From: Massospora cicadina
Lineage: Eukaryota; Entomophthoromycota; Entomophthoromycetes; Entomophthorales; Entomophthoraceae
Assembly: GCA_022478985.1 (NCBI GenBank)
Contig: JAKSZP010013604.1
Coordinates: 1 to 64,000 of the forward strand
Direction of reading: 5' to 3'
DNA length: 64,000 nucleotides
Positions within the stretch are counted from its first letter, which is position 1; each line of letters begins with the position of its first letter. Below are positions 1-64,000 of the stretch, piece after piece. The notes under the pieces were generated by a model. That model had not been told where the DNA came from and searched no databases. It saw only the letters and a program-made list of their open reading frames with translations. The position numbers and the translations under genes are program-made.

Positions 1-345
1 GGTTCCATGTTGATAAGGGTTGAAACCATAGTCAGCAAAGAAGTAAGAACAACCAATTAAAGCATTCTTGGCGTTATTATAACTAAATTGGGACATTAGA
101 ATATGAGAGCCCAATCTTAATAGTCACCTGCAGTGTGACACCAAAAGAACTTCGTAAGGCACTGGTTCACTTGCTTCATCTGCCTATCCGAATGTAGATG
201 GTAGGCAATAGAACTGCACTGATGAATCTGAAGAGCTTTGTACTTCTTTCAAAACATGGAGGAGAACTGGGGTCCACAATCGCTAATAATCTCCTGGGGC
301 ACCCCATGGAAGGAAATTAAATGAGAAACAGATAATCTATTGTAA
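1..345 (-). pseudogene. Gypsy-0 integrase core, second half (fragment)
   Basis: Minus-strand translation gives a Ty3/gypsy integrase core stretch: GVPQEIISDCGPQF (second catalytic Asp region), then STAYH-like IAYHLHSDRQ, then MKQVNQ where the family has the catalytic Glu (usual T-E-R-V-N-Q), so Glu has become Lys. Further on it reads like the usual NNA.N...G.SPFFA.YG block, with stops and frame changes. Integrase would insert the cDNA of the element; this copy is dead. The C-terminal end and the 3' LTR lie off the left edge. It is collinear with the integrase pieces at 1101-1480 and RNase H at 2876-3400, so I treat them as one broken element. Confidence 0.75.
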
Positions 346-1100
346 CCTTTTGGGTAAGTTTAATGCACCAGTTTTTACTTGTTAAAAATTTAGATAGGAC
401 ACTAGTTGTATGGTGACAGCTTATAAGTTAAGTATTCTGTATAATTGGCTTCAGCTCCACTCTGGTTTACTCTTATTATAAACTTGATAAATAAATAAGA
501 ATTTTTATTACCTCCTGCTTTTCAATTTAGAAGTAAAATAATAAAGTATCAGTAGTTGAAATCTGCTTTTTATAGTAAATACTAGGGGTTTTAATGGGGA
601 AAATGTTTCACAACTATTCAGCTGGCTCACTAATAACCAACTTATAAATTCTTTAAAAACTTTTGACCCTTAGTGTTAGCTTTTAAACATATAGAGTTAC
701 TTCGCTTTAGTTAATTGCCTGCAGAGTAATTCTTTACAGTTTGTCAGCCATCTATTAGTATCAGGGACTAAATAGCGATTTTATGGCGCTGCAATTGCGG
801 GTTACAACTACAAACTACAATTAGAATAAGCATTAAAAACGCTTTGGTACCTTTGTAAGAACTATCCTAATCGTCCTGCGCATCTGCATGGATAATATAC
901 CATAGTAATCTGGCTATCAGCTATCAAGCACTCATCAAAATACCTGTTTACATTAGCAGGGATGATCCCTGATAATTATTCTTTGTAACTAATCATCAAA
1001 CTTACATACTTTTGAGAATTATGAGTGATAATTTAGTCTGCAACCATCGCCAAACGATAGACTATTAATTAATAATATTTAAAATACTAAATCTAAAAGA
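346..1100. other. Unassigned insert splitting the Gypsy-0 integrase
   Basis: About 750 AT-rich bases separate two halves of one integrase domain. No open frame or family motif is visible. The edges look like GAGAAACAGATAAT (near 325) and GAGAGAAGAATAAT (near 1100), which could be a decayed target duplication. It could be a solo LTR or a small non-coding transposon; I cannot tell which. Confidence 0.4.
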
Positions 1101-1480
1101 GAGAAGAATAATGTGGTCTAAAAATCCATCGCCTAACCTTCTGTGCTGCTGTTACTATTGTGTTACATGGAATGGAATGGGCGAACTTTGCAAACTGGTC
1201 CACCATTTCCATAATAGCAACATAGCCCTCTGATGCAGGTGTCCACAATAAAATTGACTGATAGGTAAGTCCAGTGCCCTCTGCCCTTTAGACTAGTACT
1301 GACAACCCCACTAGGGGCTAATGATATTATTTCATCCTATTGCAAACCAGGCACCCTTAGAGTAACAAGCAATCTGTGCTGCCACTCCTTTCTAGTCCTA
1401 TGTACACCGAATCATTTCCAAGTCTTAGCCTTCCTGAGGTGCCCAACAGTAATCTCATCATGGTAGCCCTTAATTATTTC
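1101..1480 (-). pseudogene. Gypsy-0 integrase N-terminal half (zinc finger and first Asp)
   Basis: Read on the minus strand, about 1330-1470 gives KGYHDEITVGHLRKAKT, the His-X4-His part of the integrase HHCC finger. About 1110-1260 gives EGYVAIMEMVDQFAKFAHSIPC, the block around the first catalytic Asp (family: [21 protein letters not shown]). Stops interrupt the frame. An open frame on the plus strand at 1376-1579 is only the shadow of the finger. The sequence runs into an unrelated insert at about 1100 and then resumes at 345. Confidence 0.72.
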
Positions 1481-1589
1481 CAGGTTGAGGGTTATGACAG
1501 AGTCCATAAACATCCTAAAACCACGCCATCTCATCCTTTACATGTGTTGGTATTTTTGCCCACCTTTACAGCCTCCTAGATTACCTGTG

Positions 1590-2600
1590 GATCACTAGGG
1601 ATAGTTACAAATTGAGAGTATATTGGATAATGTTTGACCCCTATTTTGGGTTATAAATTTTCAGGGGAATTTTAGGTAAATTTTCAGGTTCAGATCTGCA
1701 AGGGATTAATCAGGGTAAATTATTAAGATCTCATTGGGAAGAGTTGCCAACAAAATGGGGCATCAGATAGTTGGTCTATGATTAACTATAAGGCGTAATG
1801 GTTGGATAGGTCAGGTTTCATCACTGTCCAATTTGGAATTTATTGAGCTTTTACAAGATGAGTGATGCTACCTGCAACTAGCAAAGCAATCAGTTGGTTT
1901 GTGACCTGCCATAATGGGTAAAGAGACCTATTACCTAAGCAAGTTGTCAGCCAAATATGGTTGGTTTGCTGTGATTGAGCTGGAAACGTTAGGGACACGT
2001 TTTCTGTCTCTTTTTTATTTTAGGTAAAAAGACTGTCTGATAGATAAATCCTAACCAAATGGAGAATACAATCACTGGTGAGATGTCAGAGGGAAGTTCA
2101 ATGGCAACGGCTGCCATACATGGCTGAGGTGCCAACCAAGGAGTTGGGAGCCGAATTTCCTCTAGAAATTTCCTGATAATTCACATTAATAAAGGTGATA
2201 AGTTCCAAAAAAGATACACATTATTATCAAGTTCTATTTATCTTTATTAAATTATTGTTGTATATGATAATTGTGATTCTTTTGTCATATAAAGCGTAAG
2301 GATTGAGGATCCTTAGAAAAGAAGCTGGACCTAAAAAAAAATCTCCGCAGACTTAGCGTGATAAGAGGAAAGGTCACAAAATTCTGGATCTGAGAGTGTA
2401 TCAAATTAGGCGGATAAGGGAAGAATTCCCTATAATTGACATCAACAGTATTTTGTGGAGAGTACAGGTCAAGCATTAGATCATTTCAGGTTATCTATTA
2501 AGCTATGAATAAAAAAACATCATGATATTATCAATCAACTATCAACTACTATTAAATAACGCTAATTGTGCACATATTGAACCTATGCAGTTAACAGTTG
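1590..2600 (+). repeat. Dispersed LTR-like repeat, family D copy 1
   Basis: This block separates the Gypsy-0 integrase finger from RNase H, where normally only about 200-300 bases lie. Positions 1905-1955 closely match 56165-56220 (shared core ATAATGGGTAAAGA, then TTAC.TAAGCA.GTTGT.AGC), and 2095-2200 matches 56380-56470 more loosely. A third relative is at 45940-46330. I infer an LTR, possibly solo, of a family whose + orientation is set by the 56-kb copy. The ends are not resolved. Confidence 0.45.
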
Positions 2601-2875
2601 TGAGCATTCAATCAGTGAAGAGACTAGGATTGTAACATTTGGTACGCATGAGAAAAGTAGCCAACTTATAATTTTTAACAACATGGTACACTTTGGTAAT
2701 ATTTTTTGGACTTAACTTGCTCTTGGCGAGAACCAAAGTAAGTTTTGCTGACAATAGCTGAGAAAGGATGACCTTTATAAACTTAATTTATTCCTTCAAG
2801 TTCTTCAGATAAGCAAAAACTGGCAAGCAGCCATGGTGGAGGGCTGTTTACATACAATTATATCTGGCGGAATCA

Positions 2876-3778
2876 TCAAGTGGTATTATGTACCTCTACC
2901 TCCTTGGGATCTGGAAATGAAGCTGGGTTTCGACTCAAAGCATCTGACAAACCATTAACTTTACCCTTTGTAACGCATAAGAGAAAAAAAAATTGGGTCA
3001 GGGAGTAATGCCTTTGGTTTACCGTGGGGTCAAGACTTAATGGGCGCACTAATATAATAGGGCTTGAAGATCTGTATGAAGTTGGAATGGTCGTGAATAA
3101 CAATGTAATAGATGATGGCAATGGATCAGTGTTTCCACTAATGCCAATAAAATCATGTCATAAAAAAGTATAATTTCAACTCAGGAAAGGACATTTCAAC
3201 TAGAAGAACATCTCAAAGGATGCTCCACTACATTTTCGCCTAGTTGTAACAAAGCAGCATCTATAGCAAAGTTGGAAGCATCACTAGCTAATATTTATTT
3301 ATTCCTCTCAGGGTCAACATGGTGAAGAACTGACGTGAACAGCAGGGTGCACTTCACTGCTTAAACGCATCTTTCAGTGAAGAGGACCACTGAAAAGCTT
3401 TTCTCCCCAATAGCCTTGGACAAATGATCCAATATCTCAGTAAGACATTTCTTATTTTTGTTAAGTAAAGTTAGTCCCCAAAAAGCCCCTCAACTCCTTG
3501 AATGAAGTTGGGGTGGTACACTCACAAATCGCCTACTCCTCGTCTGGAGTCTCCATGTGGCCTTTGTCAAATATTATGCTGACCAGGAAGGAGACCTGAG
3601 ACAAAAAAATCTCACACTTTTATTTATTTTCAGGGTTGAAGAAGCATTCTTTAAATGTTTAATCACTCGCCAAAGGTAGATTTCATGAGATGCTTGATCT
3701 GGGGGGAAACCCAGGATGTCAATATTTAAGCCATCGTGCATAACAAAAACAAATCTCCCAAGGCCGCATAAATATGAC
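2876..3778 (-). pseudogene. Gypsy-0 RNase H and end of reverse transcriptase
   Basis: The minus strand around 3300-3340 encodes ILASDASNFAIDAALLQLGE, the RNase H start (family: LETDASDFAIGAVLSQ). It ends near 2920 with GLSDALSRNP, the conserved DALSR block. Upstream (3400-3773) is the poorly preserved end of RT. The frame has several stops. At 3773 the coding relationship stops at the Gypsy-1 LTR and resumes at 9819, with the RT block VMSFGLNNAPVILQ, proving the two sides were once continuous. Confidence 0.75.
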
Positions 3779-4337
3779 TGTTGGGATCACAGTTTAGACA
3801 TCTTATCCCTTTTTAATTTATAGTCCAGTGGACCTGAAGCTCCTGATTGTTGGAAAATACCGTTTTTCTTATTTGGTCAAAAAGTCTTTACTCCAGATAC
3901 TATTCCTGGAGTAAAAATTCCAAAGTATAAGATTATCCTTAAGTTAATAGAGGTAGGCAAACTTGATCTAAAATGGCTAAGAAGAGAGTAGTCTTTATTT
4001 CTTAGAATCAAAATTATAAGGTCTCAGGGATATTACCTAATCCTTTTCAAGCTGTCCAAGCTAAGGTCTATAATTGTTACAATTCTGGGATTCTGTAGCA
4101 GGCTTAGTAACTTAGTCTAATAGGATTTGCTTTCCACATAGCTTGGGTTTGAACTCCAATATTAGGGGGTTTTGGGTGAGTAATATGTAACCGCATTAGT
4201 TGGTATTGTCCCCAATGTCAAGATGGCTGGAAATACTTCAGACTATCCTCAAATAATGGTTTAGTTATTTTTACACCTCAGACTCTATTCCCATCATCTA
4301 CCTACCCAAATCTCCAATTTGGGTAGGAATCCCAACA
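3779..4337 (-). repeat. Gypsy-1 3' LTR
   Basis: The LTR begins TGTTGGGAT and ends ATCCCAACA on the plus strand. It aligns along its whole length with 9256-9818 (for example shared TTAGGGGGTTTTGGGTGAGT near 4165 and 9640). On the inner side the minus strand reads TAGGGGATCT, a plausible polypurine tract for second-strand priming. Divergence between the two LTRs is high by eye, so the insertion is old. Confidence 0.85.
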
Positions 4338-4532
4338 AGATCCCCTATTAATCTTGATAAATGGGGGAAAACAGATGGTGAAAGCGACTATGTTTTTATT
4401 TTACTGTTGTACCCTGATTAACCTTTTACAATTGAGTGTTCATTGCCTGATTATCAAATGACTTTGTAAGGCCCCAACCAGTTGTGCCCAATTTGTTTTC
4501 ATGAACTCCTGGCCGATGATGATAGAAAAGTA

Positions 4533-5400
4533 TTAGGTCACATGGTTGGAAAGTGTGCAGGGGGTCATGCATATCATTACATAGTTTATTTTCTCTGCTA
4601 GTTGTAGCAGATAGGTTTTCCAGAAGCCAAACCTGAAGTCAGATAATTTCATTGACAATAATTTGCATAGTAACTTCAGGGGCTTTGGGGGAGGCTTGGT
4701 CAAGCATAGCCTGCACTTTAGAAGGCATCTGAGAATTTTTTTCTGTACAACGCTTGAAGTGCGGCACTTTAGTTGTTTGATGATAGATGATCCTATAGGC
4801 CAGAATTGCACTAGGAAATTTTGGAGCCATTGAAGGGGGTCAGACATAGCCATTTTCTGGAGAGTTGCAGTTAAAGTAAGATTTGCACGCTCTACCATTC
4901 CATTTTTTGAGGGATGGTAGGGGTGGAGAAGACCTGTGTGGTTCCCATCAGGTCAGCTAGATTTTTCACCAGTGTCAATCGGAACTTTTGCCCATTATTG
5001 GAAAGAATGCTGTTAGGGCACACATATTGGGTGATAATCCAATCATATAAAATCGTGTTGATAGTCTTTGCTAAAGCTGAGGGTAGAGATACAGCTTTGA
5101 ACCACTTAATTAAATGGTCCACGGCTAGAAGGAGGAACTGATGAATATTAGAGGCTTGAGGGAGAGGTCCCACAACATCAATAATAATAGTATGGAAGGG
5201 TTCATAGGGTGGAGCCACTGGATGTTAAGGTCAGAGATTAGATCTGGTTTGACTTTTACATATCAGGCAGACTCTGATACATCCTGGTTTGAAACAAGAA
5301 TTCCTTTCCAATAACATTGAGGCTTAATCTACTGTTAGGTTTTCTGAATTCCCCATGGCTGACTTGTCAATTTCTCTCCAACATAAATTTGGTTAAAGCT
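4533..5400 (-). pseudogene. Gypsy-1 integrase
   Basis: The minus strand carries the end of the zinc finger (CLIC near 5265), then DVVGPLP and LLAVDHLIKWFKAVSLPS with the first catalytic Asp. It continues to SILSNNGQKF, where the second catalytic Asp of SDNG is Asn, and on into the C-terminal part down to about 4533. A frameshift separates the 108-residue frame (4892-5218) from the 121-residue frame (4533-4898). The Asn alone would abolish catalysis. Confidence 0.8.
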
Positions 5401-5599
5401 GAAGGTTGTACATAGGGCACCCACTTTTTGGACACAAGTTTGTACAATTTGCCGTTCTTAACTTAAAGGTTTATCAATCTTTTGCTCAATCCTTTTGAAT
5501 GATCAGGGATTTGTCCTTCAATAAATCTGATTGTGTTAGGAGGTTATAGAGTCGATCCTCTTCAGAATCAGCTAAAATTTAATATGGGAAGCTGGGATA

Positions 5600-6010
5600 A
5601 GCAAACGGCATTTTAGCATATTGTCTCTTTCAATGGATAATGGAAAAGTCATAGTTTTGATTTTTTTATCGCCCATTGGGCTAATTTCTTGTTAGGGTCC
5701 TTAATTTGCTGTATCCATTGAAAGGAAGCATGGTCAGAAATTATGGTAAAATATTTCCCATATAAGTAAGGTTGGAAATTCTTAATGTCCAGTAGGGCGC
5801 TAAGCATTCACGTTATGTAGCACTATAGTTACGCTTGGCACTGGATAAGGTCTTGCTAAAATAGGCAATAGGATGGTCCATTAAGTTTTCGCCATGTGGA
5901 TATAGTACAGCTTTGAAGGCTATATTGCTAGCATCAGTAAAGAGGAAAAATGCTTTGAAATAATGGGTGAATAAGGATTGGAGAGTGGGAGAGAGAGACA
6001 TGCAGCAGTC
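5600..6010 (-). pseudogene. Gypsy-1 RNase H
   Basis: A 62-residue open stretch (5813-6001) holds FLFTDASNIAFKAVLYPHGE and HPIAYFSKTLSSAKRNYSAT, matching gypsy RNase H (TDAS, then PVAYFSKTLS..E.NY). Downstream, 5600-5810 continues the domain with broken frames. This domain would degrade the RNA template during reverse transcription. It sits between RT and integrase, as expected. Confidence 0.82.
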
Positions 6011-6049
6011 TAAAGACTTATGTTGCTCTTTTTTCCACTGAATGGGTAT

Positions 6050-6820
6050 CCCTTTTTTCAGTAAATATACTAGAGGCTCAGAGGTGTCTATAAAGTGGGG
6101 AATAAACTGGCGATAATATCCATCATTCCTAAGAAAACTAGTACATCTCGTAGGGATTTAGGGGGGCCATCCTAGCAACGGCCAAGACCTTGTCATCCAT
6201 TAGGGATAGTCCGGCTTTAATCATTTTATGGCTTAAAAATCAATCTCACTCTGAAATAAAGAGAATATTGATAAATTTAGCTTTAACGATAATTGCCATA
6301 ACCGCTGAAAAACTTTGACTTAGTTGATCTTGTTGCTTACTAAAGGTTCTGAAAAAATGGTAATATTATGAGATAAACTAGCACACAGGAGCGTTTTGAA
6401 TAGTCTAAGAGTCCGTCCATGGCGCTTTGGAAGGTCGCAGGGGCGTTACATTACCCCTGCAGCATTCAAGTGGGCTCAAATTATCCTTCATTTAAAACAA
6501 GAGCACATCTCACAATATTTTAGTAACAAATTGACTTGCCAGTATCTGCCGCAAGATTCATAGCTGAGAAGTAGTTTTCTTGGAATCAGGTATAAGGAAT
6601 TATCTATACACATCAGAGGATAGCTATCTTTTTGTTTTATCAAATTGCGGTTGTTATAATCCATGACAACATGGTGGCCACCATCCTTCTTCTTCATAAT
6701 ATTATAGGAGTGGGGATGCCCACGGACTTTTGAAGGCATTAGTAAACCAGCCTTCAACAGTTGCTGTAACTCTAAGGCCACTTGAGTATCCTCCACTTTG
6801 GATTTTGTTATGTCCAGGAT
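6050..6820 (-). pseudogene. Gypsy-1 reverse transcriptase
   Basis: The open part (6488-6796) includes LQQLLKAGLLMPSK, MKKKDGGHHVVMDYNNRNLI and KQKDSYPLMCIDN. These are the early RT motifs (KKDG..R...DYR.LN..T..D.YPLP.ID). The catalytic YxDD block to the left is not preserved in one frame. RT copies the genomic RNA into DNA; this copy cannot. Confidence 0.82.
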
Positions 6821-7689
6821 TTAAATGGAGGATGAGCCTCAGTCTCAATTTGGTTAATTATCCCAGACATTTTTCCTAGTTACAGGATCCCAAGGAAGTA
6901 ATTTCGCCATACTTCAAAAGGAGGTCTTTGACATTCAGGCGGTTGTTAGGGGTATTATTATCTCCAATCCTGCTATTAATAAAGCTATGGTGGGTCAGGG
7001 ATTGAATCTAAAATCTTGTATTGAGCCAAAACAGCTCACATCAGTGCTTTTCTCAATAGGACATTATTTTTGCATAAGTGATATGGGCATGCCAAGGGAC
7101 TTGGAGAGTATGATCTGTTAAATAATCTGATAAGATAAAGATTGATTTCCCATAGGCGGTATCCAAAGAATTATGGCAGGTCAACACTTTTTAATAAAGG
7201 GTTTTGGTGTCCACTTAGCTCCAAAATTTGATTGGGATGGGTAAGAATCTGGATCCCCATATCTACAAGAACTTGTGAGCCAGAAGGTATTGTGATAGGA
7301 TGTTAGGCATACAGAGGGACCCCATCTTCAGTATCCATAGCTCTGGGGGTCTCTTAGTTTTTCCCTAAGACTTGGTTTTCAATTTTGCAAATGGAGGATG
7401 TGTATACAATGAGGCATGTCCATTTTTTGAGGCTCTTTTACTTTTGATGGGGAGATAAACTATAGAAGGTCTGATAACCTAGTAGAACAGGTATTTTATT
7501 TGTAGTTAATGATGCAGATAGACTCCCGCATCAGTTGGACCCCAATAAGCAACTCATAAGTATTGTTTTCTACTGCAATGGCGGGGCAGTAATTAAAGGT
7601 TTCAAAATTGAAGGGGTTAGTCAGAATAGGCTCCTATCGCCTTAGTTGACAGATATCCGGCCTTCCCATATTCAGCTTCATGAATCAAG

Positions 7690-7800
7690 TCCAATGACAT
7701 CTTTATCTTTTAACAAGTTGAGAGGAAACAATGTTAACTGTGGATCTGGTGTCAACTACCACCAGGTCTTTATCCTTATGTACGACTACCTCTACTCAAA
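7690..7800 (-). pseudogene. Gypsy-1 aspartic protease
   Basis: Minus-strand reading from about 7792 gives EVVVHKDKDLVVVDTRSTVN and then IVSSQLVKR before a stop. The retropepsin active site is D-T/S-G, and here Gly is Arg (DTRS). Slightly further, the block AIGAYS matches the same segment in Gypsy-3 (22590). It lies between Gag and RT, as in Ty3/gypsy polyproteins. Confidence 0.72.
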
Positions 7801-7939
7801 CCACTGATGATCCAAACTGGGAATTAACTGCTAGTAAACTGTTGTCAAGGATTTTTGGTGAAGCAACCAGATGATTCTGCCGTGACTAAGCTTGGGGCTG
7901 TCTAATGCATTTAAAAGTTTTATCTGACTGTTATTGTCT

Positions 7940-9210
7940 TTCCATATAAGAGCTGACCGCCACATTTTTAGGTAACTATTAAGCATAAAAGTAAAAAGAT
8001 CTGTACATTTTTATTTCCTTGAATAGAAAGAGTTACGTTAACTTCTGCAGGCGCAACTAACACAAACCAACTTGAAGTGCTAGGTATAGAGATAGAGCTA
8101 GAACAAGGGCCTTGAGGCACTTGACTTCCGTCAGCATAAAAGCCTCTTGCCCTATACTGATTGATATTTTGCCGATTATGTTGAAGGACGTGATAAAAGT
8201 TCACAGTGCGGTTGGTTCTCATATAACAAGTGCAGTATAATTTAGATGTAAGCGACTCGTGGGTTTAACCACTAATACTTGGGGCTGAGGCTTGATATTA
8301 TTATTTAAAACAAATGGGCCAGTAGGTTTGAGTAGGTCTTCCAAATCTCCAATTTAGCTTCTTTGATATGTAGGAGAGACGTCCAGTTAGACTTCACCGC
8401 CTTATAATAAAGTAGAATATTAGGCATACTTTTAAACGCTGAAAACAAAGCAGTGATAGCGTCATCTAAAGTTGGACTTTTTTCTGCGAACAACGTTTTA
8501 TCCTTTAGGCATAAACGCTGAGCAAAATCAGTGGTGGTTTCACCCCAATTAAGGCTTATACCCTAAAAGCTTGTTTTTGGTTGGATAAAGTTAGGTCTCT
8601 CCCAATTTCCTGAAGCAAGGCAGCCTTGGTGTCATCCCAGTTTTGGCAATATTAGATGAGGTACCATAATGTCTTGAGCTACGCAACTAAGACAGTTAGT
8701 TTGGTGTATGATACTTTGGGTGCATGTGGCTTCCTCCATAGCACTTTTATAATAAAATAATAAAGATAAGATGCTCCTTTCACCTATGACGTACTTCTCT
8801 TTGAACGACGGTTTAAATGTGCCAGTGTGTGGTTAACATCTGTACAATATGATATGACATTACTGGGGACGTTTTAACCTAAAGAGAAACTGATATTACT
8901 GGACATTTTGTAATGATGGAGAGCGTCCACTTTAATTTGTATGGTATTAGTATCATCAATGATTAGTTTACCTGATCATGGGTAGCATGAAGGGTCTGGT
9001 TTGGTGGCAACAAGAGGGGTTAACTGCCAATTTTGCTTTTAAGCTCAAAGTTACATCTCAAAGTTTGATTTGGTGATACTCAAGGGCAGAGATTCTTTGC
9101 TCCATAACACGCATCGAGTTGGGTAAATCTGCCAAGATTTAAGGGGTTACTGATCTAAAAAGAGACCTGATGCTAAATTTGTAGCGTTCATTCTTTTTAT
9201 TCATTTTACA
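7940..9210 (-). pseudogene. Gypsy-1 Gag
   Basis: Gag would form the virus-like particle. A Met lies about 50 bases inside the 5' LTR (near 9200). The frame is heavily interrupted but keeps stretches such as LSNQKQAF near 8590 and the 62-residue frame 8305-8493. The C-terminal end has LYCTCYMRTNRTVNFYHVLQ near 8210, which looks like a decayed CCHC-type knuckle. Assignment rests mostly on position between the LTR and protease. Confidence 0.6.
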
Positions 9211-9255
9211 TTTCCACCAGAAACTAGAGGTGTACCTGACAGGGAGCACCAGTTT

Positions 9256-9818
9256 TATCAGGATAAGGGTTAAGTCCTCTTGTCCATTTTTAATCTAAAG
9301 TTCATGGAACCCTAGGCTCTTGGGTGTTGGAGAATACCTTTTGCTTTTTTCAGTTCAAAAGTCTTTACTCTGGATACTATGTCTGTAGAGAAACATCCTA
9401 AATATAATATCTTCACTAAGTTAATAGAGGTAGGCCAATTTGACTTAAAATGGCACAGAAGAGAGTAATCTTTATTTGTTTAGAACCAAAATTATAAGGG
9501 AGAACAGGAGGTTACCTGGTCATTTTTAAGCGGTCCAAGATAAGATCTAAAATTGTTACAAATTGGGGATTATGTAGCAGTCTTAGTTCATGGTCTAATA
9601 GGATTTGCTTTCTGCATAGTTTGAGTTTATAACCTAAAATTAGGGGGTTTTGGGTGAGTAATATGTAACTTCATTAGTTGGGAAAGTCCTCTATGTCAAA
9701 ACGGCTGGAAACTCTTTGAGGATTGTCCCCAATAATGGTTTTAGGTATTTTGATGGCTTGGATTCGATTCCAATCATCTACCTCGTCCAAATCTCTAATT
9801 TAGGTAGGGATCCCAACA
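9256..9818 (-). repeat. Gypsy-1 5' LTR and adjoining primer-binding-like site
   Basis: This is the partner of 3779-4337. Immediately inside, the minus strand reads ACTGGTGCTCCCTG (about 9240-9253). The same TGGTGCT start follows the 5' LTR of Gypsy-2 and Gypsy-3 and occurs at 57065, so I take it as the primer-binding site. The tRNA is not identified. Confidence 0.8.
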
Positions 9819-10110
9819 ACAACGTTGTAAAATTACAGGCGCATTATTAAGCCCAAAAGACATGACTCAGAAATGAACTATCCCTTTCTTGGTACACAAA
9901 GTGATGTGTCATTTTTCAATTTTTGATATAAATCTGATTAAAAACGTTTAGCACTTAAAAATTGTAGAAGACACTTGCCTTCTCCACATAGAGAGAAATT
10001 TGTGCTTATACTGGGATTGGATGCAAATCAGTTATTGTTATAATTTCCAGGTCACCGTAATCTGCAAGGATGTAGAGTACCATCTATTTTTCGCAAGGAG
10101 AAGTTGTAAG
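9819..10110 (-). pseudogene. Gypsy-0 reverse transcriptase, front part
   Basis: Just outside the Gypsy-1 target site the minus strand encodes VMSFGLNNAPVILQ, the conserved RT block (family: VMPFGLTNAPATFQ). It is preceded by a decayed block equivalent to FSKLDL..AYN.I.I. The remainder of RT is on the other side of Gypsy-1 (before 3773). The plus-strand open frame at 10000-10239 is a shadow. Confidence 0.7.
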
Positions 10111-10625
10111 ATTATCTGGAGAGGTATTTTAGAGTATAGCCCTTTAGCTAGCTGCTCCGTGACCACACATCCAAAGCAACCTCTTCAGGTAAAAATCAAG
10201 GGGTCTATGGGGAGAAAATGCGCCCCAGATCCACTATAAGTTTGATGTCACAATCAAACACTGGATGATCGGGTAGGACACTTGCAGTGGTCACATGAAA
10301 TGTAGTTTACAACTATTCCAAGAATAAATTATTGTCAATTTTATAGTTGACTTCAACAGGGTTGCAAGACTGAATTTATGTACATTTGGCCATCTGGTTA
10401 AATTGCCTAGAGTGCCAACTTCTGACATGGTAATAAGTAATTCCTGTCCAATTATCAGAAAAAAGTCTGGGTGTTTGCCTTCAGATTAAGTTTAAATATT
10501 TAGCTTCGCCACCGCTCCACTCCCAAGCTTATTGAGTTCATGAGATTATAAACTGCCAAAAAGCAGTCAACCAAATGGTAGAAGCCCTCTTGGTAATCTC
10601 CAACCCTGAACCTTCAGTCTGGAAA

Positions 10626-10913
10626 TCACCTGGGAGACACCCGCCCAAACCATACCACCAGGTAAGTATCTAACTCAAGGTAGTCAGTTAGGTCCAGATC
10701 AATATTATCCTCAGAGGCTTTTGTATCCACTAAAATAGTTGTTCTTAATTTTCCTGAAGGAGTGCAAAAGATATCATAAAGAAAAACATAGCCAGGATAA
10801 TCTTTATTAATAACATATAAGTCCAACTGCTCACCAGAGGTCTCCTCCTTAGACTTAATCACACCTCCAAGATGGAAGTTTCTCATCAAAGATTGGTAAA
10901 GGGTAGTTTGCAA
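10626..10913 (-). pseudogene. Gypsy-0 protease region
   Basis: This 95-residue open frame contains LRTTILVDTKASEDNIDLDL. It matches the retropepsin pattern hydrophobic-hydrophobic-D-T-G-A-S..(F/N)ID, with the Gly replaced by Lys. Upstream residues (GEQLDLYVINKDYPGYVFLYD) are not assigned. The location, between RT and the presumed Gag side, fits Gypsy-0. Confidence 0.6.
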
Positions 10914-11589
10914 CTCTTGTCACTGAAGGTACATACCACACAGTATTCCAGAAGTAGCATACTTAGCAACAATTTGTAATAACTCTTGTTCAACTTCCCA
11001 AGTTCTGCAGATTATTTTGTGGGACAAGCGTGGGTTCTCATGGGTGATTTGATAAATGGGAATTGTTTTAAGACTTGTTTTGCAAGAGCATCCTTTCGGC
11101 TCATTTTTGCCTATATCATTTCCATTAAAAATGGCATTCTCAGGATTTAAAGGCAGAAGTCCTATATGATAGCGACTTGGACCTTGCTATTCATTACCAG
11201 AATGGTGACACCCCCTTCCTATGATGGTTTACCAAGCTCTGTGGAAGAGAAAACAATTAGATCACTAACCACAGATTATTTATCAATTTTTGACTCTGTT
11301 CTAGACTCTCAAAAACCCCAAGTTCCACAAATCCTGAGGGAAAATCAATGGTGATTACCGCTTTATTATAGTAAAATGAGTGTGTTTTCAGGAGCTGTAT
11401 TTATATAGTCTTCTCAGGTGAAACATCTCAGCCAAATAAATTGCGTCATTTATCAGTAACTCAGGGCTAAACCCACTAACCCTTACATTCAGCAATATAG
11501 GAATTTCAATTTTATCAAGGCATGCCAACCAGGGGACAGACAATACTGAAGCTCAAAGAGAAAAATAAACTAAAAATGTGAATTAAACA
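10914..11589. other. Decayed sequence, probably Gypsy-0 Gag/protease junction
   Basis: Only short open frames occur here and no motif is recognisable. Position suggests remains of Gypsy-0 upstream of its protease. The right limit is set by the 3' end of the family C element. Confidence 0.3.
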
Positions 11590-13466
11590 TATAGAGCCGC
11601 CCAAAATGGACGGACGAGATGAGCGTAAAAGTTACAAAACAAAACACAATCAATAAGATGGGACAGCGGTGAACCACTTAGACTACCATAGAGGAAGGGG
11701 AGGGAGGATCAGGAGGATCATCCTCAGCAGCAGCATCCTCTTCTAGAGCAAAGCAGGGGCCATGATGAGAGCAGGGGTGTAGGAGCGTCAGAGGTGTTTG
11801 GTTTGAGGCTGCTAATGAGCGGTTAGTCATTGAAATTGTCAGTTGCAAAAAATACACTCATATATAGGGCCAAAGCTTTTCCATTTGAATGTGGATATTA
11901 GGAAGTTTGTAGAATATGACAATATTAGTGCAGGTAATCTTAGATTTTGGATTATGCTCTACCACTGCCACGTTCTGGATGGCACCTTTGGTTTTTTTAT
12001 AAAAATGGTTTATATTAATTTTAACTGCCAGAATGACGGTGAGGGATAATGGGAAAAGGTAGCCCTTTTGCAAGCAGCGCCACCAAATTCCTGCGGTAGC
12101 TTTACATAGTGTATGACGATCTGGCATGTTAACAGATTCTATAGCAAGATGGTGGTCATTTTGGAATAGATCTGCACTCTGCTGGGGGCGTGAATATGGT
12201 GGGCACTGAGAGTTCCATTCAGATTTGATAAACCGCTCAATTTGGACTGGGAATGGTGAAATGTTTTTCCTTATTCATTGGTCTCAGCCAATAAATCTCA
12301 AGGGTTCTGGTTAAATTAAATGAAGGAATTGGCGTATGTCTTAGGATTGGTTTAGTTAAAGTAGATTGGAACCCAACTTCTATCCATTACTGATCCTAAT
12401 TGGTGGTATAATCTGTGGCACTGGTTTGGGGCCTGATTGGATACATCATTCTTTGCTACTTCTTCAGGCTTTGGAGGGATAGTAAAATAGTACCTCATTC
12501 CATAGCGAGTGAGGGGTTGGTAGTGGAATGCAGCTGGCAGAGGCTGGCTCAGAGCCAGTGGAAGCTATAATATATGGGCACTTGAGTTTTGAGTGGTCCA
12601 ATTTTTAAAATGGCTGGAAAATAGCCCTCCCGCCCTTGAAGCAAGCCCAGAATGGACGGGTGGGGACAGAAGAGATGACAGCATGGGGAGAAATTAATAA
12701 AGAAATCTAATTTAAACATGTGGCTGATTGTGGAAGATACTCAAGGACCAGTAAGTCATGTGGTCCCATTTGGGACCACAAATTTTAGGATAGGGTTGGA
12801 GCCATAGGCTTCCAAATTTTCCATCAGCTTGTGATAGTGCACTGTGGGGGAAAGGTGAGAAGGAAAAACAGTGAACTGAACCAACAAAGTGTTTTTTCTC
12901 CCCCTCAGGTTGGGACCATCTAGTACTAAAAAAAGTGTTTTTTCTCTGGGAGATGGATCTAAGTGGTGGAGATAGGGGTCCCCTGGAAAATCAGGGGCAT
13001 AGTTGCCGCAGTGGCGGCATCAGTTTTGCAAAGGAAACAAAGATCAAAAAACCCTTGTAAGGGTTAGAGTTGTTTAATCTGAAAGGCTGCATTACTGCCT
13101 GAGATAAAACTATAATTTTTTATTTCTATATGGGAATGCCTTTTCATAGTTAACTTGAAGGCTGAAACACATACTGCTCTGGGGGAGTACCAAGGGTCAA
13201 TGGGGTTTCAACTGAGTACAAGCCTGATGATCATCAAGACCCTTGGATGGAAAAAATTAAAGCATGGATTTGGCATGACAGCCCAAACCGGTCTGAACGC
13301 GTTTCTCTGCTGGGCAGAGATGCTGGGGGAGTTTTACTTCTGCCCCACATTGGAGGAGCTGGCGGGGAAATTTAGGACATTGGGGGAGGTTTGGAAGTTG
13401 GAAGTTAAATATTAAATTACTTTACTATACTAAAATTTTTTGAAAAAATGCTTAGCAGAAAGAAAT
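11590..13466 (-). mobile_element. Family C ORF1-only retroelement, copy C2
   Basis: The 5' end at 13466 reads (minus) ATTTCTTTCTGCTAAGC, nearly the same as the LINE B start ATCTCTTTCTGCTAAGC. Minus-strand translation gives VHYHKLMENLEAYGSNPILK at 12770-12830, aligned to LHHELMLGLAIYGADPML of copy C1. It then gives a degenerate knuckle near 12600-12690 (PFWACFKGG...LDHSKLKC), aligned to PFCACIKNVCSIC...LDHLKHKC in C1. The C-terminus near 11690 is acidic (EEDAAAEDDPPDPP). Length, about 1.88 kb, matches C1 (1.906 kb). No endonuclease or RT is present. The 3' end is approximate. Confidence 0.68.
12901..12931 (+). mobile_element. 31-bp LINE B tail micro-insertion
   Basis: Thirty-one bases ending GGGACCATCTAGTACTAAAA, essentially the 3' terminus of LINE B, are flanked by the perfect 15-bp direct repeat AAAGTGTTTTTTCTC (12886-12900 and 12932-12946). 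It interrupts family C copy C2 in the opposite orientation. This is the signature of target-primed reverse transcription aborted after about 30 nt. Confidence 0.88.
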
Positions 13467-14264
13467 TTTTTTACCCAAATCTGGATATTTAGACGGAATG
13501 AGACTTCCATTACAAAGGAACTTTGGAGTGCGTGGTGCTGGTATTTATAAGGGTCTCTGAAGGTGAAACCAATGAGGCTAAATCAACTGGAATTTTTATT
13601 TAAACCCTCAGGGATAGACCTTCACCAACCTTTGAGACCCCTTAAAACTGAAGGTTTATAAAAAAGAATCCTTTTTTCCAAAAGAGTGCTTGAGTTTTCC
13701 AGGCTGGTATTTGTAGGGGTCAGTGTGGGTGAAACAATAATTCCCAAATTACCTGTCCCTTTTTAGTTGGTGTGGTAGATCATTCCAGAGAGCTTCAACC
13801 AGACGATCAAAATTGGCAAGTGGAGCCCGCCATAATGGTGTGTTCCTTGTGGAAAGATCCAAAGTGGAACGATGAAATGACATTTTAACCACATCAGACA
13901 ATAAAAAGGGCTAGGCCTGACTGAGAAATAATTTAAAAACTGCCCTAGGGTGCCCCACGTGGCGGATAGTAAAGAACTTGTAGAAGGTTTGAAGGATGGT
14001 ATGTCAGGACAATGTGCTTCCAGGAAACTTCCAAAACCTCCACCATTCTCCATAAATATGTATGTACCCCGGAACACAGTAAATATCCAGTCAAAATAAA
14101 GGGACAAGATATACTGCAAATCAATGCTGCAAGAGGTTGCACAAGAGCTATTCAAATTCTTCAGGACAGAAGCTTCAGATGTTATAGATTCTAGAGCATG
14201 CTGAAATTCAGAATATACTGCTGGAGTATACTCTAGAAGAATGCCATAAGAATCCTTAAGGGTC
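13467..14264 (-). pseudogene. Unrecognised coding-like region upstream of Gypsy-3 insertion
   Basis: The minus strand is open for 173 residues (13763-14284, the first few residues belonging to the LTR), with segments such as FLEAHCPDIPSFKPSTSS and VPLWIFPQGTHHYGGLHLPI. I do not recognise the family. The region continues across Gypsy-3 at 26740, so the insertion split it. It may be Gag of Gypsy-0 or a relic host gene. Between 13520 and 13745 there are two loosely similar segments (GCTGGTATTT.TA.GGGTC), an imperfect local duplication. Confidence 0.4.
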
Positions 14265-14822
14265 TGTTGGAGATACAACTGCAATGACCAATTATAATAA
14301 AGATTGAGATTTCATGCCTTGGTTTAATAATATCATAAAAACCCTGTCGGAGATATCCAATTCTTGGATAGACTGATGATCAAACCTTCAAAGTTATTGG
14401 CCTCCACTGAAGGATGAGGCTAAGCAATCTGAAGGGGCTAAGCCCTCCACTTGAAGGTCAATATCATCTAATAGGAACCTTATCATATCTGACCATCGCA
14501 AGTATATTAATAATCACCAATATCAATCATCTTTTAGAAAGAATGTTACCTCAGTTGAAGCATGAAAAGCCTAACGAAGAACTACCAAATTTACCCCTAT
14601 AAATATCCCTCATTTCTAACTAATAAAGTACCACTATTTTTGTCTCTCATAGCTCAATTTTGGTCAATTCATAACAGAGTTCTGTATTCCGATTGGAATT
14701 GTTTATTGTAATAAATCTAATAACTTTGTTGCCTTGTTTCCACCTTCGCTAAAGCCATAAAACTAATAATTTTGTAGGCATTGTAGCACCTTAATATCGC
14801 AATTTCTATTAAAATTCCAATG
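14265..14822 (+). repeat. Gypsy-3 5' LTR and primer-binding-like site
   Basis: The LTR begins TGTTGGAGATACAACTGC and aligns with 26183-26739 throughout (for example GATGAGGCTAAG). The end CA has decayed to TG/TA. It is followed at 14823 by CTGGTGCTTTCTTCC, similar to the TGGTGCT sites after other 5' LTRs here. Confidence 0.88.
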
Positions 14823-14880
14823 CTGGTGCTTTCTTCCAGGCTTTCTTCCAAGGCTACATGGTGAAAAAATATTTTCAGCT

Positions 14881-16990
14881 ATGAATACGTCTAGCATAGA
14901 AAGCCTCTCTTCTGAGGAATCAATGAGTATCACCAGATGGGTACACTCTAATAGGCAGGAGATGCCTTCTGCTAATATCAGTAATCTTTAAATTTGAGCT
15001 TCTATGGACTTGGCCATTGAGGGCTCTGACCAAGATAATTATCAATTTCAATCTGCAGATGTGCAAGAAAAGGTCAAGGGTTTAATAATGGGGGCTATTT
15101 AACTTGATGCCAATCCTAACTGAGACTGAGCATCTAAGGTTGCAGCTAATATGATGGAATTATACAACAGAGCAGTTTTACAAAATACCGAAGTCATTTT
15201 ATCTAGAACAGAGCAGTACCTCTGGCAGTACTTACATCCCGCCATTCATCACGCTCTCCAGATTTTTGGGTTACATTAATTTTAGATCCAACGCCAGTTG
15301 ACCCTGGCGCAAAAATTTCATTCTCAGCTATCCTCTTTCTATGAGACACCTTCTAATTTTGGTCAGGATAATTGGGAAGTCATACTCAATAATAAAAGGG
15401 AAATCGATGATCTACATAACCATCTGGTGAGAAATGACAATAAGTTTTAAGTTACATCAGCCAAGAAGTATCTCAACATGTTAATGATATTGCTAATCCT
15501 ATTCACCACTGAATCACTTTCCTTGAAGATGAGATTACTAAACTATTTTGAAAATTGTGAGCCCAACATAAGGAACGCTTTGTTGATCTTGAAGGGCTGC
15601 TTCAACAACTTTTCTGAATCGTGGATACTATTTGAGAAAGTGGACTCAGTCCTATCGATCCTCCTGGACCTCCGAGACCACCTAGATCTCCTTTGGTGAC
15701 CCTGGGACCCTCTGATGAACGAGGTCCTCAAGGCCCTGCGGGTCAACAGGGCCCACCTGGGCCTACACGTCGCGAAAGTTTGCAAGGACCCCAGGACCTC
15801 CTGGTCCCCCTCTCTACGCTTTCAGTTCACGATTCTGAACCTTTGAGTTTACTGGCAACAAGAGTTCAGGCATTAGAAAACAAAATATGAGCCATAGCTC
15901 AAGAATAATTTTAATCTCTAGAAGGCCTCCCAACTAACCCAGATTATTCTCCAACCAACTTATTGGATGATGTTGATAATGCTCATCATCTATGCAATGC
16001 TAACCAAACTACGCAAAACTCAGTTTGCAATGTTGACAGCTTCCATTGATCAGTTAGCTGCCAAATATGGAGTACTCACAAATAAGCAATAAGAGATGCT
16101 CGCTGAAATTTCAAACGTAAATCGATTGCCTACAACTGACCATCTTACACAATGAATCCAAAAACAACAAGATGATCTCAACCATTTTATGACAACAAGT
16201 TGACCATGATCCTACTCAAGCCCATATCCCTGAATGCAAACCCTCCAAAGCTGATCCAGTCATGGTTTTGGGCGTACATGTCTTAAGCAATATACCTACC
16301 ACTCTCAAACCTACTTTTAACATAAGTTTGAACTGGGTGAAGGTAGCATTCATTCTTTTCTAATTGTCTATGAGCGAGCAATGGACAGGGTGACAGCTTT
16401 ACTGGAGGTATGGTATATTACTTCTTGAAAAAGCTGATTTGCTCAAGAAATCATGATTCTTCACATTAAGTTTTGCATTACGTGGGCTCAAGTAAAAACC
16501 GCCTCTATTAAGAAAATCAGGAGTGATCAAATTCTATCTAATTAAAAGCAAGCCTTTATGAGCATCCAAATCAAGTGAGGAGAGTCAATTCAAGATTTTG
16601 CGAAGAGATTTTATCATGAGGCCCAAACTCTCGCTACTTGTAATTGATTACCATAGATGATGCCATATCAGCTGTGATAAGTGGATTAGCTTCTCTTAGT
16701 CAGTTGCTGCTACATTTAAGATCATTTAAAATTGATCTTAGAATTTTCTTAATATCAAAGAGGCGTTGATGGAGATTCCTAATGGTGTGGCTCACCCAAT
16801 CTCCACTAATAACCCTCATTCTTATATCCATGCAATGCCGCCTAGACCAAGACTCTAACCCAATAAGGAACCTTGCAGCTATTGCGGTCTAGTGAGTCAT
16901 ATGGAAACTTAATGTTGGAAGAAACAAGCGAAAGAATCGAAAATAGGAGTCAGCATAGGGCACGAGGCTCCCTGTGCTGACCTACCTCCT
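14881..16990 (+). pseudogene. Gypsy-3 Gag with collagen-like linker and CCHC knuckle
   Basis: The start codon at 14881 lies 58 bases after the LTR and opens MNTSSIESLSSEESMSI. About 15655-15790 encodes a Gly-Pro-rich stretch (GPPGPP, ERGPQGPAGQQGPPGPTR) of collagen type. The capsid-like part follows around 16250-16760. A knuckle at about 16868-16915 reads CSYCGLVSHMET-stop-C, C-X2-C-X4-H-X4-C with one in-frame stop. Gag packages the element RNA. Multiple stops show it is inactive. Confidence 0.78.
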
Positions 16991-17029
16991 GTGGCTCCAT
17001 CGTAATCTTTTTATTTAACTTAGTTAAGC

Positions 17030-20000
17030 TGACCAGGGGAAGGGCATTACTGAGTATGTGTGGAAAACGAAGATAAGTAAAATTGGGAACCCCAGGGTAC
17101 TCAAGTTACCCCTGTTTCCAATGGAACTGCCAGGTATGTGGGGTTGATACACTACTCCAAGGGGGTTTCCCCCACTATGGAGCAGGTGTGAAGGAAGAGG
17201 TCTGTGCGGAGGAAACAAAGTGGGAACCACGTTACTATGAGCGCCTGTTGCCTTAAGCCTCATATATCCATAGAGCCAGGCTTGGAAGTGCTCCAGTAAA
17301 GTGGACGTGGAACCTGTTGATAACCCCATGGATGGTTGGGACCATGTCCTTGAACGCATCTAAGGCAATTGTGTGGATTGTCCACATTGCAATGGGTATC
17401 ATTAGGCAGCGGAGGGAATATGAGATTGGTGACTCGATCTGGAGTGCGAGGAGGCTCTTTGATATAGAAAATTCCTGTTCGTTTTGGAGCTTAAGCAGGC
17501 GGCGACTTCCTGCCATATGGCTTTGGTTGGGGGGCATGTTTCTAGGTGGTGATGTAGGGAGCCCTTCCCTCCACATACTACGCAGGTTGCGTGGAGGGAA
17601 TTGGAGCAGTCCGCTGTCCTATAAGTCCTTCTCAGACAGCTCCAGGCGTTGGCTCTTACCCTCAACTGTAAGAGTGGGTGGTGCGTCAATCTCCACACTG
17701 TCTCTGTGTGGGTAAGTCGTAGGGGATGTCCAACGCATCTAGGTAATTAACTCTAGTAATGGTTGGGTTCATAGCAAGCATGTCTCTCTTGGGGTGGTTT
17801 TCTGGATTTCTTAATTTTGAAGTGGGGGCTGGGTCGTCCCCTTCCCTGCACAGTGCCCGTATTCTCTATGGTCCATCCCATGCGGCGGATGGTTTGGAGG
17901 ATGCGTTTGAAGTGAGGAGGGGTTTCATGTGGGCCCGTTGCGGTAGGGTTTTAGCAAGTTATGATAGTAGTCTGGGTGGGCTATGTGGGTTGGTTAATTT
18001 GAGCGCCTGTGCGAAGTTAGTCCTTGCTGCCCTGGACCAGTGTTGTTGTGGGAGGTCTGGGTCAAGGACTTCTTTTATCCAGGTACCCAGGATGCGGTTG
18101 GTTTGGCTCTCAAAATCTATTAGTCTCACGCCTCCACTTGAGCGTGGTCCAAAGAGTGTTTCCATCCATATGGTAGGGTGAGATCCGGGCCACAGCTATC
18201 CCTGGATGAGCGCGCGATTTTGAAGTTATAAAAGTGGGTGAGAAGGCGATCGTGTGGGCAGGGTACAATAGTATTGGGAGGTTGAGTGAGTTAGCAACTG
18301 TTACTCGCTCATTAGTACTGAGGATCTTCCCTTAAGGGAGGCGACGCGGTTGGATACCCGTTGTAGCAGGTTGTTTTCCATTGTCTCATTGGCTTATCCC
18401 CCTGTTTCCAGCCATATCTCAAGGTGGCGGACAGGGGTGATGGTGGGAGATGATGTGAAGGGTAGGATGAGTGGGTTTTATTTCGTATGGGGGTGTGAGG
18501 TTCTGGTGTTGTAGCCCAGTTGTTAGTGTACTTGCCTAAGATAATGATTTCTGTTTTCCTTTTTTTAAGCGATGCATTGCTCACCATGGAGTATTCCTCT
18601 AGGGTGCGTTCCAGTTGTCAGGCATCATTGTTGTTAGATTTACCTGCCACGCAGTTATCCTCAAAGGCCAGTATCTTGACTGTTGGCTGTCCTTGTGCAG
18701 TTATGCCCATGAGGCGTGAGTCAGTTACGCGGAGGAGTGGATCAAAACTGAGACTATACAACAGTGGGATGAGGGGGTCCCCTTGTTTGAGCCCTCTGTG
18801 TGGTGTGATCTTGTTATTTAGGAAGCCAGGGCCGCATACAGCCATGGTTGCAGATTCTGTAAGGAGCATCACCCAGTTTATGAATCTGGATGGGAGTTTG
18901 AAAGCGTGTAGGCCTCCTTTAGGTATGGCCAACTAACGCGGTCATATGCCTTTTCCTGGTCTAAGAAGACCAGGGCTCCAGTTTTTTGGACTTACATATG
19001 TTTGCAACAGGGTGTATGTTGTTCCAGATTGAGCGCCCAGGTATAAACCCAAACTGGTTGGGTGACAGGACGTTATAGGATATTGCGCCTAATCGGCTGC
19101 AAAAATTTTTGTTAAAATTTTTGTGTCAGTATTGAAAATTGCGATTGGACGCCAGTTGGCCAGGTTTAACTTGTCACCCTTTTTATTCAATGTTATGACA
19201 TATGATTAATCGCTACCAGGTAGGAGGCATGTTTCCAGCAAGCACTGGTTCATAGACGCCAATAGGAGGGGGGCAATTTGCTGAAAATATTTTTTGTAAA
19301 ATTTGTAGGGTATCCCATCAAGTTCTGGGCATTTCCTACATGGCGCACCGCGGATTGTATCACAAGGCTCCTCCTGTGTAATTATATTAGTATATTGTAC
19401 TCTGGTGGTGTGCTTTGTATTATGACAATTTGTATATATTTTTGTGATCTTTTGTGGGTCTGTCGGTGTATTGTGGTATTGTTTGGTGTGATAGTGGTGT
19501 ACTTCCGCCTTGAACTCCTCAGGGTCAGTTGCCACAGTGCCGTCAGTCTTGCGGACTTGTGTGCATGTGGGCTGGTTGCTGCAGGAGTGGAATTAGTGGA
19601 AGAAATATGTCAAACAGGTTTCGCCTTCCTTTATGACCTTACCTTTGTTTGATACTTTGATTCTGTGTTGGTGATTGAAGATGAGGGTGTTTAGTTGGGC
19701 GGATATTTCCGCCCATTTGCGTCCCCAGTTGAGGCTATAACTGGGTCTAAGGGTATCTAGCTCAAGTTGGTCCAGTTCCACCAAGGTACGCCTGATTGTG
19801 GCTGTATCAGCGGTGTACTTACGTGATGCAAGATGTTGGGTTCTGTTGATTAGTTCCTTTTTAAAATTTTCCCAGGTTACAATGGGATCTGAAGTGAATG
19901 GGGCTGTAAATTCTGGGTTCATGGCCTTGTGTTTGACCCAGTCAGATATTTTGGGCAATTTTATGTTTTCTGGGTGTAGCTTTCTCCAGGGTGACACCTG

Positions 20001-20720
20001 TGCATGGGTTTGGGTTGGTGATAACTGCACTGCAACGAGTCGGTGGTCAGAGAAATTGACTTTTTTGTTGTAAATTTGGAAATTCTTGATTGTTGGGATT
20101 ACAGAACGAGGATGTGATTGATGTGTCTCATTGATATGAGCGCTCCCTCACATATGTTGGGCCATTTCATTTGGGGAAGGAGTGGTGATCATGGGGGAGG
20201 GCATCCTGTAGGCCAAGGGATGCCTTCATTGTGCAGAATTTGATGTGCCCCGGTGGGTATCCCCTGGGGTTAGGCCATCAGTCTGTCTCAGGGTTATATC
20301 AGAAGTTAAAGTCGCCCAACAGGATGGTATCTGGTGGGAGAGTGAGTGTTGGAAAAGTTTCAAGAAATTGTTTTCTCTCAGCTGTGGTGCACAGTGCATA
20401 GATGCATGCTATCAATATTGTTTCCTCTTGGTATGTGATCTTTGGTACTAGGACGCGGCTGTGAAGGTATGACGAGGAGTTTGTGATTTTTAAATTTTTT
20501 GTTATTTTGGACGATCACCCCACAGTGAGACATCCATACCAATTTTGATGGTGAGACCCTGGCTGACCAGGATCCTTCTTCCCCTTGTAGACAGTGGATT
20601 TCTTGGATGGCCAAGATGTCTACAAAGGGTTTTTTGCAGGAATTCCAGCTTTTTGGCTTGGGACGTTTGAGCCCTGGCTCCCGCAATGTTTAGCATCCCT
20701 ATTGACACTGATGTGCCTGC
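17030..20720 (-). pseudogene. LINE A-i ORF2 (endonuclease-RT)
   Basis: The endonuclease start reads MLNIAGARA, then VDILAIQEIHCLQG (catalytic Glu) near 20590. RT block 18618-18932 contains INWVMLLTESATMAVCGPGF and LKQGDPLIPLLYSLSFDPLL. The catalytic FADD is FEDN here, so RT is dead. The C-terminal zinc motif CVVCGGKGSLHHHLETCP is at about 17570-17600. The sequence is split among many frames. ORF2 would nick target DNA and reverse transcribe in place. Confidence 0.82.
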
Positions 20721-20739
20721 AGCGTATAAGGAGCAGTTG

Positions 20740-22110
20740 GGAGGGCCCTCTGGCCCTATCCCACCATGGCTCATTTTGGCCATGCTCCGCATCTGTACTC
20801 CAACTCTCTCAGTGACATTGTCAGTTCCCTTGATCTGACCCGATTTTTTGCAGGAATTGTGGTTTTTGGAATTTGCATTATCTTTTCCCGCACGTGTCTC
20901 ATGATGGCTCAATGTAGGGTGCTGATTGGGTTCTGTAATTTTGGGGTTCGAATTTGGAGAATTGTGCACTGCATTTTCGCCCATATTGCGGCTGAATTGT
21001 TCCTCAAAGTGTGAATGATTGATGTCTCTTGGTGACTCAATCAAGTTGCCGTGAAAATTTTCAACCTGGGCATATTGTTCTAATTAGTTGGCTCAGTGTA
21101 TATCCAAAATGTCCTCTTGAATTTGTCTGGGGTCGATGGATGATTCCACGTGCACCATCGCCTCAGCTGCTGCCTGCTTGCAGGCTTTTTGTGCCGCTTT
21201 GCGTTGTTTATGTGTAACTGGGTCCATGATGGAGTAAAGTCCATCTTCACCCCAGCAGTATGGGTGGTGGCCATTATCCTTCTGGCGAAGTTTTCTTTAT
21301 TTTCATCCATGGCTTCCTCACATTAGTCTGCTTCCATTAAGCCCTCCTTCATGGGGCATGCGTGTTCCTTGTGTTCCAATGAATAACAGTGGTTGCATGT
21401 AGGTGGTGCACATTCCGGTGTAACTTGGAATGCAGATGACTGTCCCCCATCTGCAAAGTGAAACTCTTCTGTGAAGGGGTTTCTTTATAAGTCATTTTCC
21501 ACTTTAGGGAATGGGTTGATTACGGCGATAGCTTTGCCTGTGCACATGGTTGGCATCAGGCAAAATTGTTGTAATTTGAGTTGCATAATTTTTCCATAGG
21601 CTAAAAGCCCTTTTCAGAGCTCCTCCTTGATTACCTTACGAGGAAGGTTGGTAGGGAGTGAGTTGAAGAAGATGAACAAAGTTTTCACTTTATTCCATCT
21701 GGTGCGCGCGGTGCACACTATATTTTTGCCCTCAGGAAGGGCAATTTTAGTGCAGATTTTTGCTGCAGCTTCGGCTTCTTCGGCTGTTTTGAAACCAATA
21801 TTGATCCAGCTGTGGCCCATGTTGTTGGTGGTGACATATACCACGTGGGGGAAAGGGAAGGCTGTTCCTCGCTTGTTTTCTCCCATAGGGTCAGGGACTC
21901 ATCCCCAAGGAAGATTCAGAGCCTGTGTTCCACCTTTGAAAGGGGTTTGTTACATTGTATGTACATGTATTGATCTTGTTTTATAGTAAATACCATAAAC
22001 CCGGACAGTGTCTGAGTTTGTGGTTTCTTGGCGGCTTGGGTTCCTGGTCCCCCTCCAGGGCGTTTCTTGCCCTTGGGTGCACCGTTTTACGCACCACTTG
22101 ATGCGACGCT
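20740..22110 (-). pseudogene. LINE A-i ORF1 (nucleic-acid chaperone-like)
   Basis: The open part at 21614-21886 shows WINIGFKTAEEAEAAAKIC and TRWNKVKTLFIFFNSLP, the RNA-binding-type fold seen in LINE A-iii. An intact knuckle near 21375-21415 reads CNHCYSLEHKEHAC (C-X2-C-X4-H-X4-C). A downstream low-complexity part (NHSHFEEQFSRNMGEN) reaches about 20740. ORF1 proteins coat LINE RNA. Frameshifts break this copy into at least three pieces. Confidence 0.75.
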
Positions 22111-22267
22111 CGCCCAGGTTGTATTAGATTTATTAATAAAATCGCCCATCTCTCCTGTGTGATTATCAAAATTGCTGTTCAAATCAAATTGTAGTAACTA
22201 AAGTGATTGTTACGGGAAAGAAAAAGCTCCTTAATAGCAATATTTTAACACTACTAAAAACTGTTAT

Positions 22268-22642
22268 GTGATATCTGCTCCTGATGAACTTGATATCCCT
22301 GATGATTTAGCCAACAAAGATACTATTAATTCTTATGCTTCTGTTTCATCTTCTAGTTCAATTAGACCATTTAGTCCCTCAGTATTTTCAATCCCACACT
22401 TTGGCACTGATGTGACCTGGGTGGAAGTCATAGTACACAAAGTGAAAGTTTTATCCATCATTGACACAAGATCGCTTATAAATGTGATCTCATCAAGGCT
22501 TATTAAGAGAATCAAAGTGGCGCCGGACTTAAATTATTCTCAAGACTATGGAACTGATGGTCCTTCATACACTAAATCCATAGGAGCTTATTCTTTCTTT
22601 CCAACACGCTTTGGAAAGTCTGTCTTTGGGCCTCTGCAGTAG
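22268..22642 (+). pseudogene. Gypsy-3 aspartic protease
   Basis: This 124-residue open frame has VTWVEVIVHKVKVLSIIDTR and then SLINVISSRLIKRIKVAPDL. The D-T-G active site is DTRS, with Gly changed to Arg as in Gypsy-1. The following IGAYSFFPTRFG resembles a segment found after the protease of Gypsy-1. A stop ends the frame before RT. Confidence 0.75.
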
Positions 22643-23355
22643 TGTTGGACAATAACTGCTATGACTTACTTTTGGAAACCAAATTTCTCATTGATTTTGA
22701 TGCGATAATTAGTCTTATGGACAATTATCTTTCTTTATTTTTAACTGAATACCTTTAATTTTGAAAGATGTCCCCAATAGTAAAGTCAAACTCAAACGAC
22801 GCGTTTGTTTATTGAAAACCCTACTTATATCTCGTCTTGAGTACCAAATTTTGGGACCTAGGACTATTCTTCCGCCTCCTTCAGCTTGCGCCTCTGAAGG
22901 AATGTCTTGATACTCTAACAATTTGATTACTAGTCCTCAAAAGCTCAAGTTTATAATTGTTACTGGAGTGCAAGTATTTGTGCTGTCTGATCATATATTA
23001 GAGATCTCTAGTAACAGTAATTCTCTCATTTTGAGGCCTTAACCTGCCCCATTATTCTTGATCCCACTTATAATGAGACTGTTCTAGTGTACTAGCTAAT
23101 CTCACCTCTTGACTTATGCAATTGAATCAAAAGTAATCATATTGCTTATGTGCTGCCTACTCCTATGAATGAAATTTTATCCATCTCGGGATGTGGGGGT
23201 TTATGTGATTTTGGGTTGTAAGAACCACCTATCATTGCTAGAGTTGATGTCAAATTTGGAGATTCACTCACCCCAGAACAACAGCATGAAGCTGAGGCTC
23301 TAATTAAAGAGTATGCGGATATATTTGCCAAAGGTCCTAGCGATTTTGCGCTGTT

Positions 23356-23664
23356 GAAAGATGTTCAGCATCATCTAGTACTAAAAAAAAGAAAGATGTT
23401 CAGCATCTTATACCCCATGTCGCTGATGCTCCCACCCCAATGCTGTCCGCCATTGTCTGCCAGCTAAATCAGGCACTGGACAAAAGTTTCCCCAAAGCCT
23501 CCTCGCCATCTGATATGGCTTCATAGGCTGATAACCTAGGGTTATATTAGGTTTTTAAATCTATGATAATTTCTTTGTTTGGCAAAAAGCAAATAAAGAT
23601 GCATGATGGCTCCCCCTTTTGGGTTGGGCACCACTAGTACTAAAAAAGAAAGATGCGCAGAATC
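23356..23664 (+). mobile_element. Two tail-primed insertions at one target (C4 and an 18-bp tail)
   Basis: Three copies of one 17-mer lie in line: GAAAGATGTTCAGCATC at 23356-23372 and 23391-23407, and GAAAGATGCGCAGAATC at 23648-23664. Between the first two is ATCTAGTACTAAAAAAAA (18 bp). Between the second and third is a 240-bp, 5'-truncated family C copy (23408-23647) that ends GGGCACCACTAGTACTAAAA. Its coding end (MLSAIVCQLNQALDKS...PSDMAS-stop) matches the C-terminus of C1. Both insertions lie between protease and RT of Gypsy-3. Confidence 0.87.
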
Positions 23665-23699
23665 AGGTGAAAACTGGGGATACTCCCTTTATTTTAGCT

Positions 23700-24330
23700 C
23701 AGCCATATCACAAATTTTAAAGTCGAGGAGACTCAGGTCTCAGTGGAATTGAAACAACTCCACAATGTGGGGCTACTAACGCCTTATAAGAGTCCATGGG
23801 CTTCTCCCCTACTGCTCATTCAAATAAAGATGGAGGTCATAGAGTCTTTATAGACTATCATCAGCTTAATGCTGTTACCCAAAAGGATTCTTATCCTCTA
23901 CCTTACATTTTTGACTCATCAAGACTATTGTTTGGGCCACAATTCTTCTCAGCCATGGACCTTGTTAGTGGCTATTGGCAAATTGACCTGGCTCCGGAAG
24001 ACCATCAAAAATGCGCCTAAAATTTCTAGTGAGGGATTATTTGAAACTACTCATATGCCGCAGGGGCTTTAAAATGCCCCTGATACTTCTCAAAGGGCTA
24101 TGGATTTCTTATTTGGTGATTTTAAGTTTTCCTGAGTTTTAGTTTATCTAAATGATGTTACTGTTTTTTCTCGCACTTTTAATGAGCATTTAGCTCATTT
24201 AAAAGAAGTAATTGGCCAAATGCGCCATGCTTCGCTTAAGTTAAAACCATCTAAGTGTGCTTTTTTTCAAAACTGAGATGGAATTTTTAGGCTAAAAAGT
24301 TAGTAATAATGGGATTTTACTGTTATCTAA
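23700..24330 (+). pseudogene. Gypsy-3 reverse transcriptase
   Basis: The sequence shows KDGGHRVFIDYHQLNAVTQK, DSYPLPYIFDSS and FFSAMDLVSGYWQIDLAPED, the early and catalytic-A motifs, with the first catalytic Asp in MDL. It continues to MPQGL-type sequence near 24060. The YxDD position reads VYLNDVTV near 24145, with the first Asp changed to Asn. Stops occur near 24020 and 24072. Confidence 0.85.
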
Positions 24331-24399
24331 TAAGAGGAAAGCTATTTCAGACATGCCTGTTCCAAAAAGCTTGCGCGTTATTCAAGTGTTTTTAGGATT

Positions 24400-25060
24400 A
24401 ATTATTTTTTACTGAGAATTCATCTAGCATTTTGCTGAGATTGCGGAGCCTCTAGTCTTTTTATTGCACAAAAAAGTTCTTTCTTATGGGTAGAATTGCA
24501 ACAGCAAGCTTTCAAACTTTTGCATAAAGCTTTAGTTAGTGCCCCAATTTTAGACCATCCTGATTTTTCAAAACCCTTTTTCTTTTTACTGATGCCAGTG
24601 ATGTAGTTATTGGGACTATTATGGCTCAGCATGCCTCCAACCTGGTTGATCATCCCATTGCTTATTTTGGTAAAACCCTCTCCAATGCAGAATGAAATTA
24701 TAGCGTTACTGAGAGGAAATTACCCACAGTCCTATTTGCCATCAAGAATTTTCGTCCTTATCTCTATGGCAAACATTTCACTATCATCACAGATGATGTT
24801 TCCTTTATAGGTTAAAACAAATGAAGGATCCTGATGGATGCTTAGGTAGATGGGCATTAAAGCTTTGTTATTATGACTTTTCAATTCAACATTGTGCTAG
24901 AGCTATACACAAAAATGCTGATGGGCTTTCTAGATTACCTATAATAGCTTTATTTACTGCTGAGAAAGATTGTATCTACGATCTAATTGGCAGACCTGAA
25001 CTCTGGTATCGTGAATCTAATGATGTTATAGTGAAGCTACAATCCTAAACTGATAATACT
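24400..25060 (+). pseudogene. Gypsy-3 RNase H
   Basis: RNase H begins FTDASDVVIGTIMAQHAS near 24585 (frame broken by a stop) with HPIAYFGKTLSNAE following. The end is ALKLCYYDFSIQHCARAIHK, then NADGLSRLP at about 24850-24940. This is the expected order between RT and integrase. Confidence 0.82.
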
Positions 25061-25149
25061 TGAGTTGAAGAAGGTTCTTTATATAGGAAGTTAGGATCTG
25101 AATGGCTGCCTTTTATTTGGTCCTCTTTGAAGACTGATACGATTATAGA

Positions 25150-26161
25150 TGCTCATCAAACTGTAGGAATGAAGCTGTAGCTAAGACTTTACAGTGGTTG
25201 AAAAATCATTGTTACTGGATAACATGCTAGAAATTGTGCACGATGTGTTGTGGACTTGTCTCACTTGCCAACAACAGCATGGTGGTAATCTGATTTACCA
25301 ACACGAAATTTTGGGACCTTTAGACCCTTTTCCACTGTGAGTATTGAAATGGTGGGCTTCTCCCTACTGCTACTTATGGACATAGTTATATTATAGTTTC
25401 TATCAACCATTTTATCAAATGTATTGAAGCTGTCTCAGTTTCCACTGTCACTGCTAAGGCTACTACGTCCTTCCTTTTTAAGCAAGTTTTCACCTGGAAT
25501 GGTAGCTTGAAAGTTAATTATCTGATAATGGGACCAACTTTGTCTCACAGGTGGTAACTGAGCTTACAAATTAAAGGATACCTTTCAGTTGTATACAACC
25601 CCTTATAATCCTTCCACTAATGGTGAGGTCGAATGGGCAAATAGTACCCTTGTAGACATTCTTTGAAAGATGGCTTCCAACTATCCTAGTAGATGGAATC
25701 TTTACTTAACTAGTACGACGTTAGCCTTTAGGGTTAGCTATCATTGTATAATTGGGATGCCTCCCTTCAAGGCTCTTTACAGTCAGGTTCATAATTTACC
25801 CTCAAGTGTACAGCCTATACTTGATGCTGCGACCCCACAAACTAATGATTTAGCTATGAGGAGGCCAGCTGATGAAATTTATCAGAGAACAGGCCTTAGC
25901 TTCGAGTTCTCAGCTGCTACAACTTTAAAAGAGGGAACTAGAACCAATGCTATTCGACCTGCCTTACCTGAATATCAAATTGGGGACCTTGTACATTTTT
26001 ATCATCATAAACCAGGAGGACGAATTCACAAACTTGATACTTTGTGGGCTAGTCCTAACTGTATCCATTGTCGGGGTATTGAATACTCCATTTCAGCTAT
26101 TGATACTAGACTGTTATCAATAGAGTTCATAGTCAGTTTATTTGTAAGTATGTGCCCCTAG
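25150..26161 (+). pseudogene. Gypsy-3 integrase
   Basis: The zinc finger end CLTCQQQHGGN is at 25258. The core contains INHFIKCIEAVSVSTVTAKA, where the first catalytic Asp (usual VDH/VDR) is Asn. The 163-residue C-terminal frame (25670-26161) holds NLYLTSTTLAFRVSYHCIIG and MPPFKALY, and then the DNA-binding part IGDLVHFYHHKPGGRIHKLD. A short G-rich tract (GAGGGTGGCAT) directly precedes the LTR and is the likely polypurine tract. Confidence 0.82.
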
Positions 26162-26182
26162 GCAAGATCTTGAGGGTGGCAT

Positions 26183-26739
26183 TGTTTGAAATACAACTGC
26201 AATGAACAATTATAACCAAGATCAAGATTTGGTGTCTTGGTCTAATAAGATCATGAAAACCCTGTTGGGTATACTTGATTCTTGGATAGATTGATGATCA
26301 ACCCCTCGGAGTTATCAGCCTCCTCTGAAGGATGAGGCTAAGTAAACTGAAGGGGCAAGTTTTCCACAAGAAAGTCAATCTTATCTAATAAGAACCTTGT
26401 CAAATCTGACCATCACAATTATATGAATAATAATCAGCAATAATGGTCATCTGTTAGAAAAGATCTTACCTCAGTTAGAGCATGAAAATCCTCATGAAGA
26501 ACTACCAAATCTACCTATAAATATCCCTCATTTCTAACTAATAAAGTGCAACTATTTTTGTCTTGTGTAGCTCAATCTTGGTCAATTCATAACAGAGTTC
26601 TGTATTTCGATTATAGTTAATTATTGAAAAGAAACTAATAACTTCGTTGCCCTGTTTCTATCTTTGTAGAGCCATAAAACTTATAATTTAGTAGCCTTTG
26701 TAGCGCCTGAATATCACAATTTTAATCAAAATTACAATA
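26183..26739 (+). repeat. Gypsy-3 3' LTR
   Basis: This is the partner of 14265-14822, starting TGTTTGAAATACAACTGC. The terminal CA is TA. It is followed immediately by the target duplication GGGTC. By eye the two LTRs differ at roughly one base in eight to ten. Confidence 0.88.
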
Positions 26740-27130
26740 GGGTCCAAAACCACAAGTTATGATTAGGAAGGTTAGTGAACTCCCAGTCAGCCTCAGCGAG
26801 GATAATGGTGAGCTGAACCAAAAATAAACCAACCAAAAATGCTGTGTAACAGCATAGTGACTGGAAAGAATGACCAGCATATTCTGTTGATGCTCAAAGA
26901 GAGCTATACTCATAGGATATAATGCATGCATAATAAATAGATTGTTCAACTAATTTAAAGTGAGTGTCTGTAACTCTCTCATTTCTAGAGGGATGGTGAG
27001 GGATGTCCCACCAAACTACCAGGGAATAACCTGCTATTAATGCCTTGGAAGTGGGCCCTGTAGGGGCGTTCAGTACCAAAAGGATTAAGGTGAGGGTGTA
27101 TATCATTATATAAATAATGAGATAAACCAT
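26740..27130 (-). pseudogene. Unrecognised coding-like region (other side of Gypsy-3)
   Basis: Minus-strand frames at 26722-26949 and 26894-27130 run toward the Gypsy-3 target site and are collinear with 13467-14264. Text such as LVVWWDIPHHPSRNERVTDT is not recognised. Probable remnant of Gypsy-0 Gag or of a host gene. Confidence 0.33.
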
Positions 27131-29504
27131 ACATGTAAAACTTTGTTTAACCCCTAGGAGGAGTCATTACCAAGGGAAGATCTGAATTTACGCTCTTTTA
27201 AGGCCTCTATTTTTAGAGGCTTAGGATCTCCCAGAGAAAAAAATTGTTGATAATTTAAACAAGATAAATTGACCTATATTATTCAAGACCTTTTCAAGGA
27301 GGTCCATGAACAGGTCTGACCAAGGGACCATTTTATAAAATGAAGATAAATTTGCTTTTATTAAAATAAGGTCGTCAACAAATAATTTTTATCTCAAAAC
27401 AATATTTTAAATTTTTTAAATCTTTTCTATCAGGTGAGGAACTGCGCCCAATCCAACCAATAAGCGCAAACCACCATTATTTAAGGTACTATAGCACTGG
27501 TATGCTCTCACTGGTGTGATTGACTGCAATTGGATTTTTCTGGATTGTCAATATGGTAAGCAAAACGGGATTTGAAGCCCTGTTTTCCCTGCAATGTAAC
27601 ATATTTTCATAGTTTAATTAATGACTGGTGCAATGCAAAGCTGAGGATTTAACATCCCCTGCTTATCACGCGCACCCAAAAACCAACTTGGTCATATTTT
27701 GCTATTACCCAGTGTTGATGAAGGGTATGCTTCAGGTCAGGAAGGTTCGTTGGCTTGATTCCCTTAGCCTCTCCAGCTCTGCCTTTTTAATACATTCTGT
27801 CCCTACTATTAAGTCATTTAACAATGGCAGCTCAGCTTTATGCTTATCATCAAATTTAAAAGTCATGAAACGCTAAGAAGATAGACATTACACTCAAATT
27901 TGAGATTAATGAATGCCAATGTTTTAAAATATGCACAATTAAGAAATAATTTCTAGATCTATCAGTAGATTAATTTAAAGTTAGGCACAGCGGATAATGA
28001 TAATATAATTTATAAAGAAAAACAATCAATCTGTTCAAAAGTAACTGGCTATTGGTGATAAAGTTCCGCATATAGTACTGAAGGATTAGGTGCCAGCCTC
28101 CATTTGATATTTAAGTTGAGCCTGTCAAAATTAGTGACAAGTTGGAACAAATGCTCAATGATTGGGATCAATCAAAATTATTGCCAAGTTGGCAACAAAT
28201 GCTATACGCTGAGGAATATTGCTTATGATCATATAAATTAGGTCTCTAACAGTTACTAAGAGTATTGGATATAAGATAAAAAAGATAAAAAATAATATAA
28301 AACAAAAAATTTAATCTTAAATAAAAAAGATAAAGATATATGAAAAATATTTATCTATAGGGAAAATTTTTGGAAAATCTCTAAAATCAAAAAATAAATA
28401 ATGATTGGTTAGTAGTTTATCCATAAAATGTGTATATCTGGTGGTTTTCTCACCTTCTAATGTCTTGCAGTTGAAGGGGGATGTACTATGATGGTTGTTA
28501 AAGTGAAGCATGGATGTTTGCAGGACAAGCTCATTTTAAGATTAGGTCCACTATTGTCATATATCAGGATATTGGACATGATAGAAAGAGTATTGACCAT
28601 ACAATTCCCTCAACCAAATTGACACCTAGACCCAATAAGGAATTAAAAAGGCTTCCTTGATTAACCATGGAAAAATAGGTAGTCTTTATGCAAAAACTAT
28701 AACTATGTAAGTTCAATAAATCAATTCAAGCCATAGATATCCTAAGGTGTATTTCTGCCTGATCAAAATGAAGGATTAGCAAAAAGTTTAGGCGACAATT
28801 ACTAAAGTGGCACTTAAATCAGTATATTTAGATGAACCAGCAAAAGGGTAAGATTTTGAGAATCTGTACAATGATAAATATAAGTGATGCCAAGTCTTAC
28901 CTGACTTGGTACAATTACCTTGCAATTTCGCCCTATCAAATTTGTGCTAAAAAGGCATTATACCATCCAGAATGCACCGCCTGACTTATAACATCCCATT
29001 TTTGGAAACCTCTCTATTACTTTTATCATTCTTTTTCTTTTTGAGGTTTATAGTTTTAAGTTTTACATATAAACCCTTACTATTATACTATTATAAAGCA
29101 ATATCGTTAATTATATATCTCGTTTTGGTACTAGACTTAAATTTTTACATTTTTTCACTCACCATAGGTTGAATAATCTAGCTCACAGGACACAAGTGGT
29201 AAGTTGGCACCCTTTAAAGTAAAAAAAATATACTTGTCATGCATCTTAGATGGATTCAAGTATTAACAGTCAGGCTTCTTGAGCATAGCACCATTAAGCT
29301 CAAAAAAAGAAGCTCAACAACTGTGGAGAGCCATAAGAAAAGAGAACATGGAGCTCCATGCTGATCAAAATATGAAAAGCTTGACCTAAGGGAGACCAGG
29401 AATTTAGGGTTTCATTGGTAAAAATGAATAAGAAATCTTGTTACAAAAATGAGGCTGTGAGAGCCCTGCCTTTGAGGTAAGGAGGAGTTGAAGAATCAAA
29501 TAGT
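27131..29504. other. AT-rich sequence without recognisable genes
   Basis: Only short, low-complexity frames occur here (for example 28972-29172, very Phe/Leu/Tyr-rich and probably chance). I see no transposon domain, RNA gene or intact LTR. A 5' LTR for Gypsy-0 might lie here but I could not show it. Confidence 0.5.
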
Positions 29505-29521
29505 AATAAAGACTGAGTAAT

Positions 29522-31427
29522 ATCTCTCTTTTGCTTCTATAACTAAATCAAAGCCAAGTTTAGATTTTTTAAAAAATACAAAAAATGACCGCTCAATCGA
29601 GCTAAAGCTTACCAATGTCAATGCCAATAATGCCTTATGCCCCAGCCTGGGGTTGGTGGTGCGCCGCCATCTGGCATCTTTCAGCCACCACTGAAGCATG
29701 GCCAGGATGGCTCTGCTAGCCCCCGTAATGCTACCAGGCGTTATGTCCCCCTTGGGACTTGGCCCATCATATTACAACTTCCCAGGCAGTGCTTAGAAGC
29801 CCTTTGGTGCTTCCATGAGCAATTTGCAAGTCGGCCTCCAGGTCAAAGATGGGAATCTCTTCCCATATGCAAATGTAGCCATCATTAAGATGGTCATGGC
29901 GGTGTTTTACCAGCCAGCTTTATTGATTTCCTCCCTTTTAAGGGATACTTTAATATCAGCTTTCATTCAGAAAGCCTATGCAGCTGCAGCAGCCAAGCTG
30001 CACTTTATTTTCAATAAGATTCCCATCCCAACCATTCAAACCTCGCTCCCATATGAGACCACTTTGGTGGTCCAAATCGCCAGGTTGCCCTCCCACCTTT
30101 GCCCCAGACGCCTCCACCATGAGCTCATGTTGGGTTTGGCCATTTATGGCGCAGACCCCATGTTGTAATTTGTGGTTCTGAATGGAGTGGATCGTTTGGC
30201 AGAGCTGAGCGCCTTTGCAACGATCTGCCCATTTCATCATGACACCCATCTCATGATTCCCCCTCGCATGTTGATCAGATCTGCCCCTGATCAACCATTC
30301 TGTGCATGCATCAAGAATGTCTGTTCCATTTGCCCCTTGTTCTTTGAGCTTGATCACTTGAAGCACAAGTGCCATGTGGCCTCCACCTCCTCCACTTTCA
30401 CCACTCCTCCCTCCGGTGTCAGGTTGGCGGCCATTTTGGCTTAATTTTTGAATGGGTATCAATCCTCTTGCCCCCAATCTTGGCAAATTCTAGTGATGTT
30501 TCCAAGGCGGCAGCCAATCAAAATTTTAAAAAATAATTTATTAACAATTTGACTGGTTTATTTGATCCTGAGTTGATGGCTGACTCAGTTTCAGCTGAGC
30601 TTCCGTGGTCAACAGCATGTGGCCAATCAGTTCTTGCCATTGCCCCAATTCTGTCGGCTGCCCCAGTGCTGGCTAATCCAATCCATTTGAGGCTCTTGAA
30701 TGGATTGATGAGGATAAAAAGCTGTACCATGTCAAGCCAGATTTCAATTTGGAGGAATTTTCGTTGATCCTCCTTAATTGTGGCCCCACTGTTTTCACTC
30801 TTTAAAAAGGTTTCCAATATACAAAAATAGTAATAAAAGGCCAGTCGAGGCCGCAGCTGCCCCTTCCAACACCCTATTTTGCCTGCAACTTCATGGGGTG
30901 ATGGAGCCTCTAGTTAAGGGTATTCCTATCCCCCAATTTTTCCCATGATTTGAGAAGGATGCAGAATATGAATTTGAGAATCTCGCTTTTGGTGTGAGCT
31001 GCACTTGCGTAGACATGGCAAAAACTTCTCTTTTTAACCCAAATTATCCCAAAACCTTCGTGAGTCAAGTCTTTTACTTGTGTGCCAGTTCTCATAACTT
31101 CGCTGAGCATCAATTTGCTCAAAACGTTGAGTCAATGGACACTGCTGAACTCATACAAAAAAAACCCCACAACTATACCTCCTAATGCCTCATGTCACTG
31201 ATGCTCACACCCCGATGCTGTCCACCATGATCTGCTAGCTAAAGCAGGCACTAGACAAAAGCATCTTTAGATCTTCCTTGCCTTCTGATATGTCTTCATA
31301 GGCTGTTAGCTGAGGTGCATATTTGGATTTTTTTATTTCTTGTAAATCCCTTTGTTTGGCTCATTTGCAAATAAAAAGGTGTGGCAGCTCCCCTTTTGGG
31401 TTGGGCACCACTAGTGCTAAAAATATA
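29522..31427 (+). mobile_element. Family C ORF1-only retroelement, copy C1 (best copy)
   Basis: The 1906-bp element is flanked by AATAAAGACTGAGTAAT (29505-29521) and AATAAATACTGAGTAAT (31428-31444), a 17-bp target duplication with one mismatch. It begins ATCTCTCTTTTGCTT, like LINE B (ATCTCTTTCTGCTAAG). It ends GGGTTGGGCACCACTAGTGC followed by an A-rich tail, like LINE B and copy C4. Its only product resembles a LINE ORF1 with a CCHC knuckle. There is no endonuclease or RT, and at this length no room for them. I infer a protein-coding passenger of LINE B. Confidence 0.85.
29600..31300 (+). pseudogene. Family C ORF1-like protein (frameshifted)
   Basis: A Met at 29586 opens the region. Conserved parts are IPTIQTSLPYETTLVVQIAR, LPSHLCPRRLHHELMLGLAI then YG (30040-30150, equivalent to the FLPKKVKRDILEQHL.DGLTIYG block of LINE A ORF1), and SAPDQPFCACIKN then CSICPLFFELDHLKHKC (30285-30375; C-X2-C-X7-H-X4-C). 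The C-terminus near 31195-31300 matches C4 (TPMLS..., QALDKS, PSDM.S-stop). At least three frame changes exist. It likely binds the element RNA. Confidence 0.7.
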
Positions 31428-31444
31428 AATAAATACTGAGTAAT

Positions 31445-32025
31445 TCTGGTTAGGCGGATAGCTGTGAGATCCATCCTCATTAAACCCATTCTGGGGAATA
31501 CAGGCGTTCTGGAGCTCATCGTTAATGGACTGACTGAGTGACCCTAGAGAACAGCGCTTGTGTGGATTGGCAGTGAACATGAGAAGGAGAAGAGAAACCG
31601 TGCTCTTCTAATGACCATTAGAAAGTATCATTAAGAAAGGAGAAAAGATTCAGCACTGCCAAAAATTATTTAAACCATGTTGGCTGACTCATTCCATGCG
31701 ATGAGCCAGCTTCCACTTTGAAGTTCTATCTCAGCTAGATAATCTGGTCAAGATGAGAAATGTGTCAGAATTTTAATTGTCCACATCATCAAGTCTAATA
31801 ATTATAAAAACATATAAGTATTGTTCCGCTGGGATTTGATTACAATAAAAGAGAATCTATAGCAGATGTTGAATATATGGTTTAACTTGGTACTATTATT
31901 TGGTTTTATTTCCTATAGTATACTAATATAGTTCACCAGATTTGATTCTGCAAGATTACTTATATTCCATCAGTGATAATCCCAACTATAAAAAAATATT
32001 CTAATCAATAGGATAAATATCAACA
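31445..32025. other. Non-coding AT-rich spacer
   Basis: No domain or repeat recognised. Its right border is the LINE A-ii target site. Confidence 0.5.
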
Positions 32026-32399
32026 ACTGAATCATTTTGACTTTTATCTCTTGTTGCAATCACTAATTGCAATAAATTCAATTCAATTCAAGAATAGGTA
32101 AGTTTGATAATCTCTTTGAGAAGATTAGTGTACCCAATGTCGGGTAGCAGTTTGGCTAGCAAAGTAAAGGACACAAGATCAATCTCCACACCATCCAAAA
32201 TTCATAACCGCCATAGCAACACCGGTGGCCTAGATAAAAAAGTAAAAACTGGCGCTTAGTACTTCCCTGGAGATTTTAGACTGGCAAGCAAAATGTAACC
32301 TGTTCATCAAAACTCCGAATTACCAGCCCCTGTCATCAGTGGATAATGGGCTTCTTTTTTTCCTGGATATTAATCAAATGGCGATTTAAGAAAAGTTCA

Positions 32400-33390
32400 G
32401 TGGAGATGTGCACAACCATTTACCGAAAGCAGTATATGTAGCACTGCATTCCATGACTTGTGGTTAGTTGGATCTCATGTTTGAAACAAAAGATGCAGCG
32501 GATGAAGCTGCACAGGTGCGTGTGGTGGTAGACCTCCCAGATGGTCAACATGTAGTTGAAATGAAGCACACTTAATGGACCAAATCATACCAATTTTTTG
32601 TTATGTTTGACTTCCTCCTCACAACAATTAAGCGCACAGTTCTGGAGCACCACCTCATGTTTTGCTTAAGGCATATGGGGAACTTCACTCCTTTTAGAAG
32701 CAACGTTTTACACTTATGCCAGACCTGCGCACAGGCAAAGTGTTTGCTTTGATCATCCTAACCATGGTCATTGCAGAAGACTATACTCAAAGCCCTCACA
32801 CAGCAGTTGTGTTTAATGATGAGCAAAAATCCCATCCGTTCCACATCACAGTGGATAGCGCACCACCTATCTGCACTTTTTGTCACGCTTTTGGCCACAA
32901 GGCCCATCCTGCCCTGACAAGGAGGGCATCATGCAAACCAAAATCCTTTCAAAATTGATGGTCAGTGAAGACTCCCATCATGAACTGGTTATTGACACTG
33001 ACACTGCCTTCCTGTGGGGCGCACAGGGGTGTTACATTCAGGTCAAAACTGTGTGCCCACAGGAGTGCAAGAAGGCCAGGTAGGCCCACAGAGCAGTGGC
33101 CTGGCAGCATTCACCGCAGCATCCGTATCCCACCTGCCCAGACTCAAGATGACATCCAGTCATTTTCTGTGGAAGCGATTTGATAGTCTAAGCACCAATC
33201 AGATTGGGCCAACCAACCTGATGAACTAATGAGTGAGTCTTATTTACCCAAGAAAACTTACCAAGCCTTAGTTAAAACCGATTCTACCACTCATTTCCCT
33301 CCAGAATTTTTTCACCTTTGTTGGTGCACAGCAGGAGCACAGTATCTCAAAAATTTGGCAGAAGTCTAATTCCTCCAAAAACAAGAAACA
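32400..33390 (+). pseudogene. LINE A-ii ORF1
   Basis: It is similar to A-iii ORF1: MPDLRTGKVFALIILTMVIA (32716 onward) and VDSAPPICTFCHAFGHKAHP near 32850-32900. These show a knuckle whose last Cys is lost to a small frameshift. A later frame reads TDTAFLWGAQGCYIQVKTVC, the same region as AFPWGAQGCYLLVKPISPQE in A-iii. Inactive. Confidence 0.75.
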
Positions 33391-33539
33391 TACCAGAAAA
33401 GTTGATAGTGTCCTAAAGGACCGCTATGACTAAACTGACTCTATTGCTTCCCACAAACGTTCTGCCATGACACATGTTTAAACTGAGCTGAAGGATGGGA
33501 AAGGGGCCCTTCCCATAGTATCTAAGGTGCAATGGGGGA

Positions 33540-36082
33540 GCCTTCACAATAGGGACGTTGAAAATTGCTGAACTCAAGGCCTCACCATCCCAGGCTAAGA
33601 AACTGAGCTTTTGTAAAAAAATTACCTGTAAACATCCTGGCCAAACAGGAAACACACTGTCCACACGGTGCCAAAGAAACATGGGCAACCATGCTCCTCC
33701 CCTCCCTTTTATTTGTCACCACACTAGGGTGCTTATACATGCGACCCATGAATTTAATTTTATTTCTTGGGGTTTGTACCTCAATGGCCATGTGCTTGTA
33801 GTGTCCTTTTCATGAGACAACGAAGCGCACGCGATCATTAATATTTATGTCCTGACAGGTGTTTGGGATTTCCAGGAATTTCTCTAGGCCATTACTTCCC
33901 TCCCACTTCCTTTAGACCCATTTGAGGTGGGCAACATGAATTGCTGGGCCAAACCATCCACCAATCATTGGCCTTCTGCGCCTGCCATCCACAGGAGCAC
34001 ATAAAACTTCACGTTTTAAAAGCCACTTTTGGGATGTTTGATACTCTACATAAACATGCACCGCTGCTCCCCAACATGCCCTGTCCCCATGTGCACAACG
34101 GTCAGCTGAGGTCTATGTCATGCATTGACCTTATTCTTGCCCCATTGAACTATTGGTCTCAGGTTGCACACTTTATGATGACGAAATTTGATTTCTTTGA
34201 TCACATGTTGGTGTCAATTTCCTTCTCTTTGTCACACACAGCGGTACAGGTGCCAAAGTGGTGCTAACTTCGTTCCGCCAAGATCACGTCGCACAGGTTT
34301 TCCTCATGGGTGGACACCAAAACTTTGGCACTGGAGTTCGCCACACCGTTCTTTGCAGACCCACTTACTACTTGGTCAACCTTAAAAGTAAACGCCATCT
34401 GCCAGGCATGCCACCGCTCATCATGTTGCTCTCAGTCTGCCTCAGAGGTCATTAAACGCACACTTGCAGAAGTGGACCGCCTGGTGTTTAATCTCCCTGC
34501 AGTAGGTTACATCCCATCTTGGGGTCTCAAGTGGGCAGAGGTGTCCACTCGCCTCAACGCACTGGTAAGGCAACACAAACATTGCAAATGTGTACAGTAC
34601 ACAGAAAAAGATATAACTATGGGTGACATGTGCTCCACCTATTTTTTCAAAAATTCTTCACGCCACGACAGTGCTTGGCTTGCACACAGGTGAGGCGGCC
34701 AAACCACTCCATTGCAGAAACTCCATCCAAAGTGATAATCGTAGTTCAAAACTATTACTCTGAATTCTATTACTCTGATACAGTTGAACTGGCCAAAGTT
34801 GAAGAATTTTATGAAAGTTCACATATCTGCTCCATTTCCCATATATTATAGCTGATGAATTTAATTTCTTAGGGAAAACTCTGGTATGCAATTTACGGTT
34901 CACCACACAGGTAATGCCCAGGTCCAGATTGGATTCATTATAATCTCTATAAGAGATATTTAATTATTTCTCCTCTTTGTTGCTAACCTCAATGAACCAG
35001 TGTTTGTTGGAAACGCGCCTCCTTCCTGAAGCCAGGAGGCGTACACTATAACGCTGTATAAGAAAGGGAATAAGCTGGACTTGGCTGACTGGCGCCTCAT
35101 TTCACTTACTAACACAGATACTAAGTTATTTACTAAAATTATGCTTAACCACCTAGTAGAAGTTGCCTCTGATATAATCACCTCTGATTAATTTGTTTTC
35201 ATTCCCAAGAAGTTTAAATGGGACACCATACACACTGTAGCCACCGTCTGACTGTCCACGGCTACTGGAGCACTTGTTTTCTTAGACCAGCAGAAGGCTT
35301 ATGATAGAGTCAAGTAAGATTACCTCAAAGCCTGCCTCTACAAGTTCCACCTTCCACATCAATTAAATAATTGGGTGACGTTGCTTATGGAAACTGACAC
35401 AATGGCTGTGCGTGGCCCTGGATTCTTCATGGATGTGGTTCACCCTTAAAGGGGCCTCCGCCAAGGGGACCCTTTAAGCCCATTATTGTACAGCTCCAGC
35501 CTCGACCCACTTTACCACAATATGAATGCCCGCCTTACCAATGTCCATGTGTAAGACCAAGCACCAGTTAAGATGCTGGAAGTTGCTGATGATTGTTCTG
35601 TTGGGGTGTCTAACAACCAAGATGCATACGCACTTATGGCTACTATCCAGGATTACTCCAGGGTAAGTGAAGCTGCACTTTACGCCTCCAAAATCAAAAT
35701 TATCTTCCTCAGTTAATTTTTATCCTGCTGGTCACCAGAACCCCATTTCCTACCTGCTTCAGCAGCTAGCTCACGGTTTGCTTACCCTGCCCACCCCATA
35801 CACCCCGCTTGTGCTCCCTTTCATGCCAAGACCCACTGTTGGTCCAGTACAACATTTGGGTGTTTGGCTGAAGGCGGGAGGGTACACCTCTTTAGCGATG
35901 TAGCACCATATTCTGGACAATGTCACAAAACGCATCTCTTCCCTCAGAGCCCACCAGACACCCTCCCAGGCAGGGTTGTGCTCACCAACTCTATGCTCCT
36001 GTCCAAAGTCTAGTTTGTGGCCCGTGTTACTGCTTTTCCCCATCTTTCTTCACCTTATTATACGCAATCATATAAGGGTGGC
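33540..36082 (+). pseudogene. LINE A-ii ORF2, 5' part
   Basis: The endonuclease start (LKIAELKASPSQAKKLSF) is at 33558. RT occupies about 35050-35720: LADWRLISLTNTDTKLFTKI, GALVFLDQQKAYDRV, LRQGDPLSPLLYSSSLDPL, and the catalytic box VADD where the family has FADD. Several in-frame stops interrupt it. The frame is cut at 36082 by the Gypsy-2 LTR. Confidence 0.83.
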
Positions 36083-37174
36083 TGTCAAAATCTGAGGATC
36101 TCTGGCTGGGAATTAGTTATCCTGTATGTTTATTTGGGCCAAAGTTCCAATGGTTGATCCTCAATAGTGCCTGTAGCTTATGGGATTTATACCATCTAAA
36201 AATTCACTAGGCTTATAAAATTCGCCTCAACTCTTCCAGATGATTTTGGGCGTAATTTTCCCTTTGTATTTGGAAACTTCTTCCAAGGCAGGATTTAATA
36301 CAAACTGGGGATTCAGTCCTTCCAGTTTGTCAACACTTCTCCAAGGTTAGGATAAGAACTAAACCAGGAAAAAAATAAAATAAACATAATTTTTATTTAA
36401 GCTATTTGTTAGATAATTTTCATAAGGCCAGGCGCCAGTATTAATATCTCTAGGGCATCTCCTGGCCACAATTCAGCACAAAATTTTAACAGCTATTTTA
36501 CACTCAATTTGGCCTACAACTTAAACCTTTTCTTAGGTTCATTGGTGGCAAAATATTCTCAAAATTGGGTGATTTCAGGTACAAAAATTGCGATAAAAGC
36601 ATGCAAAATTGTCCTAAGATCTTTTGGATTTAAGTTTTGGCATACTGCTGATGAGACACACCTTTTGTGAAATTATGGCCTCAATTGAAGTAAATGATGC
36701 ACCCCTAATTGGGATGTCAGCAGGCCTCTTCCTCAATGGCACTAGGTAACCACTTTTGGGCAGTCCACGAAAGTGCTATTGTGTCAATTACGCGGATTGA
36801 CATACGAATTTCGTCCTAATCAGGAAATTGATTATGTTTTTTGTTTGTCTGAAGTCCACAGGATTTTCAGACATTAACTTCGGGTCATCCCCAAATTATT
36901 TTGTATACAATTAAGTTGATTGTGCTTCCAATAATCTGGACCAATTGCCAAGATACAATGCCTAGAAAATTGGCCATAATATGTGAGCATATTCAGGCTG
37001 AGTGCTTTGCTAAAATACTTGATTAAATTATCATTGAGATGTTTAGCCCAAATTGTATGATTGAAATAGGCTTTGAGGTGAGAATATAGGTGTTAGCTCA
37101 AGCGTTGAAAGGACAATCGCCTAATCTGATGGTTGTCAAAGGCTTGTTTTTGAGTCAACCACCAGAATCTGACA
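36083..37174 (-). repeat. Gypsy-2 3' LTR
   Basis: It aligns end to end with 43602-44696. Long identical blocks occur (for example ACTGGGGATTCAGTCCTTCC near 36320 and 43830), and other blocks differ by 10% or more. LTR boundaries are exact because the LINE flanks are known from other copies. Confidence 0.92.
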
Positions 37175-37407
37175 TTCCCCCTCTTGACTTGAACATAAAT
37201 CCTATGATTCCCAATTAGCCTATGTTTTATTTTTATTGGCCTGAAAGCCCAAGGAGAATGTGGTTGTTTTTTTATGTGGTACCTTCAGCTGGAATGCCCA
37301 ATGAGTCTGAAGTATTATGGACCAAATGCCTGTCAAGTTTGAATTTGGATCATCTCCCAAACCTCAAGTGAGAACTAAAGTATTTTTTAGAATGAAACTA
37401 TTATATA

Positions 37408-37475
37408 AGTATTTTTTTTGTTTTGTTTTTGTGTTTTTGTGTTTTTGTGTTTTTGTATTTTTGTGTTTTATATGT
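37408..37475 (+). repeat. G-T5 microsatellite
   Basis: An imperfect 6-bp repeat of GTTTTT lies inside Gypsy-2, between the 3' LTR and the integrase end. The plus-strand Phe/Val/Leu/Cys-rich open frame over it is an artefact of the repeat. Confidence 0.85.
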
Positions 37476-37731
37476 TTTTTTCACTTTTTCTTTTCATCAG
37501 CCTACCTATTAAAACTTCTTAAGAATTTTGCAGGAATTGGTTTATATGGCCAGTCCTAATATCCTTGATTGTGTATATGAACTTAGATGTTTCCTCAATA
37601 ACTTTAAATGGCCTGACCCAGATGCGATCTAACTTTTGCATTTGGCCCAATCTGTGGGTGTTGCAAACTAAAAATTCATTGTTAACTTCAAATTTGGCCA
37701 GTGTATAGCGATAACCTAAGTCCTTTTGATG

Positions 37732-38525
37732 TCAGGCCTTTTTCTTGACAAACCTGTTGTCAAAGTCTTGGGCTTGTAGTTTGATTAAGACATCTGCAAG
37801 CTTCTCAACGTACTGAGGGTAGGTGTTTTTGCCAGGATCCTCTAGGGCCAGGTATAGCAGCGTTAGTATGGCTGGGTGTCTACCATATAATACTTGAAAT
37901 GGAGACATCCTGGTTGATGAATGGTAGGAGATATTGTAGGCAAAGACTTCCAAACTTAGATATGTACTCCATTCAGATGGTTTGGCCAAGGTTAATTTTT
38001 GGATAATGTTCACCAAACATCCCATTTGCACGCTCAACAGTCCCATTAGTTTATGGAGATAGGGAGAAGAAAGCACACCTTGTACTCCCATTAGTTGGTT
38101 GAGCTTGGCAAGGACATTGGCGGTAAAGTTGGTTCCATTATTAGTCAGAATAACCTGAGGGCATCCATGTTTGTGCGTAATGTTTTCAAGTACGAACTTG
38201 GCGGTTGTTGCCGCTCCAGATTCCCAAATAGCCTTGGCTTTGATCCATTTGGTTAAGTGGTCGATGTCTATGATTATGTACTTGGCCTTCTTATTTTGTT
38301 GGAAGGAGCCAACAACGTCAATAAATACAGTGTGCCAGGCAAAGTTGGGCTGAACAAACTGTTAAGATGTGCATTTTCAGAATGGTTTTTCTCCTTGGCA
38401 CTCTGCACAGCATTCTAGCGTTTCTTGGATGTCAAAATGCATTGACTCCCAGTAGTAGAATTGTTTCAGATGCTCTTTTGTCTTCTTGAATCCGCCATGC
38501 CCTATGGTCTTATGTGCTGCCATTA
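37732..38525 (-). pseudogene. Gypsy-2 integrase
   Basis: The HHCC finger is intact at 38404-38525: HKTIGHGGFKKTKEHL then ECCAEC. The core follows: IIIDIDHLTKWIKAKAIW (first Asp), VILTNNGTNF (second Asp now Asn), and VFAYNISYHSSTRMSPFQVL with YGRHPA. Frameshifts exist near 38090. The active-site change means no catalysis. Confidence 0.85.
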
Positions 38526-38699
38526 TTAGGACTGTTTAGGCCAATGGTCTTGGAAAAGTGAACTTTTTGTCCTCAACGATATTGTAAAGTGTCCTGTATT
38601 TGATGGTTGTTTTTTGTAGATCCAATAGTATTTTTGGATGGATTTAAGCTCATCCTGATACTCTCCGGTGATCATTTTCATAAACAACTCATTGGTGGC

Positions 38700-39200
38700 C
38701 TGACTAAGTGTTGCGATAGTTTGTAGTTAGGATAGAAGGTCAGCATTTTGGTGTTTTGCGCCCGCTTGATGCTTAATGGTGTAGTCATAGGCTTGAAGCT
38801 TCAATGCCCAGCAGGCTAATTGGCCCTCAGGTTCTCTTAAGTTATTCAACCATCTTAGGGAAGCATGATTGGAAAAAACTTTAAAATGAGTACCATGAGG
38901 GTAGACCCAGAATTGCTTGCAAGCATATATATCAGCTAAGCATTCTTGTTCCATCACCGTGTAGTTTTTTTGTGAACATTTAAGGTCCGACTAGCTAAGG
39001 CAACTAGATGTTCTTCTTGTCTTCTCCGACTTGGGATAACATGGCCCCCACTGCTGTTTGGGATGCATCAGTTTGGACAATAAATTTGTGATCAAAGTCT
39101 GGGTATTGAAGAACAGGTGCGCTTAATAGGGCTGATTAAAGTTGGTCAAATGCATCCTGGCAAGATGCGTTCCAGTCATTTGGGACCTTATCTTTAAGCA
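38700..39200 (-). pseudogene. Gypsy-2 RNase H
   Basis: The 76-residue frame 38727-38957 has QECLADIYACKQFWVYPHGT, HFKVFSNHASLRWL then NNLREPEGQLACWALKLQAY, and ends AGAKHQNADLLS, the RNase H C-terminal block. The N-terminal TDAS-like part is near 39080 (IVQTDASQTAVGAML, with frame loss). Confidence 0.85.
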
Positions 39201-39990
39201 GATATAAAAGCGGCTCTCCAAGTTGTGCGAAGTCAGTGATAAATCAGCAATAGTACTTGATCATGCCTAGGAATAGTTGAATATCGCTCTTGGATTTGGG
39301 ACATTTCATTTTGGAGTTTGCATCCAACTTAGAGGGTTGGGGCCAAAGACCCACTTTATCAATCATAAATCCGAGTTATTCCAGTTGTTCTTTAAAAACT
39401 CAAATTTTCTGGGCTTGAATTTTAATTTTGCAGCGGCTAGCCTTTTGAAAACCTCCTCTAAGTGTTCCAGGTGGTCGTCAAAAGTGCGGCTGAAAAAGTT
39501 GATATTGTTAAGGTACACTAGTACACATGCCAATTCTAAATCTTCCAGGATTATGTCTATTGCCCATTAAAATGTGGCTGGGGCGTTGCAGAGCCCTTGA
39601 GGCATTCTCATCAGCTGGAATAGGCCCTCTTAGGTTATGATTGCACATTTCTTGCGCTCCTCTTTGGTAAGATCTATTTTCCATTATCCGCTGATAAGAT
39701 CCATTGATGAGAAGAACTTCGTTCCCCTAGCCTATCCAATTCATTATCAATTTGTGTCAGCGGGTAAAAGTCCTTCTTTGTGATGTTATTTAACTTCCAA
39801 TAGTCAATGACTACTTGCTTGCTTCCATCCTTCTTCTTCACTATTAAAATTGTTGCGGCCCATGGACTTTTTGAAGAGAGTAGCATGCCATAGTTGAGAA
39901 GTTCCTTATTTCCTTGTATACTGCTTCTTATGATAATTTTGAGCGTCTAATTGGGCGTAATTGAATACGTTTATGATCTCCTGTATTAAT
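39200..39990 (-). pseudogene. Gypsy-2 reverse transcriptase
   Basis: The 39674-39886 frame holds SPWAATILIVKKKDGSKQVV then IDYWKLNNITKKDFYPLTQI, RT motifs 1 and 2. Near 39580-39620 the opposite strand gives RMPQGL.NAPATF in the minus reading. The catalytic Asp boxes are in broken frames. Confidence 0.82.
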
Positions 39991-40566
39991 TTTGTGGGTG
40001 ATACCATTAGCACAACCCAAGTTGAAATCATCTTGTACAAATATTTTCTTAATATTTAGAGAATAATTCTTGAGCTTGGCCTTTCTCAGAGTTGGTCAGG
40101 GTGCTTAAATTGTCCATAGGGACAACATTATGTATGCTGAGTTGGTTTTTATCAGGGATCCCTATTTTGACAAAAGTTCCAAACTCCTGGAATGAGTGAA
40201 TTTCCATGATAGGAAACAGATGCAGAAAAGTGATTATTTGATGTCACCTGATGGGAATGGGCTGATTTTGCAGGTTTGCACATAAAATATGTATTTCTAC
40301 ATGTCCCAGAATGATTAGACCAGGAATAATGTATGGTTTAAATTGAGATTTAGATCATGGTTAATAAAATTCATCGTAAAGTCCTTCTGTGATATTAATT
40401 GTTAGTCCTGTCAGGACGATTACTTATTCTCTGAATGGTATAGTGATGGTCTTATTTGATCAAAGTTGAATGCCATTTGGCTCATTAATATGAGTTGGAA
40501 GTGGTTTTATCATTGACCGAGCTTTGGAATATTCAATTGGGATGACCCCAGCTTTGTAAGCCAGAT

Positions 40567-41122
40567 TTATGCATAGGCAGGGTTTTTTTTCAACTGCCTT
40601 ATCACGGTTATAGTAAAGTGGGATAGCCTGGCAAGAATGGTGAGAGTATCATCCTTATGATTGGTAACAGCTCCATATCTTCTTAGGAAACCAGTCCTAA
40701 TTAGTATATCATATTTTGTATCTGGCAACACTATGGCAGGTGCTGTTGCTACAATAGATCCAAATCTGAGTGGTAGGGTACTGTAGGTGCCCAGCAATTT
40801 TGGTTGTATGCGCTCCAGCAATTCCATATTCCTGACAGTGGGCAACATAGGGCGCAATTTTTAGATTTTTAACCAAGTTTGTGCTGACTATATTGATATG
40901 AGCATTACTATCAACAATGGCCCGAACTTGCACCTTATTTACTGCTATATCCACATAAGTACATTCAGAGTTGTTTTCAGAGATATTAATTTTTGTGAAT
41001 GCTGTGATTGCTGCCAATTCCAGGTGTGATTTCAGGCTTGAGAAAATATCTGGTAAGTTATCTTCTAAGGTCTTCATGGGAATGGCTACTTGAACGTCGT
41101 TAAGTTTAGGCAGGTTGGTCAA
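40567..41122 (-). pseudogene. Gypsy-2 aspartic protease
   Basis: The minus strand shows YVDIAVNKVQVRAIVDSNAH then INIVSTNLVKNLKIAP. The active site is DSN where family members have DSG/DTG. In a second frame (40567-40857) the distal part reads YDILIRTGFLRRYGAV, matching the ILGMDFL..Y.A type of end. Placement between Gag and RT is as expected. Confidence 0.8.
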
Positions 41123-41439
41123 GCATCTGGGTTGGAGGTCTAAACCCTGGTCAATAATCTGCTTTGCATAGGGTTTTGATAATTCAGTTTGGGCTTCCTT
41201 GGTAATTTTTTAGGTTTAATTGCTTTTTCTGTGGCTCAGATGTGACCATCATGACATCATTAGCCACAATATGGTGGAGGTTATCTTTAGCAACATATTT
41301 GGCCCTAAGAATTTCATCAGGGTCAGGTGGAACAGTTTAAAAATCGGTGAAGTTAGAGAATTCCGCATTTACTTCACTTTCTCTTTTCCCATCTCATTGT
41401 CACTGTTGATTTCCAAAGCAAAGTTGACCTCATGCTTTT

Positions 41440-43560
41440 TGTTGGACCATCTGAAGCATTGTCCAGCAAAATGCCTTGTTGAGCGCAAATGTGGCAAGTA
41501 TTTGGCCCTGTTCACTAAAGTTTTGCTTGAATCTTTGGTTCATATTTTTGGAATTTTTCTCCTGGTTGAACATCATGCTGCTTTTTGGGCCCAAAAATCG
41601 AGATTTTACTGATCTTTGGCCCGATTATGTGTATTAATTATGGGAACAGCTTCTCAAGTAGTTGGTAAGCTCTTGGATTTCCAAGCTTCCATTGAAGGCA
41701 GGCAACATAACATTGTGCAGTTCAAGAAAGGGCATAATCGCATCCTCCATTGCAATCTTGGCGTCAAACTTATCTATTGCATTGCACCCACACAGAACTT
41801 GTGCCTTCTGGAAAAATCTATCCACAAAGTCCTTAATAGTCTCATTCTGTTTGAATTTAATAATAAGAAGCTCTCTTTTTTGGGTTTCTAGTTTCTCAGG
41901 CGTTCAAACTGTTTTGTTATTGAAATTTTGGCATCCATGTAGGACCAATTATCGCCCAAATAGGGCATAATGAGGTCACAGCTATGGGCATCAAGTGAGT
42001 TAATCAGTGCTGATCCTTTTTCATGGTCTGATGCTCTTTTTATTGCTTTAAAAATAATTTGAGGAAAGAGTGACCGTTTCCATCCTTATTATACTTTGAT
42101 AAATTCTTTGGTTTGAAGTCATCTCGCCCTATTTCAGGCATAGGTGTTGTACTTCTTCTTGAGCGTCTTGGTGTATCATCGCCCATGATTGGCCCTCTTT
42201 CCTGTTGGGAAGTATCTGGAATCAGGATTGATGCTAGGACTCTAGGCATAGAAAGGATGTTCAAAATATCAGTTTCTGCATCGGTGTCAACTTCTGATGA
42301 TTCAATTTCATGATATTGCTCCAAACTACTAGATTTTAACATCTGAATTTGGCCCTTAGTTACTTTCCCATGCTGTTTTTTGGCCAGATAAGCAGAGCTT
42401 TTTCCTTTTTTTTGTCAAAGTTGGGCGAGCATTGGCAACCTTGCTCTTTGTGGAATTCAAATTCTTTTTTAAGGTTTTTGTACTCTTCTTTTAATAAAGC
42501 TTGATTGGTTTTTAAGCTTTTTATCTTTGTCCATACTATCTCCTCGGGAATTTGCAGTTGATAGCTGAATTCTGAGTTCCCAATTTTCCTAAGTAACTTC
42601 AGTATTTCTAGCCTGCAATCTCGACACCACAGTCCAAAGTTTAGAAAATTCCTCTTTGATCTGGTCACCTTCATCTCTATTTGAGATGGCTGGCTTTGCT
42701 TCAAGGTCTTTGAAGTTTTTGTTGATAGTATCCAGCTCGGCCTGAACATACTCCAAAGCCATCAACTTTTACATTTAACTCCAAGTGATTTCTTTGGCCT
42801 GAAGTGGCCTGTATGGTAAGTCGTTCTGATTGAGACAATAGGTAATCTGAATGGCTTTCCAGTTTTTGACAGCGGTTATTCCTAGTTTGTACCCATTCTT
42901 TTGATAACCCATGGTGTGCCAGAACTTCTGCGGCTAATTTCAGGACTCCTTCATTCAGAAGCTCCTCAAGGGAGTTTAATCTCCCATGAGCTTCATTGGC
43001 AAGTCCCATATTATCAACAATTGCTTTTCAGACTTCAGCAAAACTGGAATTTAGCTTGTCCAGTAGGGAATTTCAGGAAATTTGTTCCTCCCCTTGCACA
43101 CGGTAGATTTCCAGATTTTGTCTAGCAATTATTCGCTGGGTATGCTTAATTGAGGATTGAACAAAGTGAACCAGGAATTCATTGGTTGCTTGACTGTCTG
43201 TGAGATGTTTGGCAAGAGATGCCATAAAAGTGTCACGGTACTTCATATATATCTCCATCTTTAGTGCCTGATCCTTAAGGTAGTAGAACAGACTGAAAGA
43301 AAGATCAATTTGTGAAGTACCAATCCTAAAACCCGGATATAGGGTTTCCAGCTTACCTTTTATGCTTGAAGATGTATGATCAATCAGGCTGATTGCATCT
43401 GCATGAGCTCCCCCACTGTGATAAGATCCAGGTAGTAGGAGGTACCCACTTCAGAGCCTTGACGGCTGGTATTAAAATAGTTTGAAATTTCCTTATTTCT
43501 GGTTTTCATCTCATTGTCGCTTTCTCATCTTGCTGATGCTGCCAGTAATTGGTCATGGGA
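41440..43560 (-). pseudogene. Gypsy-2 Gag
   Basis: Open frames at 43073-43258, 42701-43009, 42360-42749 and 42040-42342 follow one another on the minus strand. Acidic and serine-rich text (LEQYHEIESSEVDTDAETDI) and a Lys/Glu-rich, probably coiled-coil part (NQALLKEEYKNLKKEFEFHK) are seen. Near 41455-41500 CHICAQQG then HFAGQC forms a C-X2-C-X4-H-X4-C knuckle if one missing base is allowed. Confidence 0.7.
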
Positions 43561-43601
43561 ATCCATCTTATAAATGTAACTGGTCTTGAGTGAGCACCAG
43601 T

Positions 43602-44696
43602 TGTCAACATCTGAGGATTACTCGCTTGTAAATTGTTATCCTGCACGTTTATTTGGGCCAAAGTTTCTATGGTTGATTCTTAGTAGTGCCTGTAGTTTCT
43701 GGGATTCGTACCAACTAAAAACTCACTAGGCTATAAAATTCACCTCAACTCTTCCAGTCAATTTTGGGCATAATTTTCCCTTTGTATTTGGGAACTTCTT
43801 CTGAGGCAGGATTTAATACAAACTGGGGATTCAGTCCTTCCAGTTTGTCAACACTTCTCCAAGGTTAGGATACAGAATAAAAACCAGGAAAAGGATAAAG
43901 TAAATATAGCTTTTATTTTAAGCTATTTGTTAGATAATTTTCATAAGGCCAGGCACCAGTATTAATGTCTCTAGGGCATCTCCTGGCCACATTCCAGCAC
44001 AAAATTTTAACAGCTATTTTACATTCAATTTGGCCTACAACTTAAACCTTTTCTTAGGTTCATTGGTGGCAAAATATTCTCAAAATTGGGTGATTTCAGG
44101 TACAAAAATTGCGATAAAAGCATGCAAAATTGTCCTAAGATCTTTTAGATTTAAGTTTCGGCATACTGCTGATGAAACACACCTTCTGTGAAAGTTTGGC
44201 CTCAATTGAAGTAAATGATGCACCCCTAATTGGGATGTCAGCAGGCCTCTTCCTCAATAGCACTAGGTAACCACTTTTGGGCAGTCCACGCAAGTGCTAT
44301 TGTGCCAATTACGTGGATTGACATACAAATTTCGTCCTAAGGCAAGAAATTGATTACGTTTTTTGTTTGTCTGAAGTCCATGGGGTTTTCAGATATTAAC
44401 TTTGAAACGTCCCCAAATTAACTTGTATACAATTAAGTTGATTGTGTTATGATAGTCAGGAACAATTGCTGAGATACAATGCCTAGAAAATTAGACATAA
44501 TATGCAAGCATATTTGAGACAAGCACTTTGCTAATATACTTGATCAAATTATCATTAAAATGTTCACAAAAAATTGTATGATTGCAATAGGCTTTGAGGT
44601 GGTAATATAAATGTTAGCTCAAGCATTGAAAGGATAATCATCCCGATCTGATGGTTTTTGAAGGCTTATTTTTGAGTCAACCACCAGAATCTGACA
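43602..44696 (-). repeat. Gypsy-2 5' LTR and primer-binding-like site
   Basis: LTR TGTCAACATCTGAGG...CTGACA. Inside it the minus strand reads ACTGGTGCTCACTCAAGACC (43582-43601), nearly the same as 57064 (TTGGTGCTCACTCC). Confidence 0.92.
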
Positions 44697-45888
44697 GTGA
44701 ATTTGGTTAGGTCGCCCACTGTCAGTGCTCCTGGATGTCATGTTTGGCCCTCACCATAGTGGTAGTATGGGCCTGCTCAACTTCGAGGTCCATGTCACCA
44801 AAATACTTGGCATCTGGGTTGTTACGGTCATTAACCCCACATTCTAAGCCCAACACTGGTCATGTGTGGCCACTCCAAGTTTTCCCACACCCTGGGCCTC
44901 AGCAATCCTACCCACCCCCACTCTTTGTTAAACTATGTTGCTTCACATCCCTCTGCTACAGGCCCCATGGGACGTCGCCCCACTTCAAACAAATTCTCCT
45001 CCGCATGCAGAGCGCTGGATAGAGAAATGGCATCAGTGGGCACACCGCCCAAAGAAGTCGCCCTACTCCACGCTTCAAACAGGAAGTACAAGTCTTAGCT
45101 GTTCTGAACATTTTGATACCCAGGAGGTCCCCTAACATGGCCATAATTAAATATCTGGACATGTTGGACATCCCATACTCCCTAGAAACCCAGAAAGACA
45201 TCTAAAAGTACACACCCTTTTATGCAGCCACAAGTTTGTTCTTATTGTGACGCTCCTTGAAACGGGTATACTGTTTTTCCAAGTGATCAAACAAATCACA
45301 CTCCTCATGTGTTGTGTGTGACCAATATGGGGCACTAGTCCACTGCCTGGAAGAGTGATCACCATCAAAAGTGATCTGGTGCGTGGTTCAGCATCTTTTT
45401 TTCCAGAAGCAAACACAGACCTTCAGCCTCTCTAAAAACATCTTCGTCCTGCTTTTAAATCCCCTATACAACCTTCCCTCCAAGCCTTAGTGGTGTCAAT
45501 TGCTATGTGGACTATCCACACGATTGTCTTGGATGCCATTTCAGGCTATACTTCCAACCTCTAGGAAGCTGTACGCCGATTTCAGTCGTACCTATTGACC
45601 ACTTTCAAGCATGGTTGTTTGGTTATCTACCATTCCATCAACGACAGTTGGTCTCATCCTGGTTTCCAGTATGGTTCATCACTTCATAATCTTTCCTTCA
45701 TACGTGCTCAATAGTGGTGCAAGCCTCTACTCATGATACCCATCTTCCTTTATTTGGCGTTCCCACTGGCAACAGGAGACCGCATTAGCTCCTCTGGGTG
45801 CCCCTATCGCATATTAGTGCTTGATTATTATTACATATTAGAAGTGTCTATCTCATGATCAGCCTTCCCCAGATAAAAATTAAAAATA
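44697..45888 (+). pseudogene. LINE A-ii ORF2, 3' part and tail
   Basis: The sequence picks up directly after the LTR with HVWPSP.W-type text equal to MFGPHHHGGMGLLDFKAHAA of A-iii. It goes on through SHQNSPPHAERWIEKWHQWA (44935 onward) to the C-terminal region DYPHDCLGCHFRLYF (45507) and ends in an A-rich tail at 45888. All frames are broken. Confidence 0.85.
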
Positions 45889-45939
45889 ATTGAATCATCT
45901 TTTATGGATTGATTAGGGTTTGTCACCAGTCAATAAGGG

Positions 45940-46330
45940 GTTATTTACAAGTGCTGAAACTTGAAATTCATGTATTGGCAGCAACTTGCCAGTTAGCATA
46001 AAGCAACGCAACCTGCTGTTAGTGAATAATTAAGTCTCATTAACTAATCAGGTTGCTAGCCTAATAATGAAAATTGATGGGGTCAGATAAAGGTGTTGGG
46101 ACACGCTGTTTCTGAATCCAGTACATGATGGATCATAATCTAGCCAGTGGTGGATAACCACTAAGTGGATGAATGAGCAGATGCATCATTTATCTTTGGT
46201 GTGACATACAGCTAATTCATTGGCAATGGATGCTGTTTTTGGTGGGGCGCCCAATGAGGAGTTGGTGCTAAATTCAATATAAATTCCTTGAATTTATTCA
46301 ATAAGTATAGTCACTGGATTCTCACCTATG
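45940..46330 (+). repeat. LTR-like repeat, family D copy 2
   Basis: It resembles 56090-56490: CAACGC(A/G)ACCTG, AA.CAGGTTG.TAGC.TAAT, and later a GGATGCTGTTTTTGG block versus GGCTGCTGTTTCCAA. Boundaries are unclear; the sequence continues non-coding to 46785. Confidence 0.45.
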
Positions 46331-46870
46331 CAAAATGTAAAGCCTTATACTGAGGAGAAGGTTGATATATAATGCTGTGCGGGATTTGATCTTCCAGCTA
46401 CTCAAATGGTTCCATAAATCCTAAATTAAGGTGTTAGCTACATCAACAATTTAAGTTTCAAATTCAGAGTATTACCTGAATTACTCCAAATTTGGTTAAT
46501 AACCATTTTACAATTACTTGGAAATAAATCACCCTATTCCAAGGCCACATTCACACAAATAAATCATCTATGGCCCAAGGATCCCAATATTTTCATCAGA
46601 TTTTCATTCTGGAAGCTAGCAAGTTAGACCTCTAAACCTAAACTATTGGAAGAGCTCCTAATTGAAGTTAACACCAATTTAACAGATTTTTGAAACAATT
46701 ACATGTTTAAAGAAGCTCAGCTGAATTTTTATGTTTAATGCAATGATGGACAAACCACTTGGGAATTAAGAATGATCATTCAGTCACTACTTTATTCCTA
46801 TTTTTTTTAGTACTAGATGGTCCCAACCCAAGGGGGATTCATCGATGTTTATTGAATTACGCCTGGGCTC

Positions 46871-49800
46871 CTAAGAGCCTGAGGCGAGGGAAGGGGAGGG
46901 AGGAGGCATCGAGAAAGGGAGGGGGTTTGCGCGCCAGAGCCGTGCTGCAGTGACAACTGAGCGGGGGAGGGTTGGCGACATAGTGCAGACCTTCAGGGCC
47001 ATCTCAAAGTGTACCTGAAAGTGGGTGATCATGTGTGGAAGGGTCCACACCTGCTGGTCAAAGGCAGCACTAAGGAAAGAGTTATGGATGGTCCAGATGG
47101 CTGTGGCATAGGCGAGGACACGGAGGGGTCGGTGGCAACCAGGCAATGTCTGCTCAAACATGAGGTCTTGCACAGGGTGTCCAGACCAGTGCTGAGCATG
47201 GAGGAGCGCGCGGGCCTTTGGCCAAAATGCGGCGACACCTGGACAGGTGAAAAAACGATGGAGGTGGGAGTCAATAGGCTCCACACAGCGGGGGCAGCTT
47301 CGGTGCTGGAAGGTAGGGCCAGTCCGGTCCCCTGTCCTGTATGAACAGTGGAGCACCCTCCATAAGGTGTTGGACACCTTTGCTGACAGGATGGGGTGAT
47401 AGACGTCCTTCCACAATTCCTTAAGGTCAAATCTCACGGAGGGAGGGAGGAGCTCAAGGAGCCTTGGGCGGATGGGAGGACGATCTTGGGGGTTGAGGCG
47501 AGTTGTGACAACTTGTCCATTGTGCACAATTGCATGGCGACGTGGGCTTAGGCCAGGGTCTTCCCTTCTGTATGGGAAGGCATGTTGGATCCGCGCGCCT
47601 ACTCGTTTCAGGGCTAGGAGAGCCTGGTTCCAGTAGGGGGATGAGGATGGTTTTAGGCGATGGCCTGGGTGGTTTGTGAGCCACTCCCTAATGAGGTCAG
47701 AGATGCTCTAGGAAGACCCAGAGCTGCTGACACTGACCGGCGGAGGGCGGGCGCCCATTGGGGCATGGGGGTCGCGTCCCAGCAGATAATCGGCCATAGG
47801 AACTTCAGGAAGATTGTGGTGGCGTGGGATCGCGTGTCCAGAAGCCCTAGGCCCCCTTCATTGCAGGGTCGGGCAATGGTTGAGAGGGCCATTGGTGGAT
47901 GGTTTGAGCCCCAGATCCAACAGCGGAGGAGTACATTAAGCCGCGTATAAAAGGCATCTGTGAATGGGAAGACGTGCGCTAAGAACCAGACTTTGGAGAG
48001 AAGGAACACATTGGCCATCAGAGCTCGACCCTGGGGGGTGATGTGCCGCCGGTTCCAGCTGGCAATCCTGGAGTTAACTGCTGCAAGGAGCAAGTCCTCA
48101 TTGTCTTTTAACGCAACTCCTTGTTGGTTGGTGAGAACGCCCAGGTGACGGAAGGTACCGCGCTCAGGTTCAATACCAAATGGTGGGGGAAGGTGGGGGA
48201 GCCGACCTGTATAACTGTTGTCTTGGAGGTGTTGACCATGGCGTCGGACGCCTTGGTGTACCTCTAAATGGTCACAGCAGCGAGGGCAACATCCCCAGGG
48301 CAGCCAAATGCAATGGCAGTGTCATCTGCAAATGCCATGGTGCGTGTGGGGGCTTTACCTGGGACCAGATCCTTGTTAGCTTGTCCTGTAAGGAGGCCAA
48401 GAGGGGGTCAAGGGTGATGTTAAAAAGGAAAGGGCTCAGGGGGTCCCCTTGCCGGAGACCTTGTCCAACTGGTACTGCCACTGTAGAACCCATTGGCGCC
48501 AGGACTCTGGTGTGGAGCTGGTCATAGAGCGCTGATATCCAGCGCCTAGCTGCGGGTGGGAGATGGAAGCGGGCCAGGGAAGCATCAATATACTTCCAGG
48601 CTACCCGATCATATGCTTTCTCCATATCCAGGAGAGCCACAAAGCCATTCACCTTATGAGAGTTAGCAGTCAAAGTCACGTGAAGGTCATTGTAGTTGTC
48701 CCATAACGACCTCCCCGGAATAAAACCGTACTGGGATGGGGAGAGGCGAGGTGACACCCATTTGGTGATGCGGTTGGCCAGAAGCTTCGTGAAGAGCTTG
48801 TGGTCTGTGTTGATCAACGCTATGGGGCGCCAGTTCGCCAGGTTCTCACGGTCTGACTTCTTGTGAATGAGGGTCGTGATTGAGCCTCTGGAGTCGGGGA
48901 GGACCTCGCCATTCACCAAGAGTGCAGCAAAGAGGTCGCGGAGGGTTCTGGCTATCACTGCAGGTTCAGAAGGTACACCTCAAGGTTATTCCGTCTGGGC
49001 CTGGGGCTTTAAGCCGTGGGGATTTCAGAAGGGTTTCCATCACCTCCTGGATGGAAATAGGCGCCAGTAGAGCCTCACAGCCCGTGGGTCAATGGGCGGC
49101 TCTGGAGCCCGCCACAGGAAGTCTTGGATGTCCGATGGGTCCACCTGGGTGGCATGGAAGAGGCTGGAGTAGAAGCGGTGTAGTTCCTGCGTGATTTCCT
49201 CCTTATCTGAAGTGGTTGTAGTGCCAATCTTCAGTGCAGTAATATCCTGCGCTGTTGACCGGGATTTCTGTTTCTGAAAGAAGAAGCGGGTGGGGCGTTC
49301 CCATTGAGCATAGTAACGAGATGTTGTAAAGTTTGCTGCCCGTTCTTCCTGCAGTGTGAGCTCCAAGCGGAGTGCTTCCTGCGCCGCTTCCCAGTCTTCC
49401 AACCATCTGGGAGAGGGAGAAGGCTGGCAGTTTCGCTCTAGATGTCTGATTCTGGCTTCCGCCCTTTTGACTCTGGCGCGAGCTGCAGTCATCTGGGCTT
49501 TGGCACAGTTGTAAGCAACGCGGGTGATGCCCTCCTTGGTCACCGCCCATTTAGCCTTGTGTTCAAGCAGGTGGGGTGGGGGGCCGATGAGAGTCTCCCG
49601 GATGGTCATAGACAGCTTCTCCTTAGTGAAGGGGTTGTTGAGAAGAGCTGGGGCAACCCTAGGCCAGAACCTACGCGACGGTCTAAGTGTGGTGGTGAGG
49701 ACAACGATGAGTGACCTGTGATCACTCAGATGGTTGTCACGAGAGATGGGAGAGGAGACGCGGCCAATTAGCAGGGGGCCAATCAGTGCCATATCTATGC

Positions 49801-50397
49801 GTGACGCTGACTGGAAAGCTCCTCCATCATACTGGATCCTAGTCATGCAACCTAGGCCAGACGCGGAGGGTGGAAGCGCATCTATAAAGCCACTCAGGCG
49901 AAGGAAATCCTGGAGGCGACTTGATCCAGGGCGTTCCTTTGCTGCAGGGGGGTAAGAGTCACGGACGCGACTTATGGTTGTGTTGAAATCTCCTAAGAGG
50001 ACTGTATTCCGTGGGAGATTGAGTTGGAGGAGCTCTTCCAAGAGCCGATTTTGCTCTGACCTGCATTAGGCAGGTAGATGCTTGCAGCGAAGAAGGAGAA
50101 GTCAGGAGTGGTGAGTTTGGCCAGTATGAGGCGGCCACCTAGATATTGTGAAAAAGAATGGGTTTTAACCCGGGGATTCAAAACAATAAGGGCGGCATGG
50201 TTTGTCCAGAAGGAGTTGCCTCCAAACTGTTCATTCCATGCAGATTGTTCGTGGGGGAGGATATGGGGCTCCTGGACAGCAGCGATGTCAATTTGTGCTG
50301 ACCTGAAGTTTTGGAGGAGGCGGGCTCTCCGCTTAAAGTCCCGCAACCCATTTGCGTTGATGGATTGCAGGGCCAGGGTGCTGCCATGGGGACTCAT
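46871..50397 (-). pseudogene. LINE B ORF2 (endonuclease-RT), few frameshifts
   Basis: Endonuclease: INANGLRD, IDIAAVQEPH (catalytic Glu), VLLGDFNTTI, SRIDMALI and LSDHRSLIV, all the expected APE motifs, from 50397 to about 49700. RT: LANWRPIALINTDHKLFTKL, LLDMEKAYDRVAWKYIDASL, GLRQGDPLSPFLFNITLDPL at about 48400-48860, and an intact MAFADD near 48330 in an adjacent frame. The C-terminal zinc-type motif CPRCVEPIDSHLHRFFTCPG is near 47280. Frame changes occur near 50000, 49040 and 48320, so full-length translation is blocked. Confidence 0.9.
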
Positions 50398-50433
50398 ATC
50401 TGTTCCCCTCCATGTCCTGGGGGTTGCCAGCGC

Positions 50434-53091
50434 TTAAACCTGCTGCTGTGAGGCGGCTAGTTTTGAGTCCTTTAGCTTGACTATTAGCTGCAATCCGTGA
50501 GGAGCGTCGAGGGTTCTGAGGGGAAGGAGAGGGTGGGGGGCGGAGGACCCAGTAAGCCAGCCTAGGATGCTGCCCCCGCTCCGTTGCAGGGGAAGGACCT
50601 TAGGGTGCTCAATGGTGACCTCCGCGGTGTCCCCATTTGATGAGTCTGAGTCCATATTCACTTCCTCCAACACTGCAAAGGATCCGCGTGAAATGGACTG
50701 TGGGGTTTGGGTAGGACTCTTTGAGGTGGCACTTCTACCGCAGGCCGCGAGTTGCCAGTCCATGCTGGTGGGCATAGCTCCATTGGGAGCTGAGGGTTGA
50801 TGCGATAAATCGCTGGTGGAGGTTGGTGGGGGTGCCGCGGAGCCCTGAGTGGGGGTGGCTGACGAGGGGCACCCTGTGGGAGATGCCTTGCGCTTGGTGA
50901 GAGAGGGAGTTGACTCTGGGAGATTGGAGGGGGTGCCCATTGGAAGGGGGCATGAGCGCGAAGGTAACCCATACCAATAGTGGGGTTAGCTGTTTCAACT
51001 GCTAGGCGTAAGGCCTCAGGGGACAGGTCTTGAACGGGAACCCATTGTGTGGGTTGTGGAATTGCTGCTGCAGCCACGTGGGATCGTTTTTGGCCTGGTT
51101 TAGGCCCCTGGGTGGTGGCTAAGAGGGCTTGTTTTCGAGCTGTGCAGCCACTATACAAGTGTCCAAGGGCGTTGCACCATGAACGCCGGGGGCGCGCCTG
51201 ATCAGGGTCGACAAAAAGATCTCAGGGCATGCCCCAACTACCGCCACACGAGGAATAACCTCAATGTTGCTGGATACAGTGGGGGAGGGGATGAACGACG
51301 CCCTAGCAGTGCGAGCTCTTTGAGTGGGAGCATAGTAAGAGGGGACGCTAAAGTCCACTGAAAGAACAGACCCAAACTCCATTAAACCACGATGGAGTGC
51401 CAGTTTAAGAGACTCAGGATCAACAGTCGTTGGTAGGTTGGAAAAAGTAACCCATGAAATTTTCTTCAGGTGAGAGCGTGTGCGGGAGATGCGAAGAGAT
51501 CTGCGTGGAATAATGACCTGGAGGGTGGCAGCATGGTCAGCAAGGGCAGCTTCAGTAAAGCCCACATCGATGTAGTGGCCCTCCACTGATTCATGGATGG
51601 TGGTGTTAATAGGTAATGTCTCCGCAATCGCTGCAAAGTATGAGAAGTAATCCTCTGTACAGAATTCAACAGGGTTATGCCCATAATAAAGGCGAATTGC
51701 GTGGGAGAGGTTGAGCGAGGTAGAGCTTTTTTGCGCTCTAGTTTCGGCCCATTTCTTCTTAACATCAGCAATAAACGCCACTTCACGGGGATCAGCTTTG
51801 GGTAGCGTTGGTGCCAGAGGTTTTTGCCACGCTCCAGTGGCTCCTTTGGTACGTTTGTGTTTGCTTTGGGCTGCAATTGCAGGTTGAGTGTGAGCTGGTG
51901 GTTTGGACAAGTTTGCAGAGTTCCCTTGTTTCTGGAATGTTACAGCAGTTGCTGGCGTCATATTAAATTGAGGGGCGGTTTGTTGGGCCTCGCTAAATTG
52001 GGGAGGCCCATCCAGATTGGAATTAACTCCAGCCAGTTGGGAGGAGGGAGATGTTTCATCACCATCCCAATCTATTTGGGTAAATTCAGCCCGAGTATTT
52101 GCTGTGATTTCGTGGGCAAAACTCACTGGCTGATTGGTGAATTGGTCGTTTTCAGCATATTGAGATAAAGTGCCGACTTGAGAAGTGCCGATTATGGGGT
52201 TTAAATGGGATGGGTGAGATTGGAACTGGTGTGAAGTTCCAAAATCTGAACCATTTAAATCCCCATTGGGAAGAGTAGATTGTCCCAATTTGGTGCTTAG
52301 TGAACCAGAATGTGCAGCTAATCCAACCTTACATCCGAGGGTTTGGGGCCAGGTGATTGTTGGGCCTCGCTAAATTGGGGAGTCCCATCCAGATTGGAAT
52401 TAACTCCAGCCAATTGGGAGGAGGACGATGTTTCATCACCATCCCAATCTATTTGGGTAAATTCAGCCCGAGTATTTGCTGTGATTTCGTGGGCAAAACT
52501 CATTGGCTGATTGGTGAATTGGTCGTTTTCAGCATATTAAGATAAAGTGCCGACTTGAGAAGTGCCGATTATGGGGTTTAAATGGGACGGGTGAGATTGG
52601 AACTGGTGTGAAGTTCCAAAATCCGAACCATTTGAATCCTCATTGGGAAGAGTAGATTGTCCCAATTTGGTGCTTAGTGAACCAGAATGTGCGGCTAATC
52701 CAACCTTACATCTGAGGATTTGGGGGCCAGGTAGCTGGGTATCGCCCCTCATGGAGGGAGCCAGAAACACGGCGTCAGCAATAATAGATGGGGCTGAATT
52801 AGCTGACACAATGGTGGAGGTGAATGTCTGGATGGGCTGAGTTGCATTCAACTGAGCAGACGCCATTAAAACCGCGTGGGTGATGGCCTCCTTGGTTGGA
52901 AAAGGCCCAGTGGGTTGGTGGGAGGCAGCGCACACAGAGCTGTTAGGCGTGCAGGTTGCAGAAGTGCGATCAGGTGAACTGGCGCTAGTTGGAGTAGCTC
53001 CAGGTTGGGGGTGGTGCCTGCTTTCATGGCTGCTGCTTGAGAGCGGGTGATTCTGGTTGACCCTGAGGTGAGTAACCGAGGGTTGCTTCAT
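50434..53091 (-). pseudogene. LINE B ORF1 with internal tandem duplication
   Basis: The start at 53091 (MKQPSVTHLRVNQNHPLSSS) leads into a Pro/Ser/Thr-rich N-terminus. The central nucleic-acid-binding part is in 51119-52288 (IRLYYGHNPVEFCTEDYFSY, KKISWVTFSNLPTTVDPESL). A knuckle near 51140-51180 reads RSWCNALGHLYSGC, where the first Cys position is Arg. A 377-bp tandem duplication (51980-52737) shifts the frame because 377 is not a multiple of three. ORF1 would coat the LINE RNA. Confidence 0.82.
51980..52737 (-). repeat. 377-bp tandem duplication inside LINE B ORF1
   Basis: TTGTTGGGCCTCGCTAAATT begins at 51980 and again at 52357. The two units match to the end, with about 14 differences in 377 bases by eye (about 96%). 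The unit shifts the frame, splitting ORF1. The event is recent relative to most decay around it. Confidence 0.93.
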
Positions 53092-53259
53092 TTGGGGATG
53101 GTGCTGGCTCGTTTGGCATAGCCTGCGGGTTCTTTTGCGGGGTTTCCCGCCATATTTGCTAATAGTTTTTGTAAATCTCTTTAGTGGAGCTAAATTTCAG
53201 GCTGAATTGATTTTCGAAAAGTGATGCTTAGCAGAAAGAGATACTACTTTATTCCTATT

Positions 53260-54479
53260 GAATCATGATTTCCCTTTCCTTTTCAACGGTACTATAAGAA
53301 GGCTTTCTTAATTCTATATTAAGTAATTTTAAGAGAATTTTAGCTATCTTATTTCTATTTAGTTTCTTATCTTATTCTTATGAGCAAAGTCTCGTTTATT
53401 GCTGTGTAATACAAAGCGCCTGCCCTATCAGCTTAATTTAGTCTCATACAATCAGCTACTATGTAGGCATCCCCATTACTATTTCCTGCGCGCATCAGGC
53501 GGCAACTCAACACATGCATCACTTGCAATTTTTTTAACAAGATTTTTCTTATCGTATGAGGGGTTTCCAAAAGATCAATTTCTGTTTTTGCAGTCTCACT
53601 GGGTTTTAACCTTGATCCATCCACTTGCTCTTGGTTTTCGTTGCAGATTTTCTAGATTTTCTTGGCATAAATATTAGCCAAATTGAACTTTATAGCGGAA
53701 TCAATCTTTTTTGCTCTTTGGCATGTTATGAAAAAAAATGAGGGGTGGGAAAATCAAACGTTCATCAAGGGTGTGCTCTAGATCCGCTATCTTTTTCTCA
53801 ATGGAAGAACTTGGGATCTTTTCAGCTTTTTTTTTTGAAAGGGGTGAATCAACTGATCTAATTATATGGGTGAAGCTGAAACTCTTACACAAAGTATTAA
53901 ATGGTCATAAATACTACTTCAAAAGTAGAGGTATTTGCCAATCCTCCAAATCTCACTTTGACTACTAGGCAGATGTTTGCCAATAAAATCCCAATTCTCA
54001 GATTATCATATAGAAGAGCTAAGCAAAGCTATATTCCTAGGTTTCTTGTATAGATATTATACGCCAGAAAAAAACTTCATGAAGCAATAAACTAAGTTCA
54101 GGTATCTGATGGTACTTTAATGAACTATTATATGGAATAGTTTTAGTTGATTGCCAGCTCATACACTGATGTCCCACTTTAACAATACAATTGACAGGGT
54201 ATAGAATGAGGATAATGAGTATATTGAACATAAAGTTATTATGGGATAATATTGGGAAAGAAGCTTATAGGGGAGATGAAGAACAATGCGTGATGACTAA
54301 AAGTAAGCCTAGTATTAAAGTAAAGAATTCATAAGTTTATGGATTTGTAAATTATATGCATGAAATCACAACAATTATAATAAATAATTAACAGGAGCAG
54401 AGGGAGTAGATTTAAATCTATGGTTTTTTTCAACAATTAAAATAACATGGTACTAAAAAAATAAAAATTTTGCTTATTT
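53260..54479. other. AT-rich sequence without recognised genes
   Basis: Short frames only (53399-53677 plus, 53701-53892 minus); none shows a known motif. It is the flank of the LINE B insertion, continuous with 46785. Confidence 0.45.
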
Positions 54480-55680
54480 AAGGTAAACCAACTAGGAAAT
54501 AAACATTACCAACTGCCTAAAGAGCATAAAAGAAAATAAAACCCTAACAAGTGACTTAACCGCCCAAAGTGAGCGTTTAAAACGCAAAAAAAACTAAAAC
54601 ATAACCAACCAGGTAGGAAAGCGGAAACCTGATTATCTGACCATGATATAAGGGAAGGGGAGTTTAGTTCTCATCCCTAGCGGCATCTTCCTCATCCTAA
54701 AGCAAGTTACAGTCAAGGCAGAGAGCAATGGCGTTGGGGCTTTGGGATATGCAGCTCAAAATTTCTAAGGGTGAAACATTTAAAACATGTTTTTATGGTT
54801 AAGTCCGCCAATATAATTAACAAGAGCCTATTAAGTTTGTCTGGTGGTGTTGGGGAGCAAGTTGAATGTGGCAATTTTGGTGCAGGTATTTTGGTTTTTT
54901 GTCATGCTATCGCTGCAAAATCTTGGATTGTGAAGTTGGCTTTTAGATTAAAAAAAAGGACATGCATATCTAAAGGGAGAAAGGTCAATGGGAAGAAAGG
55001 AGGGGGAACACGTTCTGTAATCATGTTACTGAATTAGCATCAGCTTGGAGGAGGAGATGACATTCTAAGAGGCAGCCACCTCACCAATGAGCTGTCTTCA
55101 CATCAGAATGGAGCTGTAAGACTTGGGGAACATCCCTGAAGCTGGACCAGGAGCAATTCCCATTTTGAACCAAAAAAGGGAGAAAGCTGGCGGCCTTTCC
55201 TCACATTACCCTGGGCGATTTAGCCCATGTGGTAGATGAGTGGTGGGTACTGGCATACCCCTTGTGGATCGCGCCTCTTATGCTTATGTTTACCACAAAG
55301 AGTTAGTATAAAAATTTGAGGAATATGCCGGGAGGTGGCAGAGAGCAGAAGCCATATCCAGTGGATGGTTATTGGCTCTTCAGTAGAGGGCATCTTCAAG
55401 TCTAAGTTCAGCAGTAAAGGTTGAGTCACATTCTGCTGAGGAGGTTAGATTGCATTCTGCCAAAATTATGGGACCTAAGTTAGTTTCAGGTGAAAATATC
55501 TCACCCTCCAAGTTTTACCCAAAATTTGTACAAGTAGGAATGTCCCTAACAGGTACAGGCGTAGTCAAACCTTTCCCCACCAAATGGTGCTGTCCATTTG
55601 TGGGCTGGACATGGGCGCAACCTGCCGCCTGCCAGAGACACAGTCATCATTGCGCCAAGCACAATCATGGCTGAATGAAT
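54480..55680 (-). mobile_element. Family C relic, copy C3 (3' part)
   Basis: 54540-55000 aligns with 11590-12000 of C2 on the same strand: the non-coding end (TTTGGGCGG), the acidic C-terminus (DEEDAARDEN-stop near 54680) and NTCTKIATFNLLPN near 54860-54920, versus ITCTNIVIFYKLPN in C2. Further upstream the minus strand keeps a 69-residue frame (55220-55429) of unknown fold. The 5' end and target duplication were not found. Confidence 0.55.
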
Positions 55681-55749
55681 ATTCCTACAAGTGATTTGAT
55701 GTAAATCTATCCAATCAGGTTAGATCTGAGTTGGTATCAGAGAATGGTT

Positions 55750-57063
55750 TGGGATGCTGTTAATATTTTGATTATGATCATATTATCCCACCTGATCTGA
55801 TTATAATAAATCAGCTTATCTGCTAGGGGATTAATCCCGCTAGTGGCTGTGAAAGTTATCATTCTATATGATAACTTTAATCAGAAATCTAGCTTTAATC
55901 AAAATTCAGTATTCAACTAGGTTTTTTATCCGCTAAATAATTAATGTTCTAATAAGGATTATCACCAACAATAGACAAGCAATTTGATTGTTGATTCTCA
56001 TATTCATAATTTAAGTACTTGTAATGTCCATTGGTGTTTGTCGCCTATTTTTTTTTAGTACTAGATGAATGTGTTTGTCGCCTATTAATTAATAGTATAT
56101 TGAGTAGTTGCTGGGCGTTGACAACGCTTTTAGTGTCAGCAACAGACAGTTTAACCTTTAGGCAACGCGACCTGTGATAATGGGTAAAGAATTCCATTAC
56201 TTAAGCAGGTTGTTAGCTTAATGGGGTTACTCTTTTAAGTTAGATGAGTGAGTTGGAAATAACCTCCAAATCCAACCATAGCGGACTGTTATCTTACCAT
56301 CGGTGAATCCCAACTAGGTGATGAGTAGCAGAAGCCTCATTTATAACTGGAGTGATTTGTGAAAGGGTAATTTAGAGGTGATGGCTGCTGTTTCCAATTT
56401 GGGAGCCAACAGAAAAGTTAATCCACAACCCTATATATATTCTTGTTAATTATTTTAATAAAGTTTAATCTTGTAGATAATAAAACATCTTATTTGGTAT
56501 ATATTCGTTGCATTTTTTTACTCTTGGGATTAGTTATAGAGCTCATATATCCCTGAGCTAATTATTACTATCATGTTCTCTGCGGCTACTGCGTTAAGAG
56601 TTATGAAGGGATAGAAGTTCACCAAGAAGGCCACTGAACTATAATTTTTTTAGATCCAATAAGAGAACCTATAATCCGGAGTTAGGAGTCAATTGTTAAG
56701 AGTAGAGGTTCACTTAGAACCAATAAATCTACTACCAGTAGGTTTTGTTGCAATCCATAAGTTACTAACTTCAGAAGAGGAATTGAAAAAATAGGAATCC
56801 CTAGTTATTTGAAAAGTTTTTAGTACCTTCACTAATGGGTTGAATAAGAGTGTACCTTTTCCCAGGAGAAAGCTGAGATGGAGAAATATTGGTTCTGAAA
56901 TGACTAACTGAATACTAGTCTTCATATTAATATTGACCACCTACATATTTTATAGGATTATCTAGCAATGATATTGATTTCACATACAAAGAACCTGTGC
57001 ATGAAATCTAATGAGCTGAAGCGAGCTTTAATAGGGAAAGAGACACAGCTTCAGAGTTCAAAA
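55750..57063 (+). repeat. LTR-like repeat, family D copy 3
   Basis: The block shares segments with 1905-2200 and 45940-46330. It ends next to TTGGTGCTCACTCC (57064), the same sequence that follows the 5' LTR of Gypsy-2, so I read it as a 5' LTR of a plus-strand element whose interior was then hit by LINE A-iii. The start is uncertain. Confidence 0.45.
56050..56070 (-). mobile_element. 21-bp LINE B/C tail micro-insertion
   Basis: TTTTTTTAGTACTAGATGAA plus one base, the reverse complement of the LINE tail, is flanked by GTGTTTGTCGCCTATT at 56034-56049 and 56071-56086 (perfect 16 bp). It lies in the family D repeat. Confidence 0.88.
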
Positions 57064-57241
57064 TTGGTGCTCACTCCAGAGGAGGAGGTTGAGTAGCCAA
57101 AAGCTCCCAGTTATCAAAGATGCCAATCTGCTGAAATCAAATCATAAGATATTATCAATGGCAGTGCACTTAGTCTCAGTTCCCCATTGTGAGAGTATTT
57201 TGGCAGAAGTCACTGAGAGATGCCACTGTCAACTATTTTTC
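57064..57241 (+). other. Primer-binding-like site and interior of a disrupted LTR element
   Basis: TTGGTGCTCACTCCAGAGG begins at 57064. The following 150 bases may be the leader or Gag start of the family D element, cut by LINE A-iii at 57241; the remainder would resume at 62600. No protein motif was recognised. Confidence 0.35.
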
Positions 57242-60200
57242 TTATTTTTAAATTTATTGCGAGGAAGGCTGACCATGGGTTGGACACTTCCAAATATGAC
57301 TCAGGACAGATAAACTTAGTACCGGGGGAGGCACCCCAGATAAGCAATGCTATCTCTTGTTGCCAGCGGGAACGCCACTTATGGGGAGGGGAGAAAACGT
57401 GTGAAGGGGCCGTAGCCACTATTGCGCACGTGTGGAGGAAGGGGTCTGATTTGATGAACCAGACTGGGAACCAGGAGGAGACCAGCTGTTGGCGACGTGG
57501 TGGGAGGTATCCAAACATCCATGCTTGAAAGTGGTCCACCAAATGAGACCGGAATCTGTGGACAGTTTCTGGGAGGGTGGGGGTGGAGCCTGCGATGGCA
57601 TCTAAGACAATCGTGTGGATGGTCCACATGGCGATTGCAACCATTAGAGCATGGAGGGAGGGTGGAAGGGAGGAGGCCATTGATAGAGCAAACATATCTC
57701 TTGACAGACTGAAGGGATGCGTTTGATCCTGGCCCAGCAGACGTTGAACTTCGCGCCATATCAATTTAGAGGTGGGGCACTTCTCCAGGCGGTGGAACAG
57801 CGTTCCATACTGGCCACACATGACACAGGATGAGTGTAAAGCGTTAGAGCACTCAGCTGTACGATACACCCGCCTCAGGCAGCGCCACACATGGGAGCGG
57901 ACTTGAGGCTGCAACAGAGGGTGATGTACATATTTCCAGATTGTTTTTTGAGACTCAATGGAATAAGGGATGTCCATCATGTCCAGGTAGTCCACCCTGG
58001 ATAGGACATGGGGCCGAATGGGGATCACGTCATCATGGATGGGTAGCCCCTGTACCTTTTGTGTGAACTGAAGAGAGGGGCGGCCTCTTTGGGTTGTATG
58101 TCCACTAATACGAATTCTCCACTCTGCGCTCCGCATGGAGAGAAGAGTTCGTTTGTAGTGGGTTTTTGTCCCGTGAGGACCTGTGGCCGATGTGTGTGAT
58201 GCGAGGCATTTCATCAGGGAGTGGGGGTTCGATGGATTGTTGAGGCCCAAGGCTCAGGAGAAGTTGGAGCAGGCTGCGCGGGACCAGTGTTGGGATGGGA
58301 GTGTAGGAGCGGTGACGGCCGCGATCCAGGTGCCCAGGATCTTGGCAGCATGGGCTTTGAAGTCAAGCAGGCCCATGCCACCATGATGATGAGGGCCAAA
58401 CATGACCTCTAGTCGCACTGGTGGAGGGCAGCCTGACCAAAGCCATCCTTGCAGCAAGGCATACAAGGATTTGAAGAAGCTTGGGGAGAAGGGGATGGCG
58501 TGGGCTCCGAACCAAACTTTGGATAGGAGCATAGAGTTGGCTAAAACAACCCTGCCAGTAAGGGAAGTGGGGTGGGCTCTGAGAGAGGCGATTTGCTTCG
58601 TCACGTTGTCCAGAATATGGCACTCCATTACTGCTGATGCGTATCCGCCTGCCTCCATCCACACGCCCAGATGGTGCACTGGTCCTATGGTAGGACTTGG
58701 CATGAAGGGGAGCACCAGTGGAGCGGTGTGTGTTGAGTTAGTAAGGCGTGGACGTGGGCGAGCAGATGGGCCGGGTTGGGAACTAATTGCTGGGGCCCAG
58801 CAGTTCTGAAACTGACCAAGGAGGATGATTTCGGTTTTGGAGGCGTTCAGTGCCGCGTTGCTTACCCGGGAATATTCCTGGATGAGAGCTTCAAGCGCGC
58901 GTGCATCTTGATTATTAGACACCCCAACCACACAATCATCTGCGAACGCCAATATCTTGACTGGGGCTTGGCCTGGCACACGGACCCCAGTGAGTTGGGC
59001 ATTCACATTTCGCAGTAGTGGGTCAAGGCTGAAGTTGTATAAGAGTGGGCTGAGGGGGTCCCCTTGTCGCAAGCTCCTTTGAGGGCGGACTACTTCCGTT
59101 AGGAAGCCAGGGCCACATACTGCCATTGTTGCATATTCTGTGAGCAGCATCACCCAGTTGATGAAGTGAGGGGGTAGGCGGAATTGATGGAGGCAGGCCC
59201 TTAGGTATTCCCAGTTTACTCTATCATAGGCCTTTTGTTGGTCCAAGAATACAAGTGCCCCAGAGGCTGTGGACTGACATACATTAGCCACAGAGTGCAC
59301 GTTATCCCAAATCGACCTTCTGGGGATGAAACTGAACTGTTCTGGGGAGATGGTGGCAGATGCTACAGTCTTAATTGGTTAGCCATAATTTTTGTTAAAA
59401 TTTTGGTGTCTGTGTTTGTTAGAGAAATGGGGCGCTAGTTGGCTAAGTCAAGCTTATCAACTTGCTTGAAGAGTGTGACAGTAAAGGCCTCATGTCCTCC
59501 TGGTAGGAGGCGCGTTTCCAACAGGCTTTAGTTAAGTGAGGCAAGCAGAAGTGGGGATATATATTTGAAATACTTTTTTATAACTCATATGGAATGCCAT
59601 GTGGGCCTGGGCATTTTCAGTTTGGTGCACCGCGAATGGCTGTCCATAATTCATTTGGAGTAATTAAATCCATTATTTCTGGGTATTGGAAAATGGTGCA
59701 GATATGAGCTCGGTTGAGAAATTCTGCCACTTCGGCCAGCTGAATTGGTTCATCTCTGTACAACTTGGAGTAATATTTTTGCATTTTGATTGCCACTTCG
59801 GCCAGCTGAATTGGTTCAGCTTGGTATAACTCGGAGTAATATTTTTGCATTTCAATTGCCACTTCAGCTGGTGTGTCCACAATAGAATTATCCAATCTTC
59901 ACACCTGTGTGCAGGCCACGCTCTGGCATGGTGCGAAATTTTTTTAAAGAAATATGTGGTGCATTTGTCGCCTTTTGTGATGCATGTGGCCCTGTATTGA
60001 ACACAAACCTGATGTTTGTGTTACCTTTCGAGTGCGTTGAGGTGGGCGGCTGCCTCCGCCCACTTCCAGCCCCATGCAGGGCTGTATCCTGTAGCTGGAA
60101 TGTTGGACTCCAAGTGTGCCAATTATGCCAGAGCGTGCGAGATAACTGGCGATGTGGCTCGTGAGTGTCTGGAGGAGAGATGGTGAGAGTGGTGGATGGT

Positions 60201-61071
60201 GTCCTCTTTGAAAGTTGCCCATGTGGAAATGGGGTCCACACAAAATGGTGCAACAAACTTTTTTGCCAAAGTTGCCTCTTCCACCCATGTGGAAAATCCT
60301 GGCGATGCGAGCTTGGGGGGCGGATTTTGCACCAATGTGGGGCCTTAGCAACTGTGACAGGTAGGTGGTAGGTTATTGAGACCAGTCAGTGGTTGGAGAA
60401 TTCTATTTTCGTTGTTTTGAAGTGGGAGATGTGGGGTTGGAATTTCGCCGGCATTAGAACAAGGTCAATGCGGGTCATGGACCTTAATTGGCCATTGTGG
60501 ACGTAGGGATGCATCATTTTTTTGAGCAGCGGGGCATGTTGCAGCAGCGCATCCATTAAACCAAGGGTGGCCTTTAGAACGTGTAGTTCTATGTGACCCT
60601 GTGGGGCGTGGGGTGAGGGAGGCCACCGGTCTGTTGGTGAGGTTAGCCAACAGTTCATGTCGCTGACTAGGAAAGAATCAGGGGGTAGTGGGAGGGATTT
60701 GACCAATGAGAAAAATCCCGACACTCATGTGCACCATTTGGGGCATAGATGTTGATGATTGCGTGCGCTACATCAGCCCATGAGAAGGTGACGACAAGCA
60801 CTCAGCCTTTTAGGAATGTTTCTGAGGATACGAATTAGAAAAAATTATTTTTCCAGATTAGCACCCCACAGTGCTTCGACCAAAAGGATAGGGATGGGAG
60901 TAGCATTGTTTTCCAAGTTTCCTCAGAACCTCGTGGACAGTGGGACTCCTGGATGGCCAGGATATCCATGGGTAAATTGTGTTGTAAAAAACTCAGTTTC
61001 CTAGCCTGGGACGGGGAGGCCTTGAGTCTGGTGATATTCAACGTCCCTAAAGTGAAGGTTTCCCCCATCAC
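57242..61071 (-). pseudogene. LINE A-iii ORF2 (endonuclease-RT)
   Basis: Endonuclease begins GETFTLGTLNITRLKASPSQ (61071) with MDILAIQESHCPRG (catalytic Glu) near 60960. RT plus downstream is open for 348 residues (58254-59300): GALVFLDQQKAYDRVNWEYL, LRQGDPLSPLLYNFSLDPLL, AFADDCVVGVSNNQDA (intact FADD near 58940), NASKTEIILLG. The C-terminal domain is open for 346 residues to the tail, with CVMCGQYGTLFHRLEKCPTS. The two long frames nearly join at 58250; frameshifts occur at 59300-60900. Confidence 0.9.
59726..59857 (-). repeat. 66-bp in-frame tandem duplication
   Basis: GCCACTTCGGCCAGCTGAAT starts at 59726 and 59792, and a partial third match starts at 59858. The unit encodes about 22 residues (AIEMQKYYSELYQAEPIQLA and AIKMQKYYSKLYRDEPIQLA). 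LINE A-i and A-ii each have a single unit at the same place, so the duplication is private to this copy. Confidence 0.9.
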
Positions 61072-61282
61072 ACCTTAGGTGCGAGGGGGTGGGCCCTCAG
61101 GCCCACCAGCCTCTTCAAGGTCCCCATGGGCTTTCACAGCAGCGTGGGTGTTAGCAGCAACGCTATTGGAGTTTTTGTTGATTTTTGTGGAAAGATACAT
61201 TGGCTTTGGCCTTCACTTTTTTTTTCCTGACGTCAGACGAATTATTTGCGGTGTGGATGAGTTCAGTGCACCATTGAGCAGG

Positions 61283-62485
61283 TCAAAAAAAAATTCCAGT
61301 TGGGATAGGTCTCAAGTCAGTTTTGACCAGGGCTTGGGTGCAACGATTGGGTGAGATCGAGTCTCCTATCAGATCCTTGGATTGAGTGGCCCGCTCAGCA
61401 TGGGCTTCCCAATCTGATTGGTTGATGGATTCCCAAGTTGCTTCCACCGCAAAGGTTTCCATATCCTCCTGGCATTGTGAGTGTGGGATAGCGGTGGTGG
61501 TCTTGGCTGTTTCCTTGGCTGTGGCCCTATGGGCCTGCTTGGCCTTCTTCCATTCTTGTGGGGAGATAGGCTTTACCAATAGGTAGCAGCCTTGTGCTCC
61601 CCATGGGAAAGCCTCCTTGGTGCTTGCAGTTGGTTCATAGTGCACCTCTCCGTTGGCCATGGCCGCCAAGGGGTGCTCTTGGAATGTGATGCCCTCCTTG
61701 ATGGGGCACGCATGTGCCTTATGGATGAACGCGTCACAGTGGGTGCAAATGGGGGGCGCGCTGTCCACGGTCACCCAGAATGGGTGTGTGGTATGCCCTG
61801 CGATATCAATAAAAGTGGAGTGCGGGATCTGGGTTAGGTCCTTTGCGATCTCCTCAGTTGGGGTCAGAACTGCTATGGCTTTGCCGGTGCACAGGTGTGG
61901 CATCAGCGTGAAGCGTTGCATTTTGAAAGATTGTATTTCGCCATATATGGTGAGACCATCTTTCAGGTGTTGTTCCAAAATGTCACGTTTTACCTTTTTA
62001 GGCAAAAAGTCAAACGTGAGGAAAATTTGGTTTGATTTTGTCCATCTGGTGCATTTGGTTTCGACAACCTGATGCCCTTTGGGGAGGTTGACCACTATGC
62101 ACACTGCTGCAGCCTCGTCTGCTGCTTTTTTGCTTTTGAAACCTAGGTCCAGCCAACCGCGTGACATGGAGTGAGGTGCAACGTACACCACGGTCAGGAA
62201 AATTTTGTGTACGTCTTCACAAAATTTTTCCCATAAGGCTGTTTTTTGGATGTCCAGATACACGCGGACTCCAAATTCTACTGATGAAAGTGGTTGGGAG
62301 TGTGGCGTGTTGATGTACTGGTTGCATCGTGCTTGCCATGTGAGTATCTCTGGGGAAATTGTGACCGCCAGTTTTTTAAGATTTTTGTCTATTCCACCGG
62401 ATTCTCCGGGGCGTTTTCAAACGTTGGAGGCCGTGGGCCTTCCACTTGCTCCTCTTACCTTGCTTGCCCAACTGCTCCCTGACAT
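61283..62485 (-). pseudogene. LINE A-iii ORF1
   Basis: The likely start codon is at 62485 (MSGSSWASKVRGAS), about 95 bases into the element. One stop and a frame change precede the 326-residue frame 61283-62263. Features in order: GWLDLGFKSKKAADEAAAVC; FLTFDFLPKKVKRDILEQHL; the knuckle ICTHCDAFIHKAHACP (C-X2-C-X4-H-X4-C) near 61700-61760; PWGAQGCYLLVKPISPQEWK. It would bind and chaperone LINE RNA. Confidence 0.85.
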
Positions 62486-62599
62486 GGACGCAGACTAATC
62501 TCCTCTGTGAGATTATCAAACTAGATTCAGTCTTGAATTGAATAGGTTGCAAAAGTGATTGCAACGAGAAAGAAAAGTTTCCATTGTCCTCCAATTTTC

Positions 62600-64000
62600 A
62601 ATCCCATTAATTTATTTTATGAATATTTCTTAAAAAATCATCTAAATTTATTTTGTGATTTTTTAAAAATTGTTAAAATACTTAAAAGATGACTTCTTAC
62701 TTTTAAAATCCTGGTTAGTCCTTGTGTCTAGCTTTTTTATTTTTCATCCATCAATATGTATGACTGTACTTAGAGCATTTTTACTGGTTTTTTGGGTGTT
62801 CGCCCACCCAGAGTTCTAGGACAGTCTTGTTGATATCAGCACGCTCCATGACATAATGGACTGACCCACATCTTCATCCTTCTCCATCCTGCCCCATGGT
62901 TGGGATGCTGCGTTGGTTCAGTTGTATAAACGGAAAGTTTTCTTGTCAGCTAGAATGGTGCATGCTGTAAGGTTTACCCATTAAGTGGATTGCATCTACG
63001 CTGCGGTTTAAATTTTTGGACTAACACCACTAGGGCTTACCCCCAGGTCTGATGGTGGAGAACCTGGAGTTTCCTCTTTTCCTTGAGGAGGCAGAAATTC
63101 ATGGGTTGCAGCGTGGAGGCGTTGATTCTAGGGTTACAGATTTGCGTCCTCCTTCTACTATTGGAGATGCCAATTTTTATATTCTCGCAGTTGACAGTGC
63201 CACTTTATGGGAGAAAGTATATATGAATCCACTTGTGCCCCTCATATAAGCAGAGGGGAAAAAGAAGTTAGTTTTGTTCAGACATCAGACCCACCTTCAG
63301 TTCCCGCAGATGGGCTGGAGGAATTTGGTGGATATTTTTCTCTTTCAGATGAGTCTCACATCATGTCAAAAAAACAAGATTAGGCTTACTTCTTGTTGCA
63401 AGTTAATTTCCAGATGAGCACCCACGTAGTCTATGTTGAGGCTCTTTTTTACAGGAGCCCTCAGGAATTTTATGAGTTTACAGGGTGCACAGTGGTTTGA
63501 TCTTTTTGAAGGTTAGGTCCTCAGTTCTGATTGCGTCATCAACTTTGCTAACCTGCTGCCTGGTGTAGCGCCCAGTACCATTTGTGGTACATGGGTTTGG
63601 CCTCTGTGACTGGTTTACTACGGTGCCAGATTTGTTATATCCCATTATTCTGAGGTTTGTTGATGACAATGGCAACAGGTATGTATCAACAAGGAACCCA
63701 AGTTCTTGTCATTTGAGAATCTTCACTCGTGGGCGAAATTCTGCTGATAAATACTTTTTCCCCTGCAGGGGCAGTGGGATTAATTGCTTGGCCGCTTTCT
63801 CTCACAGCACTTCCGACATATTTCCCTCCTAACTTGACCCAGTTCTAGGACATTTTTGAAATGGAAAAGGCTAACTTCCTAATCACTCATTCTATGTATG
63901 ATTTAGTCTTCTGCTTTACTGTAAATTTAATCAACAATAACTGTCCCATAATCCATATATGAAGCAGGAGGACAAGGCCTTGGAGGTGTGGTTAGATGAT
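62600..64000. other. Unassigned end of window
   Basis: Only short frames occur (63052-63249 plus: MVENLEFPLFLEEAEIHGLQ; 63584-63832 plus). They may be the Gag region of the element whose leader is at 57064-57241, but no motif proves it. Confidence 0.3.

Follow-up and report, generated by a model that had tools for sequence, protein, structure and literature searches.

Two sister families of protein-coding, enzyme-less retroelements in Massospora cicadina with 3' ends resembling different LINEs

Two element copies, C1 and C2, lying in a 64-kb window of Massospora cicadina DNA (the window being the whole stretch that was analysed, which is rich in transposable elements) belong, with a probability we put at roughly 0.78, to two sister families of non-LTR retroelements that are non-autonomous, code for a protein and have used two helper LINEs. 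Both families have the same architecture, a 1.9-kb unit with fixed ends that encodes one protein, and each ends like a different complete LINE, a sequence pattern which suggests that an ORF1-coding lineage without its own endonuclease (EN) and reverse transcriptase (RT) borrows these enzymes and has changed its supplier. The published M. cicadina genome is 1.488 Gb in size (PMC9584336), and an eLife study of the Entomophthorales describes a LINE expansion in this species, the passages of it available to us naming no such elements (PMC11105155). The literature accessible to us (titles, abstract beginnings and some passages, with subscription papers thinly covered) also contained no description of such elements in fungi.

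Copies, ends and insertion sites

C1 is a full-length copy on the forward strand at 29522..31421, and its ends and length are common to the 29 other copies of its family that we fetched. It is flanked by a 17-bp target-site duplication (5' copy AATAAAGACTGAGTAAT at 29505..29521, 3' copy AATAAATACTGAGTAAT at 31428..31444, both on the forward strand) in which 16 of 17 bases are identical and one is mismatched, in agreement with an earlier note on this window that had described a duplication of this length. A DNA search of the 1.47-Gb assembly with C1 returned 13,860 first-look candidates, the best 40 of which were scored and 30 fetched, C1 included. Full-length matches, running from query base 24 or lower through 1900 or beyond, made up 36 of the 40 scored; since whole-length matches rank first, this search says nothing on the share of truncated copies. 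The fetched copies start at query base 1-4 in 26 of 30 cases and stop at 1900-1906 in all 30, with matched lengths of 1878-1918 bp, and their insertion sites are dispersed, target duplications being supported in 18 of the 30 by a shuffle test (p < 0.02). Within the family, copies are pairwise 0.78-0.84 identical and form a star-like tree (internal length 0.24 versus terminal length 3.59), reflecting an old burst from sources that resembled one another.

No EN or RT was detected inside the match at any of the 30 fetched C1-family loci, C1 included; as a positive control, the same queries do pick up RT in three LINEs of the window, D, E and F, all of them decayed. LINE pieces were seen in the flanks (up to 1.5 kb) of two of these loci. 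The earlier note had proposed that C1 lacks both enzymes and that it represents a real coding family of fixed length with many copies rather than one deletion product, and both proposals are borne out, the second by the full-length matches, the narrow range of lengths and the constrained ORF described below.

C2 is a full-length copy of the second family and lies on the reverse strand at 11508..13463 (the lower end is approximate), with a 3' tail of LINE F/E/D type at about 11503-11573. The best 40 of 7,074 candidates from a genome search with C2 were scored and 30 fetched, C2 included; the other 29 are 67-73% identical to C2, 20 of the 30 qualified as full length, and none of the 30 loci had EN or RT inside the match. 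Target duplications reached p < 0.02 in two of the 15 C2-family copies tested. L046 and L047, two of the fetched copies, are flanked by the same sequences, possibly because one insertion was duplicated, and in L058 a reverse-oriented C1-type tail stands directly after the match, where one element seems to have inserted at the end of the other.

Two further copies in the window are 5'-truncated: C3 (23399..23646, forward strand; profile match E = 1.7e-65) belongs to the C1 family, and a fourth copy (55116-54480, reverse strand; E = 2.7e-56) belongs to the C2 family. The first of these upholds the earlier listing of C3 as an additional copy, and our fourth copy may be the C4 of that listing. C2 had also been described as nearly as long as C1 and as having a homologous protein; the lengths do agree closely, and the two ORFs are indeed homologous and colinear.

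The Massospora gene model P0002, itself partial, aligns piecewise with C1 and C2 at about 46-58% identity, and a search with it matched LINEs F, E and B, in that order. That a gene model was annotated from such a sequence could be taken to mean that C represents a family of host genes with an ORF1 domain, either retrocopied or domesticated. This we find scarcely credible, because the copies are star-like at 78-84% identity and have defined ends and target duplications, and because P0002 itself seems to merge pieces of more than one copy.

The reading frame and its conservation

The C1 family has a single ORF of about 575 codons, which in C1 lies at 29585..31301 (forward strand) and is broken by stops and frameshifts; it was traced as the frame with the fewest stops over 30 copies. 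The long ORF opens with an N-terminal part, followed by the ORF1 core, the CCHC knuckle and a C-terminal region for which no relatives were detected. One frame has the fewest stops over majority columns 127-1005 and another over 1005-1782, an ATG stands at column 63 in 21 of 30 copies and a stop at column 1787 in 29 of 30, and the frame is uncertain up to column 127 and through a hypervariable A-rich stretch. We did not take up a two-ORF structure (ATG at column 932, stop at 1032 in 26 of 30), because the frame changes within the A-rich stretch, which measures 80-100 nt among copies, and both sides are in frame in 9 of 30. In the C2 family the majority frame is broken into several parts, so that this family may have either one ORF or overlapping ORFs.

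The earlier note had called the product a knuckle protein. The knuckle of C1 itself (30322..30372, forward strand; CSICPLFFELDHLKHKC) is degraded, whereas an intact form, CPLCFNLDHLKCKC with the spacing C-x2-C-x4-H-x4-C, is preserved in L017, a C1-family copy with 305 open codons. Pfam scans of three C1 frames, the first 304 residues of C2 frame f0, C2 frame f1, three family copies and two database proteins found no EN/RT, RRM or knuckle, returning chance-level names alone (E 0.14 or more), and a PDB search with the L017 ORF gave no match. We presume the core to be RRM-like, as in ORF1 proteins in general; an AlphaFold model of it from a four-row alignment had a mean pLDDT of 38 and was set aside. 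The best protein relative of the C core query was an M. cicadina protein (48% over 39% of the query).

For the selection test in the C1 family, a column counted as shared when four or more copies carried a variant there, and expectations were derived from base and CpG context with 2000 permutations. Shared variants are distributed over the three codon positions as 141/113/198 versus 154/144/154 expected, the third-position count being reached in 0 of 2000 permutations, and private variants as 152/176/149; an earlier frame assignment had given 134/120/192 shared and 159/159/148 private. Shared transversions had no significant third-position excess. The C1-family ORF was under purifying selection, and the enrichment of shared variants at third positions, which private variants do not display, fits selection during spread followed by neutral decay. 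The raw counts for the C2 family are 157/125/182 shared and 158/154/111 private.

Constraint is also visible between the families, which were compared as majority strings of 30 C1-family and 20 C2-family copies. Their protein alignment spans the whole ORF (score 907 versus a maximum of 54 in 40 controls) at 42-45% identity, with 56% in the N-terminal part plus core and 34% in the region after the knuckle. Differences by codon position number 111/80/175 (P = 3e-9) in a nucleotide-guided count that covers about 347 sites per position in C columns 43-1001 and 1670-1809 only, and a protein-guided NG86 estimate over 548 codons gave dN 0.52 and dS 2.6, which is near saturation. For the single copies C1 and C2 the nucleotide-guided third-position count gave P = 0.04; a dN/dS calculated from protein-selected pieces of these two copies was dropped (the null gave the same third-position share). 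Purifying selection on ORF1, as expected of a half-LINE, is thus found both within the C1 family and between the two families.

Tails and ORF1 cores compared with the LINEs of the window

LINE B (46806..53242, reverse strand), which we propose as the helper type of the C1 family, has an ORF1, an endonuclease (weak Pfam match) and an RT, and is flanked by a 17-bp target duplication without mismatch. The best relative of its ORF1 is an M. cicadina protein (91% over 73% of the query), and this ORF1 contains a tandem duplication of ~377 bp (51980-52354 and 52357-52732; 96%) that is absent from the Massospora protein P0001. LINE F (17004..22232, reverse strand) is decayed, with its tail at 17004-17053 and an ORF1 core match at 21718-21347; LINE E (57246..62578, reverse strand) has its tail at 57246-57294 and its core match at 62065-61694. 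LINE D (32040..45884, forward strand; tail 45844-45884) is split by direct repeats (36083-37174 and 43602-44696; 1.1 kb, 89%) that look like the LTRs of an element inserted in it. Further direct-repeat pairs at 3784-4338 and 9261-9819 (78%) and at 14265-14821 and 26183-26738 (82%) are possibly LTRs or repeated elements.

The window also holds micro-insertions of about 20-36 nt that comprise the LINE B tail only and lie between target duplications of about 14-17 bp. One of 36 nt lies inside C2 at 12899..12934 (forward strand; 14-nt duplication AAAGTGTTTTTTCT), and others are found at about 23370-23390 (forward) and 56045-56067 (reverse). At 23.4 kb the target sequence is present three times, and C3 adjoins the micro-insertion.

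The 3' tail of C1 (31388..31421, forward strand) is of LINE B type. A tail profile built from the final 130 columns of 30 C1-family copies and run against the 64 kb had its best match outside the C copies at the very end of LINE B (46838-46804, minus strand; 37 nt, E = 0.003), and also found a LINE B micro-insertion (E 0.1). The C2-family tail profile, built from 24 of 30 copies (the other six, which ended early or had no recognised tail motif, were left out), matched the very ends of LINE F (4.6e-7), LINE E (2.9e-4) and LINE D (0.008), in addition to C2 and to the fourth copy at 54.5 kb. When the four LINE ends were scored alone, the C1 profile found B and not E, F or D, and the C2 profile found F, E and D and not B. 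Folding of three tails was no better than shuffles, giving no sign of a tail hairpin, and exact tail patterns were absent from viral contigs (two patterns) and prokaryote contigs (one pattern), sets which may omit this genome. Given the shortness of the 37-nt match between C1 and LINE B at E = 0.003, one might attribute the tail matches to chance or to old common descent of short 3' ends, the true mobiliser being a LINE unrelated to B, E and F; this is improbable in our judgement, as the matches sit at the extreme termini of the LINEs, neither tail profile finds the LINEs of the other, and the match to LINE F reaches E = 4.6e-7. The helper of the C1 family may nevertheless be some LINE other than B.

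These profiles also bear on the possibility that all C copies are LINE B passengers, for which one could cite the tail of C1 and the start of C2, where 16 bases are equal to the LINE B start. However, the C2-family profile leads to F, E and D and not to B, and LINEs D and E begin similarly too, so that we give this possibility very little credence. The description of the elements as passengers of LINE B, and the shared 3' end on which it drew, therefore fit C1 but fail for C2, whose sister family has the E/F/D-type tail. The same 5' start as LINE B, claimed as well, is not diagnostic, LINEs D and E having similar beginnings and the C1-family 5' profile missing LINE B at E up to 10. Thus, where many ~1.9-kb copies with LINE B ends and a constrained ORF had been anticipated, the C1 family agrees in length, 3' end and constraint, but not in a diagnostic 5' end.

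The ORF1 cores present a different affinity from the C1-family tail. Against the LINE ORF1s the C1-family core profile gave E values of 8.3e-6 for LINE E, 2.4e-4 for LINE F and 7.9 for LINE B, and a frameshift-tolerant comparison of the majority core scored LINE E at 101, F at 81, B at 57 and D at 54 (control maximum 48). The C2-family majority core likewise ranked LINE E at 108, F at 83, B at 68 and D at 61 (control maxima 48-50). Contrary to these family data, the single-copy C1 core ranks LINE B first (B 61, F 54, E 46, D 44). Among the window LINEs compared, ORF1 and 3' end of the C1 family accordingly point to different LINEs by the core profile (E/F for the core, B for the tail) and to LINE B alike by the single-copy C1 core. 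The ORF1s of the C families and of the LINEs are all related, those of E and F coming closest in the family data, and the C1 family seems to join an E/F-like ORF1 to a B-type tail, in keeping with the earlier suggestion that the ORF1 of C1 is foreign to LINE B.

Downstream of the knuckle, the C1-family region is not above shuffles when compared with ORF2 (30/120 and 117/120 shuffles reach the score), and the C2-family region is marginal (5/120 for LINE E, 15/120 for LINE B, and 1/160 on a restricted LINE E stretch). Post-knuckle matches to LINE E ORF2 with scores of 54 and 67 were rejected, being partly out of frame and either within triplet-shuffled controls (C1 family, 30/120) or marginal (C2 family, 5/120). 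We also rejected the reading of C1 as a LINE B that was truncated at its 5' end or lost an internal part, since its post-knuckle region has no match to LINE B ORF2.

Both families could in principle have arisen by internal deletion from an autonomous LINE with the same ORF1 plus EN-RT, still present elsewhere in the genome, and could be moved by it in the way that HAL1 is moved by L1. HAL1-type origins recur in mammals (PMC5753468), and the best 40 candidates were scored in each genome search, of 13,860 and 7,074, which leaves room for such a parent. We nonetheless hold this origin to be unlikely: EN/RT was found in none of the 60 fetched matches (30 per family); the post-knuckle region, which is conserved between the families, has no ORF2 homology above shuffles in the C1 family and a marginal one in the C2 family; and the families differ in their tails, so that a single parent LINE does not explain both. 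We therefore retain the reading of two sister families with two helpers, the difference in tail between them arguing for a helper change.

Proposed mobilisation and comparison with known elements

Trans-mobilisation of the C families, like every functional statement made here, is something we infer from sequence. An element transcript would yield its own RNA-binding ORF1 protein, which would coat the same transcript in cis, and a LINE with a matching tail would supply, in trans, the EN-RT that starts reverse transcription on the element tail. The EN-RT donor would be of LINE B type for the C1 family and of LINE F/E/D type for the C2 family. That the ORF was conserved speaks for a protein acting on its own RNA, and cis coating would in turn explain this conservation. 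The lineage would then be the coding counterpart of a SINE, having acquired the tails of different helper LINEs over time.

The helper of HAL1 is L1, and SINEs are short, pol III-derived and non-coding. HAL1 (half-L1) of mammals is a non-autonomous LINE derivative that encodes the ORF1 protein only and has no ORF2 (PMC5753468, PMC4859970), and it was derived from L1 (PMC5753468). The C families resemble it in being ORF1-only, without EN/RT and present in many copies, as the 36 full-length matches among the 40 scored for C1 illustrate. They differ in that the C1-family core is nearer to LINEs E/F and its tail is of B type, whereas parent and helper of HAL1 are both L1, and also in their extra conserved C-terminal region, in the tails of different LINE groups carried by the two families, and in their fungal host. 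HeT-A of Drosophila telomeres has one ORF (ORF1) and no RT and is served by TART (PMC4700185). The C families are likewise RT-less and have an ORF1/gag, but HeT-A inserts at chromosome ends, whereas C copies lie inside contigs with clear target duplications in 18 of 30 C1-family copies; head-to-tail arrays at chromosome ends were not found among the C copies, which are placed by contig. Tail-sharing SINEs have a 3' tail in common with a LINE and are mobilised in trans (PMC3747384). The C families also share 3' tails with LINEs, but they are 1.9 kb long with a long constrained ORF, and tRNA and Rfam scans of the window gave no match.

Our best reading is that the lineage works in the manner of HAL1 or HeT-A, coding but enzyme-less. 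At about even odds, we would go further and see in it an old, self-contained gag-only retroelement lineage that forms its own clade and has survived by 3' tail exchange, its sister families being served by different LINEs, and whose conserved C-terminal region may adapt the element to a foreign RT.

The ORF1-only passengers known so far are those of mammals and flies, where they derive from, or partner with, one given LINE. Here, we have an ORF1-only lineage whose protein was selected through at least two families and whose 3' ends match different LINEs. It would offer a natural test case for why an ORF1 protein of its own should be conserved in a passenger, that is, for cis action on its own RNA, and for whether the 3' tail alone determines which RT is recruited.
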